Shown here: piece after piece, positions 1 to 47,186 of the stretch
Numbering within the stretch: position 1 is the first letter of the stretch
Layout of the letters: every line of letters begins with the position of its first letter
Assembly: GCF_000374565.1 (NCBI RefSeq)
Contig: NZ_KB894711.1
Location: forward strand, 1-47,186
Direction of reading: 5' to 3'
Length of the DNA stretch: 47,186 nt
Source: Siminovitchia fordii DSM 16014 = CIP 108821
GTDB lineage: Bacteria; Bacillota; Bacilli; Bacillales; Bacillaceae_C
Position numbers and translations under genes: made by a program
The notes under the pieces: generated by a model
What the model saw: the letters and a program-made list of their open reading frames with translations, nothing else
Database searches by the model: none
What the model was told of the DNA's origin: nothing

Positions 1-138
1 CGGTTTCTCCGGATTGAAATCTTCCATGTCGGAATACTTTTTCACCGTCCGCCGATCTACCCCCATCTGCCGTGCTACTTCTGCATAGCTGCGACCTTTT
101 GTATTCGTTTCGTATCTGATATAATTAACTTCAGCCAT
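1..138 (-). CDS. istA: IS21-family transposase IstA, N-terminal 46 residues (partial)
   Basis: The frame reads from ATG at 138 to the window edge and gives an N-terminus with a helix-turn-helix: SYAEVARQMGVDRRTVKKY at about residues 17-35. This is the typical DNA-binding start of IS21 IstA transposases. An AGGAG ribosome binding site lies about 8 bases upstream of this ATG. An in-frame ATG three codons earlier (147) overlaps the binding site, so I prefer 138. The catalytic DDE domain and IstB would lie outside the window. Confidence 0.75.
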   Translation of the reverse strand, partial: MAEVNYIRYETNTKGRSYAEVARQMGVDRRTVKKYSDMEDFNPEKP

Positions 139-233
139 TGCTAACATCTCCTATACTACCTCCTGTAAAGATATGCCCAAACAGGAGTGTATGTATTTTT
201 TCGGATGTTGGCAAGTGGCCTTTTTTATGTACA
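1..233 (-). mobile_element. End of an IS21-family insertion sequence (partial)
   Basis: The left edge holds the istA-proximal end of an IS21-type element that continues out of the window. On the minus strand the DNA starts TGTACATAAAAAAGGCCAC at base 233, runs through about 95 bases of leader and enters an IstA-like reading frame at 138. A TGT terminus and a long leader before istA are usual for IS21 elements. The terminus at 233 is inferred from the TGT start; the other end and any target duplication are outside the window. The MFS stop codon begins 4 bases beyond the terminus, so the element landed just 3' of that gene. Confidence 0.7.
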
Positions 234-237
234 TAAA

Positions 238-1386
238 TTAGCTGCCGTTTCCTACATTTCTAGTGTGCCATAAACAAACAAAAATAAAACTTAGACTAAC
301 GACCCGGAAGATTATGTCTAAACTAATCCATTCAGCTAGAATCCCTAATACAAATGCGCTAACTCCAACACCAACATCAAAACTTGAAAGAAAGGTCGCG
401 TTGGCTGCGCCACTTTTTTCTTGACTTACCTTTTGAACCGTCCATGTTTGTAAACATGGCATAACAGTTCCATAACCTGCACCAAATAAAATCGCTGCAA
501 TCATAAGATAAAGATTATTTGTTGTATAAGACAGCACTACAAGTGACAAAAATCCTAGCAATGCTGATATAACGATGATAGACCAAGGTCCTTTTTTATC
601 ATACCATTTTCCTGTAAATGGACGTAGTAAAGTTGAGACAGTCGCATTTATAAGGAAGAATAGAAAAATATGATCCAATCCCTTTTGTTTTCCAAAAAGA
701 ACTAAAAAAGTAATAATCGCTCCAAAACCAAGCGTTGTAATAACCGTCAGTAATGCTGGGAACCATGCGTCTTTTTCAAAAATCGCTTCAAAAAATTGAA
801 ATTGTCGCTTCTCATGTTTAACAGGAGTAGGTGAATATACAAATTGAAGCGCAATTACTGCCAATAGACTGAGTACTACTGATGACCAGATTAAAATATT
901 GAAGGAAAAAGAGTCATAGATAAGGATACCTATACTCGGCGCAATGATAGCCCCTACCGTTGTTGAAATAGAAAAATACCCTATACCTTCTCCTAACCTT
1001 GTCTTAGGAATTAAATCCACTACCATTGTACTATTGGCTGTGGTTGATACTCCCCACGCTGCGCCATGGAAAAGTCGTAACAATAGTAAAAGCCAAATAA
1101 TATTTAAAAAAGGATACAGCATTGTAATAAACATTAAAGCTGCACTTGCAATAATGGCAAGACTTTTCCGTTGGTTATCAATTAAGTAGTACCCTATAAA
1201 AGGTCTGATTAGAACAGCACCTAGTGTAAATAATGTTGTCATTAGACCAACTTGAATGGAAGAAGCATTCATGCTTAACAAATAGGCTGGTAAAATAGGG
1301 AGCAACATTTCAAACCCTATAAAAACTAAAAAGTTACTTATAAATAAAAATAGAAATGATTTATTAAAGATTTTTTGGTTTTTCAT
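238..1386 (-). CDS. MFS transporter, probable drug or metabolite exporter
   Basis: A 382-residue, very hydrophobic protein with about 12 predicted membrane segments, the usual size for the 12-helix major facilitator superfamily. The segment after helix 2 has RPFIGYYLIDNQRKS, matching the conserved MFS loop 2-3 motif, and a related loop (RPFTGKWYDKKG) recurs at about residue 255, as expected from the two homologous halves. It resembles Bacillus YwoG-like exporters; the substrate is unknown. ATG at 1386 follows GCGAGGAATAATAAT, a reasonable binding site. The stop codon lies 4 bases from the inferred IS21 end, so the gene appears intact. An inverted repeat just upstream may regulate it. Confidence 0.85.
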   Translation of the reverse strand: MKNQKIFNKSFLFLFISNFLVFIGFEMLLPILPAYLLSMNASSIQVGLMTTLFTLGAVLIRPFIGYYLIDNQRKSLAIIASAALMFITMLYPFLNIIWLLLLLRLFHGAAWGVSTTANSTMVVDLIPKTRLGEGIGYFSISTTVGAIIAPSIGILIYDSFSFNILIWSSVVLSLLAVIALQFVYSPTPVKHEKRQFQFFEAIFEKDAWFPALLTVITTLGFGAIITFLVLFGKQKGLDHIFLFFLINATVSTLLRPFTGKWYDKKGPWSIIVISALLGFLSLVVLSYTTNNLYLMIAAILFGAGYGTVMPCLQTWTVQKVSQEKSGAANATFLSSFDVGVGVSAFVLGILAEWISLDIIFRVVSLSFIFVCLWHTRNVGNGS

Positions 1387-1400
1387 ATTATTATTCCTCG

Positions 1401-1427
1401 CTTCTAATTATTTTTCTAAATTAGAAG
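1401..1427. promoter_or_regulatory. 9-bp inverted repeat upstream of the MFS gene
   Basis: CTTCTAATT at 1401-1409 is mirrored exactly by AATTAGAAG at 1419-1427, with a 9-base spacer. It sits 15-41 bases upstream of the MFS start codon. This is a typical place for a MarR/TetR-type operator, or it could be a 5' UTR hairpin. No regulator gene is adjacent, so the binding protein is unknown. Confidence 0.45.
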
Positions 1428-1636
1428 CGGTTGGAACACTGAAACGTTTCTATTTTGCCTAAGTTTTTTAAACAAATGTCTCACCCTTTCTAAAAACTTT
1501 TTTATTGGGATTACACGAATTATTACAACTAGGCTTTTCGGTATTTGGGGGTCCCTTACTACCTCACTTTTTCATGAGTTTCATCCAACAAGAGGCTGTA
1601 TATACATATTCATCTCAATTGTTTACCTGTAAAAAT

Positions 1637-1665
1637 GCAAAAAGACGCCATATAAAATCTGCGTC
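1637..1665 (-). terminator. Rho-independent terminator after the 48-codon unit
   Basis: On the minus strand GACGC (1665-1661) pairs with GCGTC (1648-1644) and is followed at once by TTTTT. The stem is only 5 bp with a 12-base loop, so it is modest in strength. Confidence 0.45.
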
Positions 1666-1720
1666 TAGTTATTGCTTAGTATTTAACCAAAATGCACAAT
1701 TCAAGGGTTTTCTACAGATT

Positions 1721-1867
1721 CTAAAATAAATAGACAAAAAGCTTCCGGTAGCTGGTCTCTATATGAAGTTTGCTTAAAAAAGGACAGACTGGTCCCATTG
1801 AAAGTAAATCACCTAGATGTAAATATGACTTTACTTCTGTTGCAATCCTTCTGAAAACAGTTCCCAT
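1721..1867 (-). CDS. Possible small protein (48 residues), unrecognised
   Basis: ATG at 1867 is preceded by AGAAAGGAGGCAAAAAGCC, a near-ideal ribosome binding site, and a good sigma-A promoter lies about 45-70 bases upstream. The 48-codon frame starts MGTVFRRIATEVKSYLHLGD and ends at TAG at 1721-1723. A hairpin with a T-run follows at 1665-1637. So the stretch has all parts of a small self-contained transcription unit. I do not recognise the protein. It could also be the surviving 5' end of a longer gene (for example a transposase) that has decayed, since nothing recognisable follows. Confidence 0.4.
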   Translation of the reverse strand: MGTVFRRIATEVKSYLHLGDLLSMGPVCPFLSKLHIETSYRKLFVYLF

Positions 1868-1910
1868 GGCTTTTTGCCTCCTTTCTTAATACTAGTAAAT
1901 AGATTTGGCT

Positions 1911-1939
1911 AGTATAATATATGTTGATAAAAAAAGCAA
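1911..1939 (-). promoter_or_regulatory. Sigma-A promoter of the 48-codon unit
   Basis: On the minus strand TTGCTT (1934-1939) and TATACT (1911-1916) are separated by exactly 17 bases. Transcription would start near 1905 and run into a strong ribosome binding site and the ORF at 1867. Confidence 0.55.
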
Positions 1940-1977
1940 ATCCATCTGAGGATCTTTTATTACAGTACTATTCACCT

Positions 1978-2313
1978 TCAATTTTTACTAATCCTTCTTC
2001 CACTAACCTGCTCCTTTCGTGCAATAAGTATCGCTTCACAGATATGAATACTGATCTTAAAGCCTTTTTCGAAGATTTCTTTTTCTTCCTCGGTCAGAAA
2101 ATCCATGATAACATGCACTTTTTGTCTATTTGGATTACAGAGACTCCATCCTACAATCAGCATCTCTATATATCCAGTAGGATTAAAGGTAGCGGCAAAT
2201 ACAACCTGCTGCCCTGTAACTAATTTTGGCTTATATAAACCGGTACGGTGAACCGTATCATAAGTAAATGAGGTTTTTAAAGGATGCCACTTATAGTAAT
2301 AAGTGGTCTTTTT
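1978..2313 (-). pseudogene. Unrecognised reading-frame fragment without a good start
   Basis: The minus-strand frame from 2313 to 1978 is open for 111 codons and has normal protein-like composition, including ATFNPTGYIEMLIVGWSL and MDFLTEEEKEIFEKGFKI. The first ATG is 50 codons in (2163) and has no ribosome binding site, and a stop (2314-2316) closes the frame upstream. I read it as the 3' remnant of a gene that lost its start. The family is not recognised. Confidence 0.3.
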
Positions 2314-2314
2314 T
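2287..2314 (+). terminator. Rho-independent terminator, plus strand
   Basis: CCACTTAT (2287-2294) pairs perfectly with ATAAGTGG (2299-2306), followed by TCTTTTTT. There is no clear plus-strand gene upstream, so it may be a relic or may end an unrecognised transcript. Confidence 0.5.
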
Positions 2315-2586
2315 CACTTTTAGATTTATTTCTCAAGTGAATTTTCAACTAACTTTTCGGATGCGAAGATTTGAAAATTTGAAATTAATAGTATAATAAA
2401 TTTAGTTAAGTTACAAAAGTAGTCCATACATTTCAGGTTCTTTTTGCCAATGGCCTTATGATGTGTGTCCTGTATTTTGTCTTTATAACGTTCTATTACT
2501 TTTGGCTAAAGTTAACTACCAGAGAATGTTTGTATAGGCAATCGTACATCAAACTATTATTGATAAAATGAAAGGAAAAATATTTA

Positions 2587-3291
2587 ATGAAAAAGAAATT
2601 AATCTTTATTGGGATAGGTATTTTGCTGTTTGTCTTTCTTTTATTTGGTACCTATAAGTTAATGAATTCGAGAACTTTTCAGTTGTTTGGCAGGATAACT
2701 GACCATGTGGAGACGAACCAAAAAGTAGTGGCATTGACCTTTGATGATGGGCCGACAAAAAATGTTGATAAAATTTTGCCATTGCTGGATCAATACGATG
2801 CAAAAGCCACCTTTTTTCTAATTGGAAATGAAATCGAAAAAAATCCTGAAGAGGCAAAAAAGATTGTGGACGCGGGTCAGCAAATTGGGAGTCATACGTA
2901 TTCCCATCAGCGAATGGTGTTTAAATCCCCTTCTTACATTAAAAATGAGATTGAAAAAACAGACAAGCTGATTCGCGAAGCCGGCTATAAAGGTAAAATA
3001 GACTTTCGTCCGCCGAATGGGAAAAAACTTATTGGATTGCCTTACTATTTAGATAAACATAATAGAGATACGATAACCTGGACCCTTGAACCGGATACCC
3101 ATTACTCCTCTGCCGCTGATAAAGTGAAGTATGTCAAAAAGAATGTAACGCCAGGTTCGATTATCCTGATACATCCAATGTATGATAATACTGGTGAAGA
3201 ACTAAAAACAATTAAAGGAATTTTACAAGCATTATCAGACGAAGGATACAAATTTGTTACAGTGAATGAACTTTTGCAATTAAAAAAATAA
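2587..3291 (+). CDS. Polysaccharide deacetylase (NodB/CE4), membrane-anchored
   Basis: A 234-residue protein with an N-terminal membrane anchor or signal (residues 4-25) and one NodB homology domain. The metal-dependent CE4 motifs are present: TFDDGP at about 51-56 (catalytic Asp and metal Asp), SHTYSH at about 99-104 (metal histidines), RPPNG, and a late ILIHPMYDN segment carrying the motif-5-like His. The family removes N-acetyl groups from peptidoglycan or other N-acetyl-glucosamine polymers outside the membrane. Start ATG at 2587 follows AAAGGAAAAATATTTA. It stands alone and ends at a shared bidirectional terminator at 3461-3495. The exact polymer cannot be told from sequence. Confidence 0.88.
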   Translation: MKKKLIFIGIGILLFVFLLFGTYKLMNSRTFQLFGRITDHVETNQKVVALTFDDGPTKNVDKILPLLDQYDAKATFFLIGNEIEKNPEEAKKIVDAGQQIGSHTYSHQRMVFKSPSYIKNEIEKTDKLIREAGYKGKIDFRPPNGKKLIGLPYYLDKHNRDTITWTLEPDTHYSSAADKVKYVKKNVTPGSIILIHPMYDNTGEELKTIKGILQALSDEGYKFVTVNELLQLKK

Positions 3292-3460
3292 ATATAGGAA
3301 AAATCTCATTTGATGCGTTACGGTAATCCTTACCACACAAATAGTGGTCAATCAAATTAGCTTGACAAAGAGTGGCTTATCAAATTCGTTGGCTAGTTTT
3401 CTTTTTGAAAAGGACAAATCGGGGAAAAAATGTTCCAACCGTTATGAAATAGTTGCCTAA

Positions 3461-3495
3461 AAAAGGCTTAGTCAGCTTTACTGATTAAGCCTTTT
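3461..3495. terminator. Bidirectional terminator between convergent genes
   Basis: AAAAGGCTTA (3461-3470) pairs perfectly with TAAGCCTTTT (3486-3495). The A/T ends let it work for the deacetylase (plus) and for the DUF2306 gene (minus). Confidence 0.8.
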
Positions 3496-3560
3496 ACCTC
3501 ATGTGAAAATGTATATACACAAAGGGAAAGGAATCCCAACGAAAATGACATAGTCGAAGT

Positions 3561-4175
3561 TTATGAGAATGCTCTCTTTCTAATGATGAATTCAGCTATA
3601 AGCAGATTAAGTGTCCAGCATAACCAGACAGCGATCGTATAGGCATTTCCATAGGAAAAATTCAACGCGTTATGGGCAATGGCTACGATTATATAAATAG
3701 TCATATTCGCAAAGGAAAGAAAGAAACTTCGAATGATCCATTGAATATGTAAGGTTACTTTTTGTCTCTTGATATACCAATAACCGAGGATAGTTGTTCC
3801 GAACCATAATGTATTTAAAATAAGAAACCCTATTGTGCTTGGCCATCCCCCGGTTGCAAAGAAAGAGACATAGACTCCGGGAATGAAATTTAAAATGATA
3901 GACAAGACATACAATCGGCCATTCCAACGGTGGAACTTGATAGATTTCACTCGTATTCTTTTAATAACGCCTAACGGGCCCGTGAGAAGCGAAATAATAG
4001 CCAGCGAAATATGAATACGAATCATGAATATCCATAGGGATTGATCTGTTAGAATCAGATCTTTTCTTGAAATAAACTTTTCGAAAGCAGGATCGATCAT
4101 AAAATTCTTTGAAAATGTATGTAATACCCACATGATTGGGAGGATTAAAACGATTATTCCAATGGCTTTTTTCAT
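3561..4175 (-). CDS. DUF2306-type multi-pass membrane protein
   Basis: A protein of 204 residues with about six membrane segments. The motif FHRWNGRLYVLS after the third segment matches the conserved HRWxGR loop of the DUF2306 family, whose function is unknown. I chose the ATG at 4175, which has AAAGGAGG ten bases upstream; an ATG eight codons earlier precedes that binding site and is unlikely to be used. It lies 16 bases downstream of the next membrane-protein gene (4192-4626), which places the two in an operon led by the DJ-1/PfpI gene. Confidence 0.75.
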   Translation of the reverse strand: MKKAIGIIVLILPIMWVLHTFSKNFMIDPAFEKFISRKDLILTDQSLWIFMIRIHISLAIISLLTGPLGVIKRIRVKSIKFHRWNGRLYVLSIILNFIPGVYVSFFATGGWPSTIGFLILNTLWFGTTILGYWYIKRQKVTLHIQWIIRSFFLSFANMTIYIIVAIAHNALNFSYGNAYTIAVWLCWTLNLLIAEFIIRKRAFS

Positions 4176-4191
4176 CAGGTCTATTCCTCCT

Positions 4192-4626
4192 TTAGGCAAA
4201 TAAGCTGCGATTTGTCATCATAAAGATAGAAGCAATGATGAGTAAAAATGTGATCCAGCTGTACCATTTTAACGTTGACACATGCTCTAATAATTTCTTC
4301 TCAGGGTTTTCTGCAAATATGATCCGTTTTATGTTTTTATGCATCATTCCTATCAGGCCACCAATAAGGATCAGTAGCAGGATGGCAATCCCTATCCATA
4401 AGATAGAAGGGTAGGATGAATGCGCAACGACCATCCAAACCCCTGAAATCATTAAAGAAACTAATGCATAATGACTTGCTCGAGTAAAGCTTAAAGCTGT
4501 TTTAAGTGCTGTCTTTAATTCATTACTCGTGCGAGAAAAAAAGCTATTTATTACTAAAGGGAGAGCTAGCAAGCTTCCCAAAAATAAAGCACTCACTACA
4601 TGAAAAAGTACAATAATTGAATACAT
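4192..4626 (-). CDS. Small membrane protein, about four helices
   Basis: A protein of 144 residues with four hydrophobic segments (about 4-28, 49-66, 76-97 and 118-136) and a basic loop MHKNIKRII. It looks like the DUF2269 group of small integral membrane proteins, but I hold that loosely. ATG at 4626 is preferred because GGGGTGGG lies directly upstream; a GTG three codons earlier falls inside that binding site. It is 15 bases downstream of the DJ-1/PfpI gene and 16 bases upstream of the DUF2306 gene, so the three are probably cotranscribed. Confidence 0.65.
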   Translation of the reverse strand: MYSIIVLFHVVSALFLGSLLALPLVINSFFSRTSNELKTALKTALSFTRASHYALVSLMISGVWMVVAHSSYPSILWIGIAILLLILIGGLIGMMHKNIKRIIFAENPEKKLLEHVSTLKWYSWITFLLIIASIFMMTNRSLFA

Positions 4627-4641
4627 CGTTCCCACCCCAAT

Positions 4642-5646
4642 TTAAGAAATACGATGTCCAGTTAATTTAGATGAAGGAAGCATTCCAGCTTTTGCTTCAC
4701 CATACATCTTGTTTTCAACTATAGTAACGATAAATTTTAAAGTTAGACGCATGGGCTTCGTCACTTTCATGGACCACTTTAATTGATTCCCTTCAAGTAC
4801 AGGTTTGTCCAAAGTGACCATTTCTTCTCCTTGCTTTGCAGTTCCTACTATTTGTCCATCTTTAGAAGTTAAATCTAATATAGCGGAAAGATTTCCAATA
4901 GGAGTGGAAATGGTAGTATCCCATTTCCCTTGAAAATTAACATTCTGATTAGCTTGGATGGAGGAATGATCCCTTGTCGTTTCATTTGAATTTTCTTGCT
5001 GGCTTTCCTTTGGTGCATTTCCTTCAGCTTTCCAAACAGTACCCCTACGTTCATACTCAAATAGTTGTTCCATAGCAAGTGCTATCCGAGGGCCTAATTC
5101 ACGTTCAACTAAGTAAAGGGCAACATCGAGCCCCGAAGTAACGCCACCGCCAGTAACAAGATCGCCATCATCTACGATACGAGCATTAACTGGAATAGCG
5201 TTGGTAGCACTCAAAAGACCCATTCCCATATGATGCGTTACTGCATGGCGGCCTTCTAATAAGCCTTCCATTGCTAAAATGAGAGAACCGCCACAAACTG
5301 TGGAAAGTAAAATATCGGCTTTCTTCATTGCTTCTCGTAGTAGATTGCTTAATTCAGATTCAGCGGCTTTTTTTAATTTTACTGGAATGGAATCTGGCCC
5401 ATTATCATGAATGGTACCGGATGCTCCCGGAACAAGAATGATTCCTTTACGGGATAAATCCAATGTACCAGTTGCTTGGAGTTTTAACCGATTAATTCCA
5501 CTTGTTACCATTCCCGCACCTTCAGCGGACACAAGCTCTACTGTTATCTCCTCATTGGAGAGCATGGCAGCAGAGGAAAATACTTCATATGGTGCAATGG
5601 CATCTAATAAATCAAATCCATCAAATAAAACAATTTGAACATGCAT
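4642..5646 (-). CDS. DJ-1/PfpI family protein with an extra C-terminal domain
   Basis: A 334-residue protein. Residues 1-205 form a DJ-1/PfpI (glutamine amidotransferase-like) domain: N-terminal VQIVLFDGFDLLDAIAPYEV with the acidic residue near position 21, the nucleophile elbow STVCGG with Cys118, and DLVTGGGVTSGLDVALYLVE. This subgroup includes isonitrile hydratase and AraC-linked sensors. After a polar linker (about 206-235) comes a domain of about 95 residues with alternating beta-strands (GKWDTTISTPIGNLSAILDL onward), which looks like a small beta-barrel; I do not recognise it. ATG at 5646 follows GGAGG by 7 bases. First gene of a probable three-gene operon with two membrane proteins. 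Confidence 0.8.
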   Translation of the reverse strand: MHVQIVLFDGFDLLDAIAPYEVFSSAAMLSNEEITVELVSAEGAGMVTSGINRLKLQATGTLDLSRKGIILVPGASGTIHDNGPDSIPVKLKKAAESELSNLLREAMKKADILLSTVCGGSLILAMEGLLEGRHAVTHHMGMGLLSATNAIPVNARIVDDGDLVTGGGVTSGLDVALYLVERELGPRIALAMEQLFEYERRGTVWKAEGNAPKESQQENSNETTRDHSSIQANQNVNFQGKWDTTISTPIGNLSAILDLTSKDGQIVGTAKQGEEMVTLDKPVLEGNQLKWSMKVTKPMRLTLKFIVTIVENKMYGEAKAGMLPSSKLTGHRIS

Positions 5647-5723
5647 ACATATTCCTCCATTTTAAGATCAGGCGAAACCATCCGATCTAATGAATTGAGA
5701 TTCAGTGACGCTTGAGGTTTTTC

Positions 5724-5945
5724 TTATTTTGTAAGAAGATCTTTCAACCTTTGATATTCCGCCTCGTCAAGTTCTCCCTTGGCTAACCGGCTTTGAAGAA
5801 TCGAGGTGATGTTTCGGTCTCCTTGTTTGGAAGCACGATATCGGTATCGAATTTCAAATACTCGAACCGCGGCAAAACAGAAAAGGACAAGGCAAAACAA
5901 TGCACCGAATGGAAAAAATGCGAAACTGTCATTTTCGAACCCCAT
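5724..5945 (-). CDS. Small membrane protein with SHOCT domain
   Basis: A 73-residue protein with one membrane helix (about 8-29) followed by a basic stretch and a C-terminal SHOCT motif (ILQSRLAKGELDEAEYQRLK at about 49-68). SHOCT is a short amphipathic motif at the ends of many small bacterial membrane proteins, often thought to mediate oligomerisation. An AAGGAGG site lies 8 bases before the ATG at 5945. It diverges from the two-component system starting at 6208 and could belong to its regulon; this is inference from position only. Confidence 0.75.
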   Translation of the reverse strand: MGFENDSFAFFPFGALFCLVLFCFAAVRVFEIRYRYRASKQGDRNITSILQSRLAKGELDEAEYQRLKDLLTK

Positions 5946-6207
5946 TTGAAATTCCTCCTTTCAAGTAGTTAAAGAGTGGGTGAAACATTGCACTCAGTTT
6001 GTAATGGATATTCGCCGATTGTTCACAATGAAAGAATAACCTCTAAGTATCACAAACGATGGTGCAAAAAAGTCACAATACAATCACAATCCATTATCAA
6101 ACCTATAACTTTCCTTGTTCCTCATGTAAAAAATGATAGACTAAATATGAAATTAGATTGATCGGTTATGATCCAGGGAGAGTCATCGGAGGAAAGGCGG
6201 GATTTTC

Positions 6208-6894
6208 ATGAAGGAATTACAGACGATTCTAGTCGTGGACGATGACAAAAGCATTGCCGAACTATTGAGGGACTTCTTAGAGAATGACGGTTTTCATGTG
6301 GAAACTGCATATGATGCTATTCAGGCACTGGCAGTGCTTAAACAAGGTACAATTCATTGCATCATACTTGACATCATGATGCCAGGAATGAATGGTTTCG
6401 AGTTATGTCGACAGATTCGTATAGAAAGCAACGTACCTATCCTTTTCTTGAGTGCTCGCAGCGATGATGTAGATAAGATTCGCGGTCTGGCACTTGGAGG
6501 AGATGATTATATAGTTAAAACCGCATCACCGGGTGAGATTGTTGCCAGAGTGAAGGCTGTATTACGACGCTCCAGTTCTCACCAAGAATTAAAGAGGAGG
6601 GTCTTGGATTATGGACGTCTTACGCTGGATTTGTCCACAAGAGAAGTATTTGTAGGAGGGCGGCCCATCTCACTCACACCGAAAGAGTATGATTTGCTGC
6701 TATTGTTTGCCGAACATCCAAAATATGTTTTTTCATATGACCAATTACTTGAAAAATTTTGGAGTGGAATTGGCGACAAACATACCATTCGCGTCCATCT
6801 AAGCCGACTTCGTGAGAAAATTGAAGCCGATCCGAATGATCCACAATTCATAGTCAATGTATGGGGCATCGGCTATCGTTTCAAAGGTGAATAA
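6208..6894 (+). CDS. OmpR-family response regulator
   Basis: A 228-residue protein. The N-terminal receiver has acidic residues DDD at 11-13, the phospho-acceptor Asp55 in LDIMMPGMNG, and Lys104. The usual Lys-Pro pair after beta-5 is Lys-Thr here (IVKTASP). The C-terminal winged helix (about 133-226) is the OmpR/PhoB type with LTPKEYDLLLL and the recognition region TIRVHLSRLREKIE. It regulates transcription after phosphorylation by the kinase encoded 1 base downstream. GGAGGAAAGGCGGG precedes the ATG. A possible promoter (TTGTTC, 16 bases, TAGACT) lies at about 6116-6143. Target genes are unknown. Confidence 0.9.
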   Translation: MKELQTILVVDDDKSIAELLRDFLENDGFHVETAYDAIQALAVLKQGTIHCIILDIMMPGMNGFELCRQIRIESNVPILFLSARSDDVDKIRGLALGGDDYIVKTASPGEIVARVKAVLRRSSSHQELKRRVLDYGRLTLDLSTREVFVGGRPISLTPKEYDLLLLFAEHPKYVFSYDQLLEKFWSGIGDKHTIRVHLSRLREKIEADPNDPQFIVNVWGIGYRFKGE

Positions 6895-6895
6895 A

Positions 6896-8212
6896 ATGAA
6901 AACAATTCGCATTCGCAAGTTTACAATACTCAGCTTATTTCTCATCCTCACTCTGCCATGGTTATTCTATGTAGCCGCCCATTTTATTGAAACGAAAACT
7001 GTCCGGCTAGGAATGGATGATTCTCAAAAAGAGAATGTTGAATCAACGATTCGCTTGATCGAGACAAACACCGATAAATGGACAGACCCCGCTTGGCAAG
7101 AACAATTGAGCAGACAATTAGAGAAAATGAATATGGATGTCTCGATTCTATCCGACTCTAATCAGGAGATTTTCCGAACGGATTCTGAACGGGAGCCCTC
7201 CTTTAAGCGAGCAGAACATTTTTCGATCATTCAGGATGATCAAGTACTTGGACGGGTTGCTATGTATCAAGCAAATTCAAAAGTAACACAAATGCTTGCG
7301 GCATTCGTTGGTCTATTATCGGCTTTTGTTATTGTCGGATATGCCATTCGAAGATATATTCTCATACCTTTGGAGAAAACGAGCCACTGTGCTCGGCAGA
7401 TTTCAGAAGGAGATTTGGATGTTCAGTTACCTTCATCTAGGATCACAGAAATTGCTGAGGTTCATGACGGATTTAAAGTGATGGTAGATGGTCTAAATGA
7501 ATCTTTTCAAAAACAAGTGGAATTAGATGATGAACGGCGGTTTGTGATTGCTGCTGTTGCCCATGATTTACGGACACCGTTATTCGCCTTACGGGGTTAT
7601 TTGGACGGCCTGGAGAAAGGCATTGCCAATTCGCCGGATAAAATGGCAAAATATTTGGCGGTTTGTAAAGAAAAGTCAGCGCAATTGGACCGGCTTGTAG
7701 AGGAACTTTTTACATTTACAAAGACAGAATATTTGGATGTGGAACTGAAAGAAAACACGGTCGATCTTCCGCTTGTATTACAGAAGTCGATTGACAGCCT
7801 GACTCCTTCAGCTCGGAAAAAGCACATCTCGATTATCGTGGATCATTTTGGGGAGGATTGCGTAATCATGGGCGATTCGCACTTGCTGGAGCGAGCCATG
7901 AGCAATTTATTGGATAATGCGGTCAGACATACACCATGCTACGGTAAAGTTTTTGTCCAATGCTTTAAGGATGGTAACAAAGTGATCTTTACTGTTCAGG
8001 ATACAGGGGAGGGTTTCTCCTCGGAGGACCTTCAACGAGTATTTGAACCTTTATATCGTGGGGAAGCATCGAGAAATCGTTCAACCGGAGGCGTGGGGTT
8101 AGGATTGACTATTTCAAAAAAAATCATGAGGCGGCATGGAGGAGACCTAGTGGTAGATAACCATTCAGATGGTGGTGCACTCCTGAGAGGTTGGATCCCC
8201 TCCCATGGCTAA
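6896..8212 (+). CDS. Sensor histidine kinase (HAMP, HisKA, HATPase)
   Basis: A 438-residue protein with two membrane helices (about 10-30 and 132-152) flanking an extracytoplasmic sensor of about 100 residues, a HAMP linker, the phospho-acceptor H-box AAVAHDLRTPL (His223) and an ATPase domain with N-box LLDNAVRHT, G1 DTGEGF and G2 GGVGLGLTIS. It is the partner of the response regulator, whose stop lies 1 base upstream of this ATG; I chose ATG 6896 over an earlier in-frame ATG inside the regulator gene. The signal is unknown; the short sensor gives no recognisable ligand-binding family. Confidence 0.9.
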   Translation: MKTIRIRKFTILSLFLILTLPWLFYVAAHFIETKTVRLGMDDSQKENVESTIRLIETNTDKWTDPAWQEQLSRQLEKMNMDVSILSDSNQEIFRTDSEREPSFKRAEHFSIIQDDQVLGRVAMYQANSKVTQMLAAFVGLLSAFVIVGYAIRRYILIPLEKTSHCARQISEGDLDVQLPSSRITEIAEVHDGFKVMVDGLNESFQKQVELDDERRFVIAAVAHDLRTPLFALRGYLDGLEKGIANSPDKMAKYLAVCKEKSAQLDRLVEELFTFTKTEYLDVELKENTVDLPLVLQKSIDSLTPSARKKHISIIVDHFGEDCVIMGDSHLLERAMSNLLDNAVRHTPCYGKVFVQCFKDGNKVIFTVQDTGEGFSSEDLQRVFEPLYRGEASRNRSTGGVGLGLTISKKIMRRHGGDLVVDNHSDGGALLRGWIPSHG

Positions 8213-8413
8213 CAATGTTTGAATGCTTTTATTCGAAGTGCTTCAGTTTGACGGAGCCAGTCATAGAATCAAGTATCGAGAGACTTTGTTTCAAGCAAAA
8301 AATGTTCAGACCACTTGACGGTTACAAATGGTCAGGAAGTATTTTACAAATAGCTCCTGCGTTCTAGAACACTAACCATCTCCATGAATATCCTGATATG
8401 GGAGGTATTTCAT

Positions 8414-9121
8414 ATGAGAGACTCGATCAAGCGAATAGCCCAACAGTTTATCGATTCCCACTTTCCTGAATCAGATATAGTCTTGATAGGTGGAAGTGCT
8501 GTTTATGGAAATTTAACAACAGAATCTGATATTGACTTAATTATTATGGATGAAACCGAAACACCAAGAATTGAATGTTATCACTTTCTTGGATGGAAAA
8601 TAGAGGCATTTATTTTTACGGCTTTATCTCTAGAGGTTGAATTTCAAACAGCTAGATATATAGGAATGCCCACCATTATTAAAATGTGTGCCGAAGGTCT
8701 GCTTTTAGAAGATAAACAAGGGAAGGGAAAGGAACTCCAACAAGAGGCAAAAAAGCTTTATGAACAGGGTCCTCAACCTTGGGATGAGGATCAAGTAAAT
8801 AAAGCAAGGTATCAAATGACAGACTTTTTGTCAGACTTTAGAAGTTCAGAAGACTTCGAAGAAAGTTTATTTATTTTAAATAAGTTAATAAATACGTTAA
8901 CTGAACTGGTTTTAAGGGCAGATGGCCATTGGTTTGGTGAAGGAAAGTGGGTTGCCAGGAATCTTAAATCATATGATAAAGTTATGTGTGATAAATTAGT
9001 TAAATATACAAAAACATACATGAATACAAATGATAAAACTGAACTCATTTCATTCATTCAATCTACACTTGATCATTATGGTGGAGAATTGTTTGTTGGT
9101 TATAAAAGATTCTTATTGTAA
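8414..9121 (+). CDS. Nucleotidyltransferase-fold protein
   Basis: A 235-residue protein. GGSAVYGNLTTESDIDLIIM at about 26-45 is the Pol-beta-like nucleotidyltransferase signature: GGS helix turn followed by the DxD metal pair. The all-helical C-terminal half fits aminoglycoside-adenylyltransferase-like and other MNT-type enzymes. No third carboxylate is certain by eye, so activity and substrate are open. I chose ATG 8414, which has GGGAGG 9 bases before it, over an earlier ATG at 8384 that lacks a binding site. It stands alone, 200 bases after the kinase. Confidence 0.75.
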   Translation: MRDSIKRIAQQFIDSHFPESDIVLIGGSAVYGNLTTESDIDLIIMDETETPRIECYHFLGWKIEAFIFTALSLEVEFQTARYIGMPTIIKMCAEGLLLEDKQGKGKELQQEAKKLYEQGPQPWDEDQVNKARYQMTDFLSDFRSSEDFEESLFILNKLINTLTELVLRADGHWFGEGKWVARNLKSYDKVMCDKLVKYTKTYMNTNDKTELISFIQSTLDHYGGELFVGYKRFLL

Positions 9122-9186
9122 GGGTTTCGAGGGGCGAGTGAATGAAGAAATCAATTGATGGGAACAGAGTCAACAGGTGAAGTGCG

Positions 9187-9232
9187 GGGATTGTCAAATA
9201 AAGTGTACTTACACACTTTATTTGACAATCCC
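9187..9232. repeat. Perfect 20-bp inverted repeat; dispersed repeat copy 1
   Basis: Bases 9187-9206 (GGGATTGTCAAATAAAGTGT) are mirrored exactly at 9213-9232 around a 6-base loop. There is no T-run on either side, so it is not a simple terminator. A diverged copy in the opposite orientation lies at 29308-29348. The arm resembles transposon ends (TTACACACTTTATTTGACA type), so it may be a miniature element or two fused insertion-sequence ends. Confidence 0.75.
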
Positions 9233-9388
9233 GGGGAAGCTTCAATTTTTCATTTTTTGGTTTAGTTTCAAAAAATGAAATGGTGGCTTCCTCTTATAGA
9301 ATCTTTTGTGGAGCATCTCACCGATCAATCTGATGATGTAAAGCTGATTCATCAAGAGAAGGCGGAACAGAGTCTGTTTTTGCGCATC

Positions 9389-9424
9389 ATAATAACATCT
9401 ACCCAACTGGATAGATGTTATTAT
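9389..9424. terminator. 13-bp inverted repeat at the 3' end of the lipoprotein gene
   Basis: ATAATAACATCTA (9389-9401) pairs perfectly with TAGATGTTATTAT (9412-9424). It sits just past the stop codon of the minus-strand lipoprotein gene. The flanks are AT-rich but lack a clean T-run, so it is a probable rather than certain terminator. Confidence 0.5.
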
Positions 9425-9426
9425 AA

Positions 9427-9972
9427 TTATTCTTTATTCAAGGGTATGTCCATATTGTTTGAATATTCTTCTACTTCTGGTGTCATCATCTCTACCACAG
9501 ATGCTTCCATCACCACATCTGCCATTGGTTCATCATCATTTGGCTGAAATTTGCTTATGTCAACCTCGTACATCGCAATCTTTTTGTCATTCAAAATTAT
9601 ATTGATGCCGACTATTTCAGCCCCTTCGATTTCTGGCTGTTGCAAAAAGTCATAGGTTTGAGTTGTCGCATGCTGAAATGCCATTCCGGGTTGTAGATTA
9701 TCATTCATTTTAATGATCAATGATACATAATTATTTATGTCAATTCCGTCCGTTACTTCCACACTCTTTGAATACTTATACATACTGGTATCAATGCTTG
9801 ATTCTTCTGTGGGTTCATCTTTTGGCTGATCCTTCGCTTCTTCTTTTGCTCGCTCTTTCTTTTCCTGTTTTGCATCTTCTTTGGGCTCTTTGTTCTCTGG
9901 TGCAGCTGTATTATCACCGCATGCTGATAAAAAAAGCATAGCAGCTGCTAGTAATAAAAGTAGCTTCTTCAA
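9427..9972 (-). CDS. Putative lipoprotein, unknown function
   Basis: A 181-residue protein with a lipoprotein signal: KKLLLLLAAAMLFLSAC with the lipobox LSAC and Cys at position 18, so it should be lipid-anchored on the outer face of the membrane. Residues 25-60 form a very charged, Lys/Glu/Pro-rich linker; the rest is a compact domain of about 115 residues with no motif I recognise. The start codon is TTG at 9972, supported by TAGGAGG nine bases upstream. It is monocistronic and ends at a 13-bp inverted repeat. Confidence 0.75.
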   Translation of the reverse strand: MKKLLLLLAAAMLFLSACGDNTAAPENKEPKEDAKQEKKERAKEEAKDQPKDEPTEESSIDTSMYKYSKSVEVTDGIDINNYVSLIIKMNDNLQPGMAFQHATTQTYDFLQQPEIEGAEIVGINIILNDKKIAMYEVDISKFQPNDDEPMADVVMEASVVEMMTPEVEEYSNNMDIPLNKE

Positions 9973-10663
9973 AATATATTCCTCCTACAAAATAGTTGCA
10001 GATTACATTGTCTAATATTTAGTAGTAGTTTTCAATAGAAAAGGTGCGATACTATTTTTCTTAATCATTTATTCAGCCTGAATCCTAGAAACAATTTACT
10101 TTTATCAAGGTATCGACAAACTCAATGGCAAATAGAAGTATATGGCTATATCCCATCTAGTTCTGCAAAATGGTGCAGGATTGGCATAATTCTTTCTCAC
10201 TGCTGCTTCAATGGTGGAGATTGTGGAATAGTACAGGGATGATCATCCTGAATTTGATGCTCTTAAGGCTTTAATAATGAGCGCTTCTTAGGAAAAGGAT
10301 ATCCTGTGGGAACTCGAGCGGAATCAGCAATGCTGACATAATTTAAAGGTCATGATTGTAGGAGAAATTTCCATAAAAACATTTCTAAATTCCGATATAA
10401 TATTTCTGATATTTTTATAAAAGAGTAGAACCTAATAGGGATTGATATCCTAATAAGCGGTTCATTCGTTACTGACTTAATGAGTTTTCCCTAAAGGGTT
10501 TTACCTGCATTCCTTTATAGTCCACCTGCATCTATGTAGGTAGTTTGAGATGTTACAAGTACTAATGAAGTTTACATATATGTTTATTTAAGAGAGTTGC
10601 TCCACGTAGGGACCATAGATAGTATGAATGTAGGGACTGGAAGATAATAAAATGTCCATGTAA
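9973..10663. other. Non-coding or decayed stretch
   Basis: I see no intact gene. A plus-strand frame near 10204-10330 reads in pieces (HPEFDALKALIMSAS, then EKDILWELERNQQC) interrupted by stops, which looks like a small decayed gene of unknown family. Confidence 0.4.
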
Positions 10664-10698
10664 CGAAAAAGAACAGGATGCTTTAAATCATCCTGTTC
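10664..10698 (-). terminator. Terminator of the M19 dipeptidase gene
   Basis: GAACAGGATG (10671-10680) pairs perfectly with CATCCTGTTC (10689-10698). Reading on the minus strand, the stem is followed by TTTTTC. Confidence 0.85.
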
Positions 10699-10706
10699 TC
10701 ACGTTT

Positions 10707-12113
10707 CTAATCGTTAATATAAAAGATTCTCGTTTCCCTTGTCACTTTTCCAGCCTTGTTTGCTGCTTCAAAGGTGACAACATGGAATCTTTCTTTTAAG
10801 CCTTCATTCAGCTCCAATGATATTGTAGATGTTTTTTTGTCAAAAGCAGGGGTATAGGGGATGCCGTCAACAATGACTCTAAAGCTGTTCGCGTCTATTT
10901 TAGCACCTTTTTCTGTTGTCACTTTAGCGGAAAGAAGCGGCGTTCTATCCTGGATGATCTCTCCCATTTGATACTCCGGTTTAATTGTAGGTCCTTTGCC
11001 AACATTCGCAGGGTTATGCTCAGCTGCCTTCTCCACTTCCTTCAAGACACGAAGCATATTTTTTCCAAGGATTTTTTCTATGTCCTGCTTTGTGTATCCT
11101 CTATCCACTAACTCCTCCGTTAATTTAGGCAGATAGGATACATTTGGGAGATCTTCGGGCAGGGTGGCGCCGTCATAGTCTGAACCGAGTCCAACATGGT
11201 CGATGCCAATCAAATTCACAACATGATCAATATGATCGACAACGTCTGTAATATAAGTGTTGGGTTTATTTGTCAAAAATGCCGGGTAGAAAACGATGTT
11301 GATCACACCGCCATTTTCTTTCAAGGCCTTTAATTGATCATCCGAAAGGTTGCGTTGGTGGTCTTTTATGGCTTTAACACCTGAATGGGAGGCTGCAATA
11401 GGCGCTTTGGAAACTTGAATGACATCCCAGAAAGTACTTTCGGCCATATGGGAAACGTCAATCACCATTCCCAATTTATTCATTTCTTTTGCCACTTCGG
11501 CTCCCAGATCCGTTAAGCCGCCCTCTGAAGGCGTTCTATTCGGATCGTTGTATTCCCTGTTGGCTCCTTCACCAAGTGCATTGGAGTAATTCCAGTTAAA
11601 TCCAATCTCTTTGATTCCCAGATCACGATATTGATGTAAAAGCTCAATCGCATTTTCTTCGTCCATGGAATAAGCACCTTCTATGGTTGGAACGGCTGCT
11701 ATTTTACCGGCATGGACTGTTTTTTCAATTTCTTTTAAAGAAGTTGAAATCTTAAATGTGTCAGGGTTATTTTTCTCTGTCCAATACAGTGCATTGATCA
11801 AGGCAAGCGTTCGACTGATGCTTCGAGGAGTATTATTATAGTATCCGGATGTATAGGCAGCAAAGAAAGGGACGTTGAGGCCTCCTGCCTGAAGTTTGGG
11901 TATGTCAACCTCAAAGGGTGTATCTTTTCCGATGTCCACCTTTGGAAGCCAAGTGCTGGAATCAACAACATTGCTCATGGTGTCGCTGTGGCCGTCTGTA
12001 ATAATAGAATTAAAATGGATTTCTTCCGGCGACATAGGCTTGGCCAAGGCTGAAGTAGAGTAAGAGAGGACAAAAAGAACTGTTAGTACAAGGTAAAACA
12101 GTTTTTTCTTCAA
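10707..12113 (-). CDS. Secreted membrane-dipeptidase family (M19) peptidase
   Basis: A 468-residue protein with a signal peptide (about 1-24, cleavage after ALA). The M19 renal-dipeptidase zinc ligands are visible: DGHSD (about 40-44), the bridging Glu in TIEGAY, IDVSH, AASHSG and GLGSDYDG. The family hydrolyses dipeptides, including some with D-residues. The last 80 residues form a beta-rich extra domain, probably Ig-like, not needed for catalysis. Start is TTG at 12113, supported by AAAGGAGG about 9 bases upstream. A TATAAT box lies about 40 bases upstream. Its neighbours are an amino-acid symporter and two secreted carboxypeptidases, which suggests a role in peptide scavenging. Confidence 0.88.
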   Translation of the reverse strand: MKKKLFYLVLTVLFVLSYSTSALAKPMSPEEIHFNSIITDGHSDTMSNVVDSSTWLPKVDIGKDTPFEVDIPKLQAGGLNVPFFAAYTSGYYNNTPRSISRTLALINALYWTEKNNPDTFKISTSLKEIEKTVHAGKIAAVPTIEGAYSMDEENAIELLHQYRDLGIKEIGFNWNYSNALGEGANREYNDPNRTPSEGGLTDLGAEVAKEMNKLGMVIDVSHMAESTFWDVIQVSKAPIAASHSGVKAIKDHQRNLSDDQLKALKENGGVINIVFYPAFLTNKPNTYITDVVDHIDHVVNLIGIDHVGLGSDYDGATLPEDLPNVSYLPKLTEELVDRGYTKQDIEKILGKNMLRVLKEVEKAAEHNPANVGKGPTIKPEYQMGEIIQDRTPLLSAKVTTEKGAKIDANSFRVIVDGIPYTPAFDKKTSTISLELNEGLKERFHVVTFEAANKAGKVTRETRIFYIND

Positions 12114-12464
12114 AATAATGCCTCCTTTTACATATATTACGAATAATTATACTATTCAAATTAAAGAGTTGGTATAGGGCGAACTATCTGTTTAACGAAT
12201 GACGGTTGGTAGTAATGGCTTACATGGCATGATTAACATTTTTAATGGAGTTGATATTTTTAGATGACACAAAGAGAATTTTTAAAAGAGAGGCAGATTT
12301 ACCGGAATTGGAACCTTAAAGCATTGGAAAGTATAACGGTAAAGCAACCTTTTGGGCATTGAATCATTTGAAGAACCCGAAGAGACAGTAGTGTTTGTGT
12401 TTAAAAGGGGCATCCCAATCCGGAATGCCCTTGATATTGAATCCTTATAAAATGTTCTTCAACA
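12114..12464. other. Intergenic stretch with terminator
   Basis: It holds the promoter side of the M19 gene and the terminator of the symporter gene (12401-12432). A 32-codon frame at 12264-12362 on the plus strand lacks a well-placed ribosome binding site and is probably not a gene. Confidence 0.5.
12401..12432 (-). terminator. Terminator of the symporter gene
   Basis: On the minus strand AAGGGCATTCC pairs, with one bulge, with GGGATGCCCCTT and is followed by TTTT. Confidence 0.7.
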
Positions 12465-13703
12465 TTAGACCACTTTATTGGAGCTTTGCTCCAAGGCTAC
12501 GTTTAATTTGTTTTCCGATGTGTTGATAATCACGGCTGCTGAAGCATCTCCCGTGACATTGACAGAGGTTCTGAACATATCTAAGAAGCGGTCCACTCCA
12601 GCTATGAGAGCGATTCCTTCTAAAGGTAAGTTGACAGCGGTTAGCACCATTGTCAGCATCACTAATCCGGCTCCCGGTACACCTGCAGTGCCAATGGATC
12701 CTAATGTAGCGATGAGAATGACCAGAAGAAATTGTTCAAATGTCAGTGAGACGGAGTAAAATTGAGCGATAAATAGGGTTGCAACGCCCATGTAGATTGC
12801 TGTTCCATCCATATTGATGGTTGCGCCCAGCGGTAAGACGAAGCTGCTGACTTCATTGGAAACACCCAGGTTATCTTCGCAGTTTTTCATGCTGACAGGC
12901 AATGTTCCCGAGCTGCTTTGTGTACTGAAGGCTACTACGCTGGCAGGCAAGATTCCTTTGAAAAATTTGATGGGACTCATTTTCCCGAAGGTTTTTACTG
13001 TAAATGAGTAGATGACCACGGCGTGTAAAATGCAGGCGACCCCTACAGAGAGTACCAGTTTGATCAAAGGAAGCAAAACGGAAGCCCCATATTCTCCGAT
13101 AATGGGGGCCATTAAACCGAATATGCCGATGGGGGCAAACTTCATGATGATTCCGGTGATCTTAAGCATTACTTCGGAGAGCCCAATAAAGAAATCCTGA
13201 AGAGGCTGCGCCTTTTTCCCCACCATTGTGATTCCTAACCCGATGAAAATGGCGAAGAAGATAATTTGCAGTATGTTGGCCTCCGCTAAAGCGGCAATAG
13301 GGTTAGTCGGGATGATGTTTAATAAAATATTGATGACGCCTTCTGTCTCAGGGGGAGGGGCTGCTTCAGAGGGGACTGAAATATTGACCCCTTTTCCTGG
13401 AGAAAATATACTGCCGAGAATTAATCCGATAGAAACCGCGCCAAATGTAGTGATTAAAAAATAACCAATGGTTTTACTTCCAATTCTACCTAATTTTTTA
13501 ATATCGCCTGTACTCGCTACTCCCATTACCAAAGTTGATAGGATGAGCGGCACGATAATGAACTTAATCAGGCGTAAAAAAAGGTCGCCCAATGGCTGAA
13601 CAACATTGATGGCAGGTCCAAAAACAATCCCTAAAATGACAGCGATTACAAAAGCGATTAAAATTTGAGTTAATAGTCCTAACCTTGCAATCCTCCTCAT
13701 CAT
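12465..13703 (-). CDS. Dicarboxylate/amino acid:cation symporter (DAACS family)
   Basis: A 412-residue membrane protein of the glutamate/aspartate/C4-dicarboxylate carrier family. The re-entrant loop STQSSSGTLP, the ion-site NMDGTA, the hairpin-2 segment GSIGTAGVPGAG and the helix-8 signature DRFLDMFRTSVNVTGD (Asp and Arg at the substrate site) are all intact. Proteins of this kind import glutamate, aspartate or dicarboxylates with sodium or protons. GAGGAGG lies 4 bases before the first ATG (13703) and 7 before the second (13700), so 13700 is equally likely. The promoter region at 13928-13970 carries a GlnL-type direct repeat, and a GlnK-like kinase is divergently encoded, which points to control by that two-component system. 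Confidence 0.9.
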   Translation of the reverse strand: MMRRIARLGLLTQILIAFVIAVILGIVFGPAINVVQPLGDLFLRLIKFIIVPLILSTLVMGVASTGDIKKLGRIGSKTIGYFLITTFGAVSIGLILGSIFSPGKGVNISVPSEAAPPPETEGVINILLNIIPTNPIAALAEANILQIIFFAIFIGLGITMVGKKAQPLQDFFIGLSEVMLKITGIIMKFAPIGIFGLMAPIIGEYGASVLLPLIKLVLSVGVACILHAVVIYSFTVKTFGKMSPIKFFKGILPASVVAFSTQSSSGTLPVSMKNCEDNLGVSNEVSSFVLPLGATINMDGTAIYMGVATLFIAQFYSVSLTFEQFLLVILIATLGSIGTAGVPGAGLVMLTMVLTAVNLPLEGIALIAGVDRFLDMFRTSVNVTGDASAAVIINTSENKLNVALEQSSNKVV

Positions 13704-13927
13704 ATTTCCTCCTCATTCAAATTGTTCGTTCGAGGTACAAAGGCATGGCAGCCAAGCTTTCCTTACCAATCTTAAGACCCGGATTTCAAGCAAAGGGAGA
13801 TTGGCAACTTAGTCCCGAAAACCTACTGCGAGCTTTTTGCTTTGTAAATTTCCGGAAACTTTACTGATAAGTCCTGCGCTTAAAGATTCATACTATTTAA
13901 ACAACTCCTTTACAAATTTGTTTTTCC

Positions 13928-13970
13928 ATTATAAAATTCGAACTACACTAATAAACAGAAAGTAACAAAA
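13928..13970 (-). promoter_or_regulatory. Symporter promoter with a GlnL-type activator site
   Basis: On the minus strand a TATAAT box (13933-13928) has only a weak -35. Just upstream, at 13970-13955, is TTTTGT-TACT-TTCTGT. This matches, with one mismatch, the direct repeat TTTTGT-N4-TTTTGT known for Bacillus subtilis GlnL (YcbB). A site centred about 40 bases before the start point next to a poor -35 is the classic arrangement for activation. The assignment rests on the encoded GlnL-like regulator at 20414. Confidence 0.6.
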
Positions 13971-14028
13971 TGATCTTGAAATAATTTTCATAGTGAGTTT
14001 CTGGCAAAAAGGAGGCAGTGATTCAGCT

Positions 14029-15372
14029 ATGAGTCTATCGAAAAATAGGGAAATGCAGATTTTTATTTTAATGCTACTCATTGTTCCTCTTGCTGGTGAA
14101 GTAAAATTCTATCCCTTTAACAATACCTTTCGAGTAAGCTTTGGAATGCCTACATTTTTCTTTTTTATATTGATATTGAAGAGGTATCCTGCCATTTTAT
14201 CGGGTGTTTTCGTTGGGTTCTCTGTAGTCGCTTTTCGTACTTTCATAGATATTCAACATTTCCCGCATTCTTTTCAAGCTCATTATCCAACCTTCTTCTA
14301 TTACTTTACCTTTGGTTGTTTATTTTACTTCTTAAAAGTTCGCCGCTTTTATGGCCGGCCTTTGCTAATCGGATCTCTGGGTGTCTTGTTTGATATTTTA
14401 GCAAGCTCAGCTGAGCTCACTTTTCAATACATTGCGTTCCAATCTCCTGTAACTTATGAGGATATACGTAAGGTGAGTATTATCGCCGTTTTCCGGGGTT
14501 TTTTTACCGTGGGCTTTTTTAATTTGATCATGTTATACGAAGCTCAATTGAGGAAAGAGGAGATGCATAAACAGAATGCCAAGCTGGTCATGATTATTTC
14601 CAACCTGTATGAAGAAGCGGTTCATTTACATAAAACTTTGAAAAACAGTGAAAATGTCACAAAGGAAGCCTACAATTTATATCAGCTTTTAAAAGAAATT
14701 GAAGTTAAAAAGACTTGCGTTCCAATCGAAAGGCTCTATCAAATCGCTCTCAAGATTGCCGGGGAGAGCCATGAGGTAAAAAAAGATAATCAAAGAATTT
14801 ATTCGGGGCTCTCAAAGCTGATATCAGATGAGGGCTTTTCGGAATATATGGATACACATGAACTGATGAACATTACCGCACAGGCTAATCAAAAATATGC
14901 GCGGTTATTGGGGAAAAACATTGAAATTTCATTTAATATGATTGGGGAACATCCGAAGTATCATGTGTATAAGGTTCTCTCCATCGTAAATAATCTTGTA
15001 ATCAATTCGATAGAGGCAATTAAAGGTGAGGGAGTTATCAGTATATACGTTTTTAAATATCAAGAAGTTGTTGAATTCCAAATCAGGGATGATGGCCCCG
15101 GGATCGGGTCCAGGCACAGACGGTTTATTTACAAGCCGGGATTTACGACTAAATATGATGAAAATGGAAAATTGTCCACGGGTATTGGACTTACATATGT
15201 AAAAGAGCTCGTTGAAAGCCTCGGTGGGGATATTTCGATGCAAAGCAAGCCGGAGATTACTGGAACTTGTTTTAAAATACGATTGCCCGTCATGAATCTG
15301 GTTCAATCAATGGATCATGGGGAAGATCAGTACGGACACCTGCAAGATGCCGTTGAATTGAAGGTGGAATAA
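14029..15372 (+). CDS. GlnK-like sensor histidine kinase
   Basis: About 447 residues. The N-terminal 180 residues hold about six membrane helices with little extracellular loop, as in the GlnK/YcbA sensor of Bacillus. The cytoplasmic part has a coiled linker with candidate phospho-acceptor histidines (EEAVHLHKTLKNS) and an ATPase domain with N-box NNLVINSIEAIK, G1 DDGPGIG and G2 GIGLTYVKELVESLGG. Its natural partner is the YcbB-domain regulator encoded at 20414, 5 kb away, behind two peptidase genes. Start ATG 14029 follows AAAGGAGG at a slightly long distance; a GTG at 13993 is the alternative. In B. subtilis this system senses glutamine; here glutamate or peptides would also fit. Confidence 0.8.
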   Translation: MSLSKNREMQIFILMLLIVPLAGEVKFYPFNNTFRVSFGMPTFFFFILILKRYPAILSGVFVGFSVVAFRTFIDIQHFPHSFQAHYPTFFYYFTFGCLFYFLKVRRFYGRPLLIGSLGVLFDILASSAELTFQYIAFQSPVTYEDIRKVSIIAVFRGFFTVGFFNLIMLYEAQLRKEEMHKQNAKLVMIISNLYEEAVHLHKTLKNSENVTKEAYNLYQLLKEIEVKKTCVPIERLYQIALKIAGESHEVKKDNQRIYSGLSKLISDEGFSEYMDTHELMNITAQANQKYARLLGKNIEISFNMIGEHPKYHVYKVLSIVNNLVINSIEAIKGEGVISIYVFKYQEVVEFQIRDDGPGIGSRHRRFIYKPGFTTKYDENGKLSTGIGLTYVKELVESLGGDISMQSKPEITGTCFKIRLPVMNLVQSMDHGEDQYGHLQDAVELKVE

Positions 15373-15379
15373 CAAAAAA

Positions 15380-15432
15380 GGGGTCAGACCCCCACAACGT
15401 TAACGCGTTAATGTACCGGGGGTCTGACCCCC
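15380..15432. repeat. GGGGTCAGACCCC-type intergenic repeat hairpin
   Basis: GGGGTCAGACCCCC (15380-15393) and GGGGGTCTGACCCCC (15418-15432) form a nearly perfect inverted pair; each arm is itself palindromic. The loop contains the 12-base palindrome TTAACGCGTTAA. Short repeats with this GGGTCAGACCC core occur between genes in many Bacillaceae. Here it separates convergent genes and may also terminate the kinase transcript. Confidence 0.75.
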
Positions 15433-15463
15433 AAAAAAATTCCCTCCATTGCTGAAGGGAATT
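15433..15463 (-). terminator. Terminator of the large M14 carboxypeptidase gene
   Basis: AATTCCCT (15438-15445) pairs with AGGGAATT (15456-15463); on the minus strand the stem runs into a T-tract (complement of 15433-15439). Confidence 0.8.
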
Positions 15464-15478
15464 CTAAATTCTTAAATA

Positions 15479-18073
15479 CTATTTCCACTGATTGAGTAAA
15501 TAATCTGAGTGTGCCTGTAATATATTATAGGCTTTTTCGGAAATGAAGTTGTTTGATTTATGATTGTTCAGCAGTACTTTGAAGCCTTTCATATGTTTAT
15601 GGGCTTTTTCCGTTAATCCTTTTTCTTCGTAGAGGCTTAGGGCGGTCAGATGCATTATCAGGGATTTGACAGCATTGTTATTTGTGAATTCCCCTTCTTC
15701 CTGGAAGTTTTCTACAAGCTTTTTCATATTTGCCGCACTTATTTCTACCTCTACATCGACACTTTGTTCTTTCTCGGCGTTGCCTTTAACGTCGACGGAA
15801 ATCCAGCGGAACTTGGTATTCTCGTAAACTTTGATCATCTCGCCAGGCTCACGGATATTTGCAGCTTCATAAGTTGGTGAATCGGTTGTTGGAGTGCTTC
15901 CGTCAGTCGTATAGTGAATGCTGGCCGGCTTATTTTGTGAGAATGTAATGTTTACGGAACCATCGGGCTGCTTATCCTTTACAATTTCTGTAGTGGCCGG
16001 CTCATTATCCTTCCCGTACTCCATCGCAATTTCAAACATAGTGATAACACCGCTGGCATACTCTTGATACTGAAGATTTCCTTCCTCCCATGCAGGCTGG
16101 AATCCGCCTGGAGCCAGCCATTTCTGAGCATCTGGGTCCCACTGTTCGCCGCCGACTTCCCATCCGAATGCATAGATGCCATAATTGTTGTAGAGTTCCT
16201 CCCGGACATTGCCTGCGGAGGAATAAAGTACATCGGAAGAGCCTCCAATGTTCCGCGGCTGAACAACAGAGTCACGCAAACTTTTAACATTGGATAAAAT
16301 TTTCTCAGCTATCTGCCAGTAGTACTGTTCATCGCGAAGTGGAGGGCGTGGTGTTGTAATTCTGCCATCCGCTTTGTAGGAGCCAGGCTGCCAGAACAAT
16401 TGGCCTCCATAGCTGTGCACAGTCATAAAAAACTTGATGTTTGAGAAATTTTCTGCAAGCCAGACAACATTCTTCGCTTCAGGCTCAGATAGTTTTCCAG
16501 GGCCGGCGTACGTATCGGATGTACAAACTGTTGACCCTCCGGAATACCCGTCGTAAACTGAACCGACCGAGTAATTTCGGTTAAGGTCGACTCCCCAGTT
16601 ATGCCTGCGCCCGGGATCCGCATCTTCCGGACCGCAATGGTTTGTCATATTCCGCCGCTGCATATTCCGGTCAAAGAAACTATAGTGAGCGCCATCCGGG
16701 TTATTGGATGGGATGATAAAAATGTCTACGTTATCGACGATCTCTTTTGTCTTTTGATCAGTTTCATAGTTTGCCAGTAGCCTTTCGGCTGATTCAAGAG
16801 CTACAAGGGGAGTTACCCATTCGCGTGCATGATCCTGGGCCTGAATCAGGACACCAGGCTTTGAGCCATCGCTATGTTTGCCTATGCGGAGGGCTTTGAT
16901 TGTATATGGCTCACGGGAAATCTCCTCGGGTCCACTCAAGAAGTCGGACAGCTTAGTCGCTGCAGCCTCCTTTACAACTCCACTTCCATTTCCGTTGCGG
17001 TAAAGATTTGCGGTTACTAATGCGCTTGCTTCTGCGTTATTATTAATTGCGTCGACCACTTCTTTTGCCGTCGTGCCAATTTTGCTTGGGTCATTTTTGT
17101 CTGTCGTTAGATGTACAGTGATATCGTTCCCCTTGACCGAGACTGACATTTTATCCCCGTCGGACTGGCCATTCAACGCTACGGAAATATCATTGCCGCC
17201 TTCATGGCCGTATTTTTTTGACGTGACATAGAAAGTACTGTTGAGATCTCCGTTTGCACCGCTTGTTCCATTGCCAAATTGTGCCTGTGCATGCCTGCGA
17301 TAGCCATTCGTTTTGTTTGGCAGCTCAATAATTTCAGTGAGTTCAGGATGTTCCGCTGCTAGTTCTTCAATTCGTTTATACAGCTGTGTTGGATTTTTGT
17401 ATTCATCGGCAAAGGCGCTCTTGTATCCCGGACGATCAATATCGGCTTCAACAGGGTAGAGCCAGTCTTTCACCTCTGCGCTGCTTTCGGTGCCGAGCGA
17501 GCTTGAAACTTTGATTGTATCAGGCCGGGGCCCGTCGACCTTAGCAAGTACCCGGTGGTACATATAAACACCGGAATCTCTATAAAGTTCCATCTTTTGA
17601 GACTTGTCACCCCAATGCAGCGTTAAATCTGCTCCATCTTCAGCTGTCGTTTTTGCTTCTACTGACAAGAAGGCTTGTCCATGAGTGGTGAACCAGTCCA
17701 CTCTTCCGATGGTGAGTTTATCTTTAGCGGGTGTCGATGCTAACGAACGCTTTGCCTTTTTCGGGGCAGCCCGTTTAGGATCATTAGCTAATATGACGCC
17801 ATATTCAGGCAGTGTGTTCAGTTGTTCTTTTGTCAGTAAGGCATCCACCTCAATGCCATCGGGCACGCGCTTGACACCGCCCGCAAGATCATATCCCTTG
17901 TTTTGCAGGGTATCCAAGACATCGCTGCCAGGTACTAAAATCCTGACTAGCTCACCCTCTTCCACTACAGGAGCGGCAGCGGGTTTAGGCTTCTCTTTGT
18001 TGTCAGCTAATGTACTGGTCGCGATTGAAAATAGCAGAATCATTGATAATAAGGCAACCATTGTTTTTTTCAT
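15479..18073 (-). CDS. Secreted M14 zinc carboxypeptidase with FIMAH tail
   Basis: An 864-residue protein with a signal peptide (about 1-23). Residues about 220-690 are an M14 carboxypeptidase: zinc ligands His415 and Glu418 in HAREW, His553 in VHSYGG, substrate loop NPDGAHYSF and catalytic Glu639 in FGWEVGGE. The catalytic domain is interrupted at about 276-385 by a beta-rich insertion (GNDISVALNG, then DITVHLTTD, then AKEVVDAINN) of a kind seen in phage and surface proteins. After it come a chitobiase-C-like beta domain (HYTTDGSTPTTDSPTY, about 700-775) and a helical FIMAH domain (about 780-864), likely for attachment to the cell or matrix. It should release C-terminal amino acids outside the cell. 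Start ATG is at 18073. Confidence 0.88.
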   Translation of the reverse strand: MKKTMVALLSMILLFSIATSTLADNKEKPKPAAAPVVEEGELVRILVPGSDVLDTLQNKGYDLAGGVKRVPDGIEVDALLTKEQLNTLPEYGVILANDPKRAAPKKAKRSLASTPAKDKLTIGRVDWFTTHGQAFLSVEAKTTAEDGADLTLHWGDKSQKMELYRDSGVYMYHRVLAKVDGPRPDTIKVSSSLGTESSAEVKDWLYPVEADIDRPGYKSAFADEYKNPTQLYKRIEELAAEHPELTEIIELPNKTNGYRRHAQAQFGNGTSGANGDLNSTFYVTSKKYGHEGGNDISVALNGQSDGDKMSVSVKGNDITVHLTTDKNDPSKIGTTAKEVVDAINNNAEASALVTANLYRNGNGSGVVKEAAATKLSDFLSGPEEISREPYTIKALRIGKHSDGSKPGVLIQAQDHAREWVTPLVALESAERLLANYETDQKTKEIVDNVDIFIIPSNNPDGAHYSFFDRNMQRRNMTNHCGPEDADPGRRHNWGVDLNRNYSVGSVYDGYSGGSTVCTSDTYAGPGKLSEPEAKNVVWLAENFSNIKFFMTVHSYGGQLFWQPGSYKADGRITTPRPPLRDEQYYWQIAEKILSNVKSLRDSVVQPRNIGGSSDVLYSSAGNVREELYNNYGIYAFGWEVGGEQWDPDAQKWLAPGGFQPAWEEGNLQYQEYASGVITMFEIAMEYGKDNEPATTEIVKDKQPDGSVNITFSQNKPASIHYTTDGSTPTTDSPTYEAANIREPGEMIKVYENTKFRWISVDVKGNAEKEQSVDVEVEISAANMKKLVENFQEEGEFTNNNAVKSLIMHLTALSLYEEKGLTEKAHKHMKGFKVLLNNHKSNNFISEKAYNILQAHSDYLLNQWK

Positions 18074-18484
18074 TCATTTTCACTCCCGAAAAATATTTAG
18101 ACGCCCTTTGATTCTTTTTGCAATGATTCTTGTGTCTTAAGCCTGGATTCGTGATATAGATTGTTAAAATAGTAGAAATCCACTGTTGTCTCTATGCATT
18201 TTGAATTTTTTTCTGATAAATGGAAAGCAGGCTCATTCATTTGTTTTCAGCATTTTCATTTGATTTGATGTTTCCGGTTCTTCTATTGTTACTGGCAATG
18301 TTCCTGCATATTCGCTGTGCTCAATGCGACACAGCAGACAGCTCCCAATATAAAATGGGCCGATTTCCGGCTATTTCTGCAGGAGTACCGAGTTCCTAAG
18401 GAAATCCCCAGCTGAAAAAACAGGTGGGGATTAATTACTGCAAGGGCAACTGGACTTAAAACACTAATCTCATAATCTATAAAA
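18074..18484. other. Intergenic stretch between the two M14 genes
   Basis: It holds the leader of the large M14 gene. A near-perfect inverted repeat (AATCCCCAGCTG at 18403-18414 and CAGGTGGGGATT at 18421-18432) lies past the stop of the upstream M14 gene and may act as a 3' hairpin for it, though it has no clear T-run. No gene seen. Confidence 0.5.
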
Positions 18485-19900
18485 CTATTTCTTTTTCCAT
18501 CTTTCTAGTAAAGTGTTAGCATCGCTGTTGAGTCTGTTATAAGCTTCTTGTTCGATTTGCCCTTTTTCCCTCTGTTTATCAAGAGCAACTTTAAATCCTT
18601 CCAAGTGCTTGACCATTTTCTTGCTGTTCTCTTGCTTTTCATAAACTTCCAGAGACTTTAAATGGTTCGCTAATGAACGGGCAAGGCCATTATTCTTAAA
18701 CTGACCCTCTTTTGCAAAGCGCTCTAAAACATCTCTCATGTCAGTGATGTTGTCAGTCCAATATCTTGGTATTTTGGTAAGAAAGTCGTCGCCATTCAAA
18801 TCATCGATAGAACCATCCGCCATGTGCGAAATAATCCCCCATAACCCGTTTTCCACACGGTTCACCAGTTTTTGATCATAGCCAACTTGGGGTTGTTGTC
18901 CAGGCATTTCGAATAGAACAGTTGCTGATCCATTAAGAGCGAAGGCAGATCTTGCTTGTCCGGGATAATCACGTTCCTGAAAGTGAACATACTGAGATAC
19001 CCCAGGTTCCTCTATATCGGAGAATTCCTTTACGCCAAGGGCAGCAGCCAACGCATAGCGTTTGGACTTTTCCTGATCCAATAATGGCCAAGCATCATAT
19101 TTCGTGCTGTCTTCAGGTCCTAATGGCGGGAAATCAATTGCAATGGTGACATCCTCACCTGTTTTATTAAGCTTTGGAGCACCCATGTGATGCAGATCGA
19201 CGAAAGCTTCTACTTTACCGAACTCTTTTTGCAGATCTACATAAAGATCTCTAAGAAGTTGGGACTCTTTCGTTATGAAAAAACCAAAATCAAGAGTCGT
19301 TCCAGGTAAATCTTCAGGTACGACTTGATAGTTCAAATCAGCATGAAAATCCCGATTGATGTCAAAGCCTCGATTCCTCTCATTGTAGTACCAAGCCGGA
19401 GCAGCGCCAGCCAGTTGTGGGTAGGCAGTAACAACTTCATCCCACGGAAATACATTCTGTCTTTGTGGAAATTCGAGACCGTCAACGTTAAAACGTGGAA
19501 TGGTAACGATCGTAACATTGTCACGAACAGATTGGGCGAAGGAGCTATCGCTCGTTCCAAGGTAGTCTAATATTTCCACAATTGCCTCGCCGCCACTCTT
19601 TTCGTTACCATGTATGCTGCCATTGATTAATAACACTTGATCACCCGTACCTACACGGGCAGACATGATTTCAGTTCCTTGTGATGAATGGCCGGCAACG
19701 TCAACCTTAACCCTGCCGGAACTAGCCTTTTCAATTTCGTCTAGTTTTTGGAGAAATTCATCATTGGTCATCCAATCCCGTTCAATTGGATCTTGTACAG
19801 CTTGAGCAGATATTTCACTTACCGGGATCAACATTAACAGTAAGGCTGCAGCAAAAAACATCAATTTCTTCCATATATCCCTTTTCACAATATCCTTCAT
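18485..19900 (-). CDS. Secreted M14 family carboxypeptidase with FIMAH tail
   Basis: A protein of 471 residues, starting at the ATG at 19900, which has GAAGGAGG 8 bases upstream (an ATG nine codons earlier lacks a site). A signal peptide or anchor covers about residues 10-33. The M14 zinc motif HGNEK (His97, Glu100), a second ligand region DLHHMG (about 235-240) and the catalytic Glu in VLFEMPG (about 331) are present. The C-terminal 85 residues form a FIMAH domain like that of the neighbouring large M14 protein, so both may be displayed at the same site. The two peptidases share too little sequence outside this tail to be a recent duplication. The promoter region has a weaker GlnL-like repeat. 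Confidence 0.85.
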   Translation of the reverse strand: MKDIVKRDIWKKLMFFAAALLLMLIPVSEISAQAVQDPIERDWMTNDEFLQKLDEIEKASSGRVKVDVAGHSSQGTEIMSARVGTGDQVLLINGSIHGNEKSGGEAIVEILDYLGTSDSSFAQSVRDNVTIVTIPRFNVDGLEFPQRQNVFPWDEVVTAYPQLAGAAPAWYYNERNRGFDINRDFHADLNYQVVPEDLPGTTLDFGFFITKESQLLRDLYVDLQKEFGKVEAFVDLHHMGAPKLNKTGEDVTIAIDFPPLGPEDSTKYDAWPLLDQEKSKRYALAAALGVKEFSDIEEPGVSQYVHFQERDYPGQARSAFALNGSATVLFEMPGQQPQVGYDQKLVNRVENGLWGIISHMADGSIDDLNGDDFLTKIPRYWTDNITDMRDVLERFAKEGQFKNNGLARSLANHLKSLEVYEKQENSKKMVKHLEGFKVALDKQREKGQIEQEAYNRLNSDANTLLERWKKK

Positions 19901-20413
19901 AATATATCCTCCTTCAATACTATTCATTTAAAAGAAGCTCCTCGTTTTCCCGATTACGATGAAATCCTGTAAATTACTTTAATAACCCCTTTCACTGCTC
20001 TTTTAAAAGCATTTTTTTGACAACATAAAATTCGCTTATATTACAAATAATCAGAAAAATAAAGTAAGGTTTATCCCCTCCATTTCATTGTCACTGTTTC
20101 CCCCTGTTGGTCTGCTGGGGCAGACCGTAAAAAATGATGACCTCCTCTCCCGCTAAATTTTGAGATTATACGTGCTGTAAATATATGTAATGGTAAATGG
20201 TGGACTACATAATGATACAGTAATCTACAATAAATTCGGTTCATAAAGATAATTGGTTATATTGACGCGTATCCTAAGAAGTACATGAGCAGCGTTTACG
20301 ATTACCTCAGGAGCCCATAACTTTTTACAATCAAAAACTTCCATCGAGGAATAAAGGATTATAAAGAAAGATGTCAAATATTATTAGTAATCTCTCAGGC
20401 AGGAGGGGTGCAA
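19901..20413. other. Divergent promoter region between M14 and GlnL-like genes
   Basis: It contains the candidate activator site at 20043-20058, a short hairpin (GGTCTGC at 20109-20115 and GCAGACC at 20120-20126) and presumably the promoter of the response regulator. No gene seen. Confidence 0.5.
20022..20058 (-). promoter_or_regulatory. Candidate GlnL-like site and promoter of the 18485-19900 peptidase
   Basis: On the minus strand TTTTCT-GATT-ATTTGT (20058-20043) matches TTTTGT-N4-TTTTGT at 10 of 12 positions. It is followed by CGAATTTTATGTT, which shares CGAATTTTAT with the symporter promoter. The spacing to that box differs by 6 bases between the two promoters, so this is a weaker call. 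Confidence 0.35.
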
Positions 20414-21355
20414 ATGCATTTTTATATAGTTGATGATGATGAGGCCATTCGTTCCATATTGGCAGAAATTATCGAAGATGAGGATTTGGGGGAAACGGTA
20501 GGGGAAGCAGAAAATGGCGCTCAAGTAGATCTCTCTTTTTTGAACTTAAAAAAGATAGACATCGTATTGATTGATTTAATAATGCCTGTAAGGGATGGGA
20601 TAGAAACGATCCGCCAGATCGGCCCTTCGTTCCCGGGGAAATTTATCATGATTTCGCAGGTGGAGACAAAGGAATTAATAGCTGAGGCCTATTCACTTGG
20701 AATAGAATACTATATCATGAAGCCCATTAATAGGTTTGAAGTTCTCTCAGTGATAAAAAAGGTGAGCGAACGTATTCAATTGGAGAGATCAATTGCTAAT
20801 ATACATAAGTCATTAAGTAACGTAATGAACGTAGGACCTCGTTTACAATTAAATGAAAAAAGAAGTGTTCTAAGGGAAGATAAACTGACTGCTTCCGGTC
20901 GATTCCTCTTATCAGAATTAGGTGTGATTGGGGAAAACGGCTGCGAGGATTTGTTGGAAATTTTAAACTTTTTGTATAAAAGTGAAGGGAATGAAGGATA
21001 TCAGACTAACCCGCCCTTACTCAAAGATATTTTTATTTTCCTTGCCCAAACAAAATATGGTTCTGCTGCACCCCATTCCAAAATTAGCAGGGAGGTCAAA
21101 GCTTCCCAGCAGCGTGTTCGAAGAATTGTTTACCAGTCTTTAAACCACCTGGCCGCACTAGGTGTAACAGATTTTGCCAATCCAGCGTTCCAGGATTACG
21201 CCTCCAAGTTTTTTGATTTTAAAGTGGTTCGAAAAAGGATGATGGAAATAAAAAGCGGATCCTCTCCATCAACTACTGGGACCCGAATCAATACGAAAAG
21301 ATTTATTCAAGTGCTTTATTATGAAGTTAAACGTCTGGCCTTTGAAAATAGATAG
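20414..21355 (+). CDS. GlnL-like response regulator (receiver plus YcbB domain)
   Basis: A 313-residue protein. The receiver has DDDE at 7-10, phospho-acceptor Asp54 in LIDLIMPVRDG and Lys103 in IMKP. Residues about 155-310 match the YcbB/GlnL DNA-binding domain (ISREVKASQQRVRRIVYQSL holds the likely recognition helix). The best family match is B. subtilis GlnL, which with GlnK controls glutamine use. The cognate kinase is probably the one at 14029. ATG 20414 has AGGAGG 7 bases upstream; the GTG two codons earlier is too close to it. It is likely the activator of the symporter and perhaps of the peptidase genes. Confidence 0.85.
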   Translation: MHFYIVDDDEAIRSILAEIIEDEDLGETVGEAENGAQVDLSFLNLKKIDIVLIDLIMPVRDGIETIRQIGPSFPGKFIMISQVETKELIAEAYSLGIEYYIMKPINRFEVLSVIKKVSERIQLERSIANIHKSLSNVMNVGPRLQLNEKRSVLREDKLTASGRFLLSELGVIGENGCEDLLEILNFLYKSEGNEGYQTNPPLLKDIFIFLAQTKYGSAAPHSKISREVKASQQRVRRIVYQSLNHLAALGVTDFANPAFQDYASKFFDFKVVRKRMMEIKSGSSPSTTGTRINTKRFIQVLYYEVKRLAFENR

Positions 21356-21631
21356 GATAGTTGAACCAGCTGACTTCGACCTGTTGCAAGTGGTATCTTC
21401 CTTTCAAGTGCAGGAGAAGTGGACACATCAAGGTGCCCTGTGACGGGATAGTTATTTTGATCATCTTAGGTATTCTGTCCCGTACGAGTTTATGATGTAG
21501 TGGCAGGGTAATCGTTGTAACGATTCTACCCAACTTGGAATTGTGTAGCAGCTATTGATTTGGAGAGCCTGCAAACCCTGTGCCGCTCTGCCAAATTTTG
21601 TGTTACTATAATATTTGCAGATAAGTATAAT

Positions 21632-21666
21632 AGAGGTTCTAGCCCCCCTCGTTAAAAAAACTAAGA
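21632..21666 (+). promoter_or_regulatory. preQ1-I riboswitch aptamer
   Basis: AGAGGTTCTAGC, a C-rich loop, CCTC, then an A-rich tail ending in CTAAG follows the preQ1-I consensus almost exactly as known upstream of Bacillus queC. It is a pseudoknot that binds the queuosine precursor preQ1 and, with the hairpin that follows, turns queCDE off when preQ1 is plentiful. Confidence 0.92.
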
Positions 21667-21668
21667 TA

Positions 21669-21704
21669 AGCAGTACTCTATCTTGGGGTATTGCTTTTTC
21701 TTTT
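21669..21704 (+). terminator. Riboswitch expression-platform terminator
   Basis: AGCAGTAC (21669-21676) pairs with GTATTGCT (21688-21695, one G-T pair) and is followed by TTTTCTTTT. The segment between can pair alternatively (AAGATA with TATCTT), giving the choice between read-through and termination. Confidence 0.7.
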
Positions 21705-21721
21705 GAAAAGGAGTTTTATCC

Positions 21722-22390
21722 ATGTTAAAAGATGAAAAAGCGATTGTTGTTTTTAGCGGTGGACAAGACAGCACCACGTGCTTGTTTTGGGCGCTGAAAA
21801 CTTTTAAGGAAGTCGAAGTCGTTACTTTTAATTATAACCAAAGGCATAAAAATGAGATTGAGTGTGCAAAAGCGATTGCACAAGAGGTAAATGTCAGGCA
21901 TCACTTGTTGGATATGCATCTGCTGAATCAATTGGCTCCAAGTGCATTAACAAGGAACGACATTGACATAAAAGACGGAGGTGATGGAGAGCAGCTATCT
22001 ACTTTCGTTCCGGGACGCAACTTGATTTTCCTGTCATTTGCGGCTGTTTTGGCAAGCCAGGTGAATGCAAAGCACATGATCACGGGCGTGAGTGAAACAG
22101 ACTTCAGCGGATATCCCGATTGCAGGGATGCTTTTATTAAATCTCTGAATGTGACCATCAACCTATCAATGGACCAAGAATTTGTGATTCATACACCGCT
22201 CATGTGGTTGGACAAGGAAGAGACTTGGAAGCTTGCCGATGAACTGGATGTACTGGATTACGTCCGGGAGAAGACATTGACCTGTTATGAAGGAGTGATA
22301 GGTGATGGCTGCGGAGAATGCCCGGCCTGTAAGTTGAGAAAAAATGGGTTGGAAAAATATCTCGCATCGCAAAAAGGAGTTAAAGAATGA
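21722..22390 (+). CDS. queC: 7-cyano-7-deazaguanine (preQ0) synthase QueC
   Basis: A 222-residue protein that converts 7-carboxy-7-deazaguanine and ammonia to preQ0 with ATP, for queuosine in tRNA. The PP-loop SGGQDST (12-18) binds ATP, and the four-cysteine zinc site at the C-terminus is intact (TCYEG, then [10 protein letters not shown]). Length is normal. AAAGGAGTTTTATCC precedes the ATG. It is the first gene of queC-queD-queE behind the preQ1 riboswitch, and its end overlaps queD (ATGA). Confidence 0.96.
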
Positions 22391-22878
22391 TGGAGAAAGA
22401 CTTCTTTGGCTTTCGGATTGTAGAAGATCTGCAAAAACTGGATAGGGATATCAAAAAAGACGAGCTGAAATACCATCATAAACGCGTACTTGTCAGCAAG
22501 GAATTCACGTTTGATGCGGCACATCATCTTCACTGTTATGAAGGGAAATGTAAGAACCTGCACGGTCACACGTATAAAGTGATTTTCGGCATTAGCGGGT
22601 TTGTGGATGAAATCGGTCTTGTGATCGATTTCGGGGATATTAAAGAGATCTGGAAAGAGGAAATTGAGATTTACCTTGATCACCGCTATATAAATGAGAC
22701 CTTACCCAACATGAACACGACTGCTGAAAACATGGTTGTCTGGATTTACGAAAAGATGAAGGAGTCACTGAGCAACCGGCCGGAAAAGAATAATGGTGTC
22801 CAGGTGGAATTTGTCCGTTTATATGAAACACCTACCAGTTACGCGGAAACAAGGCGGGAGTGGATGGAAATTGAGTAA
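22387..22878 (+). CDS. queD: 6-carboxy-5,6,7,8-tetrahydropterin synthase QueD
   Basis: A 163-residue protein that makes carboxytetrahydropterin from dihydroneopterin triphosphate, the first committed queuosine step. The 6-pyruvoyltetrahydropterin-synthase zinc histidines are present in FDAAHHL and HGHTY, with catalytic Cys55 in CKNLHGH. ATGATG at 22387 overlaps the queC stop, and AAAGGAG lies 8-10 bases upstream, indicating translational coupling. Confidence 0.95.
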
Positions 22879-23596
22879 AATACCTGTAATGGAGATATTT
22901 GGCCCAACCATCCAAGGGGAAGGAATGGTGATCGGGCAAAAGACGATGTTTGTTCGAACAGCCGGCTGTGATTATTCTTGTTCATGGTGTGATTCTTCTT
23001 TTACGTGGGACGGTTCGGGAAAAGATTCGATCAAGCAAATGGACGCAGAAGAAATTTGGCAAGAGCTCAAGCTGCTTGGGGGTGACGGTTTTTCTTTTGT
23101 TACCATATCCGGCGGCAATCCCGCATTATTAAAAAACCTCGGCAGCTTAACCCAACTGTTAAAGAAGAACGACATACAAATTGGATTGGAAACACAAGGA
23201 AGCAAGTGGCAGGATTGGTTTTTGGAGATTGATGAATTAACGGTTTCGCCAAAACCGCCAAGCTCCGGGATGGTGACCAACTTCGATATTCTTGATACGA
23301 TTTTGGAGAAATTAAAAGGAGTTGATTCAACGCATAGCAGTTTAAAGGTGGTCATATTTGATGACCAGGATTTTGACTATGCCAAAAAAGTGCATCTCAG
23401 ATATCCAGGCATTCCATTTTATTTGCAGGTAGGGAATGATGACTATCAGACTACGGACAATCAACAGCTTGTCCGACACCTATTGCAAAAATATGGATGG
23501 CTGGTTGATAAGGTGATAGCAGATCACGAGTTAAGGAACGTGAAAGTCCTGCCTCAGCTTCATACCCTTGTTTGGGGAAACAAACGGGGGGTTTAG
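22871..23596 (+). CDS. queE: 7-carboxy-7-deazaguanine synthase QueE
   Basis: A radical-SAM enzyme of about 241 residues that contracts the pterin ring to 7-carboxy-7-deazaguanine. The iron-sulphur motif is CDYSCSWC (Cys33, 37, 40), preceded by the family's usual start IPVMEIFGPTIQGEG. I take the TTG at 22871, 8 bases inside queD, because it gives the standard N-terminus; an ATG at 22889 is the only near alternative, and longer forms run through queD. No queF follows, so the final step to preQ1 must be encoded elsewhere. Confidence 0.93.
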   Translation: MSKIPVMEIFGPTIQGEGMVIGQKTMFVRTAGCDYSCSWCDSSFTWDGSGKDSIKQMDAEEIWQELKLLGGDGFSFVTISGGNPALLKNLGSLTQLLKKNDIQIGLETQGSKWQDWFLEIDELTVSPKPPSSGMVTNFDILDTILEKLKGVDSTHSSLKVVIFDDQDFDYAKKVHLRYPGIPFYLQVGNDDYQTTDNQQLVRHLLQKYGWLVDKVIADHELRNVKVLPQLHTLVWGNKRGV

Positions 23597-24041
23597 GAGC
23601 GGTGGAAAGCTTGATAGGCTGACTGCAACTAATGATTCGATCAACGCAAGTGGCATTGAAGGTTGGATGGCAATCTCTAACAGGATTCTGACAGATTGGG
23701 AGAAATGGTATACCTGCAACTGCATAATGTCTTGATGGTAATGTTCCTCAAGCTTATCGTATCGGTAATCACCGCAGTTATATAAGCCAAAAAAAGAAAT
23801 TATTTTCTCTTGCTTTTTGCCGAGCAGAAGGAATGATTTCTTGCCTGTCCGCTGCGCTTCAACCAGGCGTTTAAAGTAATGACAGAGATATTCAGATGGG
23901 AATAAATTGGAGGGATTGGGGGGATTTTTAGCTTCCAATCCCTCCTTTAATTTTTCAAAAGGTTTAAGGCTTTCTAGACCCCTAGTTAATTGAAAATTTG
24001 ATAAGGTAGATAAATTTTTAATATAAAAAACAAAAAAAGTA
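23597..24041. other. Stretch after queE, no clear gene
   Basis: On the minus strand 23531-24115 is open but has no ribosome binding site, overlaps the queE end and the GntR promoter, and crosses a strong hairpin. Its middle part (about 23650-23900) has protein-like composition, so a gene remnant is possible. Family not recognised. Confidence 0.4.
23909..23952 (+). terminator. Probable terminator downstream of queCDE
   Basis: GGAGGGATTGG (23909-23919) pairs perfectly with CCAATCCCTCC (23935-23945), followed by TTTAATTTTT. It is about 310 bases past the queE stop. Confidence 0.65.
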
Positions 24042-24070
24042 TTGCAAGTATAAAAAGGATATAGTATAGT
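24042..24070 (+). promoter_or_regulatory. Sigma-A promoter of the GntR-hydantoinase operon
   Basis: TTGCAA (24042-24047) and TATAGT (24065-24070) are 17 bases apart. Transcription would start near 24077, about 120 bases before the GntR start codon. Confidence 0.7.
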
Positions 24071-24088
24071 AAACCCTACATTCGGTTG

Positions 24089-24105
24089 AACTGGTTCCAC
24101 CAGTT
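24089..24105. promoter_or_regulatory. FadR-type operator, probable GntR autoregulation site
   Basis: AACTGGT-TCC-ACCAGTT is a perfect palindrome around the TGGT-N3-ACCA core typical of FadR-subfamily GntR regulators. It lies about 12-28 bases after the predicted transcription start and before the GntR gene, as expected for repression by its own product. Confidence 0.7.
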
Positions 24106-24129
24106 TCACCAGCAAAATATTTTACTTAA

Positions 24130-24164
24130 TTGCAAGCGTTTCTAATAAAATGGAAGCGGTTTAA
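24130..24164 (+). promoter_or_regulatory. Two tandem cre-like sites
   Basis: TTGCAAGCGTTTCTA (24130-24144) has two mismatches, and ATGGAAGCGGTTTAA (24150-24164) one mismatch, to the CcpA consensus WTGNAANCGNWNWCA. They start exactly 20 bases apart, downstream of the promoter, where CcpA could act as a roadblock. Confidence 0.5.
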
Positions 24165-24200
24165 TTTTAAAAAACAAAATGGTTTAAATAGGTGATTAAT

Positions 24201-24920
24201 ATGAACGGCGGCAGTAGTCTTTTTAACAGCGTGATTGTGGATATTGAAAAAAAGATAAACGATGGGGCTCTAAAAGAAGGGGATAAATTACCTTCGGAAA
24301 GAGAATTAACGCGAACTTATGAGATCAGCAGGCATGGAGTTAGACAAGCTCTAACAGTTCTTAAGGAAAAGGGGCTGATAAAAATCACTCCGGGAAAGGG
24401 TGCCTATGTCACCTCTTACAATGAAGATATTTTAACGGAGTCTTTTAAGAGAGTTGCCCAAAAATATGATTCTACTATAGAAGAGATTTTAGAGGTGAGG
24501 GAGGAGCTGGAATTATCGGTCATCTCTAAAGCGGTTTTGAAGGCAACTCCGGAAGATATAGATAAGCTTATCGAGATATGCACTGAAATGGATCAAGTGA
24601 TGGATGTAGGCGGTTTTTTAGAGTGTGATTTGAAATTTCATAAGGCTTTAGCTGACTCTTCACAAAATCGTATATTTGCCGCCTTGGTTCATTCTTTTTT
24701 TGAAATGACGGAAGAATCCCCGTTTTCATTGACCAAGTATACTAGTAACTTTTTGGATATTATTAGCAAGGCGCAGGAGCAGCATTGGGTGATGATTGAA
24801 GCATTAAAAACCCGAAATCAGGATTTGGCTATCCAAACGATGACAGAGCATATGGAATTGTTTAGAGAGGAAGTTGATTTTTTGAGGAGTAAAAATATTA
24901 ACTATAAGGAGATGAGGTAA
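24201..24920 (+). CDS. GntR-family (FadR subgroup) transcription regulator
   Basis: A 239-residue protein with a GntR winged helix (KLPSERELTRTYEISRHGVR, then GLIKITPGKGAYVTS, about 25-75) and a C-terminal all-helical FCD ligand domain (about 85-230). The FCD metal-type histidines appear in CDLKFHKALAD and TEHMELF. FadR-subgroup proteins usually sense organic acids or amino-acid derivatives. ATG 24201 has AGGTG about 6 bases upstream; the GTG at 24192 lies inside that site. It is the first gene before hyuAB, with its own palindromic operator, so it likely controls the hydantoinase genes in response to their substrate or product. Confidence 0.85.
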   Translation: MNGGSSLFNSVIVDIEKKINDGALKEGDKLPSERELTRTYEISRHGVRQALTVLKEKGLIKITPGKGAYVTSYNEDILTESFKRVAQKYDSTIEEILEVREELELSVISKAVLKATPEDIDKLIEICTEMDQVMDVGGFLECDLKFHKALADSSQNRIFAALVHSFFEMTEESPFSLTKYTSNFLDIISKAQEQHWVMIEALKTRNQDLAIQTMTEHMELFREEVDFLRSKNINYKEMR

Positions 24921-25306
24921 CCGTAGCTGTAGGCTTGTTGTTATCCAATGAAAGGAGGAATTTTCTATGGAGAAAAAACTCTCGAAATTTCACCCAGGTA
25001 TCCCGGCAACCATGAGCATAATCTTCGTTTTCATTACAGGTATTATTTGTGCTAAATGACTCAATATCATGATGAACCTTTAACTTCATTCAGTAGAAAT
25101 TTCCCACATCTGTAAGTGGTGAGTTGAAAGCATATAGGTATTCCATTCAGTGGGGGTTCAAACCCCGGCTGAATAAAGTTAAAGCCTTGCGGCGGATGCC
25201 TCAGATTTCAGACGAAATTTATCGAGTGGAGTTCGATAAAATCTGGGCGCAAATACGCCAAGGCGCACTTGATTACATCATTAGTTTTTATAAGGGAGGA
25301 ACATCA
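24921..25306. other. GntR-hyuA spacer
   Basis: Besides the 30-residue peptide, the hyuA frame stays open for 61 codons upstream of the true start (from 25124), with protein-like sequence such as EIYRVEFDKIWAQIRQGALD. It has no ribosome binding site of its own and may be a relic of another gene. Confidence 0.45.
24967..25059 (+). CDS. 30-residue single-helix membrane peptide
   Basis: ATG at 24967 follows AAAGGAGGAATTTTCT, a strong ribosome binding site. The 30-residue product starts MEKKLSKFHPGIPATM and ends in a hydrophobic helix (SIIFVFITGIICAK). It sits between the GntR regulator and hyuA. Peptides of this size beside catabolic genes are often small subunits of sodium symporters, but no transporter gene follows here, so its partner is unknown or lost. 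It was found by its binding site and has no recognised family. Confidence 0.55.
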   Translation: MEKKLSKFHPGIPATMSIIFVFITGIICAK

Positions 25307-27340
25307 ATGAGTAATTATATTAGTGGTATAGATGTAGGTGGTACATTTACTGATTTTGTTTCGTTTGATCCAGAAACAAAGGAAATGAAGGTTTGGAAGA
25401 ACCTAACAACTCCTGGGCACCCTATTAATGGGGTACTAACGGGTTTAAGCGAATTTGAGAATGTAGAAGATATTGACCAAATCCGGCATGGTACAACGAT
25501 TGCAACTAATGCCATTTTAGAAAGAAAAGGAGCAGAGATTGCTTATATTACCACTAAGGGCTTCAAAGATGTCCCTTTTATCCAGAGAGCCAATAGAAAG
25601 TCACATTATGATTTAAGCTGGATCAAGCCCAAACCGCTTGTGAAGCGGCGGAATTGCTTTGAAATTAATGAGCGTCTAACACATAAAGGGGAAACTTTAG
25701 CCGAAATTGATGTAGAAGAAGTAAAACAAGTGGCGGAGCAAATTAAAGAGAGAGGAAACATAGATGCAGTTGCCATTAGTACACTCTATTCTTATGTAGA
25801 CCCTAAACATGAAGAAAAGTTAAGGAGCCTCTTAGAAGAATTCCTGCCTGGCATGCCAATTTCCATTTCTTATGATGTTCTTCCGAAATGGAAAGAGTAT
25901 GAGAGAGGAAGCACTGTCATCGCTGATGCTTATATTAAACCAATTGTTTCTTCTTATTTAGACCAATTAAGTGAGCGCTTTCAAGAGAAGGATATCACGA
26001 AAAATGTGGGTATTATGAAGTCAAATGGCGGGATTATGACTTTGGCTGCTACTAAAAAAGCTCCGATCAATACGGCTGTTTCGGGTCCTACAGGCGGAGT
26101 TGTAGGGGCAAAGAGGATTGTGGAACAATGCAACATTGACCATCTCGTTACTCTAGATATGGGCGGCACCAGTACAGATGTCGCTATCATTAAAAATGGG
26201 AACGAAGAACTGACAACCAATTTTGAAATCGAATGGGGTATTCCAATTCAGGTACCGATGATAGATATCAGAACGATCGGCGCAGGCGGCGGAAGCATAG
26301 CTTGGATTGATAATGGCGGCATGCTTAACGTTGGGCCGGAAAGTGCGGGGGCAGATCCTGGACCTGTATGTTATGAGAGAGGCGGAGAAAATCCAACAGT
26401 AACAGATGCCAACCTTATTTTAGGAAGGTTAAGCCCGGATAACTTTCTGGGCGGGTCCATGAAGATTGATTATGATGCGGCCTACCAAGCCTTGGATAGA
26501 TTGGGGAAAAAACTGAACATGTCAGCTGAAGAGACAGCTGATTCCATTATTAAAATTGCTAACAACAGCATGGTAGGGGCACTGAGAATGGTATTGGTAG
26601 AGGAAGGGCATGATCCCAGGGATTTCACATTGATGAACTTTGGCGGAGCCGGTCCGTTGCATGCAAGTGACCTCATGGAGATTGCAGAGATTCCAAGAGC
26701 TGTGATCCCTATGCATCCTGGACAGTTTTCCGCTGTCGGCTTCATGTATTCAGATGCCCGTGTTGATCTCCAGCGCACAGTTCAAATGACCTCTAAAAAA
26801 TTTGATATTTCCAGAGCGAATGAAGTTTTCCAGCAACTGAAGAACGCAGGTTTAGAGGATTTATCTTCACAGGGTTATACGGATAACTACAACATTATCA
26901 CATCGATTGAAATGCGCTATCTTGGCCAGAACTATGAGTTGGATATTCCTTTTAACGAAGAGGAAATCAATGAAGAAAACGTCCAAACCATATGGAATAC
27001 ATTCCATTCCATGCACGATGATCGATTTGGTTTCAAGATTGATGGAGAAGTGATGGAAGTCGTTACATTTAAAGTAACGATTATCAGTAAAACGGACAAA
27101 CCTGCTGCCAAAAAAATTGCTAGAGCAAACGGAAGCCAAGCTGTGCAAAAGGATGAGAGAATGGTTCGTTTTGATCAAGAGTCTCTTATGACGACTATTT
27201 ATGATCGGGAAACTCTTTTAGACGGCCATGAAATTGTGGGACCGGCCATTATTGAAGAAAATGCTTCTTCCACAATAGTAGGTCCACAGCATAAGTTAAC
27301 GGTTGATTCCTTTGGAAATATGCATATCGAAAAAAGATAG
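25307..27340 (+). CDS. hyuA: Hydantoinase/oxoprolinase family protein, subunit A
   Basis: A 677-residue protein. It begins with the actin/ASKHA-type phosphate loop YISGIDVGGTFTDF and has the second loop LVTLDMGGTSTDVAII and RTIGAGGGSIAWID, as in HyuA, the N-terminal half of ATP-dependent 5-oxoprolinase and acetone carboxylase beta. These proteins use ATP to activate a cyclic amide or ketone. The start is the ATG at 25307 after AAGGGAGGAACATCA; an open 61-codon extension upstream is not normal for the family. It is followed 13 bases later by hyuB. The substrate may be a hydantoin, 5-oxoproline or a related lactam; sequence alone does not decide. Confidence 0.9.
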   Translation: MSNYISGIDVGGTFTDFVSFDPETKEMKVWKNLTTPGHPINGVLTGLSEFENVEDIDQIRHGTTIATNAILERKGAEIAYITTKGFKDVPFIQRANRKSHYDLSWIKPKPLVKRRNCFEINERLTHKGETLAEIDVEEVKQVAEQIKERGNIDAVAISTLYSYVDPKHEEKLRSLLEEFLPGMPISISYDVLPKWKEYERGSTVIADAYIKPIVSSYLDQLSERFQEKDITKNVGIMKSNGGIMTLAATKKAPINTAVSGPTGGVVGAKRIVEQCNIDHLVTLDMGGTSTDVAIIKNGNEELTTNFEIEWGIPIQVPMIDIRTIGAGGGSIAWIDNGGMLNVGPESAGADPGPVCYERGGENPTVTDANLILGRLSPDNFLGGSMKIDYDAAYQALDRLGKKLNMSAEETADSIIKIANNSMVGALRMVLVEEGHDPRDFTLMNFGGAGPLHASDLMEIAEIPRAVIPMHPGQFSAVGFMYSDARVDLQRTVQMTSKKFDISRANEVFQQLKNAGLEDLSSQGYTDNYNIITSIEMRYLGQNYELDIPFNEEEINEENVQTIWNTFHSMHDDRFGFKIDGEVMEVVTFKVTIISKTDKPAAKKIARANGSQAVQKDERMVRFDQESLMTTIYDRETLLDGHEIVGPAIIEENASSTIVGPQHKLTVDSFGNMHIEKR

Positions 27341-27353
27341 GAGTGTAAACAAT

Positions 27354-29033
27354 ATGGATGTAGTATCAGTTAATATTATTAACTCGTCAATGGTATCCGT
27401 CTGTCGTGAAATGGGTATTACACTTATGAAGACTTCCTATTCAACCATTTTCAATGAAGCGTTGGACTTTACCTGCGGGCTCGCCAATGCGAAAGGTGAA
27501 CTTATTGCCGTGGCAGATTACTGCCCGGCCATGATTGGCGGGATGCCGACTTTGATAGAAAACTGCATAAAAGAGATCCCGGCATCGGAAATGAATCCGG
27601 GTGATGTAATCCTTCACAATGATCCATACAGAGGTGGACTGCATCTTCCGGAGCACACCGTTTTTAAACCTATTTTTATTGACGGTGAAGTGGTGGCTTA
27701 TGCGGTTGCCATTGGACACCTGGCCGAAGTCGGGGGCATGACTCCGGGAGGATTCGCCGGAGAGGCTACTGAAATTTTCCAAGAAGGACTTAGGCTTCCT
27801 CCTGTCAAGATCGTCAAAGAAGGAAAAGATAACGAAGAAGTATGGAAAATCATGCTAGCAAACGTGAGAACGCCACGATATAACTTTGGAGATTTAAGGG
27901 CTCTTATCAGTGCCGCTGATCTCGGTGAAGAGAGATTAAAAGGGTTGATTCATAAATATGGAAAAGACTTTTTCATGAAAACAGTGGATGACTTAATGGA
28001 TTACTCAGAGCGCCGGATGCGTGCAGAAATTAAAGAAATTCCAAATGGTTTATATCAATTTGAGGATTATGTTGAAAATGATGGAATTGAAAATAAAGTT
28101 TTTACAATTAAAGCCAATGTGTATGTTGAAGACGAGGAAGTCATTATCGATTATGAGGGGACTTCCCCGCAAGCCAGGGGTCCTATCAATGCAACGTATG
28201 GAGTGTCGGTGTCAGCAGCTTATAATGCGATGCTAAACTTGACGGATGCTTCCATTCCCAAAAACTCTGGCTGCTTTAGGCCCATCAAAGTAGTGGCGCC
28301 TCCAGGAACAGTAGTAAACGTTGATTACCCTGCACCGGAAGTAGGCGGTAATACAGAAACTCATCCAAGGATTGCATTTGCCGTGCTTGGGGCATTCTCT
28401 AAAGCCGTTCCGGAAAAAGTCATTGCCTGCGAGGGCGGTACCCATCTCAATTTTGTTTTTGGCGGGTATCATGATGACTATGAGGAGTATTATGTTTGTT
28501 ATGATTTGGAAGCAGTCGGATGGGGGGCCCGTCCATATGCTGACGGAAATGACATGGTTGACTCGATCAATGGAAACTGCCGAACAACGCCTGTTGAAGT
28601 GTTTGAAACCAGATTTCCTTGGCTCGTAGAGTCGTTTCATTTAAACCAAGATTCTGGTGGTGCAGGAAAATATCGCGGAGGTCTGGGCGCAGAGAAAATA
28701 CTAAAATGTAATGCCGATTTAATCACAATCAGCCAAATGACAGATCGACATCATATTGCTCCTTATGGATTATTTGAAGGAAAAGAAGGCGGATTTGGAG
28801 CCACATTGGTTCAGAAAAATGGCGAAGAAGATTGGAAAGACGTTGTCGAGGGCTATGGCAAGGTTTCGTCCAGTAAGTTCTCAAATATCCCGATCAGACG
28901 AGGAGACAGAGTCAAAATCGTCACACCGGGCGGTGGCGGCTATGGTTCACCGAAAGAGAGAGATAGAGACATGATCAAGGAAGATGTACTGGATGGATTT
29001 ATATCTAAAAAAGCATCGGAGACAATCTATTAA
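27354..29033 (+). CDS. hyuB: Hydantoinase/oxoprolinase family protein, subunit B
   Basis: A 559-residue protein, the usual partner of HyuA. Family features: ILHNDPYRGGLHLPEHTVF and GHLAEVGGMTPGG near residues 85-135, RGPINATYGVS, PAPEVGGNTETHPRI, and the C-terminal QDSGGAGKYRGGLG and TPGGGGYG. It corresponds to the C-terminal half of eukaryotic 5-oxoprolinase and to acetone carboxylase alpha. The start is the ATG at 27354, after GATAGGAGTG, which yields the standard N-terminus MDVVSVNIINSSM. Together HyuA and HyuB form the ATP-dependent ring-opening enzyme. Confidence 0.9.
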   Translation: MDVVSVNIINSSMVSVCREMGITLMKTSYSTIFNEALDFTCGLANAKGELIAVADYCPAMIGGMPTLIENCIKEIPASEMNPGDVILHNDPYRGGLHLPEHTVFKPIFIDGEVVAYAVAIGHLAEVGGMTPGGFAGEATEIFQEGLRLPPVKIVKEGKDNEEVWKIMLANVRTPRYNFGDLRALISAADLGEERLKGLIHKYGKDFFMKTVDDLMDYSERRMRAEIKEIPNGLYQFEDYVENDGIENKVFTIKANVYVEDEEVIIDYEGTSPQARGPINATYGVSVSAAYNAMLNLTDASIPKNSGCFRPIKVVAPPGTVVNVDYPAPEVGGNTETHPRIAFAVLGAFSKAVPEKVIACEGGTHLNFVFGGYHDDYEEYYVCYDLEAVGWGARPYADGNDMVDSINGNCRTTPVEVFETRFPWLVESFHLNQDSGGAGKYRGGLGAEKILKCNADLITISQMTDRHHIAPYGLFEGKEGGFGATLVQKNGEEDWKDVVEGYGKVSSSKFSNIPIRRGDRVKIVTPGGGGYGSPKERDRDMIKEDVLDGFISKKASETIY

Positions 29034-29057
29034 AATATTTAGGAAGGGACTGTTCTC

Positions 29058-29252
29058 ATGAAGTTTTCAAATAACGGTTACTATGTCGAAAAATATGAGA
29101 AATGTTCTGTATGCGGAAAGCTGGTATATGAAGAACGTATAGAACAAGTAAACATAAAAGAACAACCGGCATTATTTTGCTCAAATTGGTGTGTAGAGTG
29201 GGAAAAGAAGAGAGAAAAGATTAAGCAGGAAGCTTTTGTAGAGTCAAATTAA
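29058..29252 (+). CDS. 64-residue Cys-rich (zinc-ribbon-like) protein
   Basis: A small protein with two cysteine pairs, CSVCG (about 16-20) and CSNWC (about 41-45), that could bind one zinc. It ends in a Lys/Glu-rich helix. AGGAAGGGACTGTTCTC precedes the ATG, and it lies 24 bases after hyuB and directly before the operon terminator, so it is the last gene of the hyu operon. It may be a small subunit of the HyuAB enzyme, in the way acetone carboxylase has a small zinc-containing gamma subunit; that is analogy, not a sequence match I can prove. Confidence 0.65.
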   Translation: MKFSNNGYYVEKYEKCSVCGKLVYEERIEQVNIKEQPALFCSNWCVEWEKKREKIKQEAFVESN

Positions 29253-29267
29253 TATAGGGGTTTAGGT

Positions 29268-29301
29268 AAAAGCAAGGGCCGAGGGGTTCTTGCTTTTTTT
29301 G
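29268..29301 (+). terminator. Terminator of the hyu operon
   Basis: AAAAGCAAG (29268-29276) pairs with CTTGCTTTT (29289-29297) and continues as TTTT. Confidence 0.85.
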
Positions 29302-29307
29302 AAAAGT

Positions 29308-29348
29308 GGGTTTGTCAAATGAAGTGTGTAAGTCCACTTTATTCAAAT
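29308..29348. repeat. Dispersed repeat copy 2 (diverged palindrome)
   Basis: GGGTTTGTCAAATGAAGTG, a short loop, then CACTTTATTCAAAT is a diverged copy of the perfect palindrome at 9187-9232, in the opposite orientation judged by the loop (GTAAGT here, ACTTAC there). Confidence 0.6.
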
Positions 29349-30108
29349 ATCTTAAAACCCATCTTGAAGGAGCAATTGGTTCCTGACCTGGACCAGTTTT
29401 GGATACGGTGGACATCCCGTTTTGTTTCGAGTTCTTTAATGGGCAAATACAATACTTTAATAGGGCAATTATCATCAGAGAGGAAGTAAAGCTATGGTGG
29501 ATGCTTTACCGTTTAATATAGAAGGTTTGTGCAAAGCTTGATGAGCAATGATTGACCGGGTCTATCAAATTCAGATGTATTAAATCGGGTATGATTCCGT
29601 GGTGATCGATCAGGAATTGCGGGAGATTCAAGCGCTTCATGCAGATTAGATCCGACGGCGATCGCCGCTGAACATGTTGGAGAAGTAGCCAAGCGAGGTT
29701 TTTTAAGGTGAGTATAATCCTAAGATACCAAGCGTTTGAACAGCATATATAATAATTCGTATCTTTTTCAGGCATTTTAATGTAAGTCTTTTGTCGGTAA
29801 TCATTAATAGAAATGCCAAAATGGATATATCATTTTTTCATCCCCTCTGATCACTTATATATTAAAATAAATAATTATTATACGATAAACAAATTGCTAT
29901 TGTCAATCATAAATTTGCAATAATATAGATTATATGATATTCTACAGTTAGAATAGTTTTGAGGCAGTATTTGATCATCGTACGCAACTTCTTCTAGACA
30001 GAGATTGAGTACGATTTTTTAATTTAAAAACTCATTTTCGTGCCATTCAAGCAGGCTAAATAGGTGTCAATAAATACCTGAATATTTTTATATAAGGAGA
30101 GTGAGTTA
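29349..30108. other. Decayed stretch, probable mobile-element remnant
   Basis: Fragmentary plus-strand frames occur (for example SNILKPILKEQLVPDLDQF at about 29345-29400, open to 29488, then further pieces with stops up to 29710). No intact gene. The nearby repeat at 29308 suggests a degraded insertion sequence. From 29820 to 30100 the DNA is AT-rich leader for the next gene. Confidence 0.4.
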
Positions 30109-30951
30109 GTGAATTTAATTAATGAAGAAGTAACTCATAAAGTCTTTGGTGAAGGAAATATCGTGGATCACGATGAATCTTTCATCACCGTTGATTTTAA
30201 TAAGGATGTAAAAAAATTTGTTTACCCTGATGCATTTGGAAAATTTATTACACTAAATGACCGGAATGTTGCAGAAACTTTAAAGAAAGTCCTTTTGAAA
30301 AGGAAAATGGAAGAAGAAGAACTTGAAAGGAAACGTGAAGAAGAGAAAGAACGACAGGCGTTTGAACAGCGGCGCAGGGAAAAGCTGAAGAACCCTAGAA
30401 TTTCTGAAAGCTCACAAATTGTTTTCTGGCTGGACGAAGAAGAGCAACAAAGTGTATTTAACGACTGGCAAGTATCTACTGGCAAGATTCAAAGCGGAAA
30501 AAATAAAGGTCAGCTAAACAGAGTAGCTCGTTTGCGTCCAAACAGCGCAGGCCTTCTGACTGCAAGAGAGTCGGATCAACCAGAAACAAGAAGACGGATT
30601 CTAGGCCTCTACATGGTAAATGAAATGTTTTCCGGCAATCTTAGCGAAGATGGAATGGTCCCGTCCCATGCAGAATTTAGAATCGAGCTCACGGATCAAG
30701 AAGCAGAGAAGATGCTTTTCTGGAATTATTATGTCAATAAGAACTATCCTCACCGAACTACATGGAATTCTGGTAAATTTCGTTATTTTGATAATGTTTG
30801 GACCGCTCAAATCCTAAAAGATATCATTGCATTAAAAACGGATGAAGAGCAAATCAAAGAAGCTAAAAACTTTCTGGAATACTTCTGCAAAATGAATGTC
30901 CTTGACATGGAAAATATCCCAGTGGCGAACGGAGCTTTAAAGCAACAATAG
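30109..30951 (+). CDS. Unknown protein with Tudor-like N-terminus and coiled coil
   Basis: A 280-residue soluble protein. Residues 7-50 (THKVFGEGNIVDHDESFITV, then DFNKDVKKFVYPDAF) look like the small beta-barrel at the C-terminus of UvrD/PcrA helicases, a Tudor/SH3-like fold often binding RNA polymerase or nucleic acid. Residues about 58-95 are a highly charged coiled coil (MEEEELERKREEEKERQAF). The remaining 185 residues are not recognised. The start is GTG at 30109 with AAGGAG 9 bases upstream. It stands alone between decayed stretches. Function unknown. Confidence 0.65.
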   Translation: MNLINEEVTHKVFGEGNIVDHDESFITVDFNKDVKKFVYPDAFGKFITLNDRNVAETLKKVLLKRKMEEEELERKREEEKERQAFEQRRREKLKNPRISESSQIVFWLDEEEQQSVFNDWQVSTGKIQSGKNKGQLNRVARLRPNSAGLLTARESDQPETRRRILGLYMVNEMFSGNLSEDGMVPSHAEFRIELTDQEAEKMLFWNYYVNKNYPHRTTWNSGKFRYFDNVWTAQILKDIIALKTDEEQIKEAKNFLEYFCKMNVLDMENIPVANGALKQQ

Positions 30952-31429
30952 TCAGATGGAATACAGAGACGGTTCACAAATCTGAAAACATCTGTCAAAC
31001 AACTTCCTTTCCAAGCTTTCCCTCTGCTCAGGAAAGGATTAAACTTTTGTGTTGTTTGAACAACTCTATTCCACAACTTGGATTCTGCAAAATAGGGCGC
31101 CATCAGTATTCCCGATAAGCGCCCGATTGTTGAAGAACTCTATGAATGAAAACCCCCGTTAGGTTAGTAGCAAATGATTACAACCTGCTATTTCCCCAAT
31201 ATGCACTTCGCCTGGCCATGCTTTCCATGCGTTGTTCCCGAAATTTTTCCGAACTTCCGTAATGCTAGGGTTGTTGGGAGCAAATTAACAATCCAGTAAA
31301 TCCATTGGAGTCCATATACATGATACGCCCATTCTTAAGAGCTGTGCAGTTGGTGCCAGATAGTCGGAAAACTCACTCTTCGTATCCAGGGTACGCGGGC
31401 GCGAGGCAGTCAAACGTTCAAGCTTGCCG
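30952..31429. other. Intergenic stretch with nested hairpin
   Basis: TCAAACAAC (30995-31003) pairs with GTTGTTTGA (31051-31059), enclosing CCTTTCC (31006-31012) with GGAAAGG (31031-31037). Another inverted pair, GGGCGC and GCGCCC, lies at about 31097-31127. No gene seen; the remainder shows nothing I recognise. Confidence 0.45.
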
Positions 31430-32410
31430 TCACCCAGCTAATGCCGGCTCTTTCTTCAATTCCTCTATGAGGACCGGAATCACATCAAATAGGTCACCGA
31501 CAATTCCATAGTCAGCTATATCAAAAATAGGGGCTTCGGGATCTTTATTGATAGCCACAATCACTTTGGAGTTCGACATTCCGGCCAGATGCTGGATGGC
31601 ACCCGAAATTCCGGCAGCGATATACAGGTCCGGTGTGACAACTTTTCCTGTCTGCCCGATTTGAAGGGAGTAATCGCAATAATCCGCATCACAGGCACCT
31701 CGAGATGCGCCAACTGCACCGCCGAACACGTCCGCCAGTTCCTGTAGAAGCTCAAAGCCTTCAGGACCTTTGACACCGCGCCCTCCTGCGACGACCACTT
31801 TGGCCTCCGAGAGGTCCACGCCTGTTGCCGCTTTTTTGGCGATGTCTTTGATGACCGTACGGATATCCTTGAGGTCAGGCGTTACGGATCTGACTTCGCC
31901 ATCTCTGTTCTCGTCCACTTCCAGCGCCTGAATATTGTTAGGACGGATCGTCAGGAAGAAATGATCGTCTTTCGGCTTTCTTTTTTCAAAAGCTTTTCCC
32001 GAGTATATGGGTCTTGTGCACAGCAGTTCTCCATCCTGCTGTTCCAAAGAGACGATGTCAGAGATCAATGCAAGCCCTTTTCTAACGGCTATCCGGGGTG
32101 CCAGGTCTTTGCCTAGCGCTGTATGTCCCATCACAATACCGCTTGGATTTTCCTCTTCCAATACTTGCATAATCGCTTGCTGATAGGCATCTGTCGTATA
32201 GTTCTTCAGTTCCGGTGCGTTGACTGCAATCGCCCTATCCGCACCATGGTGGATCATTTTTTTCGCAAGGCCTGTGACATCATCGCCGAGCACAGCTCCG
32301 ACAATTTCAGCATTCGGGGCCGCTTTTTTCGCTGCGGCAGCCGCTTCGAATGATACGCTTCTTAAATCTCCGTTTTTCACTTCTCCTAACACGAGAATTT
32401 TCTCAGCCAT
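31430..32410 (-). CDS. etfA: Electron transfer flavoprotein alpha subunit
   Basis: A protein of about 326 residues. The C-terminal FAD domain signature is intact ([17 protein letters not shown], then [20 protein letters not shown]), as is [17 protein letters not shown] takes electrons from flavin dehydrogenases and hands them to the respiratory chain. I chose the ATG at 32410 ([10 protein letters not shown]), the usual EtfA start, rather than the GTG five codons upstream, which is inside the binding site. It is the last gene of SDR-FAD oxidoreductase-etfB-etfA. A dedicated ETF here suggests that the FAD enzyme in the operon is its electron donor. Confidence 0.95.
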
Positions 32411-32428
32411 ATGATTCAGCCTCACTTT

Positions 32429-33199
32429 TTACAAAATATTTTCTTTCTCTTTTAAGTTAGAGATCAGTTGTGCGACTACATCCTTCGCATCGCCTTCCAG
32501 TATGATGCCAGTACTCTTTGGAGGAGGAAGGGAGATGTCCGTGACTTCTGTTTTTGCTTCGGCATCGTCTTCGTCGATGGAGAGGTCATCTAAATCCAGT
32601 GTTTCAATCGGCTTTTTCTTTGCTTTCATAATTCCAGGAAGGGAAGGGTAACGGGGTTCGTTCAGCCCTTGTTGTGCTGTCACGAGAAGGGGGAGGGAAG
32701 CTTCGATTGTTTCTTCGTCTCCTTCGACATCACGGACAAGGGTTGCCTTGCCGTCTTCAACAGTAATCTTTGTAATCGTTGTTACCTGAGGAATGCCGAG
32801 GTGCTCCGCAATGCTTGGCCCTACCTGTCCTGAGCCGTTGTCGACGGATATATTTCCTCCAATGATCAGATCATAATCCTGATCTTTCAGATAAGAGGCA
32901 AGCAGGAAAGCGATGGAAGACGAATCAATTTCATCCAAGTCATCAGTTTCGATCAATACAGCTCTGTCAGCCCCCATGGCCAGAGCGGTGCGAAGCTGTT
33001 TTTCCGCTTCTTCATCGTCTGCAGTGACGACCGTCACTTCCCCGCCGTGTTCATCGCGAAGGCTAACCGCCTCTTCCACTGCATATTCATCGTAAGGATT
33101 GATAATGAATTCAGCGTTGCTGTCATCAATCGTGTCGTTTGCAATCACAATGTTTTCTTCCGTATCAAATGTCCGTTTCAATAATACAAAAATATTCAT
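32429..33199 (-). CDS. etfB: Electron transfer flavoprotein beta subunit
   Basis: A 256-residue protein with the EtfB signature: MNIFVLLKRTFDTEENIVI at the start, AMGADRAVLIETDD, GGNISVDNGSGQVGPSIAEHLGIPQVT and VTAQQGLNEPRYPSLPGIMKAKKKPI, the region that carries the recognition loop in most EtfB proteins. It binds AMP and forms the heterodimer with EtfA. ATG 33199 has GCGGAGG 6 bases upstream. It lies 18 bases before etfA and 127 bases after the FAD oxidoreductase gene. Confidence 0.95.
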   Translation of the reverse strand: MNIFVLLKRTFDTEENIVIANDTIDDSNAEFIINPYDEYAVEEAVSLRDEHGGEVTVVTADDEEAEKQLRTALAMGADRAVLIETDDLDEIDSSSIAFLLASYLKDQDYDLIIGGNISVDNGSGQVGPSIAEHLGIPQVTTITKITVEDGKATLVRDVEGDEETIEASLPLLVTAQQGLNEPRYPSLPGIMKAKKKPIETLDLDDLSIDEDDAEAKTEVTDISLPPPKSTGIILEGDAKDVVAQLISNLKEKENIL

Positions 33200-33326
33200 G
33201 GTAGACCTCCGCGCAATCAAGAGATTTTTGTAAGCCCATGCCGGACTCGGGAAAAGCGGGGAGATATTCCGAATATGCTCTGTCAGCCCCGCGGATGCAC
33301 TGTCGTCCGGCAAGCACGGCTAGTGG

Positions 33327-34490
33327 TTAATGGATGGCTGTTTCTAGGATCAGCTGGTTGTTAGCAAATCTTTCAACAGAGAGGGAAGACAAATCCAAAG
33401 TTTCATATTTTCCAAGACGGATTAGTTCAGATAACCCTTTTCCTGCTGCGGGCGCTTGCTGGAACCCATGTCCACTGAAGCCGGTAATGACGTAATAGCC
33501 TTTCATGACCGGATGTCCGCCAATAATCGCATTTTGGTCTATCGTATTGAAGTCATATAATCCAGCCCAGCTGCGTTCCACTTTCAGCTGTTCAAACAGC
33601 TGGCTTCTTTCATAGAAGATTGGCCATACTTCTTCTTCGAAAGTGGACTTATTCGAAGAGAATTCAAAGCTGTACGGATCTTTATGAGGCATACCGGTGA
33701 TCACTTTCTCTCCTTCTCCGCGGAAGTAAAATCCAGTCGGATCGAAAACGAGCGGCAGTGATTTAGAGAATTTTTTTGTTAAATCCAGGCAGAAGATCTG
33801 ATAGCGGAACGGCTTGACAGGGATGTCGACGCCGATGGTCTCGCTCAGTGCACCAGACCATGCGCCGCATGCATTGACAACGATTGGAGCATGATATTCT
33901 TCTCCGGATTCAAGCCGGACACCTGTTATCCTCCCGTTTTCAGCAAGGAGGGACTGGACGGGCTGGTAGATATAATCCACTTCCATTGATTTTGCCTTTT
34001 TCGCATAAAACTGAAGGACTGTATACGGATCCATATATCCTGCATCTGTATCGAATGTGGCTCCAGCCAGATCTTCCGTATTCAATTCCGGGATGATATC
34101 ATGGATTTCTTCCACGGACAGAACTTTCATGTTGGCTCCGCACCGGTTTTGGAAGTTAGCTTCCTCTATCAATCTCGGCATTGTTTCACTCGTACCCAAG
34201 TACAAATATCCGTTCTGCTTAAAATCAATTTGTGGCGACTCCCCGTTCACTTCCATTTCTTTTGCAAAGTTTTTGTAAAAGTCCAGGCTGTAACGGCTCA
34301 TCAGGATATTGATTTCTGTTGTGAATGAGAGGCGGATACCACCCTCACTGCGCGGAGTGGAAGAGAATTCGTACATTTGGTCTTTTTCGAAAACCGCAAT
34401 GCTTCCAGTGAACCCGTCTTTGCGCAGATTGTAGGCCAGGCTGGAGGCCATGATGCCTCCGCCAGCAATAATCACATCATATTTATTCAT
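33327..34490 (-). CDS. FAD-dependent amine/amino-acid oxidoreductase (DAO fold)
   Basis: A 387-residue flavoprotein with a GGGIMASSLAYNL dinucleotide fold at 9-22 and the C-terminal DAO segment ITGFSGHGFQQAPAAGKGLS (about 340-359). It belongs to the sarcosine oxidase, dimethylglycine dehydrogenase and FOXRED1-like group, which oxidises secondary or cyclic amines to imines. No oxygen-reactive partner is present; instead etfB and etfA follow in the operon, so it probably acts as a dehydrogenase that passes electrons to ETF. The substrate is unknown; proline-like or N-methylated amino acids fit the symporter and cyclodeaminase-family neighbours. Confidence 0.85.
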   Translation of the reverse strand: MNKYDVIIAGGGIMASSLAYNLRKDGFTGSIAVFEKDQMYEFSSTPRSEGGIRLSFTTEINILMSRYSLDFYKNFAKEMEVNGESPQIDFKQNGYLYLGTSETMPRLIEEANFQNRCGANMKVLSVEEIHDIIPELNTEDLAGATFDTDAGYMDPYTVLQFYAKKAKSMEVDYIYQPVQSLLAENGRITGVRLESGEEYHAPIVVNACGAWSGALSETIGVDIPVKPFRYQIFCLDLTKKFSKSLPLVFDPTGFYFRGEGEKVITGMPHKDPYSFEFSSNKSTFEEEVWPIFYERSQLFEQLKVERSWAGLYDFNTIDQNAIIGGHPVMKGYYVITGFSGHGFQQAPAAGKGLSELIRLGKYETLDLSSLSVERFANNQLILETAIH

Positions 34491-34558
34491 TTAGACCACC
34501 CTTTACTAGGCATATTTTCGTAAAATGCAGCAATGAAGCGGTAAAAGGAAGAACGGAA

Positions 34559-35344
34559 TTAGTCAAACATCAATGGGCGTGCAATTTTATTGATGGCTGC
34601 CCCATCCACCATAAGCGTCTGGCCGCTGACGTAAGAGGCTTCGTCCGAACACATGAACAGGCAGGCGTTGGCAATATCGTCCACCGTTCCGATTCTTCCC
34701 ATCGGCTGGAATCTGAGCGTTTCTTCAAACGCAGCATCGGGATCCTCCAGGCTGGCGAATGTCTGATGCAGCAGCGGGGTGTCCACTGAACTTGGGCATA
34801 CAGCATTTACGCGGATATTCAGCGGGCCGCAGTCAAGGGACATTTGTCTTGTCAGGGCTGTCATACCTCCCTTGGAAGCTGCATAGGCTGCCAGTCTTGT
34901 AATCGTCTTCTCCGCATGCCAGGAAGCGATATTGACAATCGCTCCACCGCCGCGCTTTTCCATCTCGGGGATCGCATATTTCGAGCAGAGGAAAGCTCCT
35001 GTCAAATTGACGCCGATTACTTTATTCCATTCTTCAAATGAGGTGTCTACTGCTGATTTCCGAATATTGACCGCAGCATTATTGACGAGGAGATCTACAC
35101 CGCCAAAATGTTCGGCTGTTGTGCTGATCAAGTTTTTTACATCCTCTTCGCTGCTGACATCCGTTTTGACGAAAAGACAGTCAATTTCTTCGTTGATAAA
35201 CCGGTCTATTACCTGCTTACCTGCTTGTTCGTTCACATCGGCGATAACAATCTTTGCTCCATTCTTTCCGAACGTCCGGGCGATTCCTTCGCCAATGCCT
35301 TGGCTTCCGCCCGTAATAATTGCTACTTTATCTTGTAATCTCAT
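34559..35344 (-). CDS. Short-chain dehydrogenase/reductase (SDR)
   Basis: A 261-residue classical SDR: cofactor motif GGSQGIGEGIA (about 12-22), acidic Asp after beta-2 (IVIADVN, favouring NAD), NNAAV, catalytic Ser in NIAS and YAASK. The C-terminus is of normal length. It oxidises or reduces an alcohol or carbonyl; the substrate is unknown. It is the first gene of the operon that continues with the FAD enzyme and ETF. The leader carries a TTCCGAA palindrome cluster and the promoter overlaps a cre-like site. Confidence 0.9.
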   Translation of the reverse strand: MRLQDKVAIITGGSQGIGEGIARTFGKNGAKIVIADVNEQAGKQVIDRFINEEIDCLFVKTDVSSEEDVKNLISTTAEHFGGVDLLVNNAAVNIRKSAVDTSFEEWNKVIGVNLTGAFLCSKYAIPEMEKRGGGAIVNIASWHAEKTITRLAAYAASKGGMTALTRQMSLDCGPLNIRVNAVCPSSVDTPLLHQTFASLEDPDAAFEETLRFQPMGRIGTVDDIANACLFMCSDEASYVSGQTLMVDGAAINKIARPLMFD

Positions 35345-35430
35345 TCTGTAACCCTCCAGTTATAAGTGATTGTTTTCCGAATTAGTGGTTTCTTTCCAAA
35401 GTGATGGTTGGCTCAAAAATGGTCCTAATT

Positions 35431-35445
35431 TTCCGAAATTCGGAA
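35431..35445. promoter_or_regulatory. 15-bp palindromic operator in the SDR operon leader
   Basis: TTCCGAA-A-TTCGGAA is a perfect palindrome in the SDR leader. Two further TTCCGAA half-sites lie at 35375-35381 and 35460-35466 (the latter on the opposite strand). All are downstream of the predicted transcription start, which suggests repression. The binding protein is not known. Confidence 0.55.
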
Positions 35446-35478
35446 CAACAAAACCTTTTTTCGGAATACGTTAAGACG

Positions 35479-35517
35479 ATTATAGTATAAATTTTCTATT
35501 TTTTGCAAGCGCTTCTT
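35479..35517 (-). promoter_or_regulatory. SDR-FAD-ETF operon promoter overlapping a cre-like site
   Basis: On the minus strand TTGCAA (35508-35503), 18 bases, then TATAAT (35484-35479). The -35 is embedded in AAGAAGCGCTTGCAA (35517-35503), which has the CcpA core AAGCGCTT and matches the 14-base cre pattern at 12 positions. Confidence 0.6.
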
Positions 35518-35888
35518 TGAAAAATATAGGGGGATGGGCGTGGTTCTTTTTTAAAAACAGATAACAAAGGGAAGCCCTCTTTTTAGAGAAAAGTTGCGTG
35601 AGAGTGCATTTTTTCAGCTGAAACTTTCCTTATCTATGAAGAGTCATGGCAATGTGTGGCCTTTTAAAATACAGATGGCTGGTATAGCCTCTTGAAAAAC
35701 GAGCAAAGTGGACAAATTGTAAACGCTTTTTTTTGTGAATTGTGCCCATATGAATTTCTGTACTGAGCCGGTATAGTATGTAATAGAATAGTCCGTTATT
35801 TCTGAGATTTTGATAGACGGTTGTAGTGAAAAGAAGTGGAACGAACCGGGCTGTTTAAAATGACGGCTGATGCGAAGGAGGATAAACC

Positions 35889-36902
35889 ATGCTGATTATT
35901 AATGCTGAGGACCAGCAGAAGTTGCTGAATATGTCCGAAATGGTAGAGGCTGTGGGAGAGTCGCTGAAGGAGTATTCGGCTGCCGGGACCATAACTCCAG
36001 TCCGGACTGTCCTGGAGTTGGAGAAGAAGGAAGGCAATGCCATATTTATGCCTGCTGTCGCGGAGGGTTTGAAAAGTCTTGGAATGAAATATGTTGCCGT
36101 CTTTCCCGAAAATACCGCTCTTGGAAAAAAATCTATCAACGGAGTGGTGTTGCTGGCAGATACAGATACGGGGGAGCCGCTTGCACTATTAGAAGGATCT
36201 TATTTGACGGTTATGCGGACAGGTGCGCTTTCTGGAGCGGCATCCCAATATTTGTCACGCGCTGATTCTAAAGTGCTGGCTATACTCGGTACGGGCGAGC
36301 AGGTGATCGGACAATTCGAGGCCATCAAGGCAGTACGGGACATCACTCAGTTGAAGTTATATAATCGGACGCGGGAAAAGGCCGAAATCCTTGCAGAGTA
36401 TATCAAAGCGAGGCATGAGGTGGACATAATCATCTATTCGGATTCCAATGAAGCGATTCGGGGAGCGGATATCATCGTAACGGCCACAAGCTCCAGTAGG
36501 CCGGTATTCTCGGAAGCTCTTGAGCCTGGTGTCCATGTCAATGCGATCGGTTCCTATACCTCATCTATGCAAGAACTGCCCAGCCATGTCATAGCAAATG
36601 CAGACAAGGTAGTAGTGGAATCCATCGATTCAGCAATGGAAGAAGCGGGTGACTTGCTGATTCCAATCAATGAGGGAAAGTTTCATAGAGATAGCATTCA
36701 TGGGGAGCTTGGACTTATTATCGGCGGTCAGCTGCCGGGCAGGGATAACGACCGGGAGGTTACGGTTTTCAAATCGGTCGGACTGGCTGTAGCTGATGTG
36801 GTCGTTGCCAGATATTTTTATGAAAAAGCACTCAAGGAACAGGTTGGCCAAAACATTTCATTGGATACCATTTCTCCTTTCTCACCGAAAATGGAGGTTT
36901 GA
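35889..36902 (+). CDS. Ornithine cyclodeaminase/mu-crystallin family protein
   Basis: A 337-residue protein of the OCD/mu-crystallin family: dinucleotide fold ILGTGEQVIGQFEAI at about 131-145, GMKYVAVFPEN and LLEGSYLTVMRTGALSGAAS. Members include ornithine cyclodeaminase, alanine dehydrogenase of archaea and ketimine (pyrroline- or piperideine-2-carboxylate) reductases. Given the divergent FAD amine oxidoreductase, a ketimine reductase or imino-acid role is attractive, but this is inference. The ATG at 35889 follows AAGGAGGATAAACC. A terminator follows at 36964-37008. Confidence 0.85.
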   Translation: MLIINAEDQQKLLNMSEMVEAVGESLKEYSAAGTITPVRTVLELEKKEGNAIFMPAVAEGLKSLGMKYVAVFPENTALGKKSINGVVLLADTDTGEPLALLEGSYLTVMRTGALSGAASQYLSRADSKVLAILGTGEQVIGQFEAIKAVRDITQLKLYNRTREKAEILAEYIKARHEVDIIIYSDSNEAIRGADIIVTATSSSRPVFSEALEPGVHVNAIGSYTSSMQELPSHVIANADKVVVESIDSAMEEAGDLLIPINEGKFHRDSIHGELGLIIGGQLPGRDNDREVTVFKSVGLAVADVVVARYFYEKALKEQVGQNISLDTISPFSPKMEV

Positions 36903-36963
36903 TACTAAATGTGGGAGTCTCCCAAGCGGGGATTTGGCCTCATGTATTTAAAATAAACAATAG

Positions 36964-37008
36964 GGACCGTCCAGAACTTCACGTAAAGTGATGTCTAGGC
37001 GGTTTTTT
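36964..37008 (+). terminator. Terminator of the cyclodeaminase-family gene
   Basis: ACCGTCC pairs imperfectly with GGCGGT, enclosing ACTTCAC with GTGATGT, and the stem is followed by TTTTTT. Confidence 0.65.
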
Positions 37009-37294
37009 GTGTGAGTGTATGGAGGCAGGGAGTGATGGAAAGTGCATTAAAGCTATCAAACATGTGACCTTTGAAAATGGAGGAGCTGCCCTGCCCCTAA
37101 TTACTTTGCCGACAGAAAAAGGGATCTCATGTAACCGCCAAGGGGCGTACATATCATGAAGATCGGCCAAAAGGTGGGCCAAGGATTCCAAGTTTTCATG
37201 AAAAGAGAGGAAGCGGCAGTTAAGCGTACCTCAAGGCTTCCGGGATCAGGCAAAAAGAAAATGCAGCATTCAAGAGCCGGCAGAACACCGCAGT

Positions 37295-37328
37295 AAAAAG
37301 CACCGGGTTTAAAGCCCGATGCTTTTTT
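37295..37328 (-). terminator. Terminator of the PutP-like symporter gene
   Basis: AAAGCACCGGG (37297-37307) pairs with GCCCGATGCTTT (37313-37324) with one mismatch; on the minus strand it ends in TTTTT. The mirrored T-run makes it bidirectional. Confidence 0.8.
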
Positions 37329-37337
37329 ACCGCAGAA

Positions 37338-38819
37338 TTAGACGTTGATCGCATTTTCGGCAGATAGATCTTCATCATCTTCTGCAGCTCCAGTCTGCTT
37401 CTCTGGGAATAATAGACTGAAGACAATACCAAACGCCAAAGCGATAAAGAATGTTGTAAACCGCGAGGAGATGATCTCCTCAAGCGGTGTGGAGATCCAC
37501 ACGACTGTTGACACAAATCCTGAAATGATTGTTGCAATGACTCCGGCTCCTGAATATTTTTTCCAGAAGAACGTAAGTATGATCGCAGGAGACAGTGTAC
37601 ATCCAACTCCGGCCCATGCCCATCCGACAACGAGATAGACGAGCGACTTAGAGAAGAGGGCGATCATCAAACCAATGATTCCGGCTCCGACAATAGTTAA
37701 TCTAGATACTAATACAAGTTTCTTTTCAGTTAATTTGATGCCTAAGGCATTACGTATAATGTCCTCACTTGCCGAACTTGTAATAACCAGAAGCTGTGAG
37801 TCCGCTGTTGAAATGATGGCGGCCAGTATACCGGCAAGCAAGATGCCTGCTGCCCATTCAGGGAAAAGGTCGAGGATCATGAACGGCAGAATTGTTTCCA
37901 CATCAGCGAATGCCTGACCTTGGTATAGGGTCAATGCAGTCAAACCAATGAGAAAGGCGCCTACATAGGCTAAAATAACCCAGACTACTGCGACAGTTGC
38001 CCCTGTTCTTGCCTCTTTCTTGTCCTTCAAAGCCATGAATCTAGCGCTGAGCTGAGGCTGTCCGCCCAGGAATCCGAAGAACCAGGCGAAGTTATTGAAG
38101 AGCAGAAGACCTAAAGCGAAGCCTGTCAACCCGCCGGTCCAGGAGTCCATTGTCGGACCTGCCGCTACAACGGCATCCATGACGGACAGGCCTTCGGAGT
38201 TGATTTTGAATAGAGCCATAATGGGAAGGCCAACGAGTGTGATGAGCATCATGATACTTTGAATCATATCCGTCCAAACAACACCGACAAATCCGCCAAG
38301 ATACGAAAGCGCGATGACGATGGCAAAGCTGATGAGAATACCGGTCAGCGGCTTAATTCCAAAAACGGTGAACAAGGTTTTTCCGGCTCCGGCAATTTGA
38401 GCGCCGAAGTAAAACATCATAAAGCTGCCGATTAATATCGTTGATAGCCAAAGAATGATTTTTCCCTTTGACTCAAATCTCGCTGCAAGATATCCAGGAA
38501 GTGTCATGACATTATATTTCTTCGCCTCGTCCATAAATCTCCTGGCGAGGAAGAGCCAGGAGAAGGCAACCCCCAGTCCAATTCCGACTGCCACCCAGAT
38601 GGCGGAGAAACCCGTCATAAAGACAAATCCTGTATAACCCAAGAGCAGCCAGGCGGATTCTCCCGTGGCCCTCTCGGAAAAAGCGAGAGCCCAACCGGGG
38701 AGTTTGCCGCCGCCAATCAGGAAGTCGGAGTGTTCCATCTCTTTCCTGCTGAAATAATAACCAATAGCGACCATGGCGAGACAGTAGAGGATGAATTCTA
38801 CTAAAATAATCGTATTCAT
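37338..38819 (-). CDS. Sodium:solute symporter, PutP-like (SSS family)
   Basis: A 493-residue protein with about 13 membrane helices. SSS landmarks: DFLIGGGKLPGWALAFSERATGESAWL near the N-terminus (sodium and substrate region of helix 1), YLGGFVGVVWTD, and the conserved LAGILAAIISTADSQLLVITSSASEDI in helix 8-9 with the sodium-site serines. It is closest in feel to Na+/proline symporters. The ATG at 38819 has AAGGGAG 9 bases upstream; the open frame begins earlier without a site. It sits between the cyclodeaminase-family gene and the CdaR-type regulator, so it is the probable importer for this pathway. Confidence 0.88.
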   Translation of the reverse strand: MNTIILVEFILYCLAMVAIGYYFSRKEMEHSDFLIGGGKLPGWALAFSERATGESAWLLLGYTGFVFMTGFSAIWVAVGIGLGVAFSWLFLARRFMDEAKKYNVMTLPGYLAARFESKGKIILWLSTILIGSFMMFYFGAQIAGAGKTLFTVFGIKPLTGILISFAIVIALSYLGGFVGVVWTDMIQSIMMLITLVGLPIMALFKINSEGLSVMDAVVAAGPTMDSWTGGLTGFALGLLLFNNFAWFFGFLGGQPQLSARFMALKDKKEARTGATVAVVWVILAYVGAFLIGLTALTLYQGQAFADVETILPFMILDLFPEWAAGILLAGILAAIISTADSQLLVITSSASEDIIRNALGIKLTEKKLVLVSRLTIVGAGIIGLMIALFSKSLVYLVVGWAWAGVGCTLSPAIILTFFWKKYSGAGVIATIISGFVSTVVWISTPLEEIISSRFTTFFIALAFGIVFSLLFPEKQTGAAEDDEDLSAENAINV

Positions 38820-38913
38820 ATAATCTACTCCCTTATTGTTTGATTGGGAAGATCTGATTAAAATAATGGGTAAAGGCGTCAAGTCTGCTGCTGAAATGAT
38901 GATTTCTCTAAAA

Positions 38914-38928
38914 ATAAAGCGCTTTCAA
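38914..38928 (-). promoter_or_regulatory. cre-like site upstream of the PutP-like symporter
   Basis: On the minus strand TTGAAAGCGCTTTAT matches WTGNAANCGNWNWCA at 13 of 15 positions. A possible promoter (TTGACG at 38882-38877, 16 bases, TAATCA) lies about 32 bases further on towards the gene. Confidence 0.5.
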
Positions 38929-39329
38929 TTATTCGTTGAAATGCCGGGCCGCCGCTTTACCGGGGCCTGAAACTGGTCTTTACAATTTAAGAGCCCAATG
39001 AAAGGTTTAATTTCTAGAAAACTTGAAATATGAATGATGCGATTGGATAATAAAAAATATAAGAATCAATAAAACGCTTTTAAAATCAGTCGCTTTGAAG
39101 CTTACACATTTGCTTATCGATACAGATTTTAGGGTCAAAACTCTTTAGGGACATGTCACGGACAAAGTCCCTCATATCCGTCAGGTCGTTTCCGTCTTAC
39201 GTATGCAACTCAGATTTTTTTCTATCAGTCCTCCTTGGCTGTTGTTATGTACATGTAATTATAGCTAAGTCTTTTTTCCTTTCAAGAAACAATATGCACA
39301 AAATTTAGAATACGATATTGCCAGTTTGT

Positions 39330-39350
39330 TGGTATAATCATTGCTATACC
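39330..39350 (+). promoter_or_regulatory. Extended -10 promoter within an inverted repeat
   Basis: TGGTATAAT (39330-39338) is a perfect extended -10 element. It lies inside the inverted repeat GGTATA (39331-39336) and TATACC (39345-39350), so a regulator binding there would cover the start point. It is about 40 bases before the CdaR-type gene. Confidence 0.5.
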
Positions 39351-39378
39351 GGAGTCGTGACAGTTGGGAGGTAAAGAA

Positions 39379-40584
39379 ATGAAGCTTTTTGAGCAGGTTG
39401 CACAACCTCTTGTTGAACAGACATCATCTTTGCTGGGCATCTCTCTCAGTATTACAGACGAAAAGGGTATCATCATCGGTTCTGATAACAAAGAGAGGAT
39501 CGGGACACTGCACCCGGTATCTTCCCGAGTGATTGAAGAGGGAAGAGAGGTAGTATTCACGAAAGAACAGGTGGATAACCTGGAGAATGTTTTGCCGGGA
39601 ATTGCGGCTCCCATTTGGTTTGATCACAAGGTTATCGGTGTATTGGGCATTGTTGGCGAGCCGGAAAATGTTAGGAGGTATGTGAAATTTATCCGCAGCC
39701 ATATTGAGATGTTTCTCAGGGAGAGCTTCCGTACAGAGTCAGAGCTTGTCCAAATGAAGACGACAGAGTTGTTCGTACAGCACCTGATTCATTATCGAGA
39801 TTGGAAGGATATAAGCAAACTTGAAGAATACTGCCAATTGCTCGGAGTGCATTTCAACAGGCCGAGGGTATGTTTGCTGATTCATGTTCCTGCACTCGGA
39901 GAATTATCCTCGCAGGAAGACCCGCCGCTAACACAGCTGCAAAGCTTGATCAGCCACTTGTTTCGGGAAAGTAATGAGGATATTGTCTGCCCTGTCACTC
40001 AAGACCAGTGGGCTGTTTTCAAACTCGTTGATTCGAAGGATGAGCCAAAATTAAAAAGGACATGTGACGATGCTGTTAGCAAACTGACCGCCTTTTTGGA
40101 CCGGGAAGGTGTCCGGGGCGGGGTCACCATAGCTTATGGGAAAAGTTATACGGGACTGGAAGGGGCGGCCCGCTCCTATCAGCAGGCCAAGAAAGCTACT
40201 AAGGCCGGCTTGAGGAGTGATCCGGAGGAAAGGGTGTATTCGTTTGACAGTTGGTCCATCCTGCCGGATATTTTTCTGGAGGATATCGACCTTCGTTTTC
40301 TTGAGATGTTTGCCGACGATATACGGAACATTTGGGAGTTCCCCGAATCTGACATGCTGATTGAGACCTTTATCGCTTACTGCGAAAGCAGTATGAATGT
40401 CAGCAAGGCTGCGAGAAATCTCTATATCCACCGAAACACATTGATGTATCGGTTAAACAAGATTAGTGAGCTGAGTCGGATCGATCCCCAATCGTTTGAA
40501 CAGTGTATGGTTCTTTACATCGCTTTGAAGAAAAGGGAGAGGAATCCATTGTTTATGAAGGGTTCTGGGAAGGGGCTTTTATGA
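39379..40584 (+). CDS. CdaR/PucR-type transcription activator
   Basis: A protein of about 401 residues. The N-terminal 130 residues match the sugar-diacid-recognition (CdaR) sensor: IAAPIWFDHKVIGVLGIVG and ITDEKGIIIGS. A central GGDEF-like region (about 160-290) and the C-terminal PucR-type helix-turn-helix (ESSMNVSKAARNLYIHRNTL, then MYRLNKIS, about 345-375) follow. Such proteins activate catabolic genes when their inducer binds. The ATG at 39379 has GGGAGG 7 bases upstream; a TTG five codons earlier overlaps the site. It is next to the symporter and probably controls it and the adjoining oxidation genes. The inducer is unknown and need not be a sugar diacid. Confidence 0.85.
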   Translation: MKLFEQVAQPLVEQTSSLLGISLSITDEKGIIIGSDNKERIGTLHPVSSRVIEEGREVVFTKEQVDNLENVLPGIAAPIWFDHKVIGVLGIVGEPENVRRYVKFIRSHIEMFLRESFRTESELVQMKTTELFVQHLIHYRDWKDISKLEEYCQLLGVHFNRPRVCLLIHVPALGELSSQEDPPLTQLQSLISHLFRESNEDIVCPVTQDQWAVFKLVDSKDEPKLKRTCDDAVSKLTAFLDREGVRGGVTIAYGKSYTGLEGAARSYQQAKKATKAGLRSDPEERVYSFDSWSILPDIFLEDIDLRFLEMFADDIRNIWEFPESDMLIETFIAYCESSMNVSKAARNLYIHRNTLMYRLNKISELSRIDPQSFEQCMVLYIALKKRERNPLFMKGSGKGLL

Positions 40585-41352
40585 AATTTTATAAATAGAT
40601 TGAAATTTAAAAAGTGAGTTGCTATACTAAACTCATAAAATGAAATCATGGTTCATTTAATGAAACGGTGGTATTTCGCTCAAAGGATAATGTAAGGGTT
40701 ATCATATTTTGCCAAGGGGGCTTTACTCTTGAATTTTATCAAGTTGAGCACACCGTTAAGAGGGCCGAATTCGCAGGATTTGATGAAGCGGCTGCAGGAG
40801 GCTGTTCCGAATGCCTCTATAAGATTAATCGTTTGGCACGCAGGAAGCTCCCGGTGCTTTAGTGTAGGTTGGGGACGGAAATCAATTCATAGATGTAGCC
40901 GGAGGAATCGGTCCACTTAATGTGGGACACTCTCCCGCTCCCGTCGTCGAACTCTTTAAAACCATTTGGATGATTTCATCCGCCCTGTTTTCCGGTGTCC
41001 ATATATTCAATTGGCAGAAAAATTCAACAGCCAGGTGCCGGGCAGTTCTCCGAAAAAGACGATTTATCTTATCAGCGGCGCCGAAGCGGTTAAAAATGCC
41101 ATTATATTAGCAGACGCTATACAGGACGTCTGGTCGATTTTGCAAAGATGGGTGGATCCCTGTGTGTACACGCTGTAAAGGTCCATACAGATAAAGAGTT
41201 TAAGAGGCTTTGGCTGCAAACAAATTGTCCGTCAATGAAGTGATGGCGAACCCCGAACAGATTTCAACCAATTATACAGTCAGTGCTATCAGGCAAAAAA
41301 GAAAACAGTTTGCTTAAATTTCCATTTAGACGAAAAGCTAGGGTGATATTCA
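40585..41352. other. Stretch holding a broken aminotransferase gene
   Basis: The stretch carries the pseudogene at 40729-41120. A short open tail at about 41207-41318 (NKLSVNEVMANPEQISTNYT) may be the 3' end of another deleted gene. No promoter for pxpB was found with confidence. Confidence 0.5.
40729..41120 (+). pseudogene. Broken 4-aminobutyrate-type aminotransferase (N-terminal part)
   Basis: Three frames, read in turn, give the N-terminus of a class III aminotransferase. Frame 1 (from 40729): LRGPNSQDLMKRLQEAVPNA. Frame 2 (about 40846-40950): EAPGALV, a stop, then VGDGNQFIDVAGGIGPLNVG. Frame 3 (about 40966-41100): PYIQLAEKFNSQVPG, then KKTIYLISGAEAVKNAI. The motif order is that of GabT proteins (DGNxFIDFAGGIGxLNVGH, then SGAEAVENA). 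At least two frameshifts and one stop break it, and the PLP-lysine half is missing, so it cannot make an active enzyme. Confidence 0.8.
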
Positions 41353-42075
41353 ATGAAATTTATATGTAAGCCGGCTGGTGACCAAGCTGTATTGGTCGAG
41401 TTTGAAAATAAGATTGATCAAAAGACAAATACAATGGTACGTCAGCTTTCCTATTTGGCGGAGATGGAGTCGGACAATGGTCTGGGAGAGGTCATACTCG
41501 GTTATCGCTCTTTGCTGATCCATTATAATCCTTTGAAGCTTTCCTACGCGGAGGTGCAGGAAAAGCTGCAGGAGTGGGGAAAGGAAGTTTCTGTCACCGG
41601 TTCATCCGCTGGCAGGGAGGTTCGCATTCCTGTTTTATATGGCGGCGAGTGGGGACCGGACCTGGAGGATGTGGCTGAACATAACGAGCTCAGTCCAGAA
41701 GAGGTCATTTCCATTCATTCAGGGGGAGAATATTTGGTCTATTTTCTGGGTTTTACTCCGGGATATCCGTTTATGGGAGGTATGTCGGAGAAAATCAGTA
41801 CCCCTCGGCTACCCTCCCCAAGGGTTTCCATACCAGCAGGAAGTGTAGGGATTGCCAACAATCAGACGGGAATCTATCCTGTTCAGAGTCCCGGCGGGTG
41901 GCGGTTGATCGGCCGCACGCCTATGCGCCTGTACGACCCGGAAAAAGAGGATCCGTTCCTCCTCGAGTCAGGGGACAAGGTGTTTTTCGAGGCAATTACT
42001 GAAGAAGAGTTTGAAATGATAATGAAAAACAATGAAACCTGGAACATCCACTCTTCCCAACGCATAAAGGGATGA
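41353..42075 (+). CDS. pxpB: 5-oxoprolinase subunit PxpB (KipI family)
   Basis: A 240-residue protein of the KipI/allophanate-hydrolase subunit 1 family. The cyclophilin-like core motifs are present: YLVYFLGFTPGYPFMGG, then PAGSVGIANNQTGIYPVQSP and GGWRLIGRTP. With PxpC and PxpA it forms the prokaryotic ATP-dependent 5-oxoprolinase that opens L-pyroglutamate to glutamate; in B. subtilis it is also known as the kinase-A inhibitor KipI. The ATG at 41353 follows GGGTGATATTCA. It is the first gene of pxpB-pxpC-pxpA. Confidence 0.93.
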   Translation: MKFICKPAGDQAVLVEFENKIDQKTNTMVRQLSYLAEMESDNGLGEVILGYRSLLIHYNPLKLSYAEVQEKLQEWGKEVSVTGSSAGREVRIPVLYGGEWGPDLEDVAEHNELSPEEVISIHSGGEYLVYFLGFTPGYPFMGGMSEKISTPRLPSPRVSIPAGSVGIANNQTGIYPVQSPGGWRLIGRTPMRLYDPEKEDPFLLESGDKVFFEAITEEEFEMIMKNNETWNIHSSQRIKG

Positions 42076-42111
42076 TGCAACAAGGGAAAGGAGGCGATTA
42101 TCATATTTGAA

Positions 42112-43038
42112 GTGTTGAAACCGGGATTGTTGACGACAATCCAAGACTTGGGAAGGCATGGCTATCAAAAATACGGATTGGCGGTATCGGGACCCGCTGA
42201 CGGGTATTCCCACCGGATGGCTAATATTATAGTAGGAAACGGTGAAAACGCGGCGTTGTTGGAAGTGACTCTTATGGGGCTGAAATTGCTTGTGAGAGAA
42301 CCGGGTATCATCGCAATCACCGGCGGAGACCTCAGTCCGGGTATAAACGGAAAAGAGGCGCCAATGTGGAAGTCTATCAAAGTTGCAGAGGGGGACGTGA
42401 TCGAATTCAAGGGCGCGCGCTCGGGATGCAGGTCATATCTGGCTGTGGCCGGGGGTTTTGATGTTCCACAGGTATTGGGAAGCAGATCTACTGATCTTGT
42501 TGGAAAAATAGGCGGAATGGAAGGAAGGGCTTTAAAAAAAGGGGATATTCTCCGGGTCTTTCCGAAACCAAATGGCCGGCTGAAGGGGAGGCTCCTGCCT
42601 GATAACCTTATCCCTGAGTATCCAAGTGACGTCCAAATCCGAGTGATTCTCGGTCCTCAGGATGAATCTTTTACAGAAAAGGGAATTCGAACGTTCCTCT
42701 CCTCCGCTTACAAGGTTACACAACAAGTGGACAGGATGGGATGCAGGTTGGAAGGTCCTGTTATTGAACATGTGGAGTCGGCTGATATTATTTCGGAAGG
42801 TATTTTTTACGGGGCCATCCAGGTGCCAAAAAATGGACAGCCTATCATTTTTCTTGTCGGAAGACAGAGTATCGGCGGCTACACCAAAATCGGGGGAGTC
42901 ATCGCCGTTGATCTTCCGAAGCTTGGGCAGGTAAAGCCGGGGGATACCGTCACTTTCACTAAGATTTCAATAGAGGAAGCACAGGAAGAGCTAAGAAAGC
43001 AGGAACATAACTTCCGGATATTACAAGCGACTTGCTAA
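42112..43038 (+). CDS. pxpC: 5-oxoprolinase subunit PxpC (KipA family)
   Basis: A protein of at least 308 residues: KPGLLTTIQDLGRHGYQKYG at the start, GPADGYSHRMANIIVGN, SYLAVAGGFDVPQVLGSRST and GQPIIFLVGRQSIGGYTKIG, all typical of KipA/PxpC and the homologous half of urea carboxylase. The first standard start, GTG at 42112, lies 17 bases after the strong AAAGGAGG (42087-42094), too far. An in-frame ATA at 42103 is 8 bases away and would give the family's usual N-terminus (MFEVLKPG), so a rare ATA start is likely; the coordinates give the conservative GTG. It follows pxpB by 36 bases. Confidence 0.92.
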   Translation: MLKPGLLTTIQDLGRHGYQKYGLAVSGPADGYSHRMANIIVGNGENAALLEVTLMGLKLLVREPGIIAITGGDLSPGINGKEAPMWKSIKVAEGDVIEFKGARSGCRSYLAVAGGFDVPQVLGSRSTDLVGKIGGMEGRALKKGDILRVFPKPNGRLKGRLLPDNLIPEYPSDVQIRVILGPQDESFTEKGIRTFLSSAYKVTQQVDRMGCRLEGPVIEHVESADIISEGIFYGAIQVPKNGQPIIFLVGRQSIGGYTKIGGVIAVDLPKLGQVKPGDTVTFTKISIEEAQEELRKQEHNFRILQATC

Positions 43039-43059
43039 TAGGAAAGGGGAATTGCCACA

Positions 43060-43824
43060 ATGAAAAAAACGATTGACTTAAATTGTGATATGGGTGAAAG
43101 TTTCGGTCAGTATAAGCTGGGAAATGACGATGAAGTTATTCAATATATCTCTTCGGCCAATGTGGCCTGCGGCTTTCATGCAGGAGACCCGAATATTATG
43201 GATCATACCGTGAAAATCGCCAAAGAGCACGGCGTGGGAGTCGGAGCCCATCCAAGCTTCCCGGATCTGGCTGGATTCGGGAGGAGGAACATGGACATTC
43301 CAAGAGATGAATTGATGAACCTGATTATTTATCAAATTGGCGCCCTGGATATCTTTTGCCAAAAACACGGGGTAATCATGACACATGTGAAGCCACATGG
43401 AAACTTGAACAACATGGCTGATTCCGACGAACAGCTGGCGATCAATATCGTTGATGCCATCCTATCTGTCAGGCCTGATCTTCCGGTTTTTGTAAAGCCG
43501 TATTCTCAGCTTCATAAGGTGGCTGAGCGGAAGGGGCTTCCATTTAAGTTGGAGATATTCGCGGATCGTGCTTACCGTAAGGACTTCTCATTAGTTTCCA
43601 GAAGAGAAGAAGGCGCTGTGATTTCGGATCCGGAGTACGTAGCAGAACGGATCATCCGGATGGTCACAGAAGGCAAGGTAAAAGCAATCACAGGGGAAGA
43701 GATAGAAGTGAATGGGGAAACAATCTGTGTCCACGGAGATACGCCGACAGCATTGGAAATGATTAAAATTATAAAAAGAAGGTTGGAAGAGGCCGGGATT
43801 GAAGTGAAATCGCCCTTTGCTTAA
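43060..43824 (+). CDS. pxpA: 5-oxoprolinase subunit PxpA (LamB/YcsF family)
   Basis: A 254-residue protein with the full LamB/YcsF signature: DLNCDMGESFGQYKLGND, NVACGFHAGDPNIM, GAHPSFPDLAGFGRR, THVKPHGNLNN and the late CVHGDTPTA. It is the third subunit of the 5-oxoprolinase. GGAAAGGGG precedes the ATG by about 12 bases. It is 21 bases after pxpC and is followed by a small symporter accessory gene and a symporter gene. Confidence 0.95.
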   Translation: MKKTIDLNCDMGESFGQYKLGNDDEVIQYISSANVACGFHAGDPNIMDHTVKIAKEHGVGVGAHPSFPDLAGFGRRNMDIPRDELMNLIIYQIGALDIFCQKHGVIMTHVKPHGNLNNMADSDEQLAINIVDAILSVRPDLPVFVKPYSQLHKVAERKGLPFKLEIFADRAYRKDFSLVSRREEGAVISDPEYVAERIIRMVTEGKVKAITGEEIEVNGETICVHGDTPTALEMIKIIKRRLEEAGIEVKSPFA

Positions 43825-43848
43825 ACAATAACGACTGAGGTGGTCAGC

Positions 43849-44016
43849 ATGAATTGGTTTACTGATATGTTTTGGATCTGGCTGTTTGGTGCAGCTCCGA
43901 TCATTTTATCCCTTGTGTTTGGTACTTACTATTTAAGAAATGATAGGTTTCCTTGGGAAAAAAATAGAGACCGGGTTGAAGATAAAGAAACCGATACAAA
44001 AAGTCTTACATCCTAG
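43849..44016 (+). CDS. Small symporter accessory membrane protein (55 residues)
   Basis: ATG at 43849 opens a 55-residue frame with one membrane helix (FWIWLFGAAPIILSLVFGTY) followed by a charged tail with WEKNRDR. It has the shape of the small accessory proteins that precede SSS-family symporters in Bacillaceae, and its stop is 12 bases before the symporter start. GAGGTGG lies 6 bases upstream of the ATG. It probably assembles with the symporter; function inferred from shape and position. Confidence 0.75.
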   Translation: MNWFTDMFWIWLFGAAPIILSLVFGTYYLRNDRFPWEKNRDRVEDKETDTKSLTS

Positions 44017-44028
44017 GGAGGAAACAAC

Positions 44029-45462
44029 GTGAATTCACATATTTTACTCGGTATAGCTGTTGTTTTACTGTTGATGTTTGGGGTAGCCGTTTACTCTTAT
44101 ATGAAATCGAAAGATTTGCTTTCCTTTTATATTGCGGAAAGGGGAGGGAAATGGTACCTCATTCTAGGTTCACTTTTCGCATCTGGTATTAGCGGTGCTT
44201 CCTTTTTGGGAATGATGTCCTACTATTATGATCTGGGAGCAGGGACTCTCTGGATTAACATAGGAATTGCCTGGAGCTATTTCGTTCTTTGTTTCTTTAT
44301 TGGACCGAAACTGCGCAGGTTTGGTCAACTTACCATTCCTGATTATCTGGCCAATCGGTTTGACAGTCCACTATTAGGACCGGTATTTTCCATCATTGCT
44401 TCTGTTTGGATGGTTGTTCTCCTGGGATCACTATATGTACAGGGAGGGTTATTGCTCTCAGAACTATTTGGTATGAGTTATGCTTCCAGTACAATTATTA
44501 TTTGCGCCATGGTGATCATATTTACGATTTTAGGAGGAATGGTAGTTGTTCTTAATACCGATTTTATCGCTATGTTCATACTGACTGCCGCATTGGTTAT
44601 CACAGTGCCTTTCTTGGTTAAAGCCACCGAAGGCTGGGGCCCTGTAACTGAATCTTTACATGCGGCGCAGCCTGACTACTTTACAAATGCTGGTGAATTG
44701 ACTCCATTCATGGCATTCTCTTGGCTTTTCATCTGGCTGTTCGGCTATTTAGGGAATCCGGGTTACTTAACCAGATTCTACGCGGCTTCAAGCGTCAGGG
44801 ACATTGTTAAAGCAGGCATGGCCATTGCATTGATTTATCTTCCGGTGTCATTTATATTCTTTGGGTCTTCATTCTTTGCGAAAACCATTTACCCAAATAT
44901 AGAAGATTCGGAGACAATTTGGTTAACATACACGTTTGATCTTGTTCCTCCATTTATTGTGGGGATTGCAATGGCAGGTCTGTTTGTAGCCATTTTATCC
45001 TCTGCAAATACTTGGCTTTTGGCAGGAGCAACAAGTTTGGGAAGAGATATTTATCAGAAACTTTTGAATAAGGATGTTTCTGAAAAGAAGCTTCTTGTTG
45101 TGACCAAATTGCTTGTTATTTTCTTGGGAGCCCTTTCAGTCCCAATTGGCATTTGGCGTCCCGCTTATATTATGGAGATGATGAATCTTGCCTATCTAAT
45201 TGCAGGAAGTACAGGTGGCTTAATCATTATTATGAGCATGTATTACCGCAGTATGACAAAAGAGGCTGCCTGGGGAGGAATCATCTCCGGCAGTATCATT
45301 GCCATCAGTTGGAAGCTTATGCAGAGGTATGGGGTAATTCCGGCTGAAATTGACCCGATGATTCCGACATTAATCGTTACATGTATTGTCATTATCGTTA
45401 TCAGCAAGCTGACAAAGCCGTCGAAAAAAATGATAGCTGTTTTTGAAAAAATGGCAAGCTAG
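44029..45462 (+). CDS. Sodium:solute symporter (SSS family) of the pxp operon
   Basis: A 477-residue protein with about 13 membrane helices and SSS-family features: LSFYIAERGGKWYLILGSLFASGISGASFLG region near the start, TILGGMVVVLNTDFIAM, and AGLFVAILSSANTWLLAGATSLGRDIYQ with the sodium-site serines. The start is GTG at 44029 with TAGGGAGG 7 bases upstream. Placed between pxpA and the kipR-like gene, it is the probable importer of pyroglutamate or a related acid. It is only distantly similar to the PutP-like symporter at 37338. Confidence 0.88.
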   Translation: MNSHILLGIAVVLLLMFGVAVYSYMKSKDLLSFYIAERGGKWYLILGSLFASGISGASFLGMMSYYYDLGAGTLWINIGIAWSYFVLCFFIGPKLRRFGQLTIPDYLANRFDSPLLGPVFSIIASVWMVVLLGSLYVQGGLLLSELFGMSYASSTIIICAMVIIFTILGGMVVVLNTDFIAMFILTAALVITVPFLVKATEGWGPVTESLHAAQPDYFTNAGELTPFMAFSWLFIWLFGYLGNPGYLTRFYAASSVRDIVKAGMAIALIYLPVSFIFFGSSFFAKTIYPNIEDSETIWLTYTFDLVPPFIVGIAMAGLFVAILSSANTWLLAGATSLGRDIYQKLLNKDVSEKKLLVVTKLLVIFLGALSVPIGIWRPAYIMEMMNLAYLIAGSTGGLIIIMSMYYRSMTKEAAWGGIISGSIIAISWKLMQRYGVIPAEIDPMIPTLIVTCIVIIVISKLTKPSKKMIAVFEKMAS

Positions 45463-45478
45463 AAATGAGTTTATAGCT

Positions 45479-45497
45479 TTTTATCGTTCCGATAAAA
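45479..45497. promoter_or_regulatory. Palindromic operator upstream of the IclR gene
   Basis: TTTTATCG-TTC-CGATAAAA is a perfect palindrome 24 bases before the IclR start codon and just after the symporter stop. The position fits autoregulation by the IclR protein. It is too AT-rich to be a strong terminator. Confidence 0.5.
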
Positions 45498-45520
45498 TAT
45501 GTGAACAAAGAGGAATGTAA

Positions 45521-46297
45521 ATGAATCAAAGTGTTATGAAAGCGCTCGGACTCTTAAATTTTTTCACTGAAACTGAGGTTGACCTTACCCTGAGCGAGTT
45601 GGCGCAGCGTTCGAAATTGCCCAAAGCGACAGTATTTCGTTTACTGTCGTCCTTGGAGCATATGGGGTTTTTGGTGAAATCCAAACATTCGGACCAGAAC
45701 GTCCGCTATCGGCTCGGCCTGAAGCTGTTGGAACTGGGCAGCCTTGTAGCGGATCAGTTGGAATTGCGCCGGGTAGCCCAGCCTATGATGAAACATCTTC
45801 AGTCAGAGATTAACGAGACCATCCACCTTGTGATCCGGGAAGGGGATGAGGCGGTATATATTGAGAAAGTGGAGAGCAATCATGCATTGCGGCTGTATAC
45901 GAGAATAGGGAGAAGATCGCCGCTCTCACTGGGTTCCGGACCCCAACTCCTTCTCGCCTTTTTACCCGAGGCGGAGCAGCAAAGGATTATTTCGGGAATG
46001 TCATTCCGAAAATTTACCAATAACACCATTACAAAGAAAAGCGATTTGCTTGAAAAAATCCAACGGACGAAAGAACAGGGCTTCACCTTAAGTTATGGTG
46101 AACAGGATGAGGGGACAATTGGATTCTCGTACCCTGTTTTTGACCGGACTGCAAACGTGATTGCCGCCCTTAGCGTGAGTGGGCCCGACACCCGCTTATC
46201 CGGTGAACACATGGAATATGCCCAGCGCAAAGCGAAAGAAACTGCCAATGAAATCTCCAAGAAGCTGGGATATATCAAGGTAACATCCACGGTTTGA
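45521..46297 (+). CDS. IclR-family regulator (KipR-like)
   Basis: A 258-residue protein with an N-terminal winged helix (LTLSELAQRSKLPKATVFRL, about 22-41) and a C-terminal IclR effector domain (about 75-250: LRLYTRIGRRSPLSLGSG and GFTLSYGEQDEGTIGFSYPV). IclR proteins usually repress catabolic operons until a small acid binds. In B. subtilis the IclR protein KipR represses the kip/pxp operon, and the position here, directly downstream of the pxp genes, points to the same role. AGAGGAATGTAA precedes the ATG. Confidence 0.88.
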   Translation: MNQSVMKALGLLNFFTETEVDLTLSELAQRSKLPKATVFRLLSSLEHMGFLVKSKHSDQNVRYRLGLKLLELGSLVADQLELRRVAQPMMKHLQSEINETIHLVIREGDEAVYIEKVESNHALRLYTRIGRRSPLSLGSGPQLLLAFLPEAEQQRIISGMSFRKFTNNTITKKSDLLEKIQRTKEQGFTLSYGEQDEGTIGFSYPVFDRTANVIAALSVSGPDTRLSGEHMEYAQRKAKETANEISKKLGYIKVTSTV

Positions 46298-46758
46298 GAG
46301 TTTCGTAAATGTGTGGGGGTACGAGGTCAGTATTGTGCGGCCATTAGTGAGAATCGTTCTATTGAATCGGTCATAAGGCGAGTAAATGGAATAATCGGAG
46401 AAAGTGGCTTCACCGCTCGTCTTATGCTTGTCGCCGATAAGCAGGCACTCTCGCACTTCATTTTTCCCCTTATGCCCTTATGAATCATGATGAGCAGAGT
46501 AATTAGCGATAATCAGTGAAAAAAGAGGCCATGGTCCCCGAGTAGTCAAACACATAGAAAAAACGGCATACAAGAGCGGTTCAGGGCTCTCGAACGAGAA
46601 TGCAAATGAAGTGAACAGAAGAGGAGAACGCCCCAAAGCTTTTAGATGATTATAAAGCTGCCATGATCAGTAAAACAAAATCACCTGTCAAAATTTGCTT
46701 CGTGAATTTGCACGAGGCATTTTATAAAGTCGTTAAAGAATGAAAGGGAGTATTTTCC
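46298..46758. other. Spacer before accB with gene remnants
   Basis: An imperfect inverted pair, CATAAGGCGAG and CTCGTCTTATG, lies at about 46373-46427. A plus-strand tail at about 46637-46742 (DDYKAAMISKTKSPVKICFV) is protein-like and ends in TGA just before the accB ribosome binding site; it may be the 3' remnant of a lost gene. No intact gene seen. Confidence 0.4.
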
Positions 46759-47186
46759 ATGTTAAAAGTCCAGGAAATCCGCGAAATGATCAAGTTGATT
46801 GACCAGTCGGACATTGATGAATTTGTTTATAAACAAGACGATTGTAAAATTAAAATGAAAAAGAAAGGGAATCATCCTGTTCAGGAAACTGTCCGATATG
46901 TGACAGAACCTATGCTTGCTTCTCAGCCAGCCTCCCAAAAGGTAACCAGCTTCGAACAGCCGGCTGCGCAGCAGCAGGCGCCTGTCGCAACTGAATCGAC
47001 TCAAAGCTCCGGGGCGGAAGAGAAAAGCAAATTACATGAAATTGTTTCTCCGATGGTCGGCACTTTTTACCAGGCTTCCTCTCCCGACAGCGATCCGTAT
47101 GTAAAAGTAGGTTCGGAAGTCACTTCGGATTCTATCGTTTGTATTGTGGAAGCAATGAAGCTATTCAATGAGATCGAAGCGGAAGT
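46759..47186 (+). CDS. accB: Biotin carboxyl carrier protein (partial, runs off the edge)
   Basis: The first 142 residues of a BCCP: N-terminal helix [20 protein letters not shown], a Gln/Ala/Pro-rich linker (about 50-85), and the biotinyl domain with [22 protein letters not shown] and the biotin-lysine motif [21 protein letters not shown] lies 10 bases before the ATG at 46759. BCCP and biotin carboxylase genes often accompany pxpABC in Bacillaceae, so accC probably follows outside the window. This may be a second, pathway-specific copy rather than the housekeeping one. Confidence 0.92.

What the first reader, a model, noticed from the sequence alone, without database searches (positions are those of the whole stretch)
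12465..21355. A GlnK/GlnL-type system wrapped around secreted peptidases and a symporter
The sensor kinase (14029) and the YcbB-domain regulator (20414) look like a GlnK/GlnL pair but are separated by two secreted M14 carboxypeptidases, and the kinase diverges from a DAACS symporter. A GlnL-type direct repeat lies at the symporter promoter and a weaker one at a peptidase promoter. In B. subtilis the pair controls glutaminase and a glutamine transporter. Here it may control digestion of external peptides and uptake of the released glutamate or aspartate, a new use of this regulator.
Basis: partly seen in the sequence, partly recalled or inferred. Interest (0 to 1): 0.72.

Follow-up and report, generated by a model that had tools for sequence, protein, structure and literature searches.

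The report
Acidic-amino-acid sensor controlling peptidase and symporter
A relative of Bacillus appears to use a variant of a known glutamine-sensing switch to turn on, together, an enzyme that trims proteins outside the cell and a pump for aspartate or glutamate, and the DNA signature that reveals this also marks targets of the same kind of switch in many other bacteria.

Summary
The five genes are real. Kinase and YcbB-domain regulator form a GlnK/GlnL-family pair, split here by two secreted M14 carboxypeptidases; in 72 of 73 other loci the pair is contiguous. In Siminovitchia thermophila a symporter-M14 unit diverges from a contiguous kinase-regulator unit, so peptidase and symporter are conserved partners. 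A site model trained on 30 other promoters (three 10-bp repeats ending 13 nt before a -10 box) finds two strong sites in the window: at the symporter (13926-13970, 25.0 bits) and the small M14 gene (20188-20232, 24.6); next best 9.4. An acidic ligand/product is favoured: the symporter groups with aspartase-linked ones; the large M14 has Arg at specificity position 255, as in carboxypeptidase O, where 27 of 27 homologues have Ala; the sensor has the aspartase-type residues at the three positions fixed in both groups. But at some other discriminating positions and in overall identity the sensor is nearer the glutaminase group. All inferred; no experiments. New variant of a known kind.

The parts
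12465..13703 (-). DAACS/SDF symporter, probably for aspartate/glutamate
   Evidence: PF00375 1.1e-137; best solved relative is a reconstructed aspartate transporter, 460 bits; residues aligned to GltPh D394, R397, N401, D405 kept (numbering and roles recalled); clade with aspartase-linked symporters, support 1.0
13926..13970 (-). Operator/promoter of the symporter: three 10-bp repeats, last GTAG 13 nt before TATAAT
   Evidence: 25.0 bits with a model that excluded window and L005; 0 of 150 shuffled windows reach 24.6
14029..15372 (+). Membrane sensor histidine kinase of the GlnK group (GTG at 13993 also possible); HEVKKD box whose H is kept in 91 of 91 kinases
   Evidence: HATPase_c; sensor residues
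15380..15431 (.). Long inverted repeat (GGGGTCAGACCCCC...GGGGGTCTGACCCC), possible two-way terminator between kinase and large M14
   Evidence: fold -37.4 kcal/mol; sequence
15479..18073 (-). Large secreted M14 carboxypeptidase with FIMAH domain; Arg at position 255 (bovine CPA numbering). Regulation by this system not shown
   Evidence: PF00246 and PF22888; nearest solved chains CPA2 (86 bits) then CPO (73 bits); Arg against Ala in 27 of 27 homologues
18485..19927 (-). Small secreted M14 peptidase with FIMAH domain; probable true start ATG at about 19900 (GGAGG before it, by eye)
   Evidence: PF00246, PF22888; 60% identical to the M14 of L005; sequence
19945..20063 (-).
   Evidence: local alignment score 57 against 13848-13969; 0 of 200 shuffles, maximum 43; above all 188 control comparisons, of which the S. 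thermophila orthologous gap gives 52 and the next 43
20188..20232 (-). Operator/promoter of the small M14 gene: triple repeat and -10-like TACCAT
   Evidence: 24.6 bits; 0 of 150 shuffled windows
20414..21355 (+). Response regulator: receiver plus YcbB DNA-binding domain
   Evidence: PF00072 and PF08664; sister of the L005 regulator, support 0.974

Best explanation
A two-component system of the GlnK/GlnL (YcbA/YcbB) superfamily that most likely senses an external acidic amino acid (aspartate or glutamate) and, through a three-repeat operator whose last unit sits at the -35 position, activates two promoters: one for an aspartate/glutamate symporter and one for a secreted M14 carboxypeptidase, possibly with read-through into a second M14 carboxypeptidase predicted to prefer acidic C-termini. 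Released acidic residues would be both inducer and imported product, a feed-forward scavenging loop. Shown by sequence: genes, domains, the two operators, and the same symporter-M14-kinase-regulator set in S. thermophila. Inferred: ligand, activation rather than repression, enzyme specificity, read-through. The split arrangement may have arisen by tandem duplication of a symporter-M14-operator-kinase-regulator block with complementary gene loss.
For: S. thermophila L005: symporter (66% identity) and small-M14 orthologue (59%) run one way, 116 bp apart, divergent from contiguous kinase and regulator, with one 35.2-bit operator between. A model trained without window and L005 picks in 47 kb only the symporter and small-M14 promoters (shuffles). 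A pattern written from these three sites has two further hits in the 4.5-Mb genome, with 2-3 mismatches, against 4 in the reversed control; in five genus-mates it hits once, at the L005 locus, and not in the four that lack this regulator type (control: 3 hits in 3 genomes). Kinase and regulator each group with their L005 counterparts (1.0, 0.974). Sensor residues 103/138/168 are Y/S/R as in 24 of 24 aspartase-linked kinases, not F/D/H as in 18 of 18 glutaminase-linked ones. Symporter clade and residues. Large M14: Arg255; a frog CPO with Arg255 cleaves a Glu-Glu substrate and not Phe-Ala or Phe-Phe (PMC9925722, passages).
Against: No expression, binding or transport data. Only two genomes show the M14 link. 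Sensor evidence is mixed: of 12 positions that separate the glutaminase and aspartase groups, window is glutaminase-like at 43, 62, 185, 187 and 207 and like neither at 61; mean sensor identity is 43.9% to glutaminase-linked and 40.1% to aspartase-linked kinases; R168 is shared by all 47 other non-glutaminase kinases, so only S138 points to the aspartase group in particular. The Arg255 enzyme has no operator of its own, is absent from the L005 locus, and a -16.4 kcal/mol hairpin without a T-run lies between the M14 genes. CPO also removes polar residues (PMC6214572, passages). Small-M14 specificity could not be assigned (poor model). The window operators score lower than L005's and most training sites. 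No clear remnants of lost genes.
Confidence: 0.6

Rival explanations
1. It is an ordinary GlnK/GlnL in its signal: the ligand is glutamine, and the symporter and peptidases are targets for glutamine/peptide nitrogen use.
For: After L005 the kinase is closest to glutaminase-linked kinases (49.9%), also in the sensor part, and shares their residue at five discriminating positions. A passage of PMC2743287 says glutamine triggers glnT through this pair in B. subtilis.
Against: In kinase and joint trees it is outside the 23-member clade holding all 18 glutaminase-linked pairs (support 0.97, 0.955). It lacks F103, D138, H168 of all 18. No glutaminase at the locus; the genome's one PF04960 gene is on C3 with no site.
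Confidence: 0.2
2. The regulator controls only the symporter and the small M14; the large M14 is an unrelated neighbour.
For: No site upstream of the large M14; it is missing at the L005 locus; its homologues found in the genus lie elsewhere.
Against: It lies directly downstream of the small M14 on the same strand, shares the FIMAH domain, and has the Arg255 that fits the symporter.
Confidence: 0.4
3. Kinase and regulator no longer work together; the regulator answers to another kinase, for example the paralogue on C13.
For: The pair is 5 kb apart while 72 of 73 others are contiguous; a paralogous pair exists.
Against: Both proteins keep the conserved catalytic residues, each is sister to its L005 partner, and both operators are intact.
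Confidence: 0.08
4. The signal is peptides or C4-dicarboxylates rather than free acidic amino acids.
For: Some aspartase-linked relatives have a DcuA-type C4-dicarboxylate carrier.
Against: The symporter keeps residues aligned to D394 and R397 of GltPh (roles recalled); the DcuA-linked loci all carry aspartase (5 of 5), which points to aspartate.
Confidence: 0.12

Closest known systems
GlnK-GlnL (YcbA-YcbB) of Bacillus subtilis, controlling glsA-glnT
   Different: Different clade in kinase and joint trees, different sensor residues at three fixed positions, targets are an acidic symporter and M14 peptidase; pair split; operator seen here as three repeats
Unnamed YcbB-family pairs next to SDF symporter + aspartate ammonia-lyase (L054, L059, L089, L090, L100, L106)
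   Same: Divergent symporter of the same clade (support 1.0), same kind of operator, same residues at 103, 138, 168
   Different: Second target is aspartase, not an M14 peptidase; kinase and regulator contiguous; the kinases and regulators themselves do not group with the window's
Vertebrate carboxypeptidase O (M14A)
   Same: Arg at specificity position 255 in the large M14
   Different: Bacterial, with FIMAH and chitobiase-like C-terminal domains; distant overall (73 bits; CPA2 scores higher, 86 bits)

Membership tests
YcbB-domain (PF08664) two-component systems | Receiver plus YcbB domain regulator | tested here: met
   PF00072 1.2e-19 and PF08664 3.7e-44
YcbB-domain (PF08664) two-component systems | Partner membrane kinase of the GlnK type next to it | tested here: inconclusive
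   Homologous kinase present but 5 kb away; contiguous in L005
YcbB-domain (PF08664) two-component systems | Repeat operator at target promoter (a trait derived here, not a published definition) | tested here: met
   25.0 and 24.6 bits; held-out loci with a pair: 47 of 58 at 18 bits or more, many related to training loci; background 1 site in about 458 kb after removing copies of the window and L005
GlnK/GlnL proper (glutamine, glsA-glnT) | Clade membership with glutaminase-linked pairs | tested here: not met
   Kinase and joint trees: outside (clade support 0.97, 0.955). Regulator tree unresolved: the glutaminase-linked regulators form no clade there
GlnK/GlnL proper (glutamine, glsA-glnT) | Glutaminase and glutamine carrier as target | tested here: not met
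   Targets are symporter and M14; glutaminase is on contig C3 without a site
GlnK/GlnL proper (glutamine, glsA-glnT) | Response to glutamine | not testable with these tools
   Needs reporter assays; sensor residues give mixed signs
Acidic amino acid DAACS symporter | Substrate residues D394, R397, T398, N401 (GltPh) | tested here: met
   DMFRTSVN aligned with GltPh DMGRTMVN; numbering and roles recalled
CPO-like acid-specific M14 | Zn ligands, Glu270, Tyr248 and basic residue 255 | tested here: met
   Residues in register; activity not testable here

The most novel reading that the evidence does not exclude
YcbB-family systems form one large set of amino-acid sensors that share a three-repeat promoter-embedded operator and carry a ligand code in the membrane sensor (D138/H168 glutamine, S138/R168 aspartate, N138/R168 other). 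In Siminovitchia one member has recruited secreted carboxypeptidases, one of them re-tooled to acid specificity by an Ala-to-Arg change at position 255, into an outside-digest-and-import loop that induces itself with its own product.
Probability: 0.38. Interest if true: 0.7.

Novelty: new variant of a known kind. Interest (0 to 1): 0.58.

Why it matters
If true it turns one studied switch (glutamine in B. subtilis) into a predictable family: the operator gives targets and sensor residues suggest ligands, for many Bacillales. It also offers a case where enzyme, transporter and sensor specificity can each be predicted from sequence and tested separately, and a testable path for how a scavenging circuit is assembled by duplication, loss and an active-site change.

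Tried and rejected
Remnants of lost genes in the four intergenic gaps: none convincing. One search printed only 30 rows; the full rerun gives 158 rows from 18 query proteins, best E 0.014 for an unrelated L005 protein; the L005 symporter matches the gap between the M14 genes on the expected strand at E 0.056, which is no better than that chance level. So the duplication-and-loss history rests on promoter similarity and gene order. M19 dipeptidase 10707-12113 as part of the system: not supported; no site, a -16.1 kcal/mol hairpin follows the symporter, no M19 gene near the pair in L005. Small-M14 specificity by solved structures and AlphaFold (pLDDT 43.9): no answer; no fold search was made. 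Other M14-linked pairs: none in 17 further loci. Sodium coupling of the symporter: left open, since its best solved relative is described as reaching its high-affinity state without sodium. iqtree trees timed out, so FastTree support is quoted. Literature: nine searches; the listings of 7, 39, 40, 70, 84 and 85 showed no title or abstract start on YcbB-family control of aspartase or peptidase genes; I read passages of four papers only, most subscription papers are not held, and the founding GlnK-GlnL paper could not be opened.

Full report
What is there. The window is a whole contig (C27) of a 4.5-Mb genome in 45 contigs. Its genus contains S. thermophila: the record of L005 and contig C1 of G005 have the same length and the same hit position. 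The five genes are present as described: an SDF/DAACS symporter (-), a membrane histidine kinase (+), two secreted-looking M14 peptidases that both end in a FIMAH domain (-), and a receiver-YcbB regulator (+). Better starts, judged by eye from ribosome-binding sites, are 14029 (kinase), 20414 (regulator) and about 19900 (small M14).

Context in relatives. PF08664 occurs in 10 of 34 genomes of the family and 59 of 299 sampled genomes of the order, own genome included in both. I fetched the surroundings of 9 of 9 family hits in other genomes (one stretch, L048, was cut before the YcbB domain, but L005 covers that place), 60 of 79 order hits outside the own genome, six loci of a contig collection, the paralogue of the own genome and 17 further kinase loci plus three M14 loci. 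In the first batch (77 stretches with the window) pairs were assigned in 74 including the window; L004, L006 and L048 dropped out because my ORF caller missed the regulator or it was cut off. By ORF order kinase and regulator are contiguous in 72 of 73 others; L093 has a 78-aa ORF between. Targets seen are glutaminase with a carrier, SDF symporter with aspartase, DcuA with aspartase, SDF with aspartase and malic enzyme, a gene set that by size looks like an ABC transporter, or an SDF symporter alone. An M14 gene within three ORFs of the pair occurs in 1 of 73 others (L005), and none was seen anywhere in 17 later loci.

The key relative. In L005 (S. thermophila) symporter and M14 run together, 116 bp apart, and diverge from kinase and regulator.

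The operator. Divergent promoters (39 intergenic regions) mostly share a direct repeat. A 45-bp model was trained on 30 of them; window, L005, six loci whose divergent gene was no recognised target and one near-duplicate were left out, but several training sites are still close relatives, and a few training promoters have poor matches (L089 -2.1, L108 4.1, L100 7.6 bits). The model shows not two but three units of TTnnGTAG with 10-bp period, the last GTAG 13 nt before a -10-like hexamer, so the last unit sits where a -35 box would be, the geometry of an activator site (inference). In the window it gives 25.0 bits at 13926-13970 and 24.6 at 20188-20232, facing symporter and small M14; the next best of 47 kb is 9.4. 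None of 150 shuffled windows reached 24.6 (maximum 17.5). Held-out test: of 60 loci with a pair that were not used in training, 49 have a site of 18 bits or more, or 47 of 58 without window and L005; many are relatives of training loci, and the 18-bit line was set after seeing scores. Eight of the 11 that fail belong to the separate clade with the symporter downstream, the paralogue of this genome among them. In 100 other loci 5 sites appeared in 473,650 bases; 4 are copies of the window or L005 sites, leaving 1. A pattern written from the window and L005 sites finds, beyond those, two weak hits in the whole genome against 4 in the reversed control; in five genus-mates it finds one site, in G005 at this locus, with 3 control hits in 3 genomes.

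History. The gap upstream of the small M14 (19945-20063) resembles the symporter promoter region (13848-13969): score 57, 0 of 200 shuffles (maximum 43), and above all 188 control comparisons, of which the orthologous S. thermophila gap gives 52 and the next 43. The order symporter-operator-kinase, then M14-operator-regulator, is what one expects if a block ordered as in L005 was duplicated in tandem and complementary genes were lost. No convincing gene remnants were found, so this remains a hypothesis.

Ligand. Comparing 12 glutaminase-linked with 18 aspartase-linked kinases listed 12 sensor or linker positions that separate the groups. Three are fixed in both groups, 103, 138 and 168, and stay so with six more loci of each (F, D, H in 18 of 18; Y, S, R in 24 of 24). 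Window and L005 have Y, S, R. Against this: R168 is found in all 47 other kinases and Y103 in 35 of them, so these two say 'not glutaminase type' rather than 'aspartase type'; S138 is the more telling one (6 of 47 others). At positions 43, 62, 185, 187 and 207 the window has the residue usual in the glutaminase group, at 61 that of neither, at 44, 48 and 74 one seen in the aspartase group; mean identity over the sensor is 43.9% to glutaminase-linked and 40.1% to aspartase-linked kinases. Window and L005 pair up in kinase (1.0), regulator (0.974) and joint (1.0) trees. In kinase and joint trees the 18 glutaminase-linked members fall in a 23-member clade without them (0.97, 0.955); in the regulator tree they form no clade. 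The exact sister group is unresolved.

Transport. In a tree of 50 symporters, the window's forms a clade with L005's, six aspartase-linked symporters and L086 (support 1.0). Its best solved relative (460 bits) is a reconstructed ancestor also solved with bound L-aspartate (PMC12668577, passages). It keeps residues aligned to GltPh D394, R397, N401, D405 and the NMD motif. The own genome has an aspartase elsewhere (C7) without a site near it.

Peptidases. The large M14 keeps zinc and catalytic residues; between Tyr248 and Glu270 there is no gap, so its Arg lies at position 255. Passages of PMC9925722 key to specificity, basic in acid-specific CPO, with other pocket positions contributing, and report that a frog CPO with Arg255 cleaves a Glu-Glu substrate but not two others; passages of PMC6214572 add that CPO also removes polar residues. 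All 27 homologues above the cut-offs have Ala there; three further pocket positions also differ, 203, 243 and 268, the first placed by counting from His196. The eight homologues found in the genus outside the window are longer and lie elsewhere. The small M14 has relatives in 62 of 397 order genomes, own included; three of those surroundings were read and show no pair. Its specificity is unknown.

Judgement. The system is a GlnK/GlnL-family circuit. Its link to the symporter and the small M14 is well supported by sequence. That its theme is acidic amino acids is supported by the symporter and by the large M14, and in part by the sensor. The link to the large M14 is not shown. No experiment was available.

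Noticed in passing
G000 contig C13:71557-72408 (L003 8278-11819): A second YcbB pair in the same genome, contiguous, followed by another SDF symporter; the model finds no site there (6.1 bits at best), so its operator may differ and keep the two systems apart.
   Followed up: partly
window 15380-15431: Long inverted repeat GGGGTCAGACCCCC...GGGGGTCTGACCCC, possibly a dispersed repeat used as a two-way terminator; not counted in the genome.
   Followed up: partly
window 10707-12113: M19 dipeptidase next to the symporter, same strand, separated by a hairpin; none near the pair in L005.
   Followed up: partly
L054, L059, L089, L090, L100, L106, L088, L095, L101, L105, L108: YcbB-family pairs divergent from a carrier plus aspartate ammonia-lyase, a likely aspartate-utilisation circuit not described in the listings I saw.
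   Followed up: partly
L069, L070, L073, L074, L077, L079, L083: YcbB-family pairs downstream of what may be an amino-acid ABC transporter gene set (judged from gene sizes only), with triple-repeat sites.
   Followed up: no
window 15479-18073 and 18485-19927: Both M14 enzymes share a C-terminal FIMAH domain, a name found in no held paper; in a poor model of the small one this part is the most confident and is helical.
   Followed up: no
window 24192-36902: GntR-like regulator and hydantoinase A-like gene (both by eye), hydantoinase B, electron transfer flavoproteins, FAD oxidoreductase and an ornithine cyclodeaminase-like gene: a possible separate catabolic cluster.
   Followed up: no
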